Assembly (NCBI GenBank): GCA_950295325.1
Contig: OX485803.1
Coordinates: 24,058,001-24,122,000 of the forward strand
Source of the DNA: Polytrichum commune
Lineage: Eukaryota > Streptophyta > Polytrichopsida > Polytrichales > Polytrichaceae
Length of the DNA stretch: 64,000 nt
Direction of reading: 5' to 3'
Part shown: positions 1 through 64,000 of the stretch, one piece after another
Position numbering within the stretch: position 1 is the stretch's first letter
Layout: each line of letters begins with the position of its first letter
Notes under the pieces: generated by a model
What the model was told of the DNA's origin: nothing
The model's database searches: none
Seen by the model: only the letters and a program-made list of their open reading frames with translations
Position numbers and translations under genes: made by a program

Positions 1-891
1 TGACTCACAACGTGATGAGGCATGTGTTGATTTTTGGATCCGTTGTTCATGAAATTTACAGGACTGCCGACTTTCATTTTGAATGTAAATCTCACAATAA
101 CTTTCAGATTTCATATGCATCTCAGCGTAATCTTCCATTCTAGTTCGCACTTCTCTCAGAGCGTCTAAAATTCTATTCCAGTCTGACTGTCAAGTTCAAG
201 CTTCGAGTTAGGAATGGGCTCCAACAACATAACATCGTGCAACTCAATTGGGTGTGCTCAAGTATTTTGCAGGTTCGTGCGCAAACAAACCAAGCATGGT
301 TTCTATTTTGGTACAGTTTCAGGTTGAATCCATTAGCCGCTCACTGGGTGTGATCAGTTGTGTATGTTTGACAAAGTTTTTTTCAAATATTTCACTTTTT
401 ACACGCAAAACCTCGCATACAAAAAAAGAAAAAGAAAAAGCATGTCAATTGACACGCACAATTTAGAAGTTGACACATACTGTGACTTGTGAAGAAAAAA
501 AACACACGTCAATTGAATATGATACGTGACACTAGGCAACTTAGGTACTATAAATTGCAGCTCAAGTATTCGGAAAACATAACCCATAACAGTAGGAGAA
601 TTTCCTACACTCACTTACATACTTAAGTTCGGCCTTGTTCTTGTAATTTCCTTTGTAACTAGGAAGGCTCTACATCTAATATGGTGATCAAACATGTGGT
701 GGAGGCTAAGTACAAGGCCAACAAGACCATTGTTCATGGTCTCTTGCGGATATATTTCCACAATTTTTTGTGCAAGTATGTGAATGAACAATTTGCCCCA
801 ACAGATCTCCATGAGTGATGCTTTGACTAGTTAAATATTGGGTTAATTATGAGGCGTCTCAACTTGACACTGAGATGATTTGAGGTAGACT
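1..891. other. Non-coding AT-rich flank, nothing recognised
   Basis: No open frame here resembles a known protein on either strand, and the short frames have no coding character. There are poly-A/T runs near 420-500 and a TATA-like stretch near 549, but no downstream gene that would make it a promoter. I see no RNA gene or element end. Confidence 0.5.
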
Positions 892-1400
892 TTGCACAAT
901 GCAAAGATCCCCTTCAAATTGATGTCGGTGTATAATGTACAATATACAATGCCTAAATTGAACCTAGATTGGAAGCAATATTGTTGTTGGGTCTGTGATT
1001 TGAATGCCACCCGCGTTCAGAAGTCCCTAAAATTCGTCACATACTCTAGGCCAGTGGTAGATAATTCACTCTCACCAATGGCACCGTCTACATCTATGAT
1101 AGATACTTTTGCATGATCAATTCCTAAGCCACTTGATTTGGAGTTTTTAAAATGGGAGGAGATCTAGAGTGCTTTGTTTGATTGAAAATTTGTTGAAAAT
1201 AACCATCTCAGCTCATAATGAATTGAATTTTGAGGTCTTGTGTAGGGTAAAGATCCCCTTCAATAGATTTTAATATACGATGTGAAATTCTCATTGATTC
1301 AATGCAGCGATTGAGTTGACGTTAGATTGGAATCAATAATGTTATTGAGTTTGTGAGTGAAATGCTATCAGTGTTCACAAGGCCTTGAAGTTCAATCCCT
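892..1400 (+). repeat. Diverged direct duplication of about 150 bp
   Basis: The stretch 892-1060 (from AAAGATCCCCTTCAA, through a segment beginning AGATTGGAA, to GTTCAGAAG) is repeated in diverged form at 1249-1400 (AAAGATCCCCTTCAA ... AGATTGGAATCAATAATGTT ... GTTCACAAG). Order and spacing of the matching blocks are kept, so this is an old local duplication. Neither copy translates into anything recognisable. The second copy runs up to the insertion point of the PIF/Harbinger-like element at 1403. Confidence 0.6.
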
Positions 1401-1862
1401 AAGGGCCGGTTTACACAATGGACCATGAAGTTGGACCAGGGCTCTACAAGGCAGTTGATTGGCTCTTGAAGTTGTCCCGGGACAACTTCGGTTTACACTA
1501 AGGAAAAAATGGCAGGGGGACCATGGAGGTTGAGGTCCCCAAAATATAAATTTTAAGGCCTAATAAATGCATTGACATGGTCCAACAGGTTTTGCGGTGA
1601 GAGAGGCAAGAGAGGTGGTCTGGTAGGAAAAGGCAAAGGCCCATGTCAAAGAAATGCCATTTCAAGAGTGTTTTAATGAATCTACCTTTTATGTGCCTAA
1701 ATTATATCATAGCCCATGAGACATACCAACAATATCTTGCCCTACCCCTTAAACCGGCTTACACGTGTTTCATCAAACAACGCGGGACATCTAGAACTCA
1801 AGAATTCAAGTGCAGATTTGTTTTTTTGGTCTACCAACTGCAATGTTTGGAATTTGGTTGCT

Positions 1863-1913
1863 GTAATATACCGTTGGAAAGGTCTTGAAAATACTTTTCC
1901 AACGGTATATTAC
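1863..1913. repeat. Perfect 18-bp stem hairpin
   Basis: GTAATATACCGTTGGAAA at 1863-1880 is followed, after a 15-base loop, by its exact reverse complement at 1896-1913. It lies inside the PIF/Harbinger-like element. It may be a leftover of a small foldback insertion or simply part of the element's secondary structure. No gene depends on it. Confidence 0.8.
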
Positions 1914-2451
1914 ACGCCCCAAAATGTTTAAAGAATATAGTTGCAAAACAAAAAAGAAAAATTTGTAGTCGTTTAGTGACTGTAGTGCAGGGTGGTCAAA
2001 AGAAGCGCAATGGGGAATCTTCTAACATTAATTTTCAAAGAATTGAAAATTAGTGATGAGCAAGGTAGGGTGGTGACAACATTAGATATAATCAAACACT
2101 AACTATCCTATTAAGTGTAGTGACAACACAAGGTACATGTCACATGTACAAATTGAATCGCTCATTTTTTTTTGTAAAAATTGTTGTGAGAAGATTTGCA
2201 AGCCACATCTTCGACACATTTAAAAAGAAGTGAAGACAGTTGAAGCCCAAGAGAAGACAAGAGAATGATCAAACTTGAATTTTTTTTCAAAATTGCCCAT
2301 TTTGGGCATGTATTAAAAAAATCAGCACCTTCACTTTTTGGTGCGTGGTCATTCTTTGTGGTCCACATTTGGTTTACACCTAGTGAGGGGCCCAAGACTC
2401 TCAAAACTAATTTTTTATGAAGTCGGCCCATGGAAGTCGGACCATGAACTC

Positions 2452-3975
2452 TGTCAGCCACAAACCCTCACCCTTGAGCGTCGTAATCCAGGTGAGGGCT
2501 AGCGGGGGACATGCAACCCTTAATGTCTACCAATCTTGTTTGAGCACTCTAGTCCATTTCACAACAACATCAACCCACAAGTTTATTTCACAACACGGAA
2601 TACAAGCATTTAGAAATGCTCTTCCAGGTATTGTTTCCTCTAGCCAATACCCCCTCTTCACCTAACCTCACACACACACAGTCCTACCCTAAGTTCTAAG
2701 ATGGCAAAGGCCATGGTTTTCATTTACCATTTTTCACTTTAAGCCTTAACTTCCTATCCCATCAACCCCTTCTCCCTCCAAGTAGCCCAGCCGGTGCCCA
2801 GTCATCAATCCTTTCTGTCGGACCTAATAAACCCGCAGCAGTCACAACCCCTTGGCCAGAAATCTGCGCTATTCGGCCAAGGTACCTCGGCCGTCAACAC
2901 CCTTCAAGCCCATCAAGCCCGTCACCGAGGTGGGGAAGCACTCCTCTGCTCTCCCGGGGCACTTCGGTCCAGCTTGCTGGCTTCACGCCACCTTCCAGCT
3001 CGTTCCTTCTTCCTTATCCTTCAACCCAGTCACTGACCCAGCCTCACTGACAATGTAGCAGCAGTCTCCCTTCGGGGATCAGTGCAGCTTCCTCGGCCTC
3101 CAAATTGCTGTTAGTTCAATCCACCCTTGGTGTAGAAATCTCTATCTGAACTTGGCAAGCGCAGCACATCCTAGCAACAAGCTCAGGTCGTGGCCAACCC
3201 TCAGCAACCGAAGCCTGCTCAGTCCATCATTAACAATTCTTCCGCTCTAGTTCCTCACCTTCTGCCCCCTGCTACATAGTTGACTGCCTACCATCCCTTG
3301 AGAATTATGCGCGGCTCTTGTGAGCAATTCTCCTCCCAGCCGAGTTTAGGTTCATGATTTTCACTTCGGAGCCCTTGCCGAAGTCCACATCTTATTGCTA
3401 CCCTTCCCAACCTCATCCCTCTCGTAGCCATTCCTTCTTCTCTTTCCCTTGTCATTCCCCTCACCTGCCGGGGATCACACCCTCACCTCACTGCCCTCTC
3501 TCCCCGGTCATTTCTTCCTCCCGTTGCTTTAGGCTCGCCGCCACTCCAGCTGCCTCCTTCGGCAGCTCCCCCCTTCTGTTCTGTTCAAAAAAACTAGCAA
3601 CCTCAAACCGCAACCAGGGAGATCCAGGGCCCTTCCCTGGATCCGGAACTCCAGGGTCTTACCCATAGTGGCCAACGGCCTTAGGTCTTTCTCGAACAAC
3701 CCCAAGCTTTAAACGAACACCTTCCGGTCTTTAAAAGACGAATAAAACCCAGCTATTCATCTAAATGCCTAGGTCTAAGAACCCTCTAACTAATACTTGA
3801 CTAAAATATTCTTTTCCCCCAATAACAAGAGCAGTGTTCTAGTCTAAGGTCGAAACCACACATCCACTCGAGGTTCACTCTTTTTATGTTTTAAGGATCT
3901 CAATTAAAAACCCAAGCCTCCATGCTAATGAATCATAGAGTTAAGACTAAATGTGGGCACCATATTGGGCTCACA
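2452..3975 (+). mobile_element. Solo LTR (1524 bp) of the same wider LTR family as the intact retrotransposon
   Basis: It starts TGTCAGCCACAAACCCTCAC and ends in GGGCTCACA. The first bases match the start of the intact element's LTR at 44488 (TGTGAGGCCAAACCCCCCAC then CTTAAGCGTCCG), and the last 30 bases (GACTAAATGTGGGCACC ... TTGGGCTCACA) match that LTR's end at 46767. The pentamer AACTC occurs directly before (2447-2451) and after (3976-3980), a 5-bp LTR-retrotransposon target duplication. No internal region, primer site or pol sequence is present, so it is a solo LTR left by LTR-LTR recombination. The middle is C/T-rich and strongly diverged from the other copies. It interrupts the PIF/Harbinger-like element. 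Confidence 0.85.
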
Positions 3976-4045
3976 AACTCAGACCATTGACAAAGGCCAT
4001 CTTCCATGGTCCGACGTCATGGTCCATAGTGTAAACCGGCCATAA

Positions 4046-4754
4046 GTCTATCCCAATATCTAGGAGTGGGTGGGCCATAGTACAAATTGACGCAACAAGT
4101 TGAAACGGTTTTTGAAGAATGTATTTGAGGAAGATTATGTAGCGTTTTTGCAAATTCATGCGGTACGGTGGCTTTCTCGAGGTAACGTCATGACCCGCTC
4201 ACTACAGTGCATGCCATCGTTATTGGAATTATTCAGAGATGAAGAGCCGCATTGATATGAGATCATGTGCGCTTTTGAATCACATTTTTACTTGAACTTG
4301 CTTGTAGATATTTTACAAGAGTTGAATAAATTGAATATCAAATTTCCAAATGATATGGTTGATATCACAACTATAAGTTCAACTATTGATATCACTATTT
4401 CTATTTTATCACATCATTGTTTAATCCGGGAATGGACCTATGTTTGGTCGTACAAGAAAGAATTTGGAAAATTTCTTGAGGGAATCCGCAAAAAATCTTC
4501 AGTTGAAAACAATACAAAAGATCGTATTATTCATACATTGATGGGACCAATGAACCACAACAATGCATATTATTGGGTGCATCTTATGTGTAAAGAGTTG
4601 ATCATGCTTTGAATGATCGTTTCCCAGAGCTTCTAGTATTCAATGCAACCAAACTTTTTAGCCCTCGTAATTATCCAAGTGATGATAGTGACCGAATCAC
4701 AAATACCGAATTGTGGCTCGAAAGGATATTGTTGAAATTTCAATACACTGAAGA
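4046..4754 (+). pseudogene. hAT-type transposase pseudogene, front part (split from its C-terminus by a 15.7-kb insertion)
   Basis: Translating about 4140-4754 gives a VRWLSRG motif, then a stretch with LLVDILQELNKLN and FPNDMVDIT, then LNDRFPEL and FNATKLFSP. The last blocks match the transposase fragment of the intact-ended hAT element at 22.2 kb (LNDRFPDL, FNAARLFSP). This is the pattern of hAT-related ZMYM/ZNF862-like transposases. A stop after EEPH (about 4256) and a frameshift near 4610 show decay. The frame reads through LKFQYTEE at 4754 and is then cut by the inverted end of the large element; it resumes in the same frame at 20460. The N-terminal zinc finger and the hAT's own left terminus are not identified. 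Confidence 0.75.
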
Positions 4755-4820
4755 GGGTGGATGCATGGTTGAGTGGCTCACTTTTTGTGTCACACCCTAT
4801 TTTACAGTGTACCCCCGTGC
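4755..4820 (+). repeat. Left terminal inverted repeat of the large element
   Basis: The outer 26 bases match the right end (20430-20455) in inverted orientation with one mismatch (GGGTGG versus GGGTAG). The next 35-40 bases share only blocks such as ACCCTATTTTA and TACCC. The same terminal block recurs at 15736-15805. Confidence 0.75.
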
Positions 4821-5370
4821 ATTGCAAGCCACGTTGCATACAATTGATAGAAGCTATGGATGTGAGATTTGGGATACACAATGGTAACTTGAATAGGTAG
4901 ATGACCACATATTCCTTTACATGAAATTCTTCTTCAATTAAGGGTGATGGACTTTTGAAAATACAATATGGACTGTGGTCAACAGGTTTTGGTTTAGGAA
5001 TTTTGGCGTAAACGTCTAGAATTTTTGGGCATTTTACTAGGAGTGATTATGTATGTTATGTGATCCACTATGAGGTCCATAGTAGTGATGTTTTTTTCCA
5101 CATTATGTGTAGAAATACAGTTGGTATGGACTCTTAAGTAGGCTAAATGATGACGTTTTTTTGGAAGTCCATACTTGGAGCAAAAATAATCGTTTTTCAT
5201 TATTTTTTTTCGGGAAACTACTAATGTACAATATCTTCAGGTGGGCTTCTTGTCAAAAATCCCGCTTTTACTTGCTATACTACAGTTATGGAAGCATCGT
5301 TTTCGGGTCCCACCGACTGTGGGAGTGGATGTGGATGAGTTTAGTTGTAGGGTGGAGTGCACAGTGACTG

Positions 5371-5425
5371 GTGCCACGTGCCACGTGGACTACAACCCTC
5401 TGTTTTAGGGTTTAGGGACTGAAAA
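5371..5425 (+). promoter_or_regulatory. Paired G-boxes and a telo-box upstream of the transposase-like gene
   Basis: Two CACGTG cores sit one base apart (5375-5380 and 5382-5387), followed near 5403 by TTTTAGGGTTTAGGG, a plant telo-box. G-boxes bind bZIP/bHLH factors, and telo-boxes are common near transcription starts of plant housekeeping genes. They lie about 115-165 bp upstream of the first ATG of the transposase-like gene, a promoter-like position. Function is inference. Confidence 0.4.
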
Positions 5426-5538
5426 CGTTCCGGAGCAGTTTTGCGTTGCTCGTTACAGCTCGCATGTCTCTTGTTCAAACCTGCAGGTGCTCGTCATGTG
5501 CATGAAGAGTGAGGTTTAAGGTTCAGCTTGAGTGACGC

Positions 5539-8500
5539 TTGCACGCCGAAATGGGTAGTGCGAGAGCGAGAGATAGGAGAGCAGGTATTCGGAGAGAGGG
5601 CCCTGTGGAGAGGGCTAGACTGGATGTTGCGCAAGAGCGGGCGAGGGAGCGCCAACGCGAATCACGGCGTCGGAGGAGAGCAAATGCTGCGAACTCCGTG
5701 CGTGTCAACGTGGACGCAGGATCGTGGTCAGAGGGTGATGACGCCTATGCTGATGGCGTCAACCGCAGATTGGTGCGCCAGGACGTTCGTGCAATCTTGA
5801 GCTGCGTTCAAAGGACTTTGAGAGGAAGAGGGCGCTTGCTTCCACACAAGCAGGCAGTAATGCAGTCCGTGTGGAACAATAAGTTGACGAGGGATCTCCT
5901 GCCACTTCGGTCACGAAGGGTTTGCAGTGAAACAGATGCGTGAGAGACAATTGTTTCCAGTTTGCTGCAATCCCTGTCGGAGGTGAAGACTTCGAAGACA
6001 AAGGCACATTTAGCTACCAAACATGCTATCCTCACAGCCGCTGTGACGAATCCACAGCGAGTCTCTGCCCGACAGACAGCTCGCCTGCTTGGGGTTCATC
6101 CCCGCAATGTAGCGATGGCCACACAGAGGCGAGCGACCATGGTCAGTTCCGTGCATATGGAGTGGACTTTGTCCGTCAGGAAGGTAAGGAGCGATGCGAC
6201 ATCTCTGATGGTGAAAGACATTGTCACTGCGTGGTGGGCTGCAGAGACACGGCCAAGCCCGAATCGCAAGGAGGTTGTAAGGAAGTGGGTTGCTCCAAAA
6301 ACATACGTTCAACACCATGCTCAATATTTGTTGGAATCTCTGGTGGGCGCTCTCACATCTATGTCATATGTCGTCTTGCTTTTTTTTTTGTGTAATGAGG
6401 GTCTCCGAATTTCGTGCTGGTTTAGGGTTCCTACCGATTCCAGGGTCGTAGGGCTACACCTAGATCTGTGCCTGTTTAGGGTATTCTCGTGTCATTTGAA
6501 GCCATGAGTGTGCAATCTGGCTATGGACCTACCTATCACTTAAGTTGTAGAAATTTGCAATTTCTGTGCTAGGATATGAAGGGTTTAGGGTTTCGGTGGA
6601 TCGGTGAAAGGTGACAGTGCGTTCCTCCATTGGCTTCAGTCTTGTGGCTATCTGCCTGATTTGATGTGATGAGCGTTTTAGGGGTCACAGATGTTCTTAG
6701 GATTTCAGGTTTTCCTTGCGACATTGAATGCAGTGGGCTTTAATTCGAATCTTGGATTTTAGGGTGATATTCTGGGTTATATTGAGCATGCTGGTTTTCT
6801 CTTCCAACTGATTCTAGGGACCAAGGAGTACACCTAGATCTGTGCATGTTTGGGGTACTAGCTTGTCATTTGAAGCCATGAGTGTGCAATCTGGCTACTT
6901 CTCTATAAAACGCATACCGGTACTGTGCATATGGGATCCCATCAGTTTCGTTGTGGTTTAGGGACGGCATTGCAACTTCTGGACTCTGTGGAACTTTTCA
7001 CGCATGGGTGGGAGTTCAGGGTGATCCGCTTGGGTCTTCATAAGGAAATATTGGAGTTTATTTACTTCTCCTCCCATTGTATGTACTACGGTGGATATGC
7101 TACAGGGACCCCATATAGAGTATGGGAGGGAATTGTCAATTTATGGAATGTTTACATATGGGCATTTGCTAAATTGACATCGATGGGATTTCTCACCGTT
7201 CCTTTGGAGTGTATGCAGTCGAGTATTGAATATGTGTCTCTGATGGAGACGTTATATGCATTGTGTGGGGGTATATGGAGACGTTATAAGCATTGTGTGG
7301 GAGTATATGGACTTCCTATTCATCAGTATATGGAAGCAAGCCAGTGTAATTGCAAACCCTATAGACAGTCACCCAGGGTGAGGACCATTGTTTGAGGGTC
7401 ATGGATGTTCTTGAAGTTCTTGCAGGAAATATGTGCACGTGTGGACTGCACAGGACCTCTATGGAGATCTACAGGCACTTTTAAGCCCAGAACTTTTGGT
7501 GAATGTCTTAATAGTGTATTCCTGTGACATATGGCGTCCTATATGCGCTTCGGTGAGTAAAGTATTGAATATGTGTGACTACTCGAGACGTTATATGCAG
7601 TGTGTGGGAGTATATGGACTTCCACATGAGTATATGGAAGTAGCGTAGTGTAATTGTACAATCTGTAGACAGTCACCCATGGTGAGGACTAGGGTTTGAG
7701 GGTCATGGATTTTTAGGGAGTTATTGCATGAAATATATGAGGGTGTGGACTGTACAACACCTCTATGGAGTTCTACAGGAACTTGTAAAGGACTAACGTT
7801 TGCTGAATGTCTTGTTTGTGTATTCCTGTGACAGATGGCGTTCTATATGCGCTTCCGTGAGGCCCATCCCGATGTAATTGTCGGTAAGCGTGTTTTTGAT
7901 TCCTTGCAACCATATTGGGTGAAAAATTTGCATGACCGAAATGTGTGTTGTTGTATATACCACGTAGAAATGGAGGAATTGCTATCTGCTTTTACTCAAC
8001 TGAGGACAAAATCAGGTATACACAACAAAGTAGATTGTGCTTGTCAATGTGAGGTATGTCTCAGTGAATCAAATGTGGGGCAATGTGTTGCGGGAGTGTT
8101 TGTGTATCCTGGTCTGACAGCCATTTCAGATGCAGTGTTGTGCCCAAAACCTCCTAATTCGGCGTGGCATGCAAAGGATTGTTTGTTTGGTGAATGTATG
8201 TGCTGCGGTGTGGACATTCTGCCCATGTGTCCTACCGAAGAGGATGGAATCTCTCCTATAACTGTGCACTGGAAGCATTACGAGATGCAGTCTATCACTA
8301 CGAGGAAAGGTCTACAACGAAAGAAATTGCAGTTGGTTTACAAAGACACAACATCGCGTGAGTTAATCAACTACCTCAAGCCAAAACTCCAATTTTTTGT
8401 GCGTCATAGTTTTGTGGCGAAGTGGGAGGATGAACAATTTAGGACGTGCTTGAGGACCTCCCCCGCTGACACAATGGTGTCCGTCATTGACTATGCTGAA

Positions 8501-9730
8501 AATTATTCTTTTGAGGTACAAAATGAAGTCCAGTCCATGCACTGGCATAGCTACCAAATTAGTATCCTTGTACACATAGCATATATCCGAAATCCTCACC
8601 CAGATCCACATGATGAGAGCACACGTAATACCACGACCTACCATTTCTACATAAGTAATGATATGAAACATGATAGCTATTTTGTGCAACACTGCCTCAT
8701 GTTGCATTGGGAAAGCGTTCTTCAGGGGGGTTTCATACCCAAACATCACTGGATATGGAGCGATGGCTGTGCAAATCAGTTTAAGAGTCGAGTCCCGTGG
8801 TACTTTGTAGCTCGGTATCCAGAGATTACTGGTGGTTGCACGTGCATGTGGTCCTTTTTCGGAACAGGACATGGGAAAGGACCGCACGATGGAGCAGGTG
8901 CTGTCCTGAAACGGTACATTCGAACTGCCCAATTGGATATAAATGGCCCGAAGTTACAGTGCGCTGAAGATGTTGTCGGTTACTTGAGGAAAGAGTTGAG
9001 TGGCCGCCCAAAAACTGTCTATGGCGATAGGAGGCCTGTGAATAGAACATTTTGGCATGTTCTGGAAGGAGATGTTGACAGGGAACACGAGTACGATTGT
9101 GAGCCCATACCCCGGTGCAGAAATCTGCACTCTATTCGGTCCGTCGGCAGCATGGAGGTTGGTAAGTTGTTGAAGCGCCATTTGGCATGTTTTTGTTTCT
9201 CATGTATTGAAGGGAATTGGGAGGAGTGTGAGAATAAAGCTTGGGCTGGGGACTGGGAATTGGAGGTCTTAGTGCCATTGAATGCTGCTTATGTTCGGAA
9301 TGTCCAGTTGAATGAATTTTCGGTGGAAGATTGGCATCATGTTGGTGTAAATGGCACATATTTTGCTTCAATAATCGAAGTGGGTGATAACTTTGCTATT
9401 GCAGCTTCCCCTGATAATGAAGAAAATGTGGATTTTTATGTTCTTGTATGCACTAGGAAAGCTTACACTTGTAAGACAGCTTTTGTTTGCAAGTGGGGTG
9501 AGGAATTCGAACCTGGAGATCAGGTTCTTGAGGGACTCTACTACCATAAGTATGGTTTAGGCGCTGATACGTATGTCCTCTTGAGAAAGTCACATAGGGC
9601 ACACATTTTGGCAGATCATGTTTGTGCAGTCAAATTTCCGATGTCAATGTGTGATCACCGTGTGTCTGGTAATGACCCCGTGTACAAGTTGCAGAGGAAA
9701 GTGGAAGACACCATTTTGGAGCAGGCGTGA
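5539..9730 (+). pseudogene. Transposase-like gene with HTH and DDE-like motifs, two main exons, one premature stop
   Basis: Exon 1 (5539-6342) encodes an arginine-rich N-terminus, then a helix-turn-helix-like stretch (SARQTARLLGVHPRN, near codon 175) and a TRPSPNRK block. A phase-0 donor (CTG|GTGGGC) and the acceptor GACAG at 7834 join it to a 631-codon exon 2 (7835-9730, stop TGA). Exon 2 has a Cys/His cluster (VCCCIYHVE, CACQCEVC, CMCCG) and the motifs WSDGCANQFKS (about codon 307) and HGKGPHDGAGA (about 346), which look like metal-binding aspartates of a DDE-type nuclease. I recall HGKG...DG...K motifs from uncharacterised transposase-like proteins of plants and animals but cannot name the superfamily. 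One in-frame TGA at 5941-5943 interrupts exon 1, with clearly coding sequence on both sides. It is the best candidate for the mobilising enzyme of the large element. Confidence 0.6.
7200..7860 (+). repeat. Tandem duplication of about 304 bp across the intron/exon 2 boundary
   Basis: The segment holding GAGACGTTAT, GTGTGGGAGTATATGGACTT and TCCTGTGACA, then the first codons of exon 2, is present twice. The upstream copy reaches ATGGCGTCCTATATGCGCTT at 7531 and the downstream copy the real exon start ATGGCGTTCTATATGCGCTT at 7835. In the upstream copy the splice acceptor AG has become AT (GACAT), so only the downstream site can work. Confidence 0.75.
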
Positions 9731-10079
9731 AGGGTTTAGGGTATTCTGGGTTTTCTTGCAGGTAAAACCTAAGTTCCACAGTGGAGGGGGTTGTCAAGTT
9801 CTGGATTCCTATTTGGGAGACGATTACGATGACCCACTATGAAGGTGAGAATTTTTATTGAGACCCTGGAGAGCATGATCATTTAAATGCACTAATCATG
9901 TTTAAAGTATGGTTTCAAGCTGGAATCTCAGAACGCCTCTATCCTCTGGTTCCATCTGCGTTTGGTTTACAAGCTAAAATCCGAGTATGCGGAACCACGG
10001 TTGTTACGTATGCAGGCAATTGTGTCCGTGAATACGTAGAAAAGAATCTCACCAAGCATTGAATGCATGATTGGTTACA
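9731..10079 (+). other. Non-coding stretch between the transposase-like gene and the RPL21 fragment
   Basis: It begins with telo-box-like AGGGTTTAGGG directly after the TGA stop, and near 9760 holds a TTCTTGCAG acceptor-like motif. The last bases (GATTGGTTACAG) look like a genuine 3' splice site for the RPL21 exon that follows. The upstream RPL21 exons are not here. Confidence 0.45.
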
Positions 10080-10320
10080 GGTCGGAAACAGGATCATCCA
10101 GAACCGACTTCATGTGCGCATCGAGCACGTGCAGCCGTCAAGATGCAGGGAAGAGTTTTTGGAGCGTCGCAAGAGCAACGACATCAAGAAGGCTGAAAAA
10201 AAGGCCAGGAGCGAAACCGTGGACCTGAAGAGACAGCCTGCAGGTCCCAAGGGTGGATTTGTGTTGGACTCTTCCACATTGGAGACTGTGACCCCCATTC
10301 CTTACGATGTCGTACATGGG
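10080..10320 (+). pseudogene. RPL21: Ribosomal protein L21e (60S) gene fragment, penultimate/last exon only
   Basis: After an intron-like acceptor, the frame reads [20 protein letters not shown], continues [10 protein letters not shown], then [11 protein letters not shown] and [13 protein letters not shown]. This is the conserved C-terminal half of eukaryotic eL21 (the family has [22 protein letters not shown] and TPIPYDVV at the same positions). Only about 80 of about 160 residues are present. The upstream exons are missing and the normal C-terminus after YDVV is replaced by unrelated sequence that stays open until 10578. Position at what should be an exon border suggests capture of a genomic, intron-containing copy rather than a retrocopy. 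It cannot make a functional ribosomal protein. Confidence 0.85.
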
Positions 10321-10747
10321 CTACATTCAAACATGTACTATTTCATTGATGAATACAGAGTTTATTCATGGACTAGGCTTCATTTTGGGTGTGATGTACA
10401 TTTTTTAGCGCGTGGCTTTGGTGCTCTCATCCCGAGTGGTTGTGTTACAACATTGAAGGAACCCCAAACTGTCACGGCAGTGAACCTTCTGACTCGAATT
10501 GAATGCAATGACGGTTGGTTTATGGATAAGCACGGAGTGTATTGGGTACTGGGAGGATACTGTTGGGTATCAAGGTGAAGATCATGCTTGACTGGGAAGA
10601 CACCATCCCTGGGTCTAATATAAACCAAAACACATCAAAGACGACGACCTTATCCACATTCATCCACACTTATTCATCCAAATGCCAGGTGCGCTCCAGC
10701 CTGTTCGCCCCCGCCACCATCGCTCGCAAACACCGGTGCGCTCCACC

Positions 10748-10939
10748 CTGTTATTGCCTCAAACTTCCATCGGCTAGACGCCGATAGTCCCTCTAAGAAG
10801 TTGGCCGCGAAGGGGATCCTTCGCGTAACTAGTTAGCAGGCTGAGGTCTCGTTCGTTAACGGAATTAACCAGACAAATCACTCCACCAACTAAGAACGGC
10901 CATGCACCACCACCCATAGAATCAAGAAAGAGCTCTCAA

Positions 10940-10978
<39 letters not shown>

Positions 10979-11002
10979 CCGTGTTGAGTCAAATTAAGCC
11001 GC

Positions 11003-11060
<58 letters not shown>

Positions 11061-11063
11061 TGG
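10748..11063 (-). pseudogene. Fragment of nuclear 18S rRNA gene (about 315 bp)
   Basis: On the minus strand this reads the universal 18S segment GGAATTGACGGAAGGGCACC, followed by the GGAGTGGAGCCTGCGGCTTA block, the TTGACTCAACACGGGGAAAC block, and on to GAGGCAATAACAGG. Both ends stop abruptly: before GGTCGCAAGG on one side and after CAATAACAGG on the other, where normal 18S would continue TCTGTGATGCCC. The variable loop (GGATCCCCTTCGCGGCC, TATCGGCGTCTAGCCGATGG) is of the non-flowering plant type as I know it. It is an isolated fragment within the large element, not a working rRNA gene. Confidence 0.9.
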
Positions 11064-11698
11064 AGGTGTTAAAAAAATGCCAGGTTGAGAAATTGAATGA
11101 GTCAGGTCGAAGCTCTGTCTTTGCTGTTTTTGCACTCGTAATAGTTTCCTGGATTCTTGAACCTCAGATGGTTATTTCTCAAACTCAACCGGTTTGTCTC
11201 TAAGTAGCAGCCGGATCTCTGTTCATATCAGAGCTAGCTAAACACAATCGGACGAGATACTAGTGTTTGCAAGTCCAACCGGTTACATGTAGACATCCTC
11301 TGGTTTTCATGTATTGAATTGGGGTATATTCTATAGATTCTTCTAAAACGACCGGTACTTTCTTGAAGTCTTTGATCATGTTCATTTTGGTGGTCATGGT
11401 GATTATAGGTACAACAGTTATTAGCATACCTGACTTGAAGCTGAGGTATTATGGTATTTAGGGTTTGGAATTGTTGTACAGGAGTAAGGGTTTGTGGAGA
11501 TTGTCTCCAAGTGTTCATCATTCAAGCTAGCGCAGGTGAGCTGATGTTTCTTGCACAGACTTGTATTGATCGAAGCCCTTCCTACTCAGGTTAATCCTGG
11601 TTTCAATGCTTGCATCTTTTAGGACCGGATTAATGGGTTTTTTTAATGTTGTAGCATCTTCAATGTTTAATGGATGATTATCGGGGGATATTGGATAG
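11064..11698 (+). other. Presumed intron/5' region of the following gene, no exon resolved
   Basis: No confident exon is seen between the 18S fragment and 11699. The stretch contains several splice-like motifs, for example TTGTAG near 11653 and GATAG at 11698. The missing 5' exons of the next gene may lie here in unrecognised form, or may have been left behind when the segment was acquired. Confidence 0.35.
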
Positions 11699-13095
11699 GT
11701 GGAAATGGAAGGTGTTGAGTGCTTCAACATTGCCTCAAATTTGCCTGTTGCTGTCGCCCAAGAGCTGCAATGGTACATCCTTGTTAAAAAGTAGTTTTTA
11801 TGGCAAGGCTGCTTGCCTGTAAATATGCACTGGGCAAAATCATGTTGCGTGGTAACCTTTGAACAGTACGTGGCTCTTAGTTGGTTACTTTTCCGATTAG
11901 CTCACTTCTCCTTGTATATGAAACACGTGATTAGCATGAGATGATTAGTGCATCCAATTCAGGGCTATAGTCATTTTCCTCAAAATTCTCGGAGCTGATA
12001 TAAATATCTTATTGATTATCAGAGGGAAGATTTCTTAGATGCACACTTAACCACACATCACTCATATATAGGCGTCCAATTAAGATAAGTAACCAATTTA
12101 GGCCTTCTTACCTTAACTAGCAAGTGGGTATGCCCCAAAATGCTAATAATCTTCATACCATAATTATGTCAACTGATTCTTCCTTTGGGTGTGACCAGGG
12201 TGTGGGATGCCATAAGGAGCTCTACTCAGTCACAGGCTCTCATTATATTATATCGGACCACTTGTATACTGCAAACAGGTTTAGCTGCTGCCTCAGAGGA
12301 TGGATCTGCAGTCTCTGTCAATGCCACTAAATTCCTACATGGACCACTTTGTAAAGGTCTTAAAAGCTCCGGGAAACGTAAGGACTAAACTCGTGACCGA
12401 GAAATTATGCTGTGTCATTGCTTTTACTTACTAACTCTTTAGTAGGACATAACAACTCCTTGGTGACGAAGGTTGTTGGTTTGTGCATTGCAGAAACCTA
12501 TCTTGCAAATCTTGCACTTTATCCTGGGCGATTCGAGTTGTCATTTCTGCCATCTAATGCACAGGTCTGGTATTCAGGATTGTCCTATTCCTTTCAAGTT
12601 TCTAAATGTGCAATATCATATCACAATAGTTTTTGTTTCCCCAGTTTGTGAGACGACTGAAGGTTCTCTGCTAATACCTTTCTTGTGTTCCTTAAGGTTG
12701 CAAATTCTTACATGACTTACTTGAATGTGTTTCTGGTTTGAGGATGTGAGCAGGCAGTCGTTCTACAGCCTTTGGGTGATGATGGTGTGTTGGTGGTTGC
12801 AAGTGACACAATTCGTGGGTTCACATCTAGAGACCAGGTACTTTGTCATCCTTTGAAATGAAGTTTCTTTTTGCGCAGGCCAATTTGTTGTGAGGAGACA
12901 TTTTGAGTTGAAATGTTTGCACGGGAACCATGTAGACGTAGTCAAAATAGAAACGTCTTATTTGAATCTCAAATTCTTATGTCAACTGAACTTGTGCAGG
13001 CATGGTTAGGTACTATTGCAGAGAAATTAGATACCTCTTTAGAAGAATGGGTTGATACCTCTACATCAAATCTGGAGGGTCAAGTTTCTCATTAG
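11699..13095 (+). CDS. Spliced plant gene, 3' half; possible CCB2/CCB4-like chloroplast cofactor-assembly protein
   Basis: Five exons join with consistent phases: 11699-11772, 12199-12377, 12494-12564, 12754-12837 and 13000-13095. All four introns are GT-AG, and the product ends at TAG. Joined landmarks are AVAQELQWVWDAIRSSTQ, ALIILYR, TYLANLALYPGRFELSFLPS, then AVVLQPLGDDGVLVVASD, TIRGF and AWLGTIAEKLDTSLEEW. No premature stop occurs in about 167 codons, so this part looks intact. The pattern reminds me of plastid-targeted cytochrome b6f heme-attachment factors of the CCB2/CCB4 group, which end in a QPLG...SDT.RGF...DQ.W...A.KLD region, but this identification is from memory and weak. No start codon or transit peptide was found. 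The gene lies inside the large transposable element, so it is either captured or a host gene enclosed by it. Confidence 0.6.
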
Positions 13096-13424
13096 ATTTC
13101 TTGCACTAGTAGAAGAAATTCAGGACTTGCCACATGTGCTTTTCATGAGTACAAAAATCACTGGCTGAAAAATTGGCTCATTCATCAAACTTTTGGAAAT
13201 AGAGGCACCCAAAAGTAGTTGTTTGAATAAGGCTGGTGTTAGCATAAGATGTATCTACCTTATCTTCTGCACTTGTAGGTAGCAAAAGAATGAGAGCATT
13301 AATTGATGGTTTTCCTAATTGCATACAGAGTCTATTACATGAAGACAGAGGATGAAGGCACTGACTACCTTGTTGACCACTCCATTATCTTGTACAATAA
13401 CAACTCATTCTTGTGTGTACTTGA

Positions 13425-14112
13425 GTGAAATATTTGAATGACATTTTGCATATAGAGTTCATACTTTGGGGGAGGTCATAATTCTTAAATCTTGCAACGA
13501 CGTATGTTGTGCACAGTGTCCTTGTGGTAAAGACTTGGCCTCTCTTAAAGTGTGAAGTTTATGATGCTTGTCTCTTAGAAATTGCAACCATGACAATAGA
13601 GTTAATATGTATATTGTATTAGGCATTAGATACGTAGGTTAAATTGGCATTAACTTCATTTGTGCTAATGGTTTGACATTAATGGTCTTATTCTTTTGTA
13701 GGTGAAGAAAAAGAGTATTTATCAAGTCCTAGCGTGAAAAGCTTTCAGAACTACTTTTACTAGAAGTTGAGCTTGCAAACTCACGGTTTTCTTTGGAAGT
13801 TGATTTTACTAGTGTTCATATCGGTGAGTGCTCATTTTTTCAAGGCCAAAGTGTATGTTGAGGTGGATGACGACCAATTTGTTATAAATATGTATGTGAA
13901 TATGTGTGAAATATTTGAATGACATTCTGCATATAGAGTTTATACTTTGGGGGAGGTCATAATTCTTAAATCTTGCAACGATGTGTGCTATGCACAGTGT
14001 CCTTGTGGTAAAGACTTGGCCTCTCTTAAAGTGTGAAGTTTATGGTGCTAGTCTCTTAGAAATTGCAACCATGACAATAGAGTGAATATGTATATTGTGT
14101 TAGGCATTAGAT
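13425..14112 (+). repeat. Two direct copies of a 207-bp segment, 481 bp apart
   Basis: 13425-13631 and 13906-14112 run in parallel from GTGAAATATTTGAATGACAT to AGGCATTAGAT with roughly 10 differences. The intervening 274 bp are not repeated. No coding potential is seen. The second copy ends just upstream of the oxygenase-like pseudogene. Confidence 0.85.
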
Positions 14113-14245
14113 GGAGGGTGCCATTGTCGCCGTCCTCTTGCATTTGGTCATGAATATGACAATGTATTCCAATAAGGAATCAACATTTTATCTATCTGGA
14201 GTTGTAGTTTAGTTCTCTAAATAATGCTCCTGATGATGTCATAGT

Positions 14246-15570
14246 TTGATTTTGCACTTTCAAAACATATATTCTAATAAGTTATTGGTTTTGAATGATT
14301 TAGGATCATTGACAAAAATGAGGATCAAGGTGGCCAAGGCTAATGTAACGTGTGATATATGTCTCATTGAGATCACCAACGAAGCTAAACACATCGAGCG
14401 CCATACCTTGGGTAACAAGCATCAGTGGATGCTTGAGCTGATTTTGAAGAAAGATATTTTAGAATCCTGGAACTTTCAATGGATAAAAAGTAACAATACA
14501 TTTGTGTGTTTAACTTGTTTGGAGCCTATGGACAACAACCTCAGTTTTAAAAGGATTAAGCGACATTTCAAGTCCCAGCATCAACCATTTTCTTCTTTAA
14601 CGGACTATACAGTGGAGATTTTCAAAGTTTTTAGAAAGAATAAATACTATGAATAAAGTGAGTATGATTTTGAGGAAGAGAAGAAAAATTTTAAGACAAT
14701 GGAAGGTCCGGTACGTATGGTGGATGGATTTGAAAATTTATTGGGAGTTTTGAAGTTGAATGTTTTTCCAGTATCTGATCATTCAAGATTTTATGCAATG
14801 GCATCCATTCTTGAGGAGCACGGAAAAAGTACCAACAGAGGTAAATCAAAGGGAGGATCGAGGATGGTCATGTATGGGCAATATGAGAACCATTCATGTG
14901 AATGGTTTATTCATCCCTATGAGAGTTTATATGCTTTGTCAGAGATTTTTATTCATGAAGTATCAAAATGGCTTCAAATTTCATTTCCCGATGTTATGAA
15001 GACTTTGGACAAGAACTTTGAAAATGAAGGTCTTTTGGGAGGAGACGGTCATTTTGGTAACACTCATTTTATTCTATTTTCAGTTACTAGGGATTATTAT
15101 TGTTGTCCTCATGACGATGATACCGACTATGGATATGTGTTTATAGTATGGTTTTTTTCCTGATGGGAAGCTTGAGGTGGAAGAACAACCAAGTTTCTGG
15201 CTCCCAGAATACAAGGTACGGTGTACACCAACAGCGGGAGCAACATTTCTTTTAAATTCAAAGACTATTGTTCATTGTACAACGCGACTAGTTCAAGTTG
15301 GTGTTTTAGGTATTGCTTTGGTACAAAAAAAGTCATTTATGTTACGCTTGAAAAAAAATCTGGATAATCCTTCAAGCAAGATTGGACTGGCGTATTTAAA
15401 AGCCAAGAGAACTTATGAAGCTAGACGGGTAAGGAAATTCATTTATGTTGTTAATTTTTGAAATTGTTTAAACTTGTTATTTCTTTTATGATGAATTTTA
15501 ATAGTTTTCTTCATTGTGATGCTTTCAGAAGCATTCTCAGGGAACTGGAGTAGCAAAAGGTTTCTACTAG
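14246..15570 (+). pseudogene. C2H2-type zinc-finger plus 2-oxoglutarate/Fe(II)-oxygenase-like gene, broken
   Basis: The N-terminal part has two zinc-finger-like patterns, CDICLIEI...H...H (about codon 36) and CLTCLEP...H....H (about 92). The C-terminal part looks like a double-stranded beta-helix oxygenase: an HDD metal-ligand motif (YYCCPHDDD), a strand-rich GYVFIVWFF, and a distal His in GATFLLNSKTIVHCTTR. The final exon is recovered by a clean GT-AG intron (15429-15528), ending YEARRKHSQGTGVAKGFY. Two lesions are visible: an in-frame TAA at 14654-14656 and a one-base excess in a seven-T run at 15152-15158. The distal half resembles TET/JBP-type or other nucleic-acid-modifying oxygenases in general layout, but that is an inference and an ordinary hydroxylase is possible. 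It lies in the large transposable element. Confidence 0.45.
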
Positions 15571-15735
15571 TAGATATTTATGTAATTAGTAATAGAGTTG
15601 TTTGTTTATCCATTTCTTTAACTTTGTAATTGTTCTTACTTTTGTATGAACATTGAATCTCATAATCTTAGTTTCGGGACCCAACACTTAGCAACAAGAG
15701 TGCTGAAACTTTGAGTGTCTTCGGTCTCGATTTTC
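15571..15735 (+). other. 3' flank of the oxygenase-like pseudogene
   Basis: Non-coding T-rich sequence between the TAG stop and the internal terminal repeat. It is a plausible 3' UTR; no clear polyadenylation signal could be assigned. Confidence 0.35.
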
Positions 15736-15805
15736 AGGGGTATGGACTTTAAAAAAAAAAGGTATGGACCGGTATCGGTCCACTCAACCATGCATCCACC
15801 CTAGG
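15736..15805 (+). repeat. Internal copy of the large element's right terminal sequence
   Basis: It reads GGGGTATGGACTTT, a run of A, GGTATGGACCGGTATCGG, then CCACTCAACCATGCATCCACCC. The right end at 20390-20455 has the same order and orientation (GGGTATGGAGTT, A run, GGGTATGGTCCGGTATTGAG, then CCACTCAACCATGCATCTACCC). The sequence beyond it (TAGGGG...) does not start with AAGA, so this copy is not paired with the left end by target duplication. Confidence 0.75.
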
Positions 15806-16759
15806 GGTTTTGAGTCCCATCTACCTCTCTGTTGGTGAGGCTTCTCCCTCTCTTTGGCCCAGGATTTTCGAACCATAATTCTCTGCATTGAAGGGCATTT
15901 GACACTACTCCCATCGCTTAGACTTCAGCACCTGGGGTTGCTTGAATTCCCATGTGTTCCTGCGCATTCACTCATCTTCAAGCCTGCTGTGCCGAAAACA
16001 TAGCCAAATGTTCCGAGGCGACTGAATTTCAAGCAGCCATTGTTTCAAAAGCGATGAACTTTATGTGGAAAACCAGTTCTTTACCCAATACTCAAACCAA
16101 AAAACAGCTTTTTAGAATGAATTCGACTTGCCACTACCAATGCCATCTAATTACCAGCCAATTCACAGGGGCTACAGGTCCACTCTCTGATCATCCCAGG
16201 CATGGATAATATGTTCTATATGTTATCATAAGACCATGGCAGCTTCTAAAAACAAAACAATGTCACAGCATAGGGTAAATGCCATCATCTTAGTTTTAAA
16301 TTCCACTTAGATGTACCATGACATTCTCATACTGTACTTGAATTTGAGACATTTATAATAAAACAGGGCCTGCAATTCTATGCATAGAAATTCCACTTGG
16401 GCACCTGAGATGCAAGGGGAGACTTTCAAAGAATACTTGAGGACAATCGCAAAAGAAGAAATTCAAAGAATACCTGAGGACACTCAAGAACGTTCTATTT
16501 CCTTGTAGGTTCAAATCTAATTTCATATTTCAAGGTTCATAAGATCAAGGACCTTGATTCAAGAATAAAACCAAGTGACAAGCTCTCAGTGCTTGACAGC
16601 TGACTCTTACCTAGCTATATCTTGGAATAAAGCCCTTTCCCATCACCCTAGAGTCAACTATCACAAAACCGTGAAGATAATGCAATCTTCACTGCAACCT
16701 CCTGCCCAACCACAGACAAGATTCCCATAGGATATGCAAAGACCCCTAAACCTGAATCC
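15806..16759. other. No gene recognised
   Basis: About 950 bp between the internal terminal repeat and the minus-strand gene. A short plus frame at 15952-16209 has no recognisable domain. The part next to 16760 is likely the 3' UTR of the minus-strand gene. Confidence 0.4.
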
Positions 16760-17532
16760 TTAAGGCCTCTGCCGCTGGGACGATCTGGTCCTCGTGGAAA
16801 TAGGTTTTCGATTAGCAAGGGTCAATTTCTTCCCCTTGTTCACAGGTGAATTTGTGCGGTCATCTTCGTCACTCTCACCTCTCAGGAACCGATCAATGTG
16901 GGAGTCCTTCTGCCTAAAACATAGCTGGGACAGGGTTTCCCTGTCTTGAAAATTGTCCTCCGAACCCCCGCCATCGTCGGTCTCGTCCGTTGAGAATTCC
17001 ACAAAATCACGAGGGATTTGTGATTGAGTACCCCGCTTGGAACTGCCCAGATTCGACTTCCTCTTTTGAGATACGTCTGCCTCTGGTAAGTTGATGCGAA
17101 CCTCCTTCTCCTGTGGCTGAACCCGTTGGTGGCCCTTTTTTCTCTTCAACCGCCCATTGACTTCCTCGTCACCGCAGGAGACCCTCTCTTCCCACTGCAC
17201 GTCGTTTCTGGATTTTGTGCGCCTCTCTTGAAACTGCAACTCATCGGAAGTGGCGTCAGCCTCGGTCTCGGGTATGATGGAATCATATTGCGCAACGGGT
17301 GCCTGCATTTTTGGAACTGCGAGCTCACGAGTGGCAGGAGGTGCCATTCGGCTGGAATGTGGCTGCGGTTTCGGTGGGGGGGTGACCTTGTTGGCCACAT
17401 CGTCATCTTGGCGGGGCATCCTGCCGGCCAAGTCTTGAAAGCTTCCAACGGAGGGGCTTGGAGTACGTGAAGGAGCTGGTTCCCGCACCTTATCAACCCC
17501 AGAAATCGTTCGGGAGGTTTGTCCAAGGTCTG
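16760..17532 (-). CDS. Low-complexity charged protein, probably the last exon of the minus-strand gene
   Basis: The minus frame from an acceptor-like CTGTGTGCAG (ending at 17533) to the stop at 16760 encodes about 257 residues rich in Arg, Lys, Glu, Asp, Ser and Pro, with no known domain. Recognisable stretches are KPQPHSSRMAPP, GRLKRKKGHQR and a basic tail TRTRSSQRQRP that could act as a nuclear localisation signal. It carries no start codon of its own near the acceptor. It follows the coiled-coil/RING-like frame in the same orientation about 1.15 kb downstream, so I read it as the final exon of that gene. The connecting donor could not be fixed. Confidence 0.4.
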
Positions 17533-18684
17533 CACACAGACAACGATTAGGGAACCAGAGATGATGACAGGGTTTAGCAATATAGGAATTGCGATCCCAT
17601 AAACCCCGGTGACAAACCCTTCCATGACCACACCCATTAGTAGTCAGTACACATCCACTCCCTGGAGTTCAAAGTCCATGTAAGCCACAATATATCAATA
17701 TCACATCGAACTCTACATACAAGTCAATGGTTATCCACCCAGGATATATAGAAACCCATTCCCCTTCTTTGACATCCAGGACTGTCCCAACACAGTCAAA
17801 ATTTCTATATGATGCCTCCATAAGACTCTTCCAAAAGTTATAGACACTGAAGGGCGTCCCGTGTATTCCATAATCAACTCCAACAATCACTAAAAAGCCA
17901 GTTTGAACACTGCACTGTCCACAAACCCTATAGTACATGGCAAACCTCTGCACTGGTATACTACGATGCCAAAAATTTCAAATGAACCCTAAACTTCACA
18001 TTTGATGTCAGTGGACATCCACATGAGAGGGACTGAAGCCCATTCCCACCTAACCCTAAACACTGAAGACCATTGGAAGTACATACAACATCATATTGGC
18101 TCAATACAATCAATACCACAACAAACACCTTCTGAACTATGCCAGAATTTTCAAAATAACCCCTAACTCCTCTTTTTCTCTGTGTGGACCTGGACATGAG
18201 AGGGATTAAAGCCCATTTCCACCACACCCTAACACTGAAACCCATGAACCCTACATACTACTAAATGTTGGCTTCTTCCAATCAATACAAACAATGCAGG
18301 GTCCATAAAACGCCTCATGTATTCTTAAATTCCCCACAAGTACAACGTCCAACCCACAATCAGAAGAGAGAAGTGGACTTTGCTCACGACTAACCCATGT
18401 GTGCAGCTACAAAGTCCAGGAGTCCAGGAGTGCAAGCGAAGCAAGTGCCAACCTCCAATTTCCACAACCATGGAACACGCAGGTGTGGTTATGTTTCCCC
18501 CCCAAAAAAAGTACACAGCATATACCTAAACCAGCATGATGTCCCCAAACCATAACGATGTACCAACAGCAGCATGATAAACTCAAAATGGACACAAAAT
18601 GAGGGGAGTGAGGGGATTACGTGTAAGAGGTGCTCTCTCCCAAGCTGCAGCCATGACGACTCCATCCTTCCCCACCACGGGCTT
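17533..18684 (-). other. Presumed intron with diverged direct repeats
   Basis: This stretch has no coding frame of note. It holds at least two diverged copies of a roughly 180-bp segment, near 17960-18080 and 18140-18250 (shared blocks such as ACATGAGAGGGA, AAGCCCATT and ACCCTAA). In this place such sequence is most simply an intron between the two minus-strand exons. Confidence 0.4.
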
Positions 18685-20157
18685 CTAAATCCCTGTGCAG
18701 ATCCACCAATCCTTGTGCATCTCCATGGCACAGTCTTTGTGGATGCATTTGGTGGACTCACTGAAATGCGTGAGTGCACACCATGAATGGTAAGCGTGGC
18801 GGCAGGAGGCTAAGCGACAATCCCACGCCGGTTGAAAGCCCCGCAAACAAAATGGGCACACACCCACCTGGATTGTGTGAGTGGCGATAGGCTCCTGACC
18901 CCAGTCGTTGTGGATAGCCGGCAACGGCACAGGTGTTGTGGTGGGACGTTCATAGCCAGCCCGCATGCCTCGCAGCTGGGATTGGAGTGCAAGTCGGTGA
19001 CGGCTCCACAAGAACTGCCTCGTCTTAGCGTTGCTCCAGGCTTCCTCGGCAACGGTCAATTTCGCCAACTCCACTATCTCTGCCTGCCCACCACCGCAAG
19101 TCTCCTCAAACATGGCCAGAATTGATTTTTGTGCATCCACTCGGAGCTGGAGGCCTTCAAGATCTCGGTGTATGAAGACCAGACCACTGTCTTCTGGCCT
19201 CACCGAGACCAACTTAGCCCTCAAGGCATCCCGCTCTGCCTCCAACTCCGACAGCTTTGATTGAGCGTCGGAAATGAGCTTGCGGCCATACTCCACTTGG
19301 CTGGAGACCTTATGCAAGGTCATTCTGGCCTCTTCTTTTTCGGCGAAGAGAACCTGCACGTACCCATCCAAGCCCAGGGACTCCCGATCCAACGTCTCCA
19401 AGCACAGACTCCATTCTCCGATAGACATAGCAATTTTTCCCAAAAAAGATATTTTGTGACCTCGTTGCGGTATGATGCCTGCACAATTGATCCCGGAGCC
19501 GGGCACCTGATCTCGCGAGCAATTCTCTTTGCCCAGCTGACACTCCTTCTCCGAATCCACCTCTCCCTTCAGAGAAATCCCCTTGGACTTTGCGGCGTCC
19601 TCTTCCTCTGCCCGCAACTTCTTCAACTGATCCCGACAGGTCCACTCTGCGAAAAGGGCCCAGTTAGTTTCTTTTTTCTTCACAATCTCGTACGCAAACC
19701 CTTTTGCCTCGGAGACGTTCACCATGCGGGTGTTGGGCACCACTGTTTTTTGGTGGCAAATCATCCACATTGTCTCCACCTTACGCACAAACTCCTCGTC
19801 CATTGTAGCGTATCGATAGCCATTGCCATTCTGCCGCGGCCCAAACAAGCTTTCCACATCCGCCTCCTCTAAATGGTGCCCAATCTTAATCTGTTTCGGG
19901 GTGATTCCTCTGTTGCACAAGTTGTATTTCTCTGCAAACCAATCCCTTGTCACTACTGACTTTCGATCCCACAGGATCTCAGGCTGGCAAGCATACAGTG
20001 GATCCACCCAGCTGCTCTTCTTCGCACCTCGTTTTGGACAGAGTAGCCTCTCCTCCAGCTCCTCCCGCGAGTCCTCCGAGTCGGACATGGCGTACACCTT
20101 CACGTCACCGTAACAGCCTAAGAGGACGTCTCCGTAATCGACTCTCGAATGCGACAA
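18685..20157 (-). CDS. Coiled-coil protein with C-terminal RING-like Cys/His cluster
   Basis: A 490-codon frame. After an acidic N-terminus (MSDSEDSREELEERLL at about codon 24, a plausible alternative start) comes an unrecognised region, a charged coiled-coil segment (KLSELEAERDALRAKL near 310), and near the C-terminus a zinc-binding pattern: CPFC, then C, CRH, H, C and a final C..KDC pair (about codons 430-475). This resembles a RING-variant finger of ubiquitin ligases, but spacing is atypical. I do not recognise the full-length protein. The frame is open without stops, unlike most neighbours. It lies just inside the right end of the large element and may be an accessory gene of it. Confidence is for a real coding region, not for function. 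Confidence 0.5.
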   Translation of the reverse strand: MSHSRVDYGDVLLGCYGDVKVYAMSDSEDSREELEERLLCPKRGAKKSSWVDPLYACQPEILWDRKSVVTRDWFAEKYNLCNRGITPKQIKIGHHLEEADVESLFGPRQNGNGYRYATMDEEFVRKVETMWMICHQKTVVPNTRMVNVSEAKGFAYEIVKKKETNWALFAEWTCRDQLKKLRAEEEDAAKSKGISLKGEVDSEKECQLGKENCSRDQVPGSGINCAGIIPQRGHKISFLGKIAMSIGEWSLCLETLDRESLGLDGYVQVLFAEKEEARMTLHKVSSQVEYGRKLISDAQSKLSELEAERDALRAKLVSVRPEDSGLVFIHRDLEGLQLRVDAQKSILAMFEETCGGGQAEIVELAKLTVAEEAWSNAKTRQFLWSRHRLALQSQLRGMRAGYERPTTTPVPLPAIHNDWGQEPIATHTIQVGVCPFCLRGFQPAWDCRLASCRHAYHSWCALTHFSESTKCIHKDCAMEMHKDWWICTGI

Positions 20158-20389
20158 AACGTGACAGCGTACAGCTCCGCGTGCGACAGGCCTCCGGGAA
20201 GAGAGGACAACACATGCGACAAAGGGAGACCATGCTCTTCAAACCCTACTCATTCAGGGCCACACGATCGGGTTCCATCTAACGGCTGTGACACATGCCC
20301 GCCAACGAGTTTGAAACTCCATCATGGTCGGATGAATGACGGAGCAGATTTGGATGACGGTTCTTTTACACGTGTGGTCATACAATTTG

Positions 20390-20455
20390 AAGGGTATGGA
20401 GTTAAAAAAAACAGGGTATGGTCCGGTATTGAGCCACTCAACCATGCATCTACCC
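20390..20455 (-). repeat. Right terminal inverted repeat of the large element
   Basis: The outermost 26 bases match the left end at 4755 in inverted orientation with one mismatch. The inner part contains two GGGTATGG blocks around an eight-A run. AAGA (20456-20459) follows directly, as it precedes the left end. Confidence 0.8.
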
Positions 20456-20830
20456 AAGAAGAAAGTGACATGTGTAAGGGAGAACTCTTGGCATTTATGA
20501 AACACTTCGACGTGAGTGTGAGAAAAAAACAATATTTGAGGCTTGGCGCATATGTGGTAGCAATTTGGAATGGTACACAAATTGGCCTAAACTTATGTAA
20601 CTTTGGCAGAAAAAATATACTCATTCCATCAAGTATAGCTATTTCTAAGAGAGGATTTTTCCAAACAAGATGCAATCAAAAGCCACTTGCGCAATAGGTT
20701 GAACTTGAAGACCCTTGATGTTCTTATGCAGGTTTATGTTCGTGGACTTGAAGTAAATGCAATGGATTGGGCTACCATCTTCAACATTTGGAGAAACATA
20801 TGAGACCAAAGGATACTTACGCTCTACTAA
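20456..20830 (+). pseudogene. hAT-type transposase pseudogene, C-terminal part
   Basis: The first codons (ESDMCKGELLAFMKHF) continue the frame interrupted at 4754. Further on, after a frameshift near 20670, the sequence encodes KQDAIKSHLRNRLNLKTLDVLMQV and then MDWATIFNIWRN. This is the hAT dimerisation region and matches KQNWVKS..R..LNLDTLDALMRV and MDWNDIFDTWK of the hAT element at 22.6 kb. It ends at a TGA near 20800. Only non-coding sequence follows, and the original hAT right terminus was not located. Confidence 0.75.
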
Positions 20831-21854
20831 TAGCTTTATGTTACAAATCAAGATTTTATTTTCATTATCTACAATATTAGATTTTTCTAAAACATTGTGT
20901 AACCAAAAATTGAGGTGACATTTTAGAATTAAATGTATATGTCAATTAACATTCATTTTTGTTTATGAAAACGTCACGTGACATTTGGATTTGAAATTGA
21001 ATGTCAAATGAAATTTGTTGAACATACACACTGCTTTCAACTACTGCTTGAGAGTCACACCATCCCACACAATCACATTTGAAATTCAACAAGTAATCAT
21101 GGCTTTAGATAGTTGAAGTTTAGGTTTGACAACCAACATACCATACTTGATTCTAGCAAACCTATCCTTGGACAATGTGAGATTACCATTCAATTCACAT
21201 ATTTAACATTTGGATGAAATATCCATTTGGACCTCTTGTAGATTACCCACTTCACTATAATTGGTTATAGACCTAAAGGTAGAAATACAACTAGGAGTAT
21301 ATGAATAATATGATTAATATATTTACAAATGTAGATTAAATAATACCCATACCTTATATATATCTTATAATTCCCAAGGACAATTAATACCCCTTTTTGC
21401 ACCCCGGTGTGTCCATATTTAACAATGAATGCACCCCCAACCTGAGGGGGTCTCGATAAACTGTCGCCTTTCTTCAAGTAATCTAATGGCCATACAAAGA
21501 GCTAATCATCTTGTAGGATACCTAAAGACCATGGTCTTGGGGTGGTTATCGCTGCAAAATTGGAGATGAAAAATCACTTTTTAGAATGAAAAGTTTGTCT
21601 TTTGGTATTCAACCGCAGTTACTATCTTTCGAACCTTACCCTTTCAAGACCTTAGTAACTACTAGGGTAATTCTACAGTCGGAACATAAGTTTGGTAGAG
21701 GAGAAGGGGACCTTAAAACTATGTTGCACATGGGTTAATGAAATAACCTTAACTGCTTCCTCATGAATAACTGATGCCAAATAATTAGAATCAAAGAATG
21801 GTAGACTACAGACTCTGGATATGAAATGTGTCGTGGCCTTTGCTCATGTGCGGT
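20831..21854. other. Intergenic, nothing recognised
   Basis: About 1 kb of AT-rich sequence without coding frames, RNA genes or clear element ends. The original hAT's own 3' terminus should lie in the first part but was not resolved. Confidence 0.4.
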
Positions 21855-22937
21855 CAGTGCTCAAAATTGAAGTCTTCAGTGCCCTTCAAATGGGTTTTGG
21901 GACTTCAAAAAATACCTCAAGGAAAACAACCCTTCAAAACATAATCCTTATGTCTAAGTGCTCCCTTCACTTGAAGTGTTGGATAAATAGTACCCTTCAA
22001 GTACTGTTCATCATCTCAAGTAGCAGTTTAACTCCGGCTGTCTAACTTTGGGCTCCAGATCTCAAATCCAGATGGGAATTATATGTTGATAGGTTTGGTT
22101 GTGAGAAAGTGCATACTTTGCACTATGACTCTATGCCCGGGTGTGATGTAGGGGGCTCGTTGGAGGATTGCATCACCCTTGGTAGACTATACGTCCAAAA
22201 GGTTATTGACTCACTAAATGATCGCTTCCCCGACTTGCCCATTTTTAATGCAGCCAGGCTTTTCAGCCCAAAACACTATCCCATGGATGCATTGGATCGA
22301 GGCACTTTAACTGAGCAATGGTTGAACCGGTTGGTGACACATTTCAAGTGGAGCTATGTTCTTGTTGATCAAGCCAATGCGGAGTTTCTCGAATTTGTGG
22401 AGATGTTATCTTCAGCTTGTCAACACCGAAGTATGCATGAAGATTGGTTTTTTTGTGGCCGTGACCGAGAGTTTAAGATCAATTGGCCAACCCTAATGTC
22501 GCTATGGCAAGCCATACTTCTGATCCCTACTAGCACTGTTGTTTGTGAGCGTGGTTTTTCAAAGCAGAATTGGGTTAAGAGCGAAAGGAGAACATGCCTA
22601 AACCTTGACACACTTGATGCATTGATGAGGGTTAGCTTAAACAGTTTGGGAGTTGAATTCATGGATTGGAATGACATTTTTGACACTTGGAAAGCCGCTA
22701 CAGTAACCAACAAGCGTAGGGCATTGTCACTTCAAGAGGTGGAGTTAGATAGTTGATTCTCCATTATTTCATTGTACTAGAAGCATGTACCATGCAAATC
22801 ATGCATAATTTTAATATAAGTTTAATATTTAATTTTCCATTGACGTCCTAGATTTAGATATGCCCTTCAATTGCAATGCTGAAATTTCAGAGCCCTTCAA
22901 AATGAAATTCATATGAGGGCTTCAATTTTGAGCACTG
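21855..22937 (+). mobile_element. hAT transposon, internally deleted, with perfect ends
   Basis: The 18-bp inverted ends are perfect: CAGTGCTCAAAATTGAAG at 21855-21872 and its reverse complement at 22920-22937. The octamer TGTGCGGT stands directly outside both (21847-21854, 22938-22945), the 8-bp duplication that defines hAT insertions. At 1083 bp the element keeps only the C-terminal third of its transposase, so it is non-autonomous but probably still recognisable by a full-length relative. Perfect ends and duplication suggest a fairly recent insertion. Confidence 0.92.
22109..22756 (+). pseudogene. C-terminal fragment of hAT transposase
   Basis: A 215-codon open frame includes LNDRFPDLPIFNAARLFSP, the WPTLMSLWQAILLIPTS segment, CERGFSKQNWVKS and LNLDTLDALMRVSL. 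Together these form the hAT C-terminal dimerisation domain. The catalytic N-terminal and central regions and the zinc finger are absent, so no active transposase can be made. Despite this, the retained frame has no internal stop. It is closely related to the split hAT pseudogene at 4.2/20.5 kb. Confidence 0.8.
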
Positions 22938-22945
22938 TGTGCGGT

Positions 22946-23250
22946 GGACATTTGACGATTAGACTTGGAATAAAGCTACAAGACTAGATACCATGCAAGG
23001 GTGATAGCACTGCATTTTTAGGGTTATATTAGAAAACTAATTAATTCAAGACTATCAACCACACCAAAGTGCTTTTTGTTTTGGTCAATAAACCAAAAAA
23101 AGATGCTATATGCAAGACAATTGGTGATGATTGGGTTCATGATTACGCACAACACAAAGTCCAATTGAAATGAACTTATTGCCAAAGTATGTTTGGGTAA
23201 ATAATGTCAGATTGAGAGGCTTTCCAAACCGTTTTGCTTGAGTTGTATGA
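22946..23250. other. Intergenic gap, nothing recognised
   Basis: About 300 bp of AT-rich sequence between the hAT element's target duplication and the solo LTR's target duplication. No feature is seen. Confidence 0.4.
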
Positions 23251-23963
23251 ATTGTTGTGAGCCCAAAATAGTGCCCACATGTGGTGATTAACTCTTCGAA
23301 ACCAATTTTAGTTTGACTTTGATGTGTTATGATTATTCACAAAACATGAAAAGAGTGAAGAGTGGTGTGGATTTAACTTTAGGCATTAGGTGGTGTTGTG
23401 TGATTATTTCAAGGTTTGATTTCAATAAGAGTATGCCTTGATAATGTGAGTATGGGGTAAGGTGAAGCAAGGTGAGCTCCGCGGGTTAAATGCCCACTTT
23501 TGGATCCACCTTGTTAGTTTAGGAAGAAGGAAGCTTGGTGGATGGGGATTAGTCCCTACTTTGGAGGAGAAGGTTAAGGGATTGTGATTGGAGGTGCTAA
23601 TCCTCTCACCCTATCCTCACCTCTCTCTCTCTCTCTCTCTCCCTCTTTGCTACTTAAGGTGTTTTTTCTCTCATTTTCTCTCTCTCTCCATCAAGCGCTC
23701 TCAAGGGAGCAAGCTCTTAAGAGCTTGAGCCACGTGTGTGGGTTATTAGTTTTAGTGAAGTTAATTAGTTAAGCTCTCTCTCTCAATCTCTCTCATGTGG
23801 AGGGAGCCCTTAGAATGATTAGAAAAACACGTGTGATTAGTTGTTAACTTGATTAAATTAGTAGGAGGATAGGTTAATTATGAGTTGATAGATTAGAGGA
23901 ATGTTAAGTTATTACTAGGAGTGAGAATGGTTGTAGAACTCATTAGACTTCTGTCCAAGCACT

Positions 23964-24447
23964 GCTGGAACTGGGCTAGTTGTTGGAGTAACCAAAGGGC
24001 CTGAACTGGGTTAGTTGCTGGAGCAGCCGAGGGCCTGAACCTAGCTAGTTGCTGGAGCAGCCAAGGGCCTGAACTGGACTAGTTGCTGGAGCAACCGAAG
24101 GGCCTGAACTGGGCCAGTTGCTGGAGTAACCGAAGGGCCTGAACTGGGTTAGTTGCTGGAGCAGCCGAGGGCCTGAACTGGACTAGTTGCTGGAGCAACC
24201 GAAGGGCCTGAACTAGGCCAGTTGTTGGAGTAACCCAAGGGCCTGAACTGGGTTAGTTGCTGGAGCAGCCGAGGGCCTGAACCTAGCTAGTTGCTGGAGC
24301 AGCCGAAGGGCCTGAACTGGGTCAGTTGCTGGAGTAACCGAAGGGCCTGAACTGGGCTAGTTGCTGGAGCAGCCGAGGGCCTGAACTGGGCTAGTTGTTG
24401 GAGCAACCGAAGGGCCTGAACTGGGCTAGTTGCTGGAGCAGCCGAGG
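23964..24447 (+). repeat. Tandem array of about 14 copies of a 34-36 bp unit
   Basis: The unit is GGGCCTGAACTGGGCTAGTT followed by GCTGGAGCAGCCGAA, with variants TTGGAGTAACC and ACCTAGCT that recur in alternating patterns, hinting at a higher-order repeat. It lies inside the solo LTR. The intact LTR carries a different array at the equivalent place (45175-45530), built on CCCAGCTCCTTC. It is not a CRISPR array: units abut without unique spacers. Confidence 0.9.
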
Positions 24448-24710
24448 ATGGTTGGGTCTCAAGAAGTCGTGGGTAGTGGGGAGCATGCTTGGGTGACCAA
24501 AGTTTAGCTCAAATTGAGTACTATCACTCAATTTAAGCATAGGTCACGTTAGGCATTTTAGATTATTCTAGCACATATGTAAGTGTTAGATTTATTAGGC
24601 TAATTAGTGTGAGGTGTGGCTTGCTAGTAAATGTAATTGGGGTGGATCATCAAGAACAGTGTTTTTAAACACTTGCATCTTCTTGGTCAAAATAAGTTAC
24701 TTGTTCAAGA

Positions 24711-24875
24711 ATGGAGAATGTGGTTGATCCTAGCAATGGCAAGGCAAAGGAAGTAAAGATTAAGGGTGCTAGGGGAATGTCTTTACGAGGATGCGTGGCC
24801 AAAGCCGCAGGATGGACCTTTGAGAAGGCTAATGCCTCATCTGTTCAAGAAACAAGTATTAATAAAACATCATGA
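24711..24875 (+). CDS. Small LTR-encoded open frame (54 codons)
   Basis: The frame begins MENVVDPSNGKAKEVK, includes MSLRGCVAKAAGWTFEKAN, and ends at TGA. The intact retrotransposon's LTRs encode the two halves separately on the minus strand: MENVEHSRDGKTKEAK from 45014, and ISLRACVAKAAGWTLEANK within 44691-44903. The halves are parted by about 150 bp that could be an intron or an insertion. Similarity at the protein level between two otherwise diverged LTRs suggests past coding constraint. No known domain is recognised. Whether it is translated is unknown. Confidence 0.4.
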   Translation: MENVVDPSNGKAKEVKIKGARGMSLRGCVAKAAGWTFEKANASSVQETSINKTS

Positions 24876-25075
24876 ACTTTAGAACTAGAAAGTTCACTGA
24901 GATGAAGGATATTTCTTATATCATTGAGATTTGATACTACACATGTGATTCACAAACCCATCATCCGGACTAGGACGCTTAAGGGTGGTGGGTTTGGCCT
25001 CACAATTGTCCACCCACCATCCTCAATACCTTGAAATGAACCTAACATTGTCCTAATAAAACTTATATGAGACAC

Positions 25076-28000
25076 TTAGACGATATAAAGATCACCTCTA
25101 AAATCCTCCTTGAGTGTTTCCTTGGATTTTGTCTTATTCAAAATTTGAACTGCCAAATCCTTCCCGTATCTTCCTTGAATATAAACACGAAGAGAAATCA
25201 ACTCCTCCAAGGCACAAAGGTTGGACAATCCGAGACAAAACTCCTCAAAAGCCTCATAATTGCTCATGTCAAGTTTCTTGAGACTTGTCAAGCCACTAGA
25301 TCCTTCCCGTAAAGTCCTCAAAGATCGACGTTTCGAGAAATACAACTCATCCCATGCAAAGAGGTTGGTCTGTTCTAGAAAAAACACCTCCAAAGCCTCA
25401 CATTCCCACACCTTAAGTTCCCCAAGACTTGACAAGCCATCAACTTCTTCTAGTATCTCCCTCGAAGACAAACATTATGAGAAATTTAATTCCTCCAACA
25501 TAGAGAGGTTAGTCGATCCGAGAGGAAACTACTCCAAAAGCCTCACTTTCCCACATCTTAAGTTACTTGAGACTTGTTAAGCCACCAGAATCTTCCGGAA
25601 ACTTCCTCGAAGACCGACATCTCGAGAAAGCCAACTCCTCCAAAGCACAAAGGTTGGTCAATCCCAAAGCAAACTCTGCCCAAACCTTTGAGCATTCCCA
25701 CATATAAAGTTTCTTGAGACTTGCTAAACCACCAAATCCTTCTGGTATCTTTTTCAAAGACAAACAATGCGATATATTCAACTCCTCCAAGGCAAAGAGG
25801 TTGGTCAATCCGAGAGGCAACTCTTCCAAAGCCTCACATTCACTCATGTCAAGTTTTTTGAGACTCACCAAGCCACCAAATCCCTCTGGTATCTTCCTCA
25901 AAGACCCACATTTTGAAAACGTCAATTCCTCCAATCTGTAGAGGTTGCACAATCCTTCATGTATCTTTTCCAAATCAGTGCATCTTGTGATAGTCAATGA
26001 TTCCAAGGTTGAGAATTTCACAACCTCATTGAGTAATCCTTCTATGTTTTGGCAAGACGAAAAGGTTATTGCCCTCAAGGGCATCACCTTCAAATATTCA
26101 CATGATAGTGATCCTGAGAAGTCACAATCAAACACCTCTAATACGCGCAAGTTTTGGAAATTAGATTGGGAACGATTCCAAAACTTCTCGATAAATTCAT
26201 TTTTCTCCATTGAAGAAGGAATTTTCGAGGTTGAAAAGTGCATCCTCAAGCATATTAGATTAGGTGATTCTTTGACAATAGATGAAAGTAGGTCAATATT
26301 GTTACAACATTGGACATTTAATATACGTAGCTCCTCCATATGTTGGAAGTCAACATCTACTTCATACTTAGATTTGCGTTGCAACTCTGTGAATGAAAGG
26401 CATTGGACAAGTTCTGTGCCCTACACACATAAACAAAGGCACGTAAGTTTGCTTTCTTTCCATTTCAAATGACAAAACGAATATACAACAACAATACATA
26501 CAACTAGGATACAACTTATGCTACCTAATACATTTATTACTTAAGGAATTTAATATTGCACATCAGCCTTCACAAAAATTGAATTGCACACCTTTTGTTT
26601 ACAATGATTGGCAAATGCGGGGTAACTTAAATCCCAAAGTCGAGTTCCTGGAAATTTTGTTTCTGTGATCATACGACCCATATCACGCAAATGATTGTGC
26701 ATGTTAAGATGATCCCACTCGTCTACTTTTACCAATGATTTGTTGTGAAGGCTTTCCAAGATTTCTCGGGCATTCCCATCGAACATTCTAAGAAATGTTT
26801 CTTTTGTTGTAAACACATCTTTGCAAAAGAAACAAGCTATGTCTAGAAACATGTTTTTTTCTTCAATAGTTAGCTCATCAAAGCTTATCCTCAATGTCTT
26901 CCAAAGTTTCTCATTTGGACTTCCATCATGTTTCGCCCTCAACAATCTATGTGAGGTTCGCTCCCATATTCTCAATCGTGTCTCCCCTTGCATGCATGTG
27001 CCCATCACCTCCAAACTCAAAGGAAGTCCACAACATGCATTCACAATATTTTCAACCACATGTTCCAAATATGGTAAACATGATTGGTCCGTCCCAAAGG
27101 CACGACTTGAAAATAACTTCATAGGTTGGTCCCCTTCCAAGGTTTGCATGTCTACTTTGCCAACCATGGGTACATGTTGCTTCAAAGAGTTCCAATCACG
27201 AGAACTTGCAATCAATCTCATGCCATCAACATCTTCGAACATGCTATCGTCCAGTAATTCACGTAGTTGACTTTGATTGCTCACATTGTCCACCACGAGG
27301 AGTATTTTGTTTGTTTTTTGAACATGTTTCAATATATCACTTGCTTTCTTCAATGTTTTTGCTTGAGGAGGGGAGTCTTGCATGTCTCTTGACTTGTATT
27401 TTAATGCAAATGTACAAATCTCATTCTTCAAGTCCAATACAAAACACACTACATCAAAGTGGTGGGAGATGTGGTCACTCAAAGCTTTAGCCAATGTTGA
27501 TTTGCCAATTCCTCCCATGCCGATGATTCCTAGTCTACCAACCCTTTGTAGTTTTCTTTCCAATTGGGGCAATTTTCCTTGAACTCCGATCAATATCGAT
27601 GATTCCATCATGTTATCAGCCTTGACCTACAAGAATTTATAGAGTCAGTGATGATCAAATGATCGACCTTAGGAGGTCCACTAACTTCTCCCAATTTAAT
27701 TCAAAGTGTTTTGGCTTGATTCACAATTTCACAATGTACTCACCTCCATATATAGCGGATATGATGATGAGTCAGTACAATTCTCTTGGATGCTTGAAAT
27801 CGATGTTGAATTGTCAAAATGGTGAAGTTGGGACATGAACCATAACCATTGCATGCACTTGAGAAGGACTTGCCAAAAGCTTGATAAAGAGTATGATAAA
27901 AAATCTTGCCAAAAAACACCGGTTGTGTCATTTGTAACTCTTGTAATCTCAAGCGAGCCTTTCAGCATTGCGTTCTTCAATTTTGCAAGCCTTTTGTGAA

Positions 28001-29423
28001 TGTCAAGAAACGTGGGTCTTTTGGATGGATCTAAAGACCAACATTCATGCACTAATGATCTCAATACCTCAGAATAGGTTGTAGGAAGCTTTGGCCTCTT
28101 GGATTCGTGTATGTACTTATGATATTCAGAAAGCAAACCAAAAAAAGGTTTCTCTCCTGAAAGAATATCGGAACACATCATGCCAAAACTAAACACATCG
28201 GCTTTCAATGCATCAACCTTTGACAATTTCCATGCCATGACCTCGGGCGCCATGTATCCAGAAGTCCCTATGTTTCGCCCCGTGGGCACTTCTGGAGAAT
28301 GCCTCACTTCCACCTTTGAAAAACCAAAATCCTTTAATTTCACATCAATGCACTTGGAATTAACCAATTGCGAATCATATGAAGGAGCCACAACAACATG
28401 TGCGGGCCTTAGATCACGATGTGCTACCTTCATATCATGAAGGTAGCACATTCCTTTTGCAATTTGTAACATAATGTCCACGGCATCCATCTCTTTCAAA
28501 GGACTTTGTGCACCTAAATGTTGTGATAGGGTTGTCTTTCCGATTTCCATTACAAGCTCAAATTGATTGTAGGCCTCATGAAAACCACAACACAAAAACT
28601 TGATGATATTTGGATGATTCAAACCTCCCAAAATACTTGCTTCTTTCCAACATTGATTTGCATGCTCACGACCACAAATGTCAATCACCTTTGTTGCACA
28701 CCTCACACCCAACCAATTTGTCAAGTATACAACCCCTGCATTATACTCTCCCAACATATGCGGTGGATCTCCATATTACGGATGAGGATAATTATAAGGA
28801 AAAACAATATCAACCAATTCACCACCTTCAATGCGTTGCAGACTCCTTAGATATTCCTCGAGGTATCCCCCAAGTCGGCAATCTTTGCAATTTTCAATGT
28901 TGCATGAGTCCAAATGCTTGGAAAGCCTTCCACATATTGAAGTTTGGTCCTCTTCAACGTCATCGATGGATGTGGGGCAGAATGTTGCATCATCCTTAAT
29001 CGCAAGAATTCTTTCCTTTTTAAGGGGATTGTAATGGCAAGATATATCACACAATGTGTGGAAACAAGATTCAAAGTCCAAAAGTAATTCTCTGAACCAC
29101 TCTTTGTTGTTCAATTGCATCACTATAGCAAGAACCCAATTCTCATTGCAACATTCCTCAATTAGCACCCTTCCTTTGTTCACAATACGAAATAAATCTT
29201 TTTGTGCTTCATTACACACTTGGGCTGGAACATTGGGGATGGTTTGCAATATTTCCACACCCTTTTGAATGTTGGAAAGCAAATTCTCACATTGCCTTCT
29301 ATTCAACACTTCTTCCCTCGATAATATTTCGGGAAATTCCACAATACCCATTGCTAGCCGCAAAGCATTTGCCATTTTGAGAGATATGATATAGTTGTAA
29401 ATAATTTCAATTGCAATATTCAA
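25076..29423 (-). pseudogene. Protein kinase-NBS-LRR (PNL, moss-type) disease-resistance gene, degraded
   Basis: Exon 1 (29423-27744) encodes a helical N-terminal domain (about 210 residues) and then a kinase with an ATP-site Lys (CATKVI), catalytic loop HRDLRPAHV, LKDFGFSK and GTSGYMAPEV. In the loop, the usual HRDLKxxN has become HRDLRPAH, so the metal-binding Asn is lost. Exon 2 (27626-26592) is an NB-ARC with P-loop GMGGIGKST, kinase-2 KILLVVDNV, GLPL as CCGLPLSLEV, FLDIACFF and an MHD-like MHNHLRDMG. Exon 3 (26420 downward) is an LRR domain of about 24-residue repeats (LTNLFALEELNISHC). Both introns are GT-AG and phase 0. Lesions are an in-frame TAA at 28776-28778 between the helical and kinase domains, a TAA at 25563-25565 in the LRRs, and frame changes after it. 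Such receptors sense pathogens in the cytosol; this copy probably cannot. Confidence 0.85.
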
Positions 29424-31348
29424 GGTATTCTTCGCTTGAAGATCGTTTGTAATTGTTGATGAGCATCCTCAGTAGAATTTGAACCTATAAATCCCACAAG
29501 AAACATTAAACACTAATGGAAAATCTACAACATCGACACTAATTGATGAAAGAAGATAGGAAATTTCATTATAAGGTATAGATGCTAATCTTTATTCGAA
29601 TGTAAAATCTGATGAATAGGAACTGAATTTATTCAAGTAGCGAATCTATCAATTTACAACCCCGACAAAATTTTGTCCACCCAATGACATCATTGTAGAT
29701 GAGATATGTTCATGATTTCATGAAGCATTTGACATCAAACTTCTATTTGTCATTATTGAGGGTTACTTTTGTGATCAATTTTCCTTCGTCGGCATCCAAT
29801 TGTATGACCCAAAAGCATTCAAATGGTTTGATATAATGGTTTACGCTAGTATCAAAGCAATTTCTTGATGATACATGCAAGTCAAAGAAGCCACATGACA
29901 TCCAACAAACCTTAGTCTTAAGGATGTCCTAGTTGTGCATACTAAGCTTTCCTTTCTTTTGCTTTCTAAAATGGACTTGTTTTTTCTCCTTTGATCTTTT
30001 TTTGCTTGCTTACTTGTGGATTTTAACATAATACTATTTGGTATGAAGGTTAAGTATATGAAATCCGCACATTATACAATGACCACTATAATGTTCACTT
30101 CAACTAGGTCATTGTTGTTATAGTACAATGGCGCCTTTCAAACTTACCAAGTACCAACTTTGCTTCTTATAACATTTGTATTGTTCAAACATTAGGGACA
30201 TGAAAAACAAACTAACATATAAGTAATTTAACTTGATCTAATATTTTTCAACTTTCCCAAATTACTTAAACCTCCATTATGGTAATATCTATACCTAAGG
30301 AAAACAAAACATACATAAGTTCAAGATGGTTATTGCTAATTGCATAAATGAGTAAGACTTCCATAGATCTTTAATTTGCAAACATGTACCTCAGCAAATA
30401 AGATGTCAAAACCTCAATACCGTACCCAAGGTTAAGGAATTTTGGATTGGACATTTCGCTATCTAAATTTTCATATGTTATGATTATGGATGGATGGTGC
30501 AACCATTACATGTAGCAATACACTATGTGAGATGATAATGATTTTCCCAATTCTTATTTGACAATGGAGACGGACAAAATTCCATAAATGCTACAAACCA
30601 GCCATTGAGCAATTCATTCCCTAAACATATGATATTTTCTACAACTTCATGTAAATTGAATCCAAACATAAATCATTAATGGATGTTGACATGGTTCAAT
30701 CAAGTCCAACAAATATAGTGACTAACTTAAGCTGAGTATCCACAATGATAATTCTCAAAATGGGAAAAACATGTAACGTTTTCGTTCCTTTTATTTCATC
30801 AAATCAACTTGAGTCATTATCTACACGACAATGACAATGATGACAATTTGACCATATTTTGTAACCTCCTATCACCAAGGAACGTGATAGCTACCCGAGA
30901 CAATGCTCAACTTCGAAAAGGGAGAATGCATACCTAGACATAAAGACGACATTGCTATACTAGGATATCCCTTTTAATGCACAACCGAATTCTCACAAGA
31001 CATCTTGGACTAAAAGGAACTTGGTAATCTCCTCCATGCTTCCAAAGTTGTTGCAAGTAGCAAAGATGCCTAGTAATGTCCATGCTCCACCTTGTCAATA
31101 TGCACAAGTATCAGGTTCTATGTTGCTTTTGTAGTACGGACCCCAACATAATTATTTTCGCTAATGCAGTTGGAGTACCAGTGAGTAGGTTAACCTTCAA
31201 AATACCAACCCTTGCTACATCCACAATATGAGTCCAAAATTAGAGGACATGCGCAATACAAGAGAGATTGAAAGAGGTGACAAACACATATAATCCACAA
31301 GTCCAATGAAAGCACACTACATGTTCTAGTCATGCTATCTTGCACTAC
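29424..31348. other. Intergenic region upstream of the PNL gene, nothing recognised
   Basis: AT-rich sequence of 1.9 kb without convincing coding frames, RNA genes or element ends. It may contain the PNL promoter close to 29430-29600. Whether the inverted repeat's left arm continues into it cannot be told, because the matching right arm leaves the window. Confidence 0.4.
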
Positions 31349-31718
31349 ATCAATTCACTTTGGCCAACAACCAATTTCTCGCATTTTTGGGTTTCCTCCA
31401 TCCGCCCAAAATCCATGTCTATATAACATTGTTCACCTCATTCCCATGTGATTCAAGACTCTATCGGATTCTTGTGCTCATTTCCAGATCAATTTCTACT
31501 TGTTAAGAATGACATCCATCTTCATCTATAATGTACGACAAGGACTTTAATTGCATATAAACACCACAAAGTCACATGTAAGGATGAAATTCAACTATGT
31601 GCTCAAAATGTAGACACCAACCTATATTCAATACAGAACATAATCAGAGGAGACAAAGCTTGTGTGATCATTTGAGTGATTAAAGAAATACCACTAAACC
31701 TAACCTCATAAACTTGCT

Positions 31719-31871
31719 TTTGGTGCGTACCCATTCCAAGTGTTCAAGACACTGGATCCATTACCCAAGAACAATGACAACGGCCACAAAATGAAGATCA
31801 CCATGACGAGCATTGTGCTCCTCATCATGGGCAGCACGTGCATTATGGTGTTCTTCATACACACCATTCAG
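31719..31871 (+). other. Exon-like segment encoding a single membrane helix (copy 1; mirrored at 63478-63630 minus)
   Basis: 51 codons begin FGAYPFQVFKTLDPLPK and end with a hydrophobic segment, MTSIVLLIMGSTCIMVFF, then HTIQ and a donor-like CAG|GTCTGA. The second copy at 33143-33295 has exactly the same length and layout despite many substitutions (MTSVMLLILGNACIMVCF, TIQ, CAG|GTTTGA). Equal length, preserved frame and conserved donor suggest a captured or duplicated coding exon with an N-terminal signal-anchor. The parent protein is not recognised. Confidence 0.4.
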
Positions 31872-33142
31872 GTCTGATAATGAACTTACCACCGAGTTTT
31901 CTTTGATCTATTGGTTCTAAATTGCAAGGACTATGGGTAAATAGGATACCCCGGTTTCTGAATACACAGATGCCTGCAACGTTACCAGTAAACATTTCTC
32001 GTGTTTTTTACTATATGCTACCGTACGCAGTCTTACGAAACGCTATGCACTTAGGCTTTCAGAGTTATTTCTTCATAGTGACATGACACAGTCTAATCTG
32101 GAAAAAGTATTGTTTGGGGCACTCGACCCATCTCACCCCTGAATCTTTGAATCTTAGTACCCGTCCCCCTTTCAAATCTCACTTTCACCATTGTCAGTTT
32201 AGATTTGCTAAAAATAGGGCAAGCTCCGAATACTTTGAGCTTCTGCTCAAGCATTGTCAAATGAAAGCATTAATCTCCTGAGAATTGCAAGGTCGTGCTC
32301 TCAACTCAAGATCTTATGAACCTTTTATAAGGTTAACTCATTGACTCTTTAGTTGTATTTGTCTTAGTTATGTTAGTATTCATTTCCACTTTTGTATCTC
32401 ACTTTAGCTATGGCTATTTTACACTTGATCAAACCATAAAGAGTTCCAAGTTTGGTCAAGCTCTCATTACCTTGGGCTTGGGATGGAAGCTTGCCAAAAA
32501 ACAACTATCACACACACGAAAATCGTAATATCTCAACTCGAGCTCTAGTGCAAAGGGAGTCTAAGAACACCAACCACTTCTAATTTTATTCTGCTAGCTC
32601 TTGTAGAAGAATAACAAGGTGTACCATGGAAACATTACGTGGAGCTCGTAATTGTTCCAAAGTCATCAAGGCTCCTACTTGAGGATGCCCACTAATTGCC
32701 CTGAACAACACAACATTTGAGCAATTAACCGCAAACATAGAAGTAACCCCTGATACAAAAAACCAGATGCTTGGGATTGTCTGAATGCTTACTTTGTGAA
32801 GGTGGAACCCTCCATTTCTGAGGTAGATGGTAATTGTGGTGGGTAGCCCTGCTGCTTCACACCTCCACCCACCAAATCGTCCACAGTTACTCAAACGCTC
32901 CAGCCAAATACTTTCTAAGACACAAACCAGCTGCCAAGCGCCTCAAGTCTTCATCACCCACAATATACTGAGGATTTCCCCAACACCCAGTAATGTTATA
33001 ATAAGGTGATCAAATAATTGAGTAATGAAGTAGTCCAACACCACGTGTTAAGAGCAAGAATCAGAACCCACAGCCCTTACTACCTGCTTCACAATTCTAT
33101 TCACAAAATGAAAAATTGTCCAGGACCAGCCACTAAATTACT

Positions 33143-33295
33143 TTTGGTGCATACCCATTCCTCGTGTCCATGACAGTAGATCCATTGCACAAGGACCATG
33201 ACAACCACCACAAAATAAGGTTCATCATGACGAGTGTCATGCTCCTCATCCTGGGCAACGCATGCATTATGGTATGCTTCACAGACACCATCCAG
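33143..33295 (+). other. Exon-like membrane-helix segment (copy 2; mirrored at 62054-62206 minus)
   Basis: Second copy of the 51-codon segment at 31719, starting FGAYPFLVSMTVDPLHK and ending at a CAG|GTTTGA donor-like site. The frame is intact. It is separated from its partner by the tandem duplication unit. Confidence 0.4.
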
Positions 33296-33718
33296 GTTTG
33301 ATATTGAACTTCCTAACGAGTTTTATTTGATCTAATGATTCAAAATTGCAAGGACTATGGGTAAATAGGGTTTCCCTAGCTTTTTGAATACAGACATCAA
33401 CAACGTTGCAAGGAAACATTACTTGTATATTCTACTAAAGGCCACTGTGCGCAATATCACAGCACACTATACATGTCCACTTTCAGCGTGGCTTCACATA
33501 TTGACATGACGAAATCTAGTCTGGAAAAAGTGTTGTTCAGGACACTTAAGCCATTTAATCCCTGAATCTTTGGACCACATCGATAGGAGTATCATCCCCC
33601 CTTTGATATCTCACTTCACCATTGCCAGTTTGAATTGCTCTGATGTTCAGCTCAAACATTGTCAAATCAAAGCATCAATCTCCCGACAGTTGCAAGCTCA
33701 AACTCTCAACTCAAGCTC

Positions 33719-34365
33719 TAGTGCAAAACATGTTGTGATTTAGAAACTTCTTTATATTGATTCTAGTGGAGTGGATATGACCTTTTTTTTTTACTAAGTC
33801 AATCCACATTGATGTACACCAGCTTTAGGAAGGCCGCTAATGGCAAAATGTGTTGGTGGCTGTTATTGGTGTTATCAACAGATGAACCTGATGCAACAAA
33901 TGGGAATCCTCAATAGCAACTGATTTGTAATTTCAGAATATTTATTCTCATCGCCAAAGTTGTGCTCATAAATGTCATGCATTTAACTAAGGAGGATTGT
34001 GTAACTCTTTCACTTCTGTGTTCAAGAAGGTTGCCCTAGAGCGCTTAGCGTCACTAAGTTAAGTCATGAAGCCAAGACAGAGATTTGCACAGCAACCCGT
34101 GATCTACAAAGTTGTGGGTGGCCATGCAAGTCTTTGCATGGAATGTTGTCAGCATTTTGAAAGTTACCCTGTTTGTAGGGCCCCAATCACCAATATTGTG
34201 CAAGACAAGCTTCGGCTTTATGAACAGTGCATGGATGGAGTACTCATCGGGGAGAAACATGATTCTGAATCAGAAAGTCATGATGTTCACCGCCTGATTT
34301 CTTTCTTCGACATGGCACTTGACAACGATCTTGTTTCATTGATATGCCACTGTATCCTCTCATGA
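33719..34365 (+). pseudogene. HOS1: HOS1 (RING-type E3 ligase) gene fragment, left arm copy
   Basis: About 640 bp absent from the parallel copy of the tandem duplication contains coding pieces of HOS1, the nuclear-pore-linked E3 ligase of cold and flowering control. They include ALERLASL, EAKTEICTATRDLQSCG (frame +2 relative to the next), then GHASLCMECCQHFESYPVCR, KLRLYEQCMDGVLI and HRLISFFDMALDNDLVSLICH. HOS1 proteins, as I know them, carry CGHASLC.ECCQRF..CPICR and SLFDVALENNLVSLICH in this order. Here residues before GHASLC are deleted with a frameshift, the Cys preceding GHASLC is Gly, and the first Cys of CPxC is Tyr, so the RING cannot fold. It breaks off after SLICH, near a likely exon end. 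It is a captured genomic fragment. Confidence 0.75.
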
Positions 34366-35488
34366 ACCTTTCGTGAAAATTAACTCATGGACTCGTTAGT
34401 TGTATTTGTCCTAGTTGTATTAGTACCATTCCTGCTCTCATATCTCACTTTAGCCATGGCCACTTTACACTTGCTCAAACCATGGAGAGCTCCAGGTTTG
34501 GTCAAGCTCTCCTTGCTTTGGGCTTGGGATGGAAGCTTACCAAAAAGCAAGCATCAGACCCACGAAAATCGTAATACCTCAACTCGAGCTCATCCTTGTC
34601 AGAAATCCTAGCTTGGTTCGATGTGCTCTAAACTACAAAGCAAACTCTAGTGCAAAAGGGGTCTAAGAACACCGACCACTTCTGATTCTATTCCACTATC
34701 GCAGTTGAATAACAAGGTGTGCCATGGAATCATTACGTGGAGCTCGTAACTGCTCCAAATTCCTCAAGGCTCATGCTTGAGGATGCCCACTAATTGCAAT
34801 AAACAACACAACATCTAAGCAATTAACCGCAAACACAGAAGTAGCACCCGATACAAAGAATGAGAGGGCTTGGGGTTGTCTGAATGTTTACTTTGTGAAG
34901 GTGGAACCCTCCATTTCTGAGGCAGATGGTAATTGTGGTGGGTCGCCCTGCCGCTTCACACTTCCACCCACCAAATCGTCCACAGTCACTCCAACGTCCC
35001 AGCCAGATACCTTCTGTAACGCAAACCAGTTGCCAAGTGCCTCAAGTCTCCATCACCCACAGTACACTGAGGATTCCCCCCAACACCCAGCAATGTATTG
35101 TTAAGGTGACCAAATAATCGAGTAATGGAGCAGTCCAGCATCACATGGTAAGAACATGATTCAGAACCCGCACTCCCTACTACCTGCTCCACAATTCTAT
35201 TCACAAACTGACATGTAGTGGAGGACCAGCCACACAAATGAGTTCCTTATTGAACTTAAAGCTCACCTCAAACCCCAACACTCGCCTGCATTGCAAACTC
35301 ACCAACACCTCCCGAGAATGTGGAGCTTCGAAGTAAAATGGAGAATCTGCAACTTGATGTGCACAACTTGGAGTGCAGAAAGTCACATGCCGGTGGTGCC
35401 GATCGTCTTCGCCCCGGCTCCTTTACCAATCCCTTGCCTTCCCATGAACCCGCATGGCCGTGTCACTGTAGCTAGGACGCGGCGCCAC

Positions 35489-37556
35489 TAAGAGATCACT
35501 TTGAGATTAAAAAATAGATCACTAAATCAATGGATTTGGACGCTTCTACCTTAGACATGTGGGAAGCATTGCATGCGGTTCGAGGTTCGAGGTTGTACGA
35601 GGTCATATCTAAAATGGGGGGGGAGGTCCCATCTAGTCTTGGGTTTTGGACATTATATTTTGGTAGATGTGCAAGAAGCACCTCCGTCATTTTTGACAAC
35701 AAGGAAATACTCAATTTAAGCTTATTTTAGTTTTGTTTCTAGGTCTAGATTCTAGCAATGCGTAGTTTGGGATTCAGTGCATTCGTGTATTTACACTCGT
35801 CCATTGTGATTGAAGGGGTTGTAGTAAAAATGATTCCCCTATAGGTTGAGGACGAGAGTCTTGGTTGTAATTATGGAGTAGATTAATATGGAAAAGGTAC
35901 ACCAAACAATGTATTGAGTGTCACTTACTACTTGAAATTACACAATGCTGTAACTATGTATTGTAAATCTTTTTTTTTTGCCAACAAAGGTCAAATTGGT
36001 TGTTTGGACATTGTGAAACTTTAACATCTTTATTTCATAAATTTAAAAAATTACATTTATAGTAAACAAAATAGCATGTGTAAATCCGAATAGTAAGTGA
36101 CATTAATTTAATAATTAGCGTAGTTCTAGGTGGTAGAATAGGTCATTGTGTTTTCACCTTCCCCGTGAATGAGTTTATATAGACTTTACAAATGTGTGGC
36201 ATCGTGTAGGATTTCATTTCCCAACACCCACCCTTGGTGGTCCAACACATATCTATCCCTATATTACGGCCCCTCATAATTAGAGGGTTGTGCCATTGCC
36301 TATTTGCCCCTCTACCCACGATCACCGCCTGCTCGACTTCAAAAATATGTTGCTCTTGCATTGTTGAAGGCTGATTGTTCACAAAAACTCATTTTGAGCG
36401 CATCTCATCTTCAAGGTCCAAAACCCAATATAAATATATATGCTCACTTTCACTTCGTAAGTGCACCAAATATTGTTTTTAATGTCACTTCCCATTTGGA
36501 ATCACATAATGCTATAACTATTTTGTGTAAATATTATTTTTGTCAACAAGATCTAATCGGTTGTTTGGACATTGTAGAACATTAACGTCTTTACATGGTA
36601 AAATTTGTATACTATTAGTACAAATATAACTCCAAAGAGTAAGTGACACTAAATGCAATATTTGGTGTAGTCAATTGACTTGGATTTCATTCTCAAAGTG
36701 AAATTGTCAATAAAGCATGTAATTAACCTAGAAGTTTTGAATATGAAAATCATCCTTATCAACATTGAGGTTATGATTTTTGTGACTTACCATTTGGAAG
36801 GGCCTTTGCCATTTAAAATTGAACTTAAAATAATGTGTTGACTTCAACACATCTATGTATGATATTATCAGTGGGCACCGAGGCGCCCTGGGCACTAAGT
36901 TAAGATCACTAAGAGATCGCTTTGAGACCCAAGAATGTATCACTAAATCAATGGAGTTGAACATTTCTACCTTAGACATGTGGGAAGCATTGCATGCGGT
37001 TTGAGGTTGCACTGGACAATGTGCTCTTGATCATATCTTAAATTGGGGGGGGTCCATCTAGTCTTGGGTTTTGGACATTATGTTTTGGTAGATGTGCAAG
37101 AAGCACCTCCATCATTTTTGACAACAAGGAAAAACTCAATTTAAGCTTATTTTAGTTTTGTTTCTAGGTCTAGATTCTAGCAGTGCGCAGTTTGGGATTC
37201 AGTGCATTCGTGTATTTACACTCGTCCATTGTGGCTCAAGGGCTCTAGTAAACATTATTCCCCTATAGGTTGAGGATGAGAGTCTTGGTTGTATTTCTGG
37301 AGTAGATTAATATGGAAAAGGTACACCAAACAATGTATTGAGTGTCACTTACTACTTCAAATTACATAATGCTATAACTATGTATTGTATATCTTTCTTT
37401 TTTCCGACAAAGGTCAAATTCGTTGTTTGGACATTGTGAAACTTTAACATCTTTACTTCATAAATTCAACTTCAAAAATATGTTGCTCTTGCATTGTTGA
37501 AGGTTGATTGTTCACAAAAACTCATTTTGAGCGCATCTCATCTTCAAGGTCCAAAA

Positions 37557-37605
<49 letters not shown>

Positions 37606-38378
37606 CACTTTCACTTCATAAGTGCACTAAATATTGTTTTCTAGTGTCACTTCCCATTTGGAATCACGCAATGCTCTAACTATTTTGTGTAAGTATTATT
37701 TTTGTCAACAATATCTAATTAGTTGTTTGGACATTATAGAACATTAACGTCTTTACTTGGTAAAAAATGTATATTATTAGTACAAATATAACTCCAAATA
37801 GTAAGTGACACTAAATGCAATGTTTAGTGTAGTCAATTGACTTGGATTTCCTCCTCAAAATGAAACCGATGATAGAGCATGTAACTAACTTGGAAGTTCT
37901 AAAAATTGAAAATAAATTTTCATCAGCATTGTGGTTATAATTTTTGTGACTTACAATTTAGAAGGGCCTTTGCCATTTCAAAATTGAACTGAAAATTATG
38001 TGTTGACTTCAATACATCTATGTATAATATTAATGGGGGTCACCGAGGCAAGCTCATGAGGCCGGTTTTACCTACATACGTTTACAATACATAACTTTTT
38101 CCCCTCTAATGGTCGGTTTGCCCAATTCATTGCTCTCAACCTTTAGATTGTGTTGTTTTCTTTTACTCTTATATTCGCATCATTGGTACTCATTTCGAGG
38201 TATGCAACCGCCCACTTTGAGACCCAAAAATTTATCACTAAATCAATGGAGTTGAACATTTCTACCTTAGACATGTGGGAAGCATTGCATGCGGTTCGAG
38301 GTTGCACTTGGACAATGTGCCCTTGTTCATATCTAAAATGGGGGGGGGGGTCCCATCTAGTCTTGGGTTTTGGACATT
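35489..38378 (-). repeat. Tandem 1.1-1.6 kb repeat units in the left arm
   Basis: Three related units lie head to tail on the minus strand, roughly 35489-36370, 36371-37500 and 37501-38378 (the last truncated). Shared blocks include ATGCAATGCTTCCCACATGT, CCAAGACTAGATGG, CTCAATACATTGTTTGGTGT and CTTCAACAATGCAAGAGC (minus-strand reading). They mirror the units at 56974-59860. Small frames such as MDLDASTLDMWEALH recur but have no recognisable domain. A (TA)n microsatellite lies at about 37556-37602. Confidence 0.8.
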
Positions 38379-41300
38379 GATGACCATTTAATGAGTGTGA
38401 GAATCTTCACTCTGATAGGAATATTAAGATATTCCTATGATGTAATCAAAATGAAGAAAGTGGCTATGTCCTTGATTTAAATTTGCTAACTATCTTCTAC
38501 TAATCACGCATTTCATACGCTAAGAGATCTGAGTTAGTTGGAGAAAAGGTCACCATTTAGGACCCATCTACTTTGTCGCGTCTCAATTTTGGATATGCTA
38601 TGTGTTAATATGAACATGATTAATAGGAATAATGTTAATGCAATATATGACAAGAATATTGGTACAATAAGTTTAGGTTAAGATATGGATATTTGTGCAA
38701 TAAAGAGTGTGAAAGATGAGCATTCAATTTTTTATTTATTTATAAAAAAATATTGTATATGCATATTTTTTTACCTTGCCAAAAATTTGATGATTATTGT
38801 AAAACCTTGCCTAGACAAACTTGGAACTTCTAGGATTTCCAATATCTTGCCCAAATGAACCTTGAACTATATTGGAACTACAAAAAATTCAACTATGAGT
38901 AAAGTGTGGCTCAAAGGTTTAAATTTTAGAATTTTTTGGATTTTTTCCAATTTGTTTTGGTATAAATTGAAAAGAGTCAATTGCAAAAGGTAACTAGAAA
39001 CAAACCACTGCAGGAAAAACCCCACCCATGGACCCACGGAGCATCAAGTAATAATATTTGTCTTGGCTCTAATCTTCCACATAACACTCCTAGTGGCAAT
39101 AAGGCCTTTGACACACCCACACCTTACCAAAACCATTCATAACATCATCATAAGCAACACCAAGTTTTGTGGCTCAAAGTATGATTAGCTTATAGCATAT
39201 TACAAATTTAAATGTGAACTAAAGATCTATGATCTAAGCCTTTTGTGCTAGGACCCTTCACCACTTTAATGTATTTTGAACTCATCCATTTCCTTCGTTG
39301 AATTTTCAATAGGAGGAGAATCCCAACATGTTTGGATAGTCAAAGTATTAGTACATTCTTCAACCTCCATCTCTCCACCATAATGATCTTCCCAAATTTT
39401 CTAAAATCATCTTAAGCTACCTTGACTTCATTTCAATTTTTATGTCAATCTCAATCTTTCATCATTTTAAATCTCAATCCACCTATTAGAAACTTCAAGT
39501 CTCAACTAACAACCTCAATCTCAACTCAACATCTCCTCACTCTAGCTCTCTCTCCATTGTTTTCAATTTCAACCATACTTCATCTCATCTCATCTCCAAC
39601 CTCAACTCACTTCACCATCAAAAAAAAAAAGGAATGAAAAAGAAACTCCTATGTATTTACGCCAATGTGAATGTGAGTTGGTTAGCCTTGCATTGATCAT
39701 AGTATTTCATGATGCAAGTTAGGGGCAGGTTGCCTTCCTTTCAAGAGGTGGGATATTCACCTCACCATCACCCCTAACCCCCTAACTCTCCAAGCAACCC
39801 ATTTTTGATTGATGGATGATATCTTTCCCACATTAGCCCCACCTTACTCATTCAACCGTAATCAAAATAACTATAAACATCAAGCCAACATGATATCTAC
39901 CCATAGAGACATGAGCCATGGAACTTGGAGATGATTAGAATGTGGACAAAAATTACCAAAGTGGCAAGTGGTCATATTTCTGTTGTGTTGGGAGTTCATG
40001 TGAGGGTGTTGACTCCAAACAATAGTTGTCACTCCACTGTAAACTTTGGATTCATGAACATCAATGATGTTTATTTTGGTAAAGTGGTTACATTTAATGT
40101 TCATGTAAAAACGGCCTTCTGGCTCACATTGATTGTTTGGTTTAACAAATTGGAAATCATATTTTTCAAGAAATTTTCTGCATATACATGTTTAGAAACA
40201 CGGGGATAGTTGACGTAGTCCAAATGCAAGGTGGCTAGCCTATTGTGATTTGCACATTTAGGCATGACAATTTGCAAAGGTGCTCAACTATCGAGTTGTT
40301 CCCATCTAGTGGATCACACAAGTTCTGCTCATTATTCATGTGAATTTGATTTGTCAAAGATCTTTCGGGGGTGGGGGGTGATAAAACATGGCATTTTTTA
40401 TGTACATCCTTGCCTTCAAATGCTATAATCTAGAAACATGAAGGGTTAGTCATGGCCATTTCCCCCCTCGGAATAGCTCATCTTCCATGTCTCAAAATCC
40501 TACATATAGTTCCCATTTTAAGCTCAAAACTTGCCCATGAAAATTCCACAACTAACATTGAGTGAAATGCATTGAACCAAAGGTGGAGAGGGCTCATGCA
40601 AAAGGTTGGCTTCCAGACTCAGTGATGGGTTCCACCCATGTGGAAAGGGAGATTGCTACCCTAAAGCAAGGCATCTAAAGCAAGGTTTCTTTACTAATCC
40701 TAAACGATGACAAAATGAAGTTGTACTCAAAATAAGATTTGGGAAGCCCATGGATGCAATGAGAAAAATCGTTCATCCAATTTCAATGGTAGGTGTCATG
40801 AAACGGGATCCATAAAATGAAAGTCCTTCAAAGAGTCACCAAACTCCTAAGTTGTTTTGTGGACTTTGTGAACAACTTAAATGATGTTTATTTCTTGTGA
40901 AGGGGTGCGGGACTCGGATATCACAGCGTGTATTTGTCAATCTTTTATGTCTCATCTTTCATTGCACACCACAAAGGACTCAACATTTCTTAACGTGTTT
41001 CTCCATAGAAAAGATTGAGTATGTATGATATGTATAAATATGCTTTCCCAAGTAGGGCTTCAAGTCTTTAGAAGCCCAAGACACTCTGACCTTTGTAATA
41101 TCATCTAGGGACTGGATGTTCTCAATTTAATTCTCCCTCCTTGTTGTCACATTTCCTTCCTAGATATCATGGGTTTTGACATAAAAGCGATCCCACAAAG
41201 AATTCAAACCATGTGCTCGCATGCATCACGTTATCATCATTATAATAATTATCATTATTGCAATGTTGAATTTGTGTTATTCCATAATGTCACATGCTAC

Positions 41301-43040
41301 ACTAATTATTTATTATGACACATCCATGTTAATACTACATACCTCCTCAATATCACATGCACTTTGATTGCCACCTGCATGATATTAGGGAAGTTAGAGG
41401 GTATAATGCTCGAGCTCATTGCCATCATCCTCTTATCACTTTGGGCCAATAACTAAAGACGTTGACGGCATTGTGGCAAAGTGGTGAGATACATCACACA
41501 CAAGTAGATTGGGAACAATCCTTGGAATTCAATGGGACAAGCCCTGCATGATAGTAGTGGGCATTATTTAGACAAATATTTTAGCAAGACTTTGTTGTTA
41601 TGGATGAATGATGAGATTACATCCATTCTAAATTTAGCCAAGTTATCATGATAGTTTTAGAAAGTAAACCATGATTGAAATGTATAAATTTTCATTTCTA
41701 CTTAGTGGAATGTGTTTCGGAGGCGTTGTAGTGCCATGATATTTGGATGCTTACTTTCATTCTTTAAGTAAACTCTATATCTCCAACCAAATTTGTCGTT
41801 GATCCCAAGGGTCCGGGTATTGCAAGAAGTAAATAAGAGATTCAAACAATTTTAGGGACATTTAAACATCACAATAACCTTTTGATAGCCTTACATAATG
41901 TTTGTCAAATTTGCCTCAAGGGAATATGGTGGTACAAGTATATGGCCTTCAAAAGTTTCTCTAGGGCACATCAACTCCAATGTCCAAGTTGTTTGGTGCA
42001 TTGCATTGTTGAAGGTCAAATTTTTTCTTCTTCTTTTTCTTTTTAATTATTTATAATAACAAAAATACAAGACATTTGTAAGTAGGTCAATCGACCAAAA
42101 GACTTGGAATTGTGGACATTGGTGACTTCTTGGGAAGTTCACTATAAAATAGAATAGCCTTCATGACATGTCATGGTGCATCAACAAGTGTGAACATATT
42201 GCAATATCATTGCGTGGGTTGATAATGAATAATGTGGGCCACACTACATCAAATACACATTGTGGCTATCTTTCACTAGATAGTTTTACAATCTACAAAT
42301 GTGGTAGATGATGAATCCACATTCATAATTTTTATATCCTTATTCCTGAAAAGAATCGGTGATAAGACCACATAACTCCCATAGTGTGAGACCCAACCCT
42401 AAAGCTCGCTAGAACATGACCATGTTGGACGAACAGGTTCCCATTCACGTCACTGCATAAAACAATATCAATGTTGTTTTCATTTTCATTTTATTCCCAT
42501 AGTGTGCGGCTATTCGTATCAAGTATCAAGAACTTCAATAAGCTCTATTTGGTGGGATTATCGTATGATGGACTTTCTTGATTCATGGATTGAAAATTGA
42601 TTCATCAAATGACATCCACGAATTGTAGACAAAGATTTAATCAAAAGCATGCAAACCCAAAAGCCAACACTACGTATTGGGGGTCATACATTTAGAGCCC
42701 CAAAATGTTTGATGGAGGTGCATAGTGTTGGTTTGAGGTTCAATGTTGGGTTGAGTAATACCATGGATGGTAACTTCAAATGTTATATGTATCCTCAACA
42801 TGTAGGAAGGATACCATGTTCACAACACCTACCATCAAGGAGAGTGCAAACATTAATACCTACGTAAAGCCCCCGGGAATTGTTTAAATTAAAACCAAAT
42901 TAAAACCTAAATCGGGGTCAAAGTTTTGAATTAGTTTGCATGGATTTTAGTTTAATTTAGCAAAAATCATAGGATTATTAATATATCTAAATATCACAGC
43001 TCTACGCCAATAGGTTTATTAATATATAGTATCTACCTAC
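38379..43040. other. Non-coding spacer between the left arm and the isolated unit
   Basis: 4.7 kb of AT-rich sequence between the inner end of the left arm and the isolated repeat unit. Small frames (39925-40209, 42649-42867) have no recognisable domain. I found no TIR, LTR, RNA gene or coding exon, although parts such as 42860-42960 look like decayed element ends. Confidence 0.45.
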
Positions 43041-44487
43041 ACGGGTAGATATGTATTGTGCCACCAATGGTGGGTGTTGAGAAGTGGAATCCTACACAAG
43101 ACCAAAGATTTGAATTTTGTATGTAAAAACTCTCATGGGGAAGGTGAAAATGTAATGACATATTCTACAACCTAGAAACTACAATAATGATTGTATATAG
43201 TGTCACTTACTATTGGAGTTAAACATGCTATATGTTTTTACTATTGATGTACATTTAAAAAAAATCAAGTGAAGATGTTAATGCTTTACAATATCTTAAC
43301 AACCGCTTTGACCTTTGTTGGCAAAAAAGGGGATATATAATACATGGTTATAGCATAGTGTAAGTCCAAATAGTAAGTGACACTCAATACACTATTTAGT
43401 GCATTTTTTCCTATGAATTCACTACAGGATTAACATCCAAGACTCTAGCCCTCAACCCAAAGGGGAATTATTTTGGTTAGAGCCCCTTGAATCATAATGG
43501 ATGAGTTTTACATACACAGAGGCATCGAGTCCCAAACTGCTTATTGCTTGAATCTAGATCTAAATCCAAAACTAAAATAAACATAAGTTGAGTATTTCTT
43601 TGTTGTCAAAATGGACATAAGTGCTTCTAGTACACCTACCTAAACATAATGTCCAAGACCCGAGACTAGATGGGACCCCCCCATTTTCGATATGACCAAG
43701 GCCACGTTGTCCAAGTCCAACCTCGAGCCGTATTCAATGCTTCCCACATGTCTAAGGTAGAAATGTTCAACTCCATTGATTTAGTGATCTATTTTTGGGT
43801 CTCAAAGTGGGCGGTTGCATACCTCGAAATGAACACCAATAATACAATTATAAGAGAAAAAGAAAACAACACAATCCAAAGGTTGAGAGCAATGAATTGG
43901 GAGAACCGACCATTAGAGGGAAATGAATTATGTATTGTGAAAGTATGTAGGTAAAACCGGCCTCATGAGCTTGCCTCGGTGACCCCCGTCAATATTATAT
44001 ATAGGTGTATTGAACTCAATACATTATTTTAAGTTCAATTTTGAAATTGCAAAGGCCCTTCTAAATGGTAACTCGCAAAAATTATAACCACAATGTTGAT
44101 GAGGATTATTTTTAATCTTTAGAACTTCCAAGTTAGTTACATGCTCTATCATCGGTTTCACTTTGAGGATGAAATCCAGGTCAATTGACTACACTAAACA
44201 TTGCATTTAGTATCACTTACTATTTGGAGTTATATTTGTACTAATAGTATACAATTTTTACCAAGTAAAGACGTTAATGTTCTATATTGTCCAAACAACT
44301 GATTAGATCTTGTTGACAAAAATAATATTTACACAAAATAGTTATAGCATTGCGTGATTCCAAATGGGAAGTGACACTAAAAACAATATTTAGTGCACTT
44401 ATGAAGTGAAAGTGAACATATATATATATATGGTTTTGGACCTTGAAGATGAGATGTGCTCAAAATGATTTTTTGTGAACAATCAAC
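43041..44487 (+). repeat. Further copy of the 1.1-1.6 kb unit, in right-arm orientation
   Basis: It runs from GTGCCACCAATGGTGGGTGT through CATGTCTAAGGTAGAAATG and GGTAAAACCGGCCTCATGAG to GTGAACAATCAAC, in the same order and orientation as 56390-57846 but clearly more diverged. At its 3' end (44483-44487, TCAAC) the LTR retrotransposon is inserted. The next unit continues at 56263 with CTTCAACAATGC, so the units were contiguous before that insertion. Confidence 0.8.
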
Positions 44488-46767
44488 TGTGAGGCCAAAC
44501 CCCCCACCCTTAAGCGTCCGTAGTCCGAGTAGTGGGTTTGGGCTCACATTCCTCCGCGGTATTGGATTTGGACTTGGATGAGTCCATAGTGCAAGGTTCA
44601 CCCTTCAAGTGGTCTTGGATTTAACTGGAATTTCACTTTTAACAACTCAATGTACGATTTCAATACGTATGTGGAGAATGCACAAGTTAACTATGTTATT
44701 TTAACCTCCTTATGCTCGGGTGCTATTTTGTCTTTGTTTGCTTCTAACGTCCATCCGGCCGCTTTAGCTACACAAGCCCTTAAGGATATCCCTCTCCTAA
44801 ATGGAGTCCGTGCCGTTGACTCTATACTACCACTTGAACTATCACTTGTGTATTCCGTATCGCTACTATAAGAGGTCTCACTTGGTGTCTCCATACCGTA
44901 CATAAGCCTTTAAGTATTAAGAAATACTTATGTGACTTATGTCAATCTCTCCCTCGCACCTTTGGTCTTTGCTTCCTTTGTCTTGCCATCGCGAGAGTGC
45001 TCCACATTCTCCATTAATTTGTGCACGTGGTTTATTTTTAAAGAGATGATGCAAGTGTTAAAAAAAACACTATTCTCTATAGTCAATCTCAAATACATTT
45101 ACTTGTGAAAGCCACCATAACACTAACTAGCATAATGTAACTAACTACTTGTCTATGAGCTAATTAGGTAGGCTATCTACTAAGCTCCTTCATGAACCCA
45201 TCTCTTTACTTTCTAATTACATAAACCTAGCTCCTTCATAAACCCAGCTCCTTCATAAACCCAGCTTCTTAGCTTCTAACTAAACAAACCCAGCTCCTTC
45301 ATAAACCCAGCTCCTTCATGAACCCAGCTCCTTAGCTTCTAACTAAACAAACCCAGGTCCTTCATAAACCCAGCTCTTTACTTTCTAACTAAACAAACCC
45401 AGCTCCTTCATGAACCCAGCTCCTTAGCTTCTAACTAAACAAACCCAGGTCCTTCATAAACCCAGCTCTTTACTTTCTAACTAAACAAACCCAGCTCCTT
45501 CATAAACCCAGCTCCTTAGCTGCGGCTACTTCTAACTAAGTTTCTCCACCCTCAACCACAAAAACCAGAAAATGAATCAAAGAGAGCTTCTCCAAGGCCT
45601 CCCCCTAATTCACCTACCTAATTCCACTAATCCCACTAAGTCCCCTACCTAATTCCACAATTTTTCCCGAGCTCTAAGAGCTCAACTTCCTAGAGAAGAG
45701 AGGGAGAGAGAGAATTTCCTAACTTCACTAAGACTAACTAATCCACACAAGTATATTTTTGCACTCATCACAACATCAAGTGCTCAACTCTTAAACATGG
45801 AACTTGCAACCACGTGTATTCAAAACATGAACTTTAAGTACCACAAATTGGAATCATGAATTAACTTTAAAATCCTTCACGTCAACACTAATTCTACCAA
45901 GAGGTCAAGCCCTCTTCAAGGCTAACAAGCCTTGGCTCTCAAACTAAAAACTAAGCACACACATGTGCTCCAATATGGCTTCCCACACCCACACTTATAA
46001 CTCGTGGGGTGCCTTGGAGCACAAAGGAAAGAGAGGATGAGTGAGGGAAGAATGAGGGATTATATAGTAAGCTTGAGGGGGTGAGCACCCTCAAGGCTCA
46101 CGATAAGCCCTTGAGATTTCCTCCTACTTAGTAGGCGCCAATCCTATCTTCTAAGTCTTCCTCCCTCAAATGATCAACAAGGATCCTAATTCGAACATTT
46201 AACTAGCCTTGGCTTTCTACCTACCACACTTTACCAAACTTGGGATGCTTCAACCCAAACTTAGCCTCCTTCGCTTTCCGCCGCCATAACTTTCTCCCCT
46301 TACTTTCCCAAATCGTCGCTCACCACTTAATTCAAACCACGATGCTTAACTCGTGATTTGATTGGTGCTTTGAGAATTTGCTTATCCTCCACCTTGCATT
46401 CTTCCTTGGGCCTTCCCCATTAAGTGGCCATGATGAGGTGGTCCACTTGTGCGCTCCATGTGATCCTCCATTCATCCCAATTCGAATGCACTTGCCTCTT
46501 GAGTCACTTTGGTTGTCTCCATCCATTTGTACTAGCCTACTCACTAACTACTCAATCCAAGTTCTCCTTACCTATCCTCATTCACTCAAATCCTTCCGAA
46601 GGTAAAAACACAATAACAACTCACATCCTAGCCTCTTACAACATGGTACTTCTAAGACTAACATTTCACTCTTTTTATATTTTTGTGAAGTAACATGCTA
46701 CTTCAAAGTGCATCAACTAACGTTTCAAGGGTCTAAGACTAAATGTGGGCACCCTTTTGGGCTCACA
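44488..46767 (-). repeat. LTR (3' LTR with respect to gag-pol)
   Basis: Plus-strand reading starts TGTGAGGCC and ends GGGCTCACA. It contains a tandem array on CCCAGCTCCTTCATAAA at about 45175-45530 and the small-frame halves described at 24711. Two related solo LTRs occur at 2452 and 23256. Confidence 0.93.
45175..45530 (+). repeat. Tandem repeats on CCCAGCTCCTTC inside the LTR (also 54665-55020)
   Basis: Units of about 16 bp (AAACCCAGCTCCTTCAT) are grouped into longer units that include TTAGCTTCTAACTAAAC and TTTACTTTCTAACTAAAC. The array occupies the place where the solo LTR at 23256 has its 35-bp array. Confidence 0.85.
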
Positions 46768-46828
46768 TAATTGGCGACCATCGGGGGATGAATCCAAACA
46801 TCTCTTGCTCCAAGGGTAAGTTGCCTAG

Positions 46829-49800
46829 TCAAGCTCGGTACTCCTTACATCTACTTCCCGATGTACGGGTAGGAAAGAGCTCACCATTCAACGTTTCCAA
46901 TTGAATTGAATTATTAGGAAAGACCTCATAGACAAGGTAAGGTCCTAACCATACCGCATTGAATTTCGCCGGAAATTCAAGCTTTCGTGCGTCTTGGATC
47001 ATGACCATCATTCCCGGTGTTAGGGCCCTTCTCTTATGTCGTTTGTCGAAAGTAATCTTTCTCCTTCTTTGGATTGCCTCAATATGTTGAGCCGCCATTC
47101 TCCTCCCTTCGTCAAGTGCTTTCAAATCGGTTAGTCGATTTCGTAAGGATTGACTTTCGGTAAGTCTCGTACTCACGGCCACCCTAAGTGACTCGACTTC
47201 ATATTCGATTGGTAGTGTCGCTTCAAGACCATAGACTAAGGAAAATGGTGTAGCACGCGTAGTTACCTTATAGGTTGTACGGTATGCCCAAAGTGCCGCC
47301 GTTAGTTTCGTATCCCAATCCCGCTTCGAGTCTATAACCGTCTTGCGTAGTATACTCACCAAAATTCCGTTAAACCTTTCCGTTTGTCCATTGGTTTGTG
47401 GGTGGTAGGGAGTAGTCTTCCGGTGATCAATTTCAAATTTCTCTGTCATCTCTCGAATCAAGTCATTCAAAAAGTGAGTACCCCTATCGCTTACTAGGAT
47501 CTTCGGCACCCCGAACCGCGAAATTATGTTTTCGTACATAAATGTTGCCGCGTGTTCCGCCGTGTCGGTCTTCACCGCTTTGGCTTCCGCCCACTTGGTG
47601 AGGTACTCGGTTGCCACCACAATATATTTCATTCCTTTTGAAGATTGGGGATGGACCTCACCCACATAGTCGATGCCCCATTTTTCGAAAGGAATTAAGG
47701 GTAATGATACATGTAAAGGCATCTCCATTCTAAGGTCGTCTCGGGCATACCGTTGGCAAGCGTCGCATTTCCTTACATAGTCATGGGCGTCCTTAAATAG
47801 TGTAGGCCAAAAGTAGCCCGCTCTAAGTATTTTTTGCCCGGTGAGTTGACCCGAGAAGTGACCGCCGCAAGCGCTATCGTGGCAAGCGATTAAAATCGCT
47901 TCAACCTCCGTTTTTGACACGCATCGTCGTAAAATACCATCGGACCCCCTTCTAAACAACCTATGGCCCACTACAACAAATTGCCTACTATTTACCCTCA
48001 CCTTCCTTCTCTCTTCTTTTGTCCACTCTTTGGGCAACTTGTGGGTTGTTAGAAATTCCACTATGCCCGCATACCACTCCGGTGTAGAAGTGACCACAAA
48101 GAGGCTATCATCTACTAACATATCATTTACCGGATTTTTTCCTATCTCCTCCGACAACCTAGACAAGTGGTCCGCTTGTAAATGCATACGACCCGGTTTA
48201 TATTCCACCGTGTAGTCGAATTCTTCTAATAACAAAACCCACCTAGCTAACCTACCACTTAACTCCGCCTTGTTAATTAGATACTTGATAGCCATGTGGT
48301 CAACAAAAAATACAACCGGGTTGCACATGAGGTAATGCCTAAACTTTTTAACGGAAAACACCATGGCTAGGCACTCCCTCTCCGTTGTAGAGTAGTTTCT
48401 TTCGGCGGGGGTCAATTGCTTACTCGCATAAGCTATGGGTTGATCCTTCTCTTTTTCTCCCGTTGCTTGACAAAGCGCACTCCCTATTGCCACATTACTA
48501 GCATCACAATAGACATGAAAAGGTTTACCCCAATTGGGTGGTATCAACACCGGATAGGTGCTCAACCTATCCCGCAATTCCTCAAAGGCTTTTTGACAAG
48601 CATCCGTCCACTCGAATTTGACATCCTTTTTGAGCAAATGGGTAATGGGCACCGCTATCTTTGAAAAATTAGGAATAAGTTCCCGGTACCATCCCACATG
48701 TCCTAACAACTTAGAGATCCCCTTGGAATTGGTTGGAGTTGCCAAGTCGCTTATGGCCGCAATCTTATCCGGATCGGGTTCTCTACCTTTCTCACTAACG
48801 ACATAACCCAACAACACTCCCTTATTCACTCCCAAAAATGTCTTATCCGGGTTCAATGCTAACCTCATCTTCCTACACCTAACCAATGCCTCCCTAACAC
48901 AATGTAGGTGATCATCCACATTACTTTGTGTGCTAAAATCGTCCACAAAGACGGTCATGGATTTGAACAACAAGTCGGTGAAGATATACATTACTAATCG
49001 TTGGAAAGTAGCCGGGGCATTACATAACCCAAATGGCATTACTACCCACACAAAAGTACCCCAAGGTGTAGTAAAAGCCGTTTTATGGATATCTTGGAGG
49101 GCTATGGAAATTTGATTATAACCCGCATACCCATCCATAAAGGTATATCGCGAATGACCTCCAACCTCCTCAAGCAACAAGGTGATAAAAGGTAAGGGGA
49201 AGTGATCCTTTTGTGTGCACGAATTCAATTTCCTATAGTCGACACAAACCCTTAATTTCCCATTTTTTTTCTTTACTAAGACCATAGGAGAAACCCAATC
49301 CGTGATTTCCACCGGCTTGATAAACCCGGCCTTCAATAACCTTTCCAATTCCGCTTTCACCAACAATTGCAATTGAGGATTCATCCTCCTCTCCTTTTGT
49401 CTAATTGGCCTCGCCCCCGGAATTAAAGGAATCCGGTGCTCTACCATTTCCCTAGGAATTCCCTTAAGCTCATCGTAGGACCATGCAAAAGTATCACTAA
49501 ACTCATCCACCAAATTGCTATACTCCCTAACCTCTTTCTCCCCCAATTTGGAGCCCATCTTCATTTGTCGGGTTTTTCCATTCTTTAATTTCACATCCAC
49601 GTACCGCCAATCCGCTTCCGACACATGTGCTTGTTCCTCTTTGTTCCGATACCAATCGGAAGGCACATTGGGGTAATCTTTCACATCTTGACCTACAACT
49701 ATCCCCGTAGACGTGGTCTTGAAATGTAAAGGCTCCTCCAATTTCGATGACTCAATAATCACATCCTCCTCTTGAGTCCCATCTACATGAATTAAACTAA

Positions 49801-52800
49801 CCTCACCCTCTTCCACGTCATCTACCCAAGGTGTTAACCCACCGCTAACCCACTCTTCCTCGGTGAGCACCTCACATGGCTCCAACAATGAGCCCTCTCC
49901 TAAACTAACACTAGGAAATTCACTCCCTAAGCCTACTTGGTGAAATGTAACCATTACATCAACCTCGGACTCGGGGTACTCCCTTAGCCATTGGGCATAA
50001 TCCCCATTATCCCCATAATTGTAAAAATTAGGACCTAGACTTCCCGAGCCCGAATCTATAACAACCCTTTGACCTTCGGGATGGACGACTCCCACCAATG
50101 CCTTGCCAATCTCATTCTCGTTTAAGTCATCAATTTCCTTCTCCAATGGCAAATACATCTCCTTCTTCATCCATCCTTCTAATGAACCAATGGACACTAT
50201 GACCCTATTACCCTCCGGACCATAAGTGATGGATGGTTTAGGTCCACCCCAATTGACCATAGCATTCGCCATCCGCAACCAAGGCCTACCTAGCAAAATG
50301 GGGAAGGTGTCCTTGTTGGAGTGCATTTTAATGACATGGAAGGTGACCAAGTACTCCTCACCTCCCGTAGTCATTCTACAATCCTTGATCATCCCCAAAG
50401 GCGTAGTCGAACTTTGATTTGCCATATTTATGACCAAAGGTGAAGGCCCCGTGAGTCCAAGTCCCAATTTTTTCATAGTATCCTCCGGTAGTATATTTAG
50501 ACTACTCCCTCCGTCGACTAGCACATTAGGAACCACCTTATCTACTATAACAACTTCTATTTCTATAGCTTTCACGTCTCTTCCACCTTGTGATTGGATC
50601 CTAGCGGCTATTTTAGCTTTCACCTTCCTCATCCTCTTGTGTACCGGCATTCCCTCCTTTAATGTTTTCCTTGCCGTGGGTGAAATTTCCAATAGTTGGC
50701 CGAAAGTAATATCCGCCTTGAGTGTACTAAGGTCCGCCCACAAGTCGTACCCGGTAGATCTTTCCACCTTAGAATTACCCACTACGTCGAATTCGTCTAC
50801 GGGAACCCCCGGTCCTTCCCATTCACCCACATCGCTATTATCCAAGTCATGTACCGCATTAGTCCTCTCCCTATCTTGTAAAATTATATTTTCCCTCTCC
50901 ACATCCTTAGTAGCTCTTCTAGCTACCCTATCCAACTCGGAGAGATTAATCTCTTCATCCGAAGAGTAATTTCCTTGCTCTCCTATTCCTACCTCCAACG
51001 GGGCATCCCCTCTCCTAGCCCTAGTAGTTACCGCTAGTGCAGGTGCTTCTTCAACCACACCCTTACCCTTCACTAACTCATATGTAATAGCATTGGTGTG
51101 AGGAGGCCATTGACTTTGCTCCTCTCCAATTCTCGTTGGGAGAGGAAGCATGTCATCACATGTGGCCTCCAACACTCCATCCATGAACCTAACATCTTGG
51201 GAGTTAGATGGTCCCGGATCCGTTGGAGGCGCTTGTCTCCCGTTACTACCATTAGGTGGAACTCCTTGTCTATTTTGTATTGGAATGTAACCGGTTGTAG
51301 TTTGCAAGCCCGCCGGTGGATGAAAAGTTTGCCTAGCATTACTATGGTCATAGTATAAGTTAGGTGGCCTAAGTTCATTGGCCGGTACTCCTTGTGGCCT
51401 AGCACCTCGCATATTATCCCTTGCTTGTTGTTGTGGATTAGCCACCGGGTAAGGGACATTAATTATTTTGTCCGGTTGGCGACACGTATCCGAGGGATGA
51501 CTTCCTCCACAATTGCTACAATTAAACTCTTGACCTTCGGACCAACATTGTCCTTGAGCGTGCCACCTTCCACAAAAGGGATGAAATTCCTTCTTCTCTA
51601 AATTTTGGCCACCTTGCCCTCTAGGTTGTGGTCCTCTATTGCTTCCATTTCCATAGTGAGGTGGCGCTTGACCTCGTTGATTTTGTTGAGGTGGGTTACC
51701 GTTTCCTCTTTGGTCACGGTTTTGTCCACTTCTACAAAATTGACGCGTGTGGCCCGGTTGGCCACATTGGACACACCATAATCCGGAAGAATGCCTACCC
51801 GACTCAACCGGGGGTGGAGGCCCCGGTTGTTGACTCCGGATCATTAATGACATTTGATCCGTGAGGCTTTGCATTTGTTTTATCATAGCCTCTTGGAATC
51901 CTAGTTGGCTAGCACCTAGTCTTCTCTCAACCTCCTCCAAGTGTGGATCCGTTCTAGGGGCCGGTAGTGCCAAAAGAGGTGCCGGTTCCCTAACCGCTAA
52001 AGGTCGGGGACCGGTGTCCACAATGGCATATGGAATTTGGTTCTCATACTTAGCGGGTTCTACCGCTACCACCCTAGGGCGTATGGGGATGAATTGTGGG
52101 ATCAATTCATCCTCCCTTCTCCATAGCCTTTCGTGATCTTTATCCAAGTTTTCAATATCTCTAGCCGCACGCTTGGCATCCGCCAAGGTCAAGGGATTCC
52201 TTTCTAGAACACCCCTAATAGTTCCGGACTTAAAAAACCCTTGAATGAAAAATTGCTTTAGCGTGTCGTCGTTGAGCATGGTACCCACAAATCTAGTGCA
52301 CACTAAATCAAACCTCCTAATGTAAGCCGAAATTTCTTCCTCCCTTCCTTGCTTCAATGACGACAATGCCCTTAATGCGGTACTTTGACCCACTTCCGGC
52401 CTAAATTCGTTAAGAAACTCCCTTTGTAATTGTTCCCATCCCCTAAAATGTCCCTCGGCATGATCCCGATACCATTCATAGGCTTCCCCCTCTAGAGTGG
52501 TAGGAAACCACACTAACCAATAACCCGGGTCGGTTATGAGGAAGCTAGCCAACCGTTCGATATACCGTTCCATGTGCCGAGAGGGGTCCTCATCCTTGGT
52601 CCCATAAAATTTAGGGAGATGAGATGGCATATCCATCGCCGCTAAATTTTGTGGAACCACAATTGGTAGGCCTCTTGGCCTAACCAATGGGTCTATTGGA
52701 GGTATAGGAGGTATGGGCGGAATTGGGGGTATGGGTGGTGGATCCATCCCCCGTTCCTCGGCCATGGTGACCGGTGAACTATTCAACAATCCCCTATCAA

Positions 52801-53068
52801 CTTCTACCGGGAATTCTTCTCTAAGTGTGTAATTTTCCGAAGAAGTTTCACCACTCAATTTGGAGGGAGTGATCTCCTCTTCAAGTTGAGCTCCAAGTTC
52901 TAAGGTGTCTAGAATTGACCTAGTCCTAGGTTCGACGTTCAAACAACTCTCTATTCTAACATTATCTTGTTCTAATCTATCACTGATTTTAGAGGACCGC
53001 CTCTTTCGAGTAGATTTCTCTAGTCCTACTATCAAACTTGGTTTTTGTGAGCGAGTCCTACCTTGCAT
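46829..53068 (-). CDS. Gag-Pol polyprotein of the Ty3/Gypsy retrotransposon (2079 aa)
   Basis: One open frame holds all functions. A proline-rich stretch is near residue 115, Gag at about 140-330, and a CCHC zinc knuckle (CVQCGQPGHTRQFC) near 432-445, with a second knuckle-like pattern (CSNCGGSHPSDTC) about 85 residues on. An aspartic protease motif (VLVDGGSSLNIL) is near 846. Reverse transcriptase follows, with the active site as VFVDDF near 1373 in place of the commoner Y(I/V)DD. RNase H (YCDAS) is near 1519. The integrase has a zinc-binding region (CDACQR) and catalytic D, D, E in GIDYVG, VSDRGTH and GQTERFN (about 1798-1895). No separate envelope frame and no chromodomain are seen. All catalytic acids are present, so it may be active. 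It is expressed as a Gag-Pol fusion, with no frameshift between the two. Confidence 0.95.
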   Translation of the reverse strand: MQGRTRSQKPSLIVGLEKSTRKRRSSKISDRLEQDNVRIESCLNVEPRTRSILDTLELGAQLEEEITPSKLSGETSSENYTLREEFPVEVDRGLLNSSPVTMAEERGMDPPPIPPIPPIPPIPPIDPLVRPRGLPIVVPQNLAAMDMPSHLPKFYGTKDEDPSRHMERYIERLASFLITDPGYWLVWFPTTLEGEAYEWYRDHAEGHFRGWEQLQREFLNEFRPEVGQSTALRALSSLKQGREEEISAYIRRFDLVCTRFVGTMLNDDTLKQFFIQGFFKSGTIRGVLERNPLTLADAKRAARDIENLDKDHERLWRREDELIPQFIPIRPRVVAVEPAKYENQIPYAIVDTGPRPLAVREPAPLLALPAPRTDPHLEEVERRLGASQLGFQEAMIKQMQSLTDQMSLMIRSQQPGPPPPVESGRHSSGLWCVQCGQPGHTRQFCRSGQNRDQRGNGNPPQQNQRGQAPPHYGNGSNRGPQPRGQGGQNLEKKEFHPFCGRWHAQGQCWSEGQEFNCSNCGGSHPSDTCRQPDKIINVPYPVANPQQQARDNMRGARPQGVPANELRPPNLYYDHSNARQTFHPPAGLQTTTGYIPIQNRQGVPPNGSNGRQAPPTDPGPSNSQDVRFMDGVLEATCDDMLPLPTRIGEEQSQWPPHTNAITYELVKGKGVVEEAPALAVTTRARRGDAPLEVGIGEQGNYSSDEEINLSELDRVARRATKDVERENIILQDRERTNAVHDLDNSDVGEWEGPGVPVDEFDVVGNSKVERSTGYDLWADLSTLKADITFGQLLEISPTARKTLKEGMPVHKRMRKVKAKIAARIQSQGGRDVKAIEIEVVIVDKVVPNVLVDGGSSLNILPEDTMKKLGLGLTGPSPLVINMANQSSTTPLGMIKDCRMTTGGEEYLVTFHVIKMHSNKDTFPILLGRPWLRMANAMVNWGGPKPSITYGPEGNRVIVSIGSLEGWMKKEMYLPLEKEIDDLNENEIGKALVGVVHPEGQRVVIDSGSGSLGPNFYNYGDNGDYAQWLREYPESEVDVMVTFHQVGLGSEFPSVSLGEGSLLEPCEVLTEEEWVSGGLTPWVDDVEEGEVSLIHVDGTQEEDVIIESSKLEEPLHFKTTSTGIVVGQDVKDYPNVPSDWYRNKEEQAHVSEADWRYVDVKLKNGKTRQMKMGSKLGEKEVREYSNLVDEFSDTFAWSYDELKGIPREMVEHRIPLIPGARPIRQKERRMNPQLQLLVKAELERLLKAGFIKPVEITDWVSPMVLVKKKNGKLRVCVDYRKLNSCTQKDHFPLPFITLLLEEVGGHSRYTFMDGYAGYNQISIALQDIHKTAFTTPWGTFVWVVMPFGLCNAPATFQRLVMYIFTDLLFKSMTVFVDDFSTQSNVDDHLHCVREALVRCRKMRLALNPDKTFLGVNKGVLLGYVVSEKGREPDPDKIAAISDLATPTNSKGISKLLGHVGWYRELIPNFSKIAVPITHLLKKDVKFEWTDACQKAFEELRDRLSTYPVLIPPNWGKPFHVYCDASNVAIGSALCQATGEKEKDQPIAYASKQLTPAERNYSTTERECLAMVFSVKKFRHYLMCNPVVFFVDHMAIKYLINKAELSGRLARWVLLLEEFDYTVEYKPGRMHLQADHLSRLSEEIGKNPVNDMLVDDSLFVVTSTPEWYAGIVEFLTTHKLPKEWTKEERRKVRVNSRQFVVVGHRLFRRGSDGILRRCVSKTEVEAILIACHDSACGGHFSGQLTGQKILRAGYFWPTLFKDAHDYVRKCDACQRYARDDLRMEMPLHVSLPLIPFEKWGIDYVGEVHPQSSKGMKYIVVATEYLTKWAEAKAVKTDTAEHAATFMYENIISRFGVPKILVSDRGTHFLNDLIREMTEKFEIDHRKTTPYHPQTNGQTERFNGILVSILRKTVIDSKRDWDTKLTAALWAYRTTYKVTTRATPFSLVYGLEATLPIEYEVESLRVAVSTRLTESQSLRNRLTDLKALDEGRRMAAQHIEAIQRRRKITFDKRHKRRALTPGMMVMIQDARKLEFPAKFNAVWLGPYLVYEVFPNNSIQLETLNGELFPTRTSGSRCKEYRA

Positions 53069-53956
53069 TCCATAAGAATCGATCGACCCTCACTTGACCA
53101 CACATAATCCTAGCAATTCCCCTCTTAATATTTTCACTTGTCTTGGTGTGGTTATAATTTTTTTAGGAGGTGAGGAAAAGAACCTGCAAGCCCACTTAGG
53201 TGAAAGAATCCCAATAGGGGATAGGCATGTTCATGTTAATTTTTTGGTTAAGTCGGAGCATCACCTCCGCACCTTCCCGCAAATTAACACTCACCACAAT
53301 ACCGATTGTGAGGGGGTGACCTTCCGAGTAGATTATGTTAAAAGTCGAGGCTTCACCCTTCAACTTCTCACACCATCCACAATTCGGGAATTACCCTCTA
53401 CAACGGATAACAACAATCACGAGTACAAAAGGCATTCCTTAATTAGTTAATGAGTTCACTTTGAAGAAATAAACATACCTTGAGCAATCGCATCCCCCTG
53501 TGAGTTAGCACTCCCCTCAATCGTGACTCAATGTAACAACACCATAAACTTTGTGAAATATTAATTTAATCTAGAGCATGAAATGACAACTCCCAAAACT
53601 TTGAGACTCACCCCGAGGTGAGTGTCAAAGTTCAATGTCCTAAGGTGAATTTACCCTCTAATGTTTTAATGAGCTACTCGGTTATAGGTTCATTTTAAGT
53701 TCTTAGCAAATCCCCAAAAAGGTTGAGGACGTACCTTCGCCGCGCTCCTTCCTCAAAAATGAATTTGCGTAATTGACAATGCAATTCATTCCAAGGAATA
53801 GTTGAAATACAATGAATTCAAATGTAACCCACAGAGAGAATACTTACCGAGTTTCGGGTGCTCCTTCCCTTCTCTCAAGTTTGTGTCTCCAATTTTTCCT
53901 AGTTGCCTCCAAGTCTCCTAGTCGCCTCCAAGTCTTGTAACTACCTTCCGCTTCGC
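53069..53956 (-). other. Leader between the primer site and gag-pol
   Basis: About 0.9 kb of untranslated leader in the sense of gag-pol. The plus-strand frame at 53094-53450 has no recognisable content. Retrotransposon leaders of this size commonly carry packaging signals, but none can be pointed to. Confidence 0.5.
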
Positions 53957-53977
53957 TCCCGGCGGACGCACCAATTA
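53957..53977 (-). promoter_or_regulatory. Candidate primer-binding site next to the 5' LTR
   Basis: Reading the minus strand inward from the 5' LTR gives TAA then TTGGTGCGTCCGCCGGGAG. TGG followed by a GC-rich stretch is expected of a tRNA primer site. The tRNA is not assigned. Confidence 0.5.
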
Positions 53978-56257
53978 TGTGAGGCCAAACCCCCCACCCT
54001 TAAGCGTCCGTAGTCCGAGTAGTGGGTTTGGGCTCACATTCCTCCGCGGTATTGGATTTGGACTTGGATGAGTCCATAGTGCAAGGTTCACCCTTCAAGT
54101 GGTCTTGGATTTAACTGGAATTTCACTTTTAACAACTCAATGTACGATTTCAATACGTATGTGGAGAATGCACAAGTTAACTATGTTATTTTAACCTCCT
54201 TATGCTCGGGTGCTATTTTGTCTTTGTTTGCTTCTAACGTCCATCCGGCCGCTTTAGCTACACAAGCCCTTAAGGATATCCCTCTCCTAAATGGAGTCCG
54301 TGCCGTTGACTCTATACTACCACTTGAACTATCACTTGTGTATTCCGTATCGCTACTATAAGAGGTCTCACTTGGTGTCTCCATACCGTACATAAGCCTT
54401 TAAGTATTAAGAAATACTTATGTGACTTATGTCAATCTCTCCCTCGCACCTTTGGTCTTTGCTTCCTTTGTCTTGCCATCGCGAGAGTGCTCCACATTCT
54501 CCATTAATTTGTGCACGTGGTTTATTTTTAAAGAGATGATGCAAGTGTTAAAAAAAACACTATTCTCTATAGTCAATCTCAAATACATTTACTTGTGAAA
54601 GCCACCATAACACTAACTAGCATAATGTAACTAACTACTTGTCTATGAGCTAATTAGGTAGGCTATCTACTAAGCTCCTTCATGAACCCATCTCTTTACT
54701 TTCTAATTACATAAACCTAGCTCCTTCATAAACCCAGCTCCTTCATAAACCCAGCTTCTTAGCTTCTAACTAAACAAACCCAGCTCCTTCATAAACCCAG
54801 CTCCTTCATGAACCCAGCTCCTTAGCTTCTAACTAAACAAACCCAGGTCCTTCATAAACCCAGCTCTTTACTTTCTAACTAAACAAACCCAGCTCCTTCA
54901 TGAACCCAGCTCCTTAGCTTCTAACTAAACAAACCCAGGTCCTTCATAAACCCAGCTCTTTACTTTCTAACTAAACAAACCCAGCTCCTTCATAAACCCA
55001 GCTCCTTAGCTGCGGCTACTTCTAACTAAGTTTCTCCACCCTCAACCACAAAAACCAGAAAATGAACAAAAGAGAGCTTCTCCAAGGCCTCCCCCTAATT
55101 CACCTACCTAATTCCACTAATCCCACTAAGTCCCCTACCTAATTCCACAATTTTTCCCGAGCTCTAAGAGCTCAACTTCCTAGAGAAGAGAGGGAGAGAG
55201 AGAATTTCCTAACTTCACTAAGACTAACTAATCCACACAAGTATATTTTTGCACTCATCACAACATCAAGTGCTCAACTCTTAAACATGGAACTTGCAAC
55301 CACGTGTATTCAAAACATGAACTTTAAGTACCACAAATTGGAATCATGAATTAACTTTAAAATCCTTCACGTCAACACTAATTCTACCAAGAGGTCAAGC
55401 CCTCTTCAAGGCTAACAAGCCTTGGCTCTCAAACTAAAAACTAAGCACACACATGTGCTCCAATATGGCTTCCCACACCCACACTTATAACTCGTGGGGT
55501 GCCTTGGAGCACAAAGGAAAGAGAGGATGAGTGAGGGAAGAATGAGGGATTATATAGTAAGCTTGAGGGGGTGAGCACCCTCAAGGCTCACGATAAGCCC
55601 TTGAGATTTCCTCCTACTTAGTAGGCGCCAATCCTATCTTCTAAGTCTTCCTCCCTCAAATGATCAACAAGGATCCTAATTCGAACATTTAACTAGCCTT
55701 GGCTTTCTACCTACCACACTTTACCAAACTTGGGATGCTTCAACCCAAACTTAGCCTCCTTCGCTTTCCGCCGCCATAACTTTCTCCCCTTACTTTCCCA
55801 AATCGTCGCTCACCACTTAATTCAAACCACGATGCTTAACTCGTGATTTGATTGGTGCTTTGAGAATTTGCTTATCCTCCACCTTGCATTCTTCCTTGGG
55901 CCTTCCCCATTAAGTGGCCATGATGAGGTGGTCCACTTGTGCGCTCCATGTGATCCTCCATTCATCCCAATTCGAATGCACTTGCCTCTTGAGTCACTTT
56001 GGTTGTCTCCATCCATTTGTACTAGCCTACTCACTAACTACTCAATCCAAGTTCTCCTTACCTATCCTCATTCACTCAAATCCTTCCGAAGGTAAAAACA
56101 CAATAACAACTCACATCCTAGCCTCTTACAACATGGTACTTCTAAGACTAACATTTCACTCTTTTTATATTTTTGTGAAGTAACATGCTACTTCAAAGTG
56201 CATCAACTAACGTTTCAAGGGTCTAAGACTAAATGTGGGCACCCTTTTGGGCTCACA
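53978..56257 (-). repeat. LTR (5' LTR with respect to gag-pol)
   Basis: Identical to the copy at 44488-46767 except for two adjacent bases. Transcription of gag-pol would start in this copy on the minus strand. It also repeats the small frames at 54181-54393 and about 54504 (minus). Confidence 0.93.
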
Positions 56258-56262
56258 TCAAC

Positions 56263-57747
56263 CTTCAACAATGCAAGAGCAACATATTTTTGAAGTCGGG
56301 CAGGCGGGGATTGCGGGTAGAGGCGGCAACAGGCAATGGCACAACCCTCTAATTATGAGGGGCCGTTATGTAGGGATAGATATGTGTTGCACCACCAAGG
56401 GTGGGTGTTGGGAAATGTAATCCTACACGATGCCACACATTTGTAAAGTCTATTTAAACTCATTCACGGGGAAGGTGAAAACACAATGACCTATTCTACA
56501 ACCTAGAACTACACTAATTATTAAATTAATGTCAATTGCTATTCGGAGTTACACATGCTATTTTTGTACTATAAATGTAATTTTTTGAATTTATGAAGTA
56601 AAGATGTCAAAGTTTCACAATGTCTAAACAACGAATTTGACCTTTGTTGGAAAAAAGAAGATATACAATACATAGTTATAGCATTGTGTAATTTCAAGCA
56701 ATAGGTGACACTCAATACATTGTTTGGTGTACTTTTTCCATATTAATCTACTCCATAAATACAACCAAGACTCTCAATGTCAACCTATAGGGGAATAATT
56801 TTTACTAGAGCCCTTGAGACACAATGCACGAGTTTATATACACAAATGCACTGAATCCCAAACTGCTCACTGCTAGAATCTAGACCTAGAAACAAAACAA
56901 AAATAAGCTTAAATTGAGTATTTCTTTGTTCTAAAAAATAACGGAGGTGCTTCTTGCACATCTACCTATACATAATGTCCAAAACCCAAGACTAGATGGG
57001 ACCCCCCCCCCCCATTTTAGATATGAACAAGGGCACATTGTCCAAGTGCAACCTCGAACCGCATGCAATGCTTCCCACATGTCTAAGGTAGAAATGTTCA
57101 ACTCCATTGATTTAGTGATAAATTTTTGGGTCTCAAAGTGGGCGGTTGCATACCTCGAAATGAGTACCAATGATGCGAATATAAGAGTAAAAGAAAACAA
57201 CACAATCTAAAGGTTGAGAGCAATGAATTGGGCAAACCGACCATTAGAGGGGAAAAAGTTATGTATTGTAAACGTATGTAGGTAAAACCGGCCTCATGAG
57301 CTTGCCTCGGTGACCCCCATTAATATTATACATAGATGTATTGAAGTCAACACATAATTTTCAGTTCAATTTTGAAATGGCAAAGGCCCTTCTAAATTGT
57401 AAGTCACAAAAATTATAACCACAATGCTGATGAAAATTTATTTTCAATTTTTAGAACTTCCAAGTTAGTTACATGCTCTATCATCGGTTTCATTTTGAGG
57501 AGGAAATCCAAGTCAATTGACTACACTAAACATTGCATTTAGTGTCACTTACTATTTGGAGTTATATTTGTACTAATAATATACATTTTTTACCAAGTAA
57601 AGACGTTAATGTTCTATAATGTCCAAACAACTAATTAGATATTGTTGACAAAAATAATACTTACACAAAATAGTTAGAGCATTGCGTGATTCCAAATGGG
57701 AAGTGACACTAGAAAACAATATTTAGTGCACTTATGAAGTGAAAGTG

Positions 57748-57792
<45 letters not shown>

Positions 57793-59860
57793 TTTTGGAC
57801 CTTGAAGATGAGATGCGCTCAAAATGAGTTTTTGTGAACAATCAACCTTCAACAATGCAAGAGCAACATATTTTTGAAGTTGAATTTATGAAGTAAAGAT
57901 GTTAAAGTTTCACAATGTCCAAACAACGAATTTGACCTTTGTCGGAAAAAAGAAAGATATACAATACATAGTTATAGCATTATGTAATTTGAAGTAGTAA
58001 GTGACACTCAATACATTGTTTGGTGTACCTTTTCCATATTAATCTACTCCAGAAATACAACCAAGACTCTCATCCTCAACCTATAGGGGAATAATGTTTA
58101 CTAGAGCCCTTGAGCCACAATGGACGAGTGTAAATACACGAATGCACTGAATCCCAAACTGCGCACTGCTAGAATCTAGACCTAGAAACAAAACTAAAAT
58201 AAGCTTAAATTGAGTTTTTCCTTGTTGTCAAAAATGATGGAGGTGCTTCTTGCACATCTACCAAAACATAATGTCCAAAACCCAAGACTAGATGGACCCC
58301 CCCCAATTTAAGATATGATCAAGAGCACATTGTCCAGTGCAACCTCAAACCGCATGCAATGCTTCCCACATGTCTAAGGTAGAAATGTTCAACTCCATTG
58401 ATTTAGTGATACATTCTTGGGTCTCAAAGCGATCTCTTAGTGATCTTAACTTAGTGCCCAGGGCGCCTCGGTGCCCACTGATAATATCATACATAGATGT
58501 GTTGAAGTCAACACATTATTTTAAGTTCAATTTTAAATGGCAAAGGCCCTTCCAAATGGTAAGTCACAAAAATCATAACCTCAATGTTGATAAGGATGAT
58601 TTTCATATTCAAAACTTCTAGGTTAATTACATGCTTTATTGACAATTTCACTTTGAGAATGAAATCCAAGTCAATTGACTACACCAAATATTGCATTTAG
58701 TGTCACTTACTCTTTGGAGTTATATTTGTACTAATAGTATACAAATTTTACCATGTAAAGACGTTAATGTTCTACAATGTCCAAACAACCGATTAGATCT
58801 TGTTGACAAAAATAATATTTACACAAAATAGTTATAGCATTATGTGATTCCAAATGGGAAGTGACATTAAAAACAATATTTGGTGCACTTACGAAGTGAA
58901 AGTGAGCATATATATTTATATTGGGTTTTGGACCTTGAAGATGAGATGCGCTCAAAATGAGTTTTTGTGAACAATCAGCCTTCAACAATGCAAGAGCAAC
59001 ATATTTTTGAAGTCGAGCAGGCGGTGATCGTGGGTAGAGGGGCAAATAGGCAATGGCACAACCCTCTAATTATGAGGGGCCGTAATATAGGGATAGATAT
59101 GTGTTGGACCACCAAGGGTGGGTGTTGGGAAATGAAATCCTACACGATGCCACACATTTGTAAAGTCTATATAAACTCATTCACGGGGAAGGTGAAAACA
59201 CAATGACCTATTCTACCACCTAGAACTACGCTAATTATTAAATTAATGTCACTTACTATTCGGATTTACACATGCTATTTTGTTTACTATAAATGTAATT
59301 TTTTAAATTTATGAAATAAAGATGTTAAAGTTTCACAATGTCCAAACAACCAATTTGACCTTTGTTGGCAAAAAAAAAAGATTTACAATACATAGTTACA
59401 GCATTGTGTAATTTCAAGTAGTAAGTGACACTCAATACATTGTTTGGTGTACCTTTTCCATATTAATCTACTCCATAATTACAACCAAGACTCTCGTCCT
59501 CAACCTATAGGGGAATCATTTTTACTACAACCCCTTCAATCACAATGGACGAGTGTAAATACACGAATGCACTGAATCCCAAACTACGCATTGCTAGAAT
59601 CTAGACCTAGAAACAAAACTAAAATAAGCTTAAATTGAGTATTTCCTTGTTGTCAAAAATGACGGAGGTGCTTCTTGCACATCTACCAAAATATAATGTC
59701 CAAAACCCAAGACTAGATGGGACCTCCCCCCCCATTTTAGATATGACCTCGTACAACCTCGAACCTCGAACCACATGCAATGCTTCCCACATGTCTAAGG
59801 TAGAAGCGTCCAAATCCATTGATTTAGTGATCTATTTTTTAATCTCAAAGTGATCTCTTA
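56263..59860 (+). repeat. Tandem 1.1-1.6 kb repeat units, right side
   Basis: Three consecutive units each begin CTTCAACAATGCAAGAGC: 56263-57846, 57847-58978 (lacking about 270 bp near its start) and 58979-59860 (ending where HOS1-arm sequence begins). Shared blocks are those listed for the left arm. The first unit starts directly at the retrotransposon's target duplication. A (TA)n microsatellite lies at about 57751-57790. From 56974 on, they belong to the inverted repeat. Confidence 0.85.
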
Positions 59861-62800
59861 GTGGCGCCGCGTCCTAGCTACAGTGACACGGCCATGCGGG
59901 TTCATGGGAAGGCAAGGGATTGGTAAAGGAGCCGGGGCGAAGACGATCGGCACCACCGGCATGTGACTTTCTGCACTCCAAGTTGTGCACATCAAGTTGC
60001 AGATTCTCCATTTTACTTCGAAGCTCCACATTCTCGGGAGGTGTTGGTGAGTTTGCAATGCAGGCGAGTGTTGGGGTTTGAGGTGAGCTTTAAGTTCAAT
60101 AAGGAACTCATTTGTGTGGCTGGTCCTCCACTACATGTCAGTTTGTGAATAGAATTGTGGAGCAGGTAGTAGGGAGTGCGGGTTCTGAATCATGTTCTTA
60201 CCATGTGATGCTGGACTGCTCCATTACTCGATTATTTGGTCACCTTAACAATACATTGCTGGGTGTTGGGGGGAATCCTCAGTGTACTGTGGGTGATGGA
60301 GACTTGAGGCACTTGGCAACTGGTTTGCGTTACAGAAGGTATCTGGCTGGGACGTTGGAGTGACTGTGGACGATTTGGTGGGTGGAAGTGTGAAGCGGCA
60401 GGGCGACCCACCACAATTACCATCTGCCTCAGAAATGGAGGGTTCCACCTTCACAAAGTAAACATTCAGACAACCCCAAGCCCTCTCGTTCTTTGTATCG
60501 GGTGCTACTTCTGTGTTTGCGGTTAATTGCTTAGATGTTGTGTTGTTTATTGCAATTAGTGGGCATCCTCAAGCATGAGCCTTGAGGAATTTGGAGCAGT
60601 TACGAGCTCCACGTAATGATTCCATGGCACACCTTGTTATTCAACTGCGATAGTGGAATAGAATCAGAAGTGGTCGGTGTTCTTAGACCCCTTTTGCACT
60701 AGAGTTTGCTTTGTAGTTTAGAGCACATCGAACCAAGCTAGGATTTCTGACAAGGATGAGCTCGAGTTGAGGTATTACGATTTTCGTGGGTCTGATGCTT
60801 GCTTTTTGGTAAGCTTCCATCCCAAGCCCAAAGCAAGGAGAGCTTGACCAAACCTGGAGCTCTCCATGGTTTGAGCAAGTGTAAAGTGGCCATGGCTAAA
60901 GTGAGATATGAGAGCAGGAATGGTACTAATACAACTAGGACAAATACAACTAACGAGTCCATGAGTTAATTTTCACGAAAGGTTCATGAGAGGATACAGT
61001 GGCATATCAATGAAACAAGATCGTTGTCAAGTGCCATGTCGAAGAAAGAAATCAGGCGGTGAACATCATGACTTTCTGATTCAGAATCATGTTTCTCCCC
61101 GATGAGTACTCCATCCATGCACTGTTCATAAAGCCGAAGCTTGTCTTGCACAATATTGGTGATTGGGGCCCTACAAACAGGGTAACTTTCAAAATGCTGA
61201 CAACATTCCATGCAAAGACTTGCATGGCCACCCACAACTTTGTAGATCACGGGTTGCTGTGCAAATCTCTGTCTTGGCTTCATGACTTAACTTAGTGACG
61301 CTAAGCGCTCTAGGGCAACCTTCTTGAACACAGAAGTGAAAGAGTTACACAATCCTCCTTAGTTAAATGCATGACATTTATGAGCACAACTTTGGCGATG
61401 AGAATAAATATTCTGAAATTACAAATCAGTTGCTATTGAGGATTCCCATTTGTTGCATCAGGTTCATCTGTTGATAACACCAATAACAGCCACCAACACA
61501 TTTTGCCATTAGCGGCCTTCCTAAAGCTGGTGTACATCAATGTGGATTGACTTAGTAAAAAAAAAAGGTCATATCCACTCCACTAGAATCAATATAAAGA
61601 AGTTTCTAAATCACAACATGTTTTGCACTAGAGCTTGAGTTGAGAGTTTGAGCTTGCAACTGTCGGGAGATTGATGCTTTGATTTGACAATGTTTGAGCT
61701 GAACATCAGAGCAATTCAAACTGGCAATGGTGAAGTGAGATATCAAAGGGGGGATGATACTCCTATCGATGTGGTCCAAAGATTCAGGGATTAAATGGCT
61801 TAAGTGTCCTGAACAACACTTTTTCCAGACTAGATTTCGTCATGTCAATATGTGAAGCCACGCTGAAAGTGGACATGTATAGTGTGCTGTGATATTGCGC
61901 ACAGTGGCCTTTAGTAGAATATACAAGTAATGTTTCCTTGCAACGTTGTTGATGTCTGTATTCAAAAAGCTAGGGAAACCCTATTTACCCATAGTCCTTG
62001 CAATTTTGAATCATTAGATCAAATAAAACTCGTTAGGAAGTTCAATATCAAACCTGGATGGTGTCTGTGAAGCATACCATAATGCATGCGTTGCCCAGGA
62101 TGAGGAGCATGACACTCGTCATGATGAACCTTATTTTGTGGTGGTTGTCATGGTCCTTGTGCAATGGATCTACTGTCATGGACACGAGGAATGGGTATGC
62201 ACCAAAAGTAATTTAGTGGCTGGTCCTGGACAATTTTTCATTTTGTGAATAGAATTGTGAAGCAGGTAGTAAGGGCTGTGGGTTCTGATTCTTGCTCTTA
62301 ACACGTGGTGTTGGACTACTTCATTACTCAATTATTTGATCACCTTATTATAACATTACTGGGTGTTGGGGAAATCCTCAGTATATTGTGGGTGATGAAG
62401 ACTTGAGGCGCTTGGCAGCTGGTTTGTGTCTTAGAAAGTATTTGGCTGGAGCGTTTGAGTAACTGTGGACGATTTGGTGGGTGGAGGTGTGAAGCAGCAG
62501 GGCTACCCACCACAATTACCATCTACCTCAGAAATGGAGGGTTCCACCTTCACAAAGTAAGCATTCAGACAATCCCAAGCATCTGGTTTTTTGTATCAGG
62601 GGTTACTTCTATGTTTGCGGTTAATTGCTCAAATGTTGTGTTGTTCAGGGCAATTAGTGGGCATCCTCAAGTAGGAGCCTTGATGACTTTGGAACAATTA
62701 CGAGCTCCACGTAATGTTTCCATGGTACACCTTGTTATTCTTCTACAAGAGCTAGCAGAATAAAATTAGAAGTGGTTGGTGTTCTTAGACTCCCTTTGCA

Positions 62801-64000
62801 CTAGAGCTCGAGTTGAGATATTACGATTTTCGTGTGTGTGATAGTTGTTTTTTGGCAAGCTTCCATCCCAAGCCCAAGGTAATGAGAGCTTGACCAAACT
62901 TGGAACTCTTTATGGTTTGATCAAGTGTAAAATAGCCATAGCTAAAGTGAGATACAAAAGTGGAAATGAATACTAACATAACTAAGACAAATACAACTAA
63001 AGAGTCAATGAGTTAACCTTATAAAAGGTTCATAAGATCTTGAGTTGAGAGCACGACCTTGCAATTCTCAGGAGATTAATGCTTTCATTTGACAATGCTT
63101 GAGCAGAAGCTCAAAGTATTCGGAGCTTGCCCTATTTTTAGCAAATCTAAACTGACAATGGTGAAAGTGAGATTTGAAAGGGGGACGGGTACTAAGATTC
63201 AAAGATTCAGGGGTGAGATGGGTCGAGTGCCCCAAACAATACTTTTTCCAGATTAGACTGTGTCATGTCACTATGAAGAAATAACTCTGAAAGCCTAAGT
63301 GCATAGCGTTTCGTAAGACTGCGTACGGTAGCATATAGTAAAAAACACGAGAAATGTTTACTGGTAACGTTGCAGGCATCTGTGTATTCAGAAACCGGGG
63401 TATCCTATTTACCCATAGTCCTTGCAATTTAGAACCAATAGATCAAAGAAAACTCGGTGGTAAGTTCATTATCAGACCTGAATGGTGTGTATGAAGAACA
63501 CCATAATGCACGTGCTGCCCATGATGAGGAGCACAATGCTCGTCATGGTGATCTTCATTTTGTGGCCGTTGTCATTGTTCTTGGGTAATGGATCCAGTGT
63601 CTTGAACACTTGGAATGGGTACGCACCAAAAGCAAGTTTATGAGGTTAGGTTTAGTGGTATTTCTTTAATCACTCAAATGATCACACAAGCTTTGTCTCC
63701 TCTGATTATGTTCTGTATTGAATATAGGTTGGTGTCTACATTTTGAGCACATAGTTGAATTTCATCCTTACATGTGACTTTGTGGTGTTTATATGCAATT
63801 AAAGTCCTTGTCGTACATTATAGATGAAGATGGATGTCATTCTTAACAAGTAGAAATTGATCTGGAAATGAGCACAAGAATCCGATAGAGTCTTGAATCA
63901 CATGGGAATGAGGTGAACAATGTTATATAGACATGGATTTTGGGCGGATGGAGGAAACCCAAAAATGCGAGAAATTGGTTGTTGGCCAAAGTGAATTGAT
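56974..64000 (-). repeat. Right arm of the giant inverted repeat (continues past the window)
   Basis: Reverse complement of 31349-38378, as described there. The last bases of the window (CCAAAGTGAATTGAT) still pair with 31349, so the arm extends further right. It carries mirrored copies of all left-arm features: tandem units, HOS1 fragment, tandem duplication and membrane-helix segments. Confidence 0.9.
60984..61630 (-). pseudogene. HOS1: HOS1 gene fragment, right arm copy
   Basis: Mirror copy of the fragment at 33719-34365, with the same deletion, frameshift and lost RING cysteines. The 99-codon frame at 60984-61283 is identical in protein sequence to its left partner, so both copies descend from one already broken fragment. 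Confidence 0.75.

Follow-up and report, generated by a model that had tools for sequence, protein, structure and literature searches.

A transposon family of Sola-like anatomy in Polytrichum commune, with three-ended composites that carry a TET/JBP-like gene

The DNA that splits a hAT gene of Polytrichum commune in the 64,000-nt stretch analyzed here (the window) belongs to a family of transposons that recurs across the genome. Our main reading, to which we assign a probability of roughly three in four, is that the family is of the cut-and-paste type with a Sola-like anatomy, that one of its lineages gained a block of cargo ending in an additional transposon end (R1) and carrying a TET/JBP-like dioxygenase gene, and that the entire unit, from its left end (L) to its outer right end (R2), then multiplied. 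Coordinates without a contig label are positions in the window; the prefixes C1 to C7 denote genome contigs.

The Insertion and Its Surroundings

The insertion at 4755-20455 (15.7 kb) is real: its inverted ends, the AAGA duplication and the empty hAT site are all confirmed. An earlier reading, made from the letters alone (the sequence-only reading), had reported ends that match over 25 of 26 bp, with AAGA on both sides. Both were found as described (Table 1). Joining the flanks with a single AAGA restores, as that reading had also proposed, an open frame across the junction, here of 132 aa. Residues 1-120 of the frame align without a break to the related hAT copy near 22.3 kb (22199-22558; 32.5% identity, E 6e-18), where the sequence is indeed continuous. 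The hAT copy so split shows decay of its own, since upstream of the junction the frame shifts to another reading frame.

Table 1. Features of the insertion, in window coordinates.
Feature	Position	Strand	Remark
Left target-duplication copy, AAGA	4751..4754		read directly outside left end
Left terminal inverted repeat, L	4755..4780	+	26 nt, 96% complementary to right end
Transposase exon 1	5944..6342	+	open in window; ends before GT, start not fixed
Transposase exon 2	7835..9727	+	open, 630 codons, begins after CAG
Cargo block of three-ended composites	9732..15801		unmatched in base elements save R1 end
RPL21 C-terminal piece (weak)	10078..10146	+	Pfam PF01157, E 0.0025, 18.1 bits, cutoff 27
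18S rRNA piece	10721..11003	-	Rfam RF01960, 232 bits
Captured DNA	11621..12860		94% to C5:28116032-28117307; 12860 is the query end
SCO1/SenC-like piece (weak)	13321..13395	+	Pfam PF02630, E 0.0087, 16.5 bits, cutoff 22.8
TET/JBP-like dioxygenase gene	14318..15461	+	N-terminal zinc-finger-like part; broken in window
Internal right end, R1	15780..15801	-	22/22 vs left end; TAGG follows
ORF3	16763..17668	-	about 300 aa, open in window
ORF2	18688..20238	-	about 516 aa, RING-like C-terminus, open in window
Right terminal inverted repeat, R2	20430..20455	-	complementary to L
Right target-duplication copy, AAGA	20456..20459		read directly outside right end

The region around the insertion holds other structures. 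An inverted duplication is centered near 47675, with arms (31349-38382 and 56971-64000) that are 99.9% identical. A mirrored copy of the transposon (C1:24131894-24149594) agrees with it at 99.98% over 16.7 kb; the agreement breaks off no more than 3 bp from the L end and gives way to a different flank, whose last bases are TAGG, possibly the outcome of a transposase-driven rearrangement at that end. An LTR-type element (44488-56258) has 2.28-kb direct repeats that are 99.9% identical and a 2086-codon open frame inside it (46832-53089, minus strand). By eye, the minus strand at 25566-28775 contains a kinase-like frame and then an NBS-type disease-resistance-like frame.

The Family in the Genome

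The genome searched comprises 407.8 Mb in 64 contigs. The L region (4755-4855) has 15 matches there, itself counted. The 22-bp end motif, allowing up to three mismatches, has 85 (45 + 40), against 6 (2 + 4) for the reversed motif at the same limit. Elements were paired from the 40 of the 85 matches that have 0-1 mismatch and from 3 of the other 45; the remaining 42 were dropped before counting. Further inverted pairs, to which the sequence-only reading had looked as a check on mobility, are present: the pairing gave 16 two-ended elements with ends 5.6-51 kb apart. Two further loci are without a partner among the matches, C5:36.45M (R2 and R1, no left end) and C2:41.5M (a single right-type end).

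A perfect 4-bp target duplication flanks 12 of the 16: AAGA in the window, AAGT (C1:10.9M), ATAA (C1:54.2M), TTGA (C2:62.97M and C4:24.3M), AATA (C4:8.18M), ATTA (C4:18.8M), TAGA (C6:31.5M), CACA (C6:32.7M), TCCT (C5:32.6M), GTGG (C6:20.5M) and TATG (C7:12.7M). Since the probability that 4-bp flanks match by chance is only about 0.0044-0.0046 per element, such a number does not arise by chance. The four without a perfect duplication are C1:58.0M (TTCT vs. TCCT), C3:18.0M (GAGG vs. TAGG), C3:27.96M and the mirrored copy at C1:24.13M.

The suggestion that sizes up to 51 kb reflect bigger cargo was rejected wherever sequence was read. The element at C1:10.9M contains several insertions; the repeat that makes up the 1-kb insert of the C3 copy, probably an LTR, is present among them four times. 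The composite on C2 (C2:62964576-63000015) houses, about 12.98-24.84 kb in, a nested distant relative of the family (transposase 35%, RING-like ORF 30%).

Base Elements and Three-Ended Composites

The base element is about 9.8 kb long and consists of a spliced DDD-type transposase gene and, on the opposite strand, the RING-like ORF2 together with ORF3. One such element, C1:58.0M (9.8 kb), matches window positions 4756-9731 and 16658-20455 piecewise at 85-93%, with gaps, and C1:10.9M shows the same pattern at 76-93%. Positions 9732-16657 have no blastn match in C1:58.0M except for the R1 end, nor has the cargo block any in either base element, R1 again aside. The spacers between transposase and ORF3 in these two elements and in the window are mutually unmatched beyond their margins, so this space acts as a variable bay, a statement that excludes C1:54.2M, whose middle stretch has an ORF3 of its own besides a portion of ORF2.

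R1 is a third end inside the unit and was absent from the sequence-only reading. With one outside base included it matches at 23 of 23 positions, and over its terminal 73 bp the identity is 93% with the right end of C1:10.9M and 84% with R2. The layout L, R1, R2 is found at eight places, seven of them independent. Were the unit to run from L to R1 (11 kb), with the R1-R2 segment accidental, the excellence of R1 as an end (22/22 against L) would be explained, as would the mirrored copy, whose L flank ends in the TAGG with which the R1 flank starts. We nevertheless consider this very improbable. The TAGG sequence after R1 is shared by all eight R1 flanks read (that of C4:8.19M lay outside the sample), while that of R2 varies from one locus to the next; the 4 bp on the R2 side match those on the L side in six of the seven independent composites; and the R1-R2 segment carries ORF2 and ORF3, just as base elements do. 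Among the pairs examined, no cargo element ends at R1 with L-R1 duplications. Because the outer duplications match in 6/7 composites and the R1 flank is constant, L to R2 is the unit that moves.

Still less credence, hardly any, is due to the view that an assembly join, or a pair of insertions unrelated to each other, mimics a single element. The region does have a large inverted duplication, of the kind that assemblers can mishandle, but the arrangement is repeated, each time between other flanking sequences, on C2, C3 and C6 and three times on C4. The evidence thus supports the sequence-only reading of one mobile composite unit: the same three-ended layout stands at seven independent loci, six with outer duplications. 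It should be noted that a composite transposon in the bacterial sense, with two complete elements around the cargo, is different; the present unit has one left end and one transposase gene.

For the L-to-R2 unit we favor the following history. A base form of about 9.8 kb, with its spliced DDD transposase and two opposite-strand ORFs, would have moved with 4-bp target duplications. One lineage would then have acquired the 6-kb cargo block with R1 between the convergent genes. R1 may have arrived with a related element nested in the base element, after which two direct 5′ halves may have recombined into one. The resulting L-to-R2 unit has inserted at no fewer than six separate sites, the element's own transposase probably acting on L and R2. 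In the window copy the frames of the transposase, ORF2 and ORF3 are open, and the dioxygenase is broken.

Genes of the Element

The transposase-like gene that had been noticed in the insert proves to be spliced, with a predicted RNase H-like fold that carries a candidate DDD triad and with 59 homologues of exon 2. Exon 1 is 75-98% identical in amino acids in five other elements, two of which have one stop, and by eye it resembles the N-terminal part of P0023. In exon 2 (residues numbered in the 631-aa ORF from 7832), D220, D311, and D353 are invariant in an alignment of 32 sequences. An AlphaFold2 model (pLDDT 85.8) has an RNase H-like or integrase-like fold over residues 202-404, in which D220 follows the strand 214-219, D311 follows 305-310 and D353 lies 11 residues past 337-342. 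These three residues are candidates for the DDD catalytic site. The transposase has no match in Pfam at E 0.1 or among PDB sequences. Comparison with a viral fold library gave nothing useful. The RING-like gene of the sequence-only reading is ORF2: its C-terminus does match zf-RING_2 (E 0.0067), but the score, 17.1 bits, is below the cutoff of 27.3.

Captured Host Pieces

The cargo block, about 6 kb long and terminating in R1, is a patchwork. The 18S rRNA piece that had been named was recovered, on the minus strand. Positions 10747-11060 match C5:52916666 at 99%, the best among the 18S-like copies scored. The RPL21 piece does find the Pfam family expected of it, but weakly, and the adjoining DNA (10150-10314) is 94% identical to C5:51038143 and 80-81% to three C3 loci. 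What had been taken for a plastid-type gene at 13321-13395 instead matches SCO1/SenC, a weak preference over the earlier label. The C5 locus matched by the captured DNA (Table 1) is not among the elements found. The matching C5 and C3 loci are likely donors of the pieces, and the locus at C5:28.1M is probably SCO1.

The cargo recurs between ends, as the sequence-only reading had asked of a mobile unit. The stretch 10150-12860 is present at full length and 99-100% identity at a minimum of five places (the window, its mirrored copy, C3, C4:18.8M and C4:8.19M), four of them independent, and the TET-like gene at nine. The search for this stretch scored 40 of 4355 candidates, and its counts are lower bounds. 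The C2 copy is partial: other sequence replaces about 10180-12853, so the whole cargo is not kept in every composite. In sum, what looked like diverse cargo comprises genes of the element (transposase, RING-like ORF2, and ORF3), a single enzyme gene that has been amplified, and scraps captured from the host.

The TET/JBP-like Gene

The enzyme gene had been described as oxygenase-like, and it resolves to a zinc-finger TET/JBP-like gene by Tet_JBP matches in its relatives and an HxD...H motif. The window copy has a stop at 14654 and a frame change near 15150; the ORFs that it has at 14237-15458 form, in the C3 copy, a single frame interrupted by two stops, and the complete gene has about 376 codons. 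A genome search gave 23 matches. Fourteen lie in nine places, all beside R1: eight in three-ended composites (one mirrored) and one beside the R1 of the C5 copy that has no left end. The other nine are distant relatives elsewhere in the genome (35-48%). Three of the nine close copies are free of stops (C4:8189852, C6:31528319, and C4:18824287) and six are broken. As dN/dS among the three open copies is about 1, no present constraint on them is visible, and the pattern in these sequences is one of decay after insertion rather than constraint.

Among protein relatives, P0060 (22 member sequences) matches at 89% over the full length, P0061 at 80% and P0062 at 46% over 45% of the query. H261, D263, and H315, the HxD...H motif, are invariant in P0060-P0062 and would bind metal; counterparts of HxD and H are present in two spliced genes, L072 and L073. 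R319 is also invariant in P0060-P0062 but is not kept in L072 and L073, and so is no safe 2OG-binding arginine. Against PF12851 (Tet_JBP), P0062 scores 19.5 bits (E 6e-4) and P0060 18.7 bits (E 0.0011), and L073 and L072, with their exons joined, score 31.0 (E 1.8e-7) and 30.2 bits (E 3.1e-7); P0061 has no match, nor have the three intact genomic copies at E 0.5. Because no sequence scored reaches the gathering score of 34.9, we call the gene TET/JBP-like only. L073 matches PF20515 (the Tet-like 2OG family) at E 0.0023, and L073 and L072 match P0060 at E 4.6e-14 and 4.5e-13. A structure model of the TET-like protein, built from three sequences, has a pLDDT of 29, and the one PDB match of P0060 is confined to residues 15-113.

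L072 (C1:28976000-28978400) and L073 (C6:31266600-31268600) form a second, spliced TET/JBP-like gene family. As they have in common a block of 1184 bp at 95% identity, with unrelated flanks, this relative has been duplicated too.

What the gene does for the transposon can be read in two ways. Tentatively, and at a little under even odds, we suggest that the dioxygenase of this land-plant transposon acts on the element's own methylated DNA: it would oxidize methylcytosine there and ease silencing, a counter-defense captured independently of fungi and in a kind of transposon that is absent from those listed for them. The general account for plants is that glycosylases, rather than TET enzymes, remove methylcytosine. 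It is also quite possible, although again we would not wager on it, that the gene is a hitchhiking host scrap without a role, spread along with the composite. That it shares its block with other captured host DNA fits such a passenger, as do the dN/dS near 1, the six broken copies out of nine and the related genes elsewhere in the genome. Against a passenger it counts that, unlike the RPL21 and 18S pieces, the dioxygenase is a complete gene, it is open in three independent insertions, and the HxD...H motif is kept both in P0060 and in the far more distant P0062.

Relation to Known Transposons

The KDZ superfamily makes 8-bp target duplications and is in this respect unlike the present family, where they are 4 bp in the matching cases. 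Sola1, Sola2, and Sola3 are described as having 4-bp duplications and a DDD transposase, as exceeding 15 kb in some cases and as present in the moss Physcomitrella (PMC10741241, PMC9033089). Our element resembles them in anatomy, by duplication, DDD transposase and size as these are described. Its duplications are not all AT-rich: compared with the AT-richness of Sola2, three of the 12 consist of A and T alone and nine of the 12 have A or T at three positions or more, and CACA, TCCT, and GTGG occur. Sola2-Fanzor chimeras are reported with common 5′ parts and differing 3′ parts (PMC3627910).

Fungal DNA transposons are reported to carry TET/JBP genes, which in IS3EU have the transposase on one side and a second gene of opposite orientation on the other, and which in three families are oriented with the transposase (PMC12730594). 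Both the IS3EU-type position and the orientation are alike here; the hosts there are fungi, and the words "Sola" and "moss" are absent from the main text of that paper. Titles and abstract openings in the literature searched report no TET/JBP gene in plants or plant transposons. In Ectocarpus, giant DNA transposons include KDZ, EnSpm, and Sola-1 elements of more than 10 kb, described with extra genes and with nested insertions that have become fixed across copies (PMC12477816); their host is a brown alga, and "JBP" occurs in that article twice, in the reference list only. The composite-like KolobokP transposons, which use TTAA sites, also have more than two transposon ends in a mobile unit, but there the ends belong to two long terminal direct repeats (PMC9587614), whereas here there are one left and two right ends.

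In closing, the family shows a large DNA transposon gaining cargo between its genes while still moving. If the dioxygenase does act against silencing, the fungal theme of transposons countering methylation would extend to land plants.
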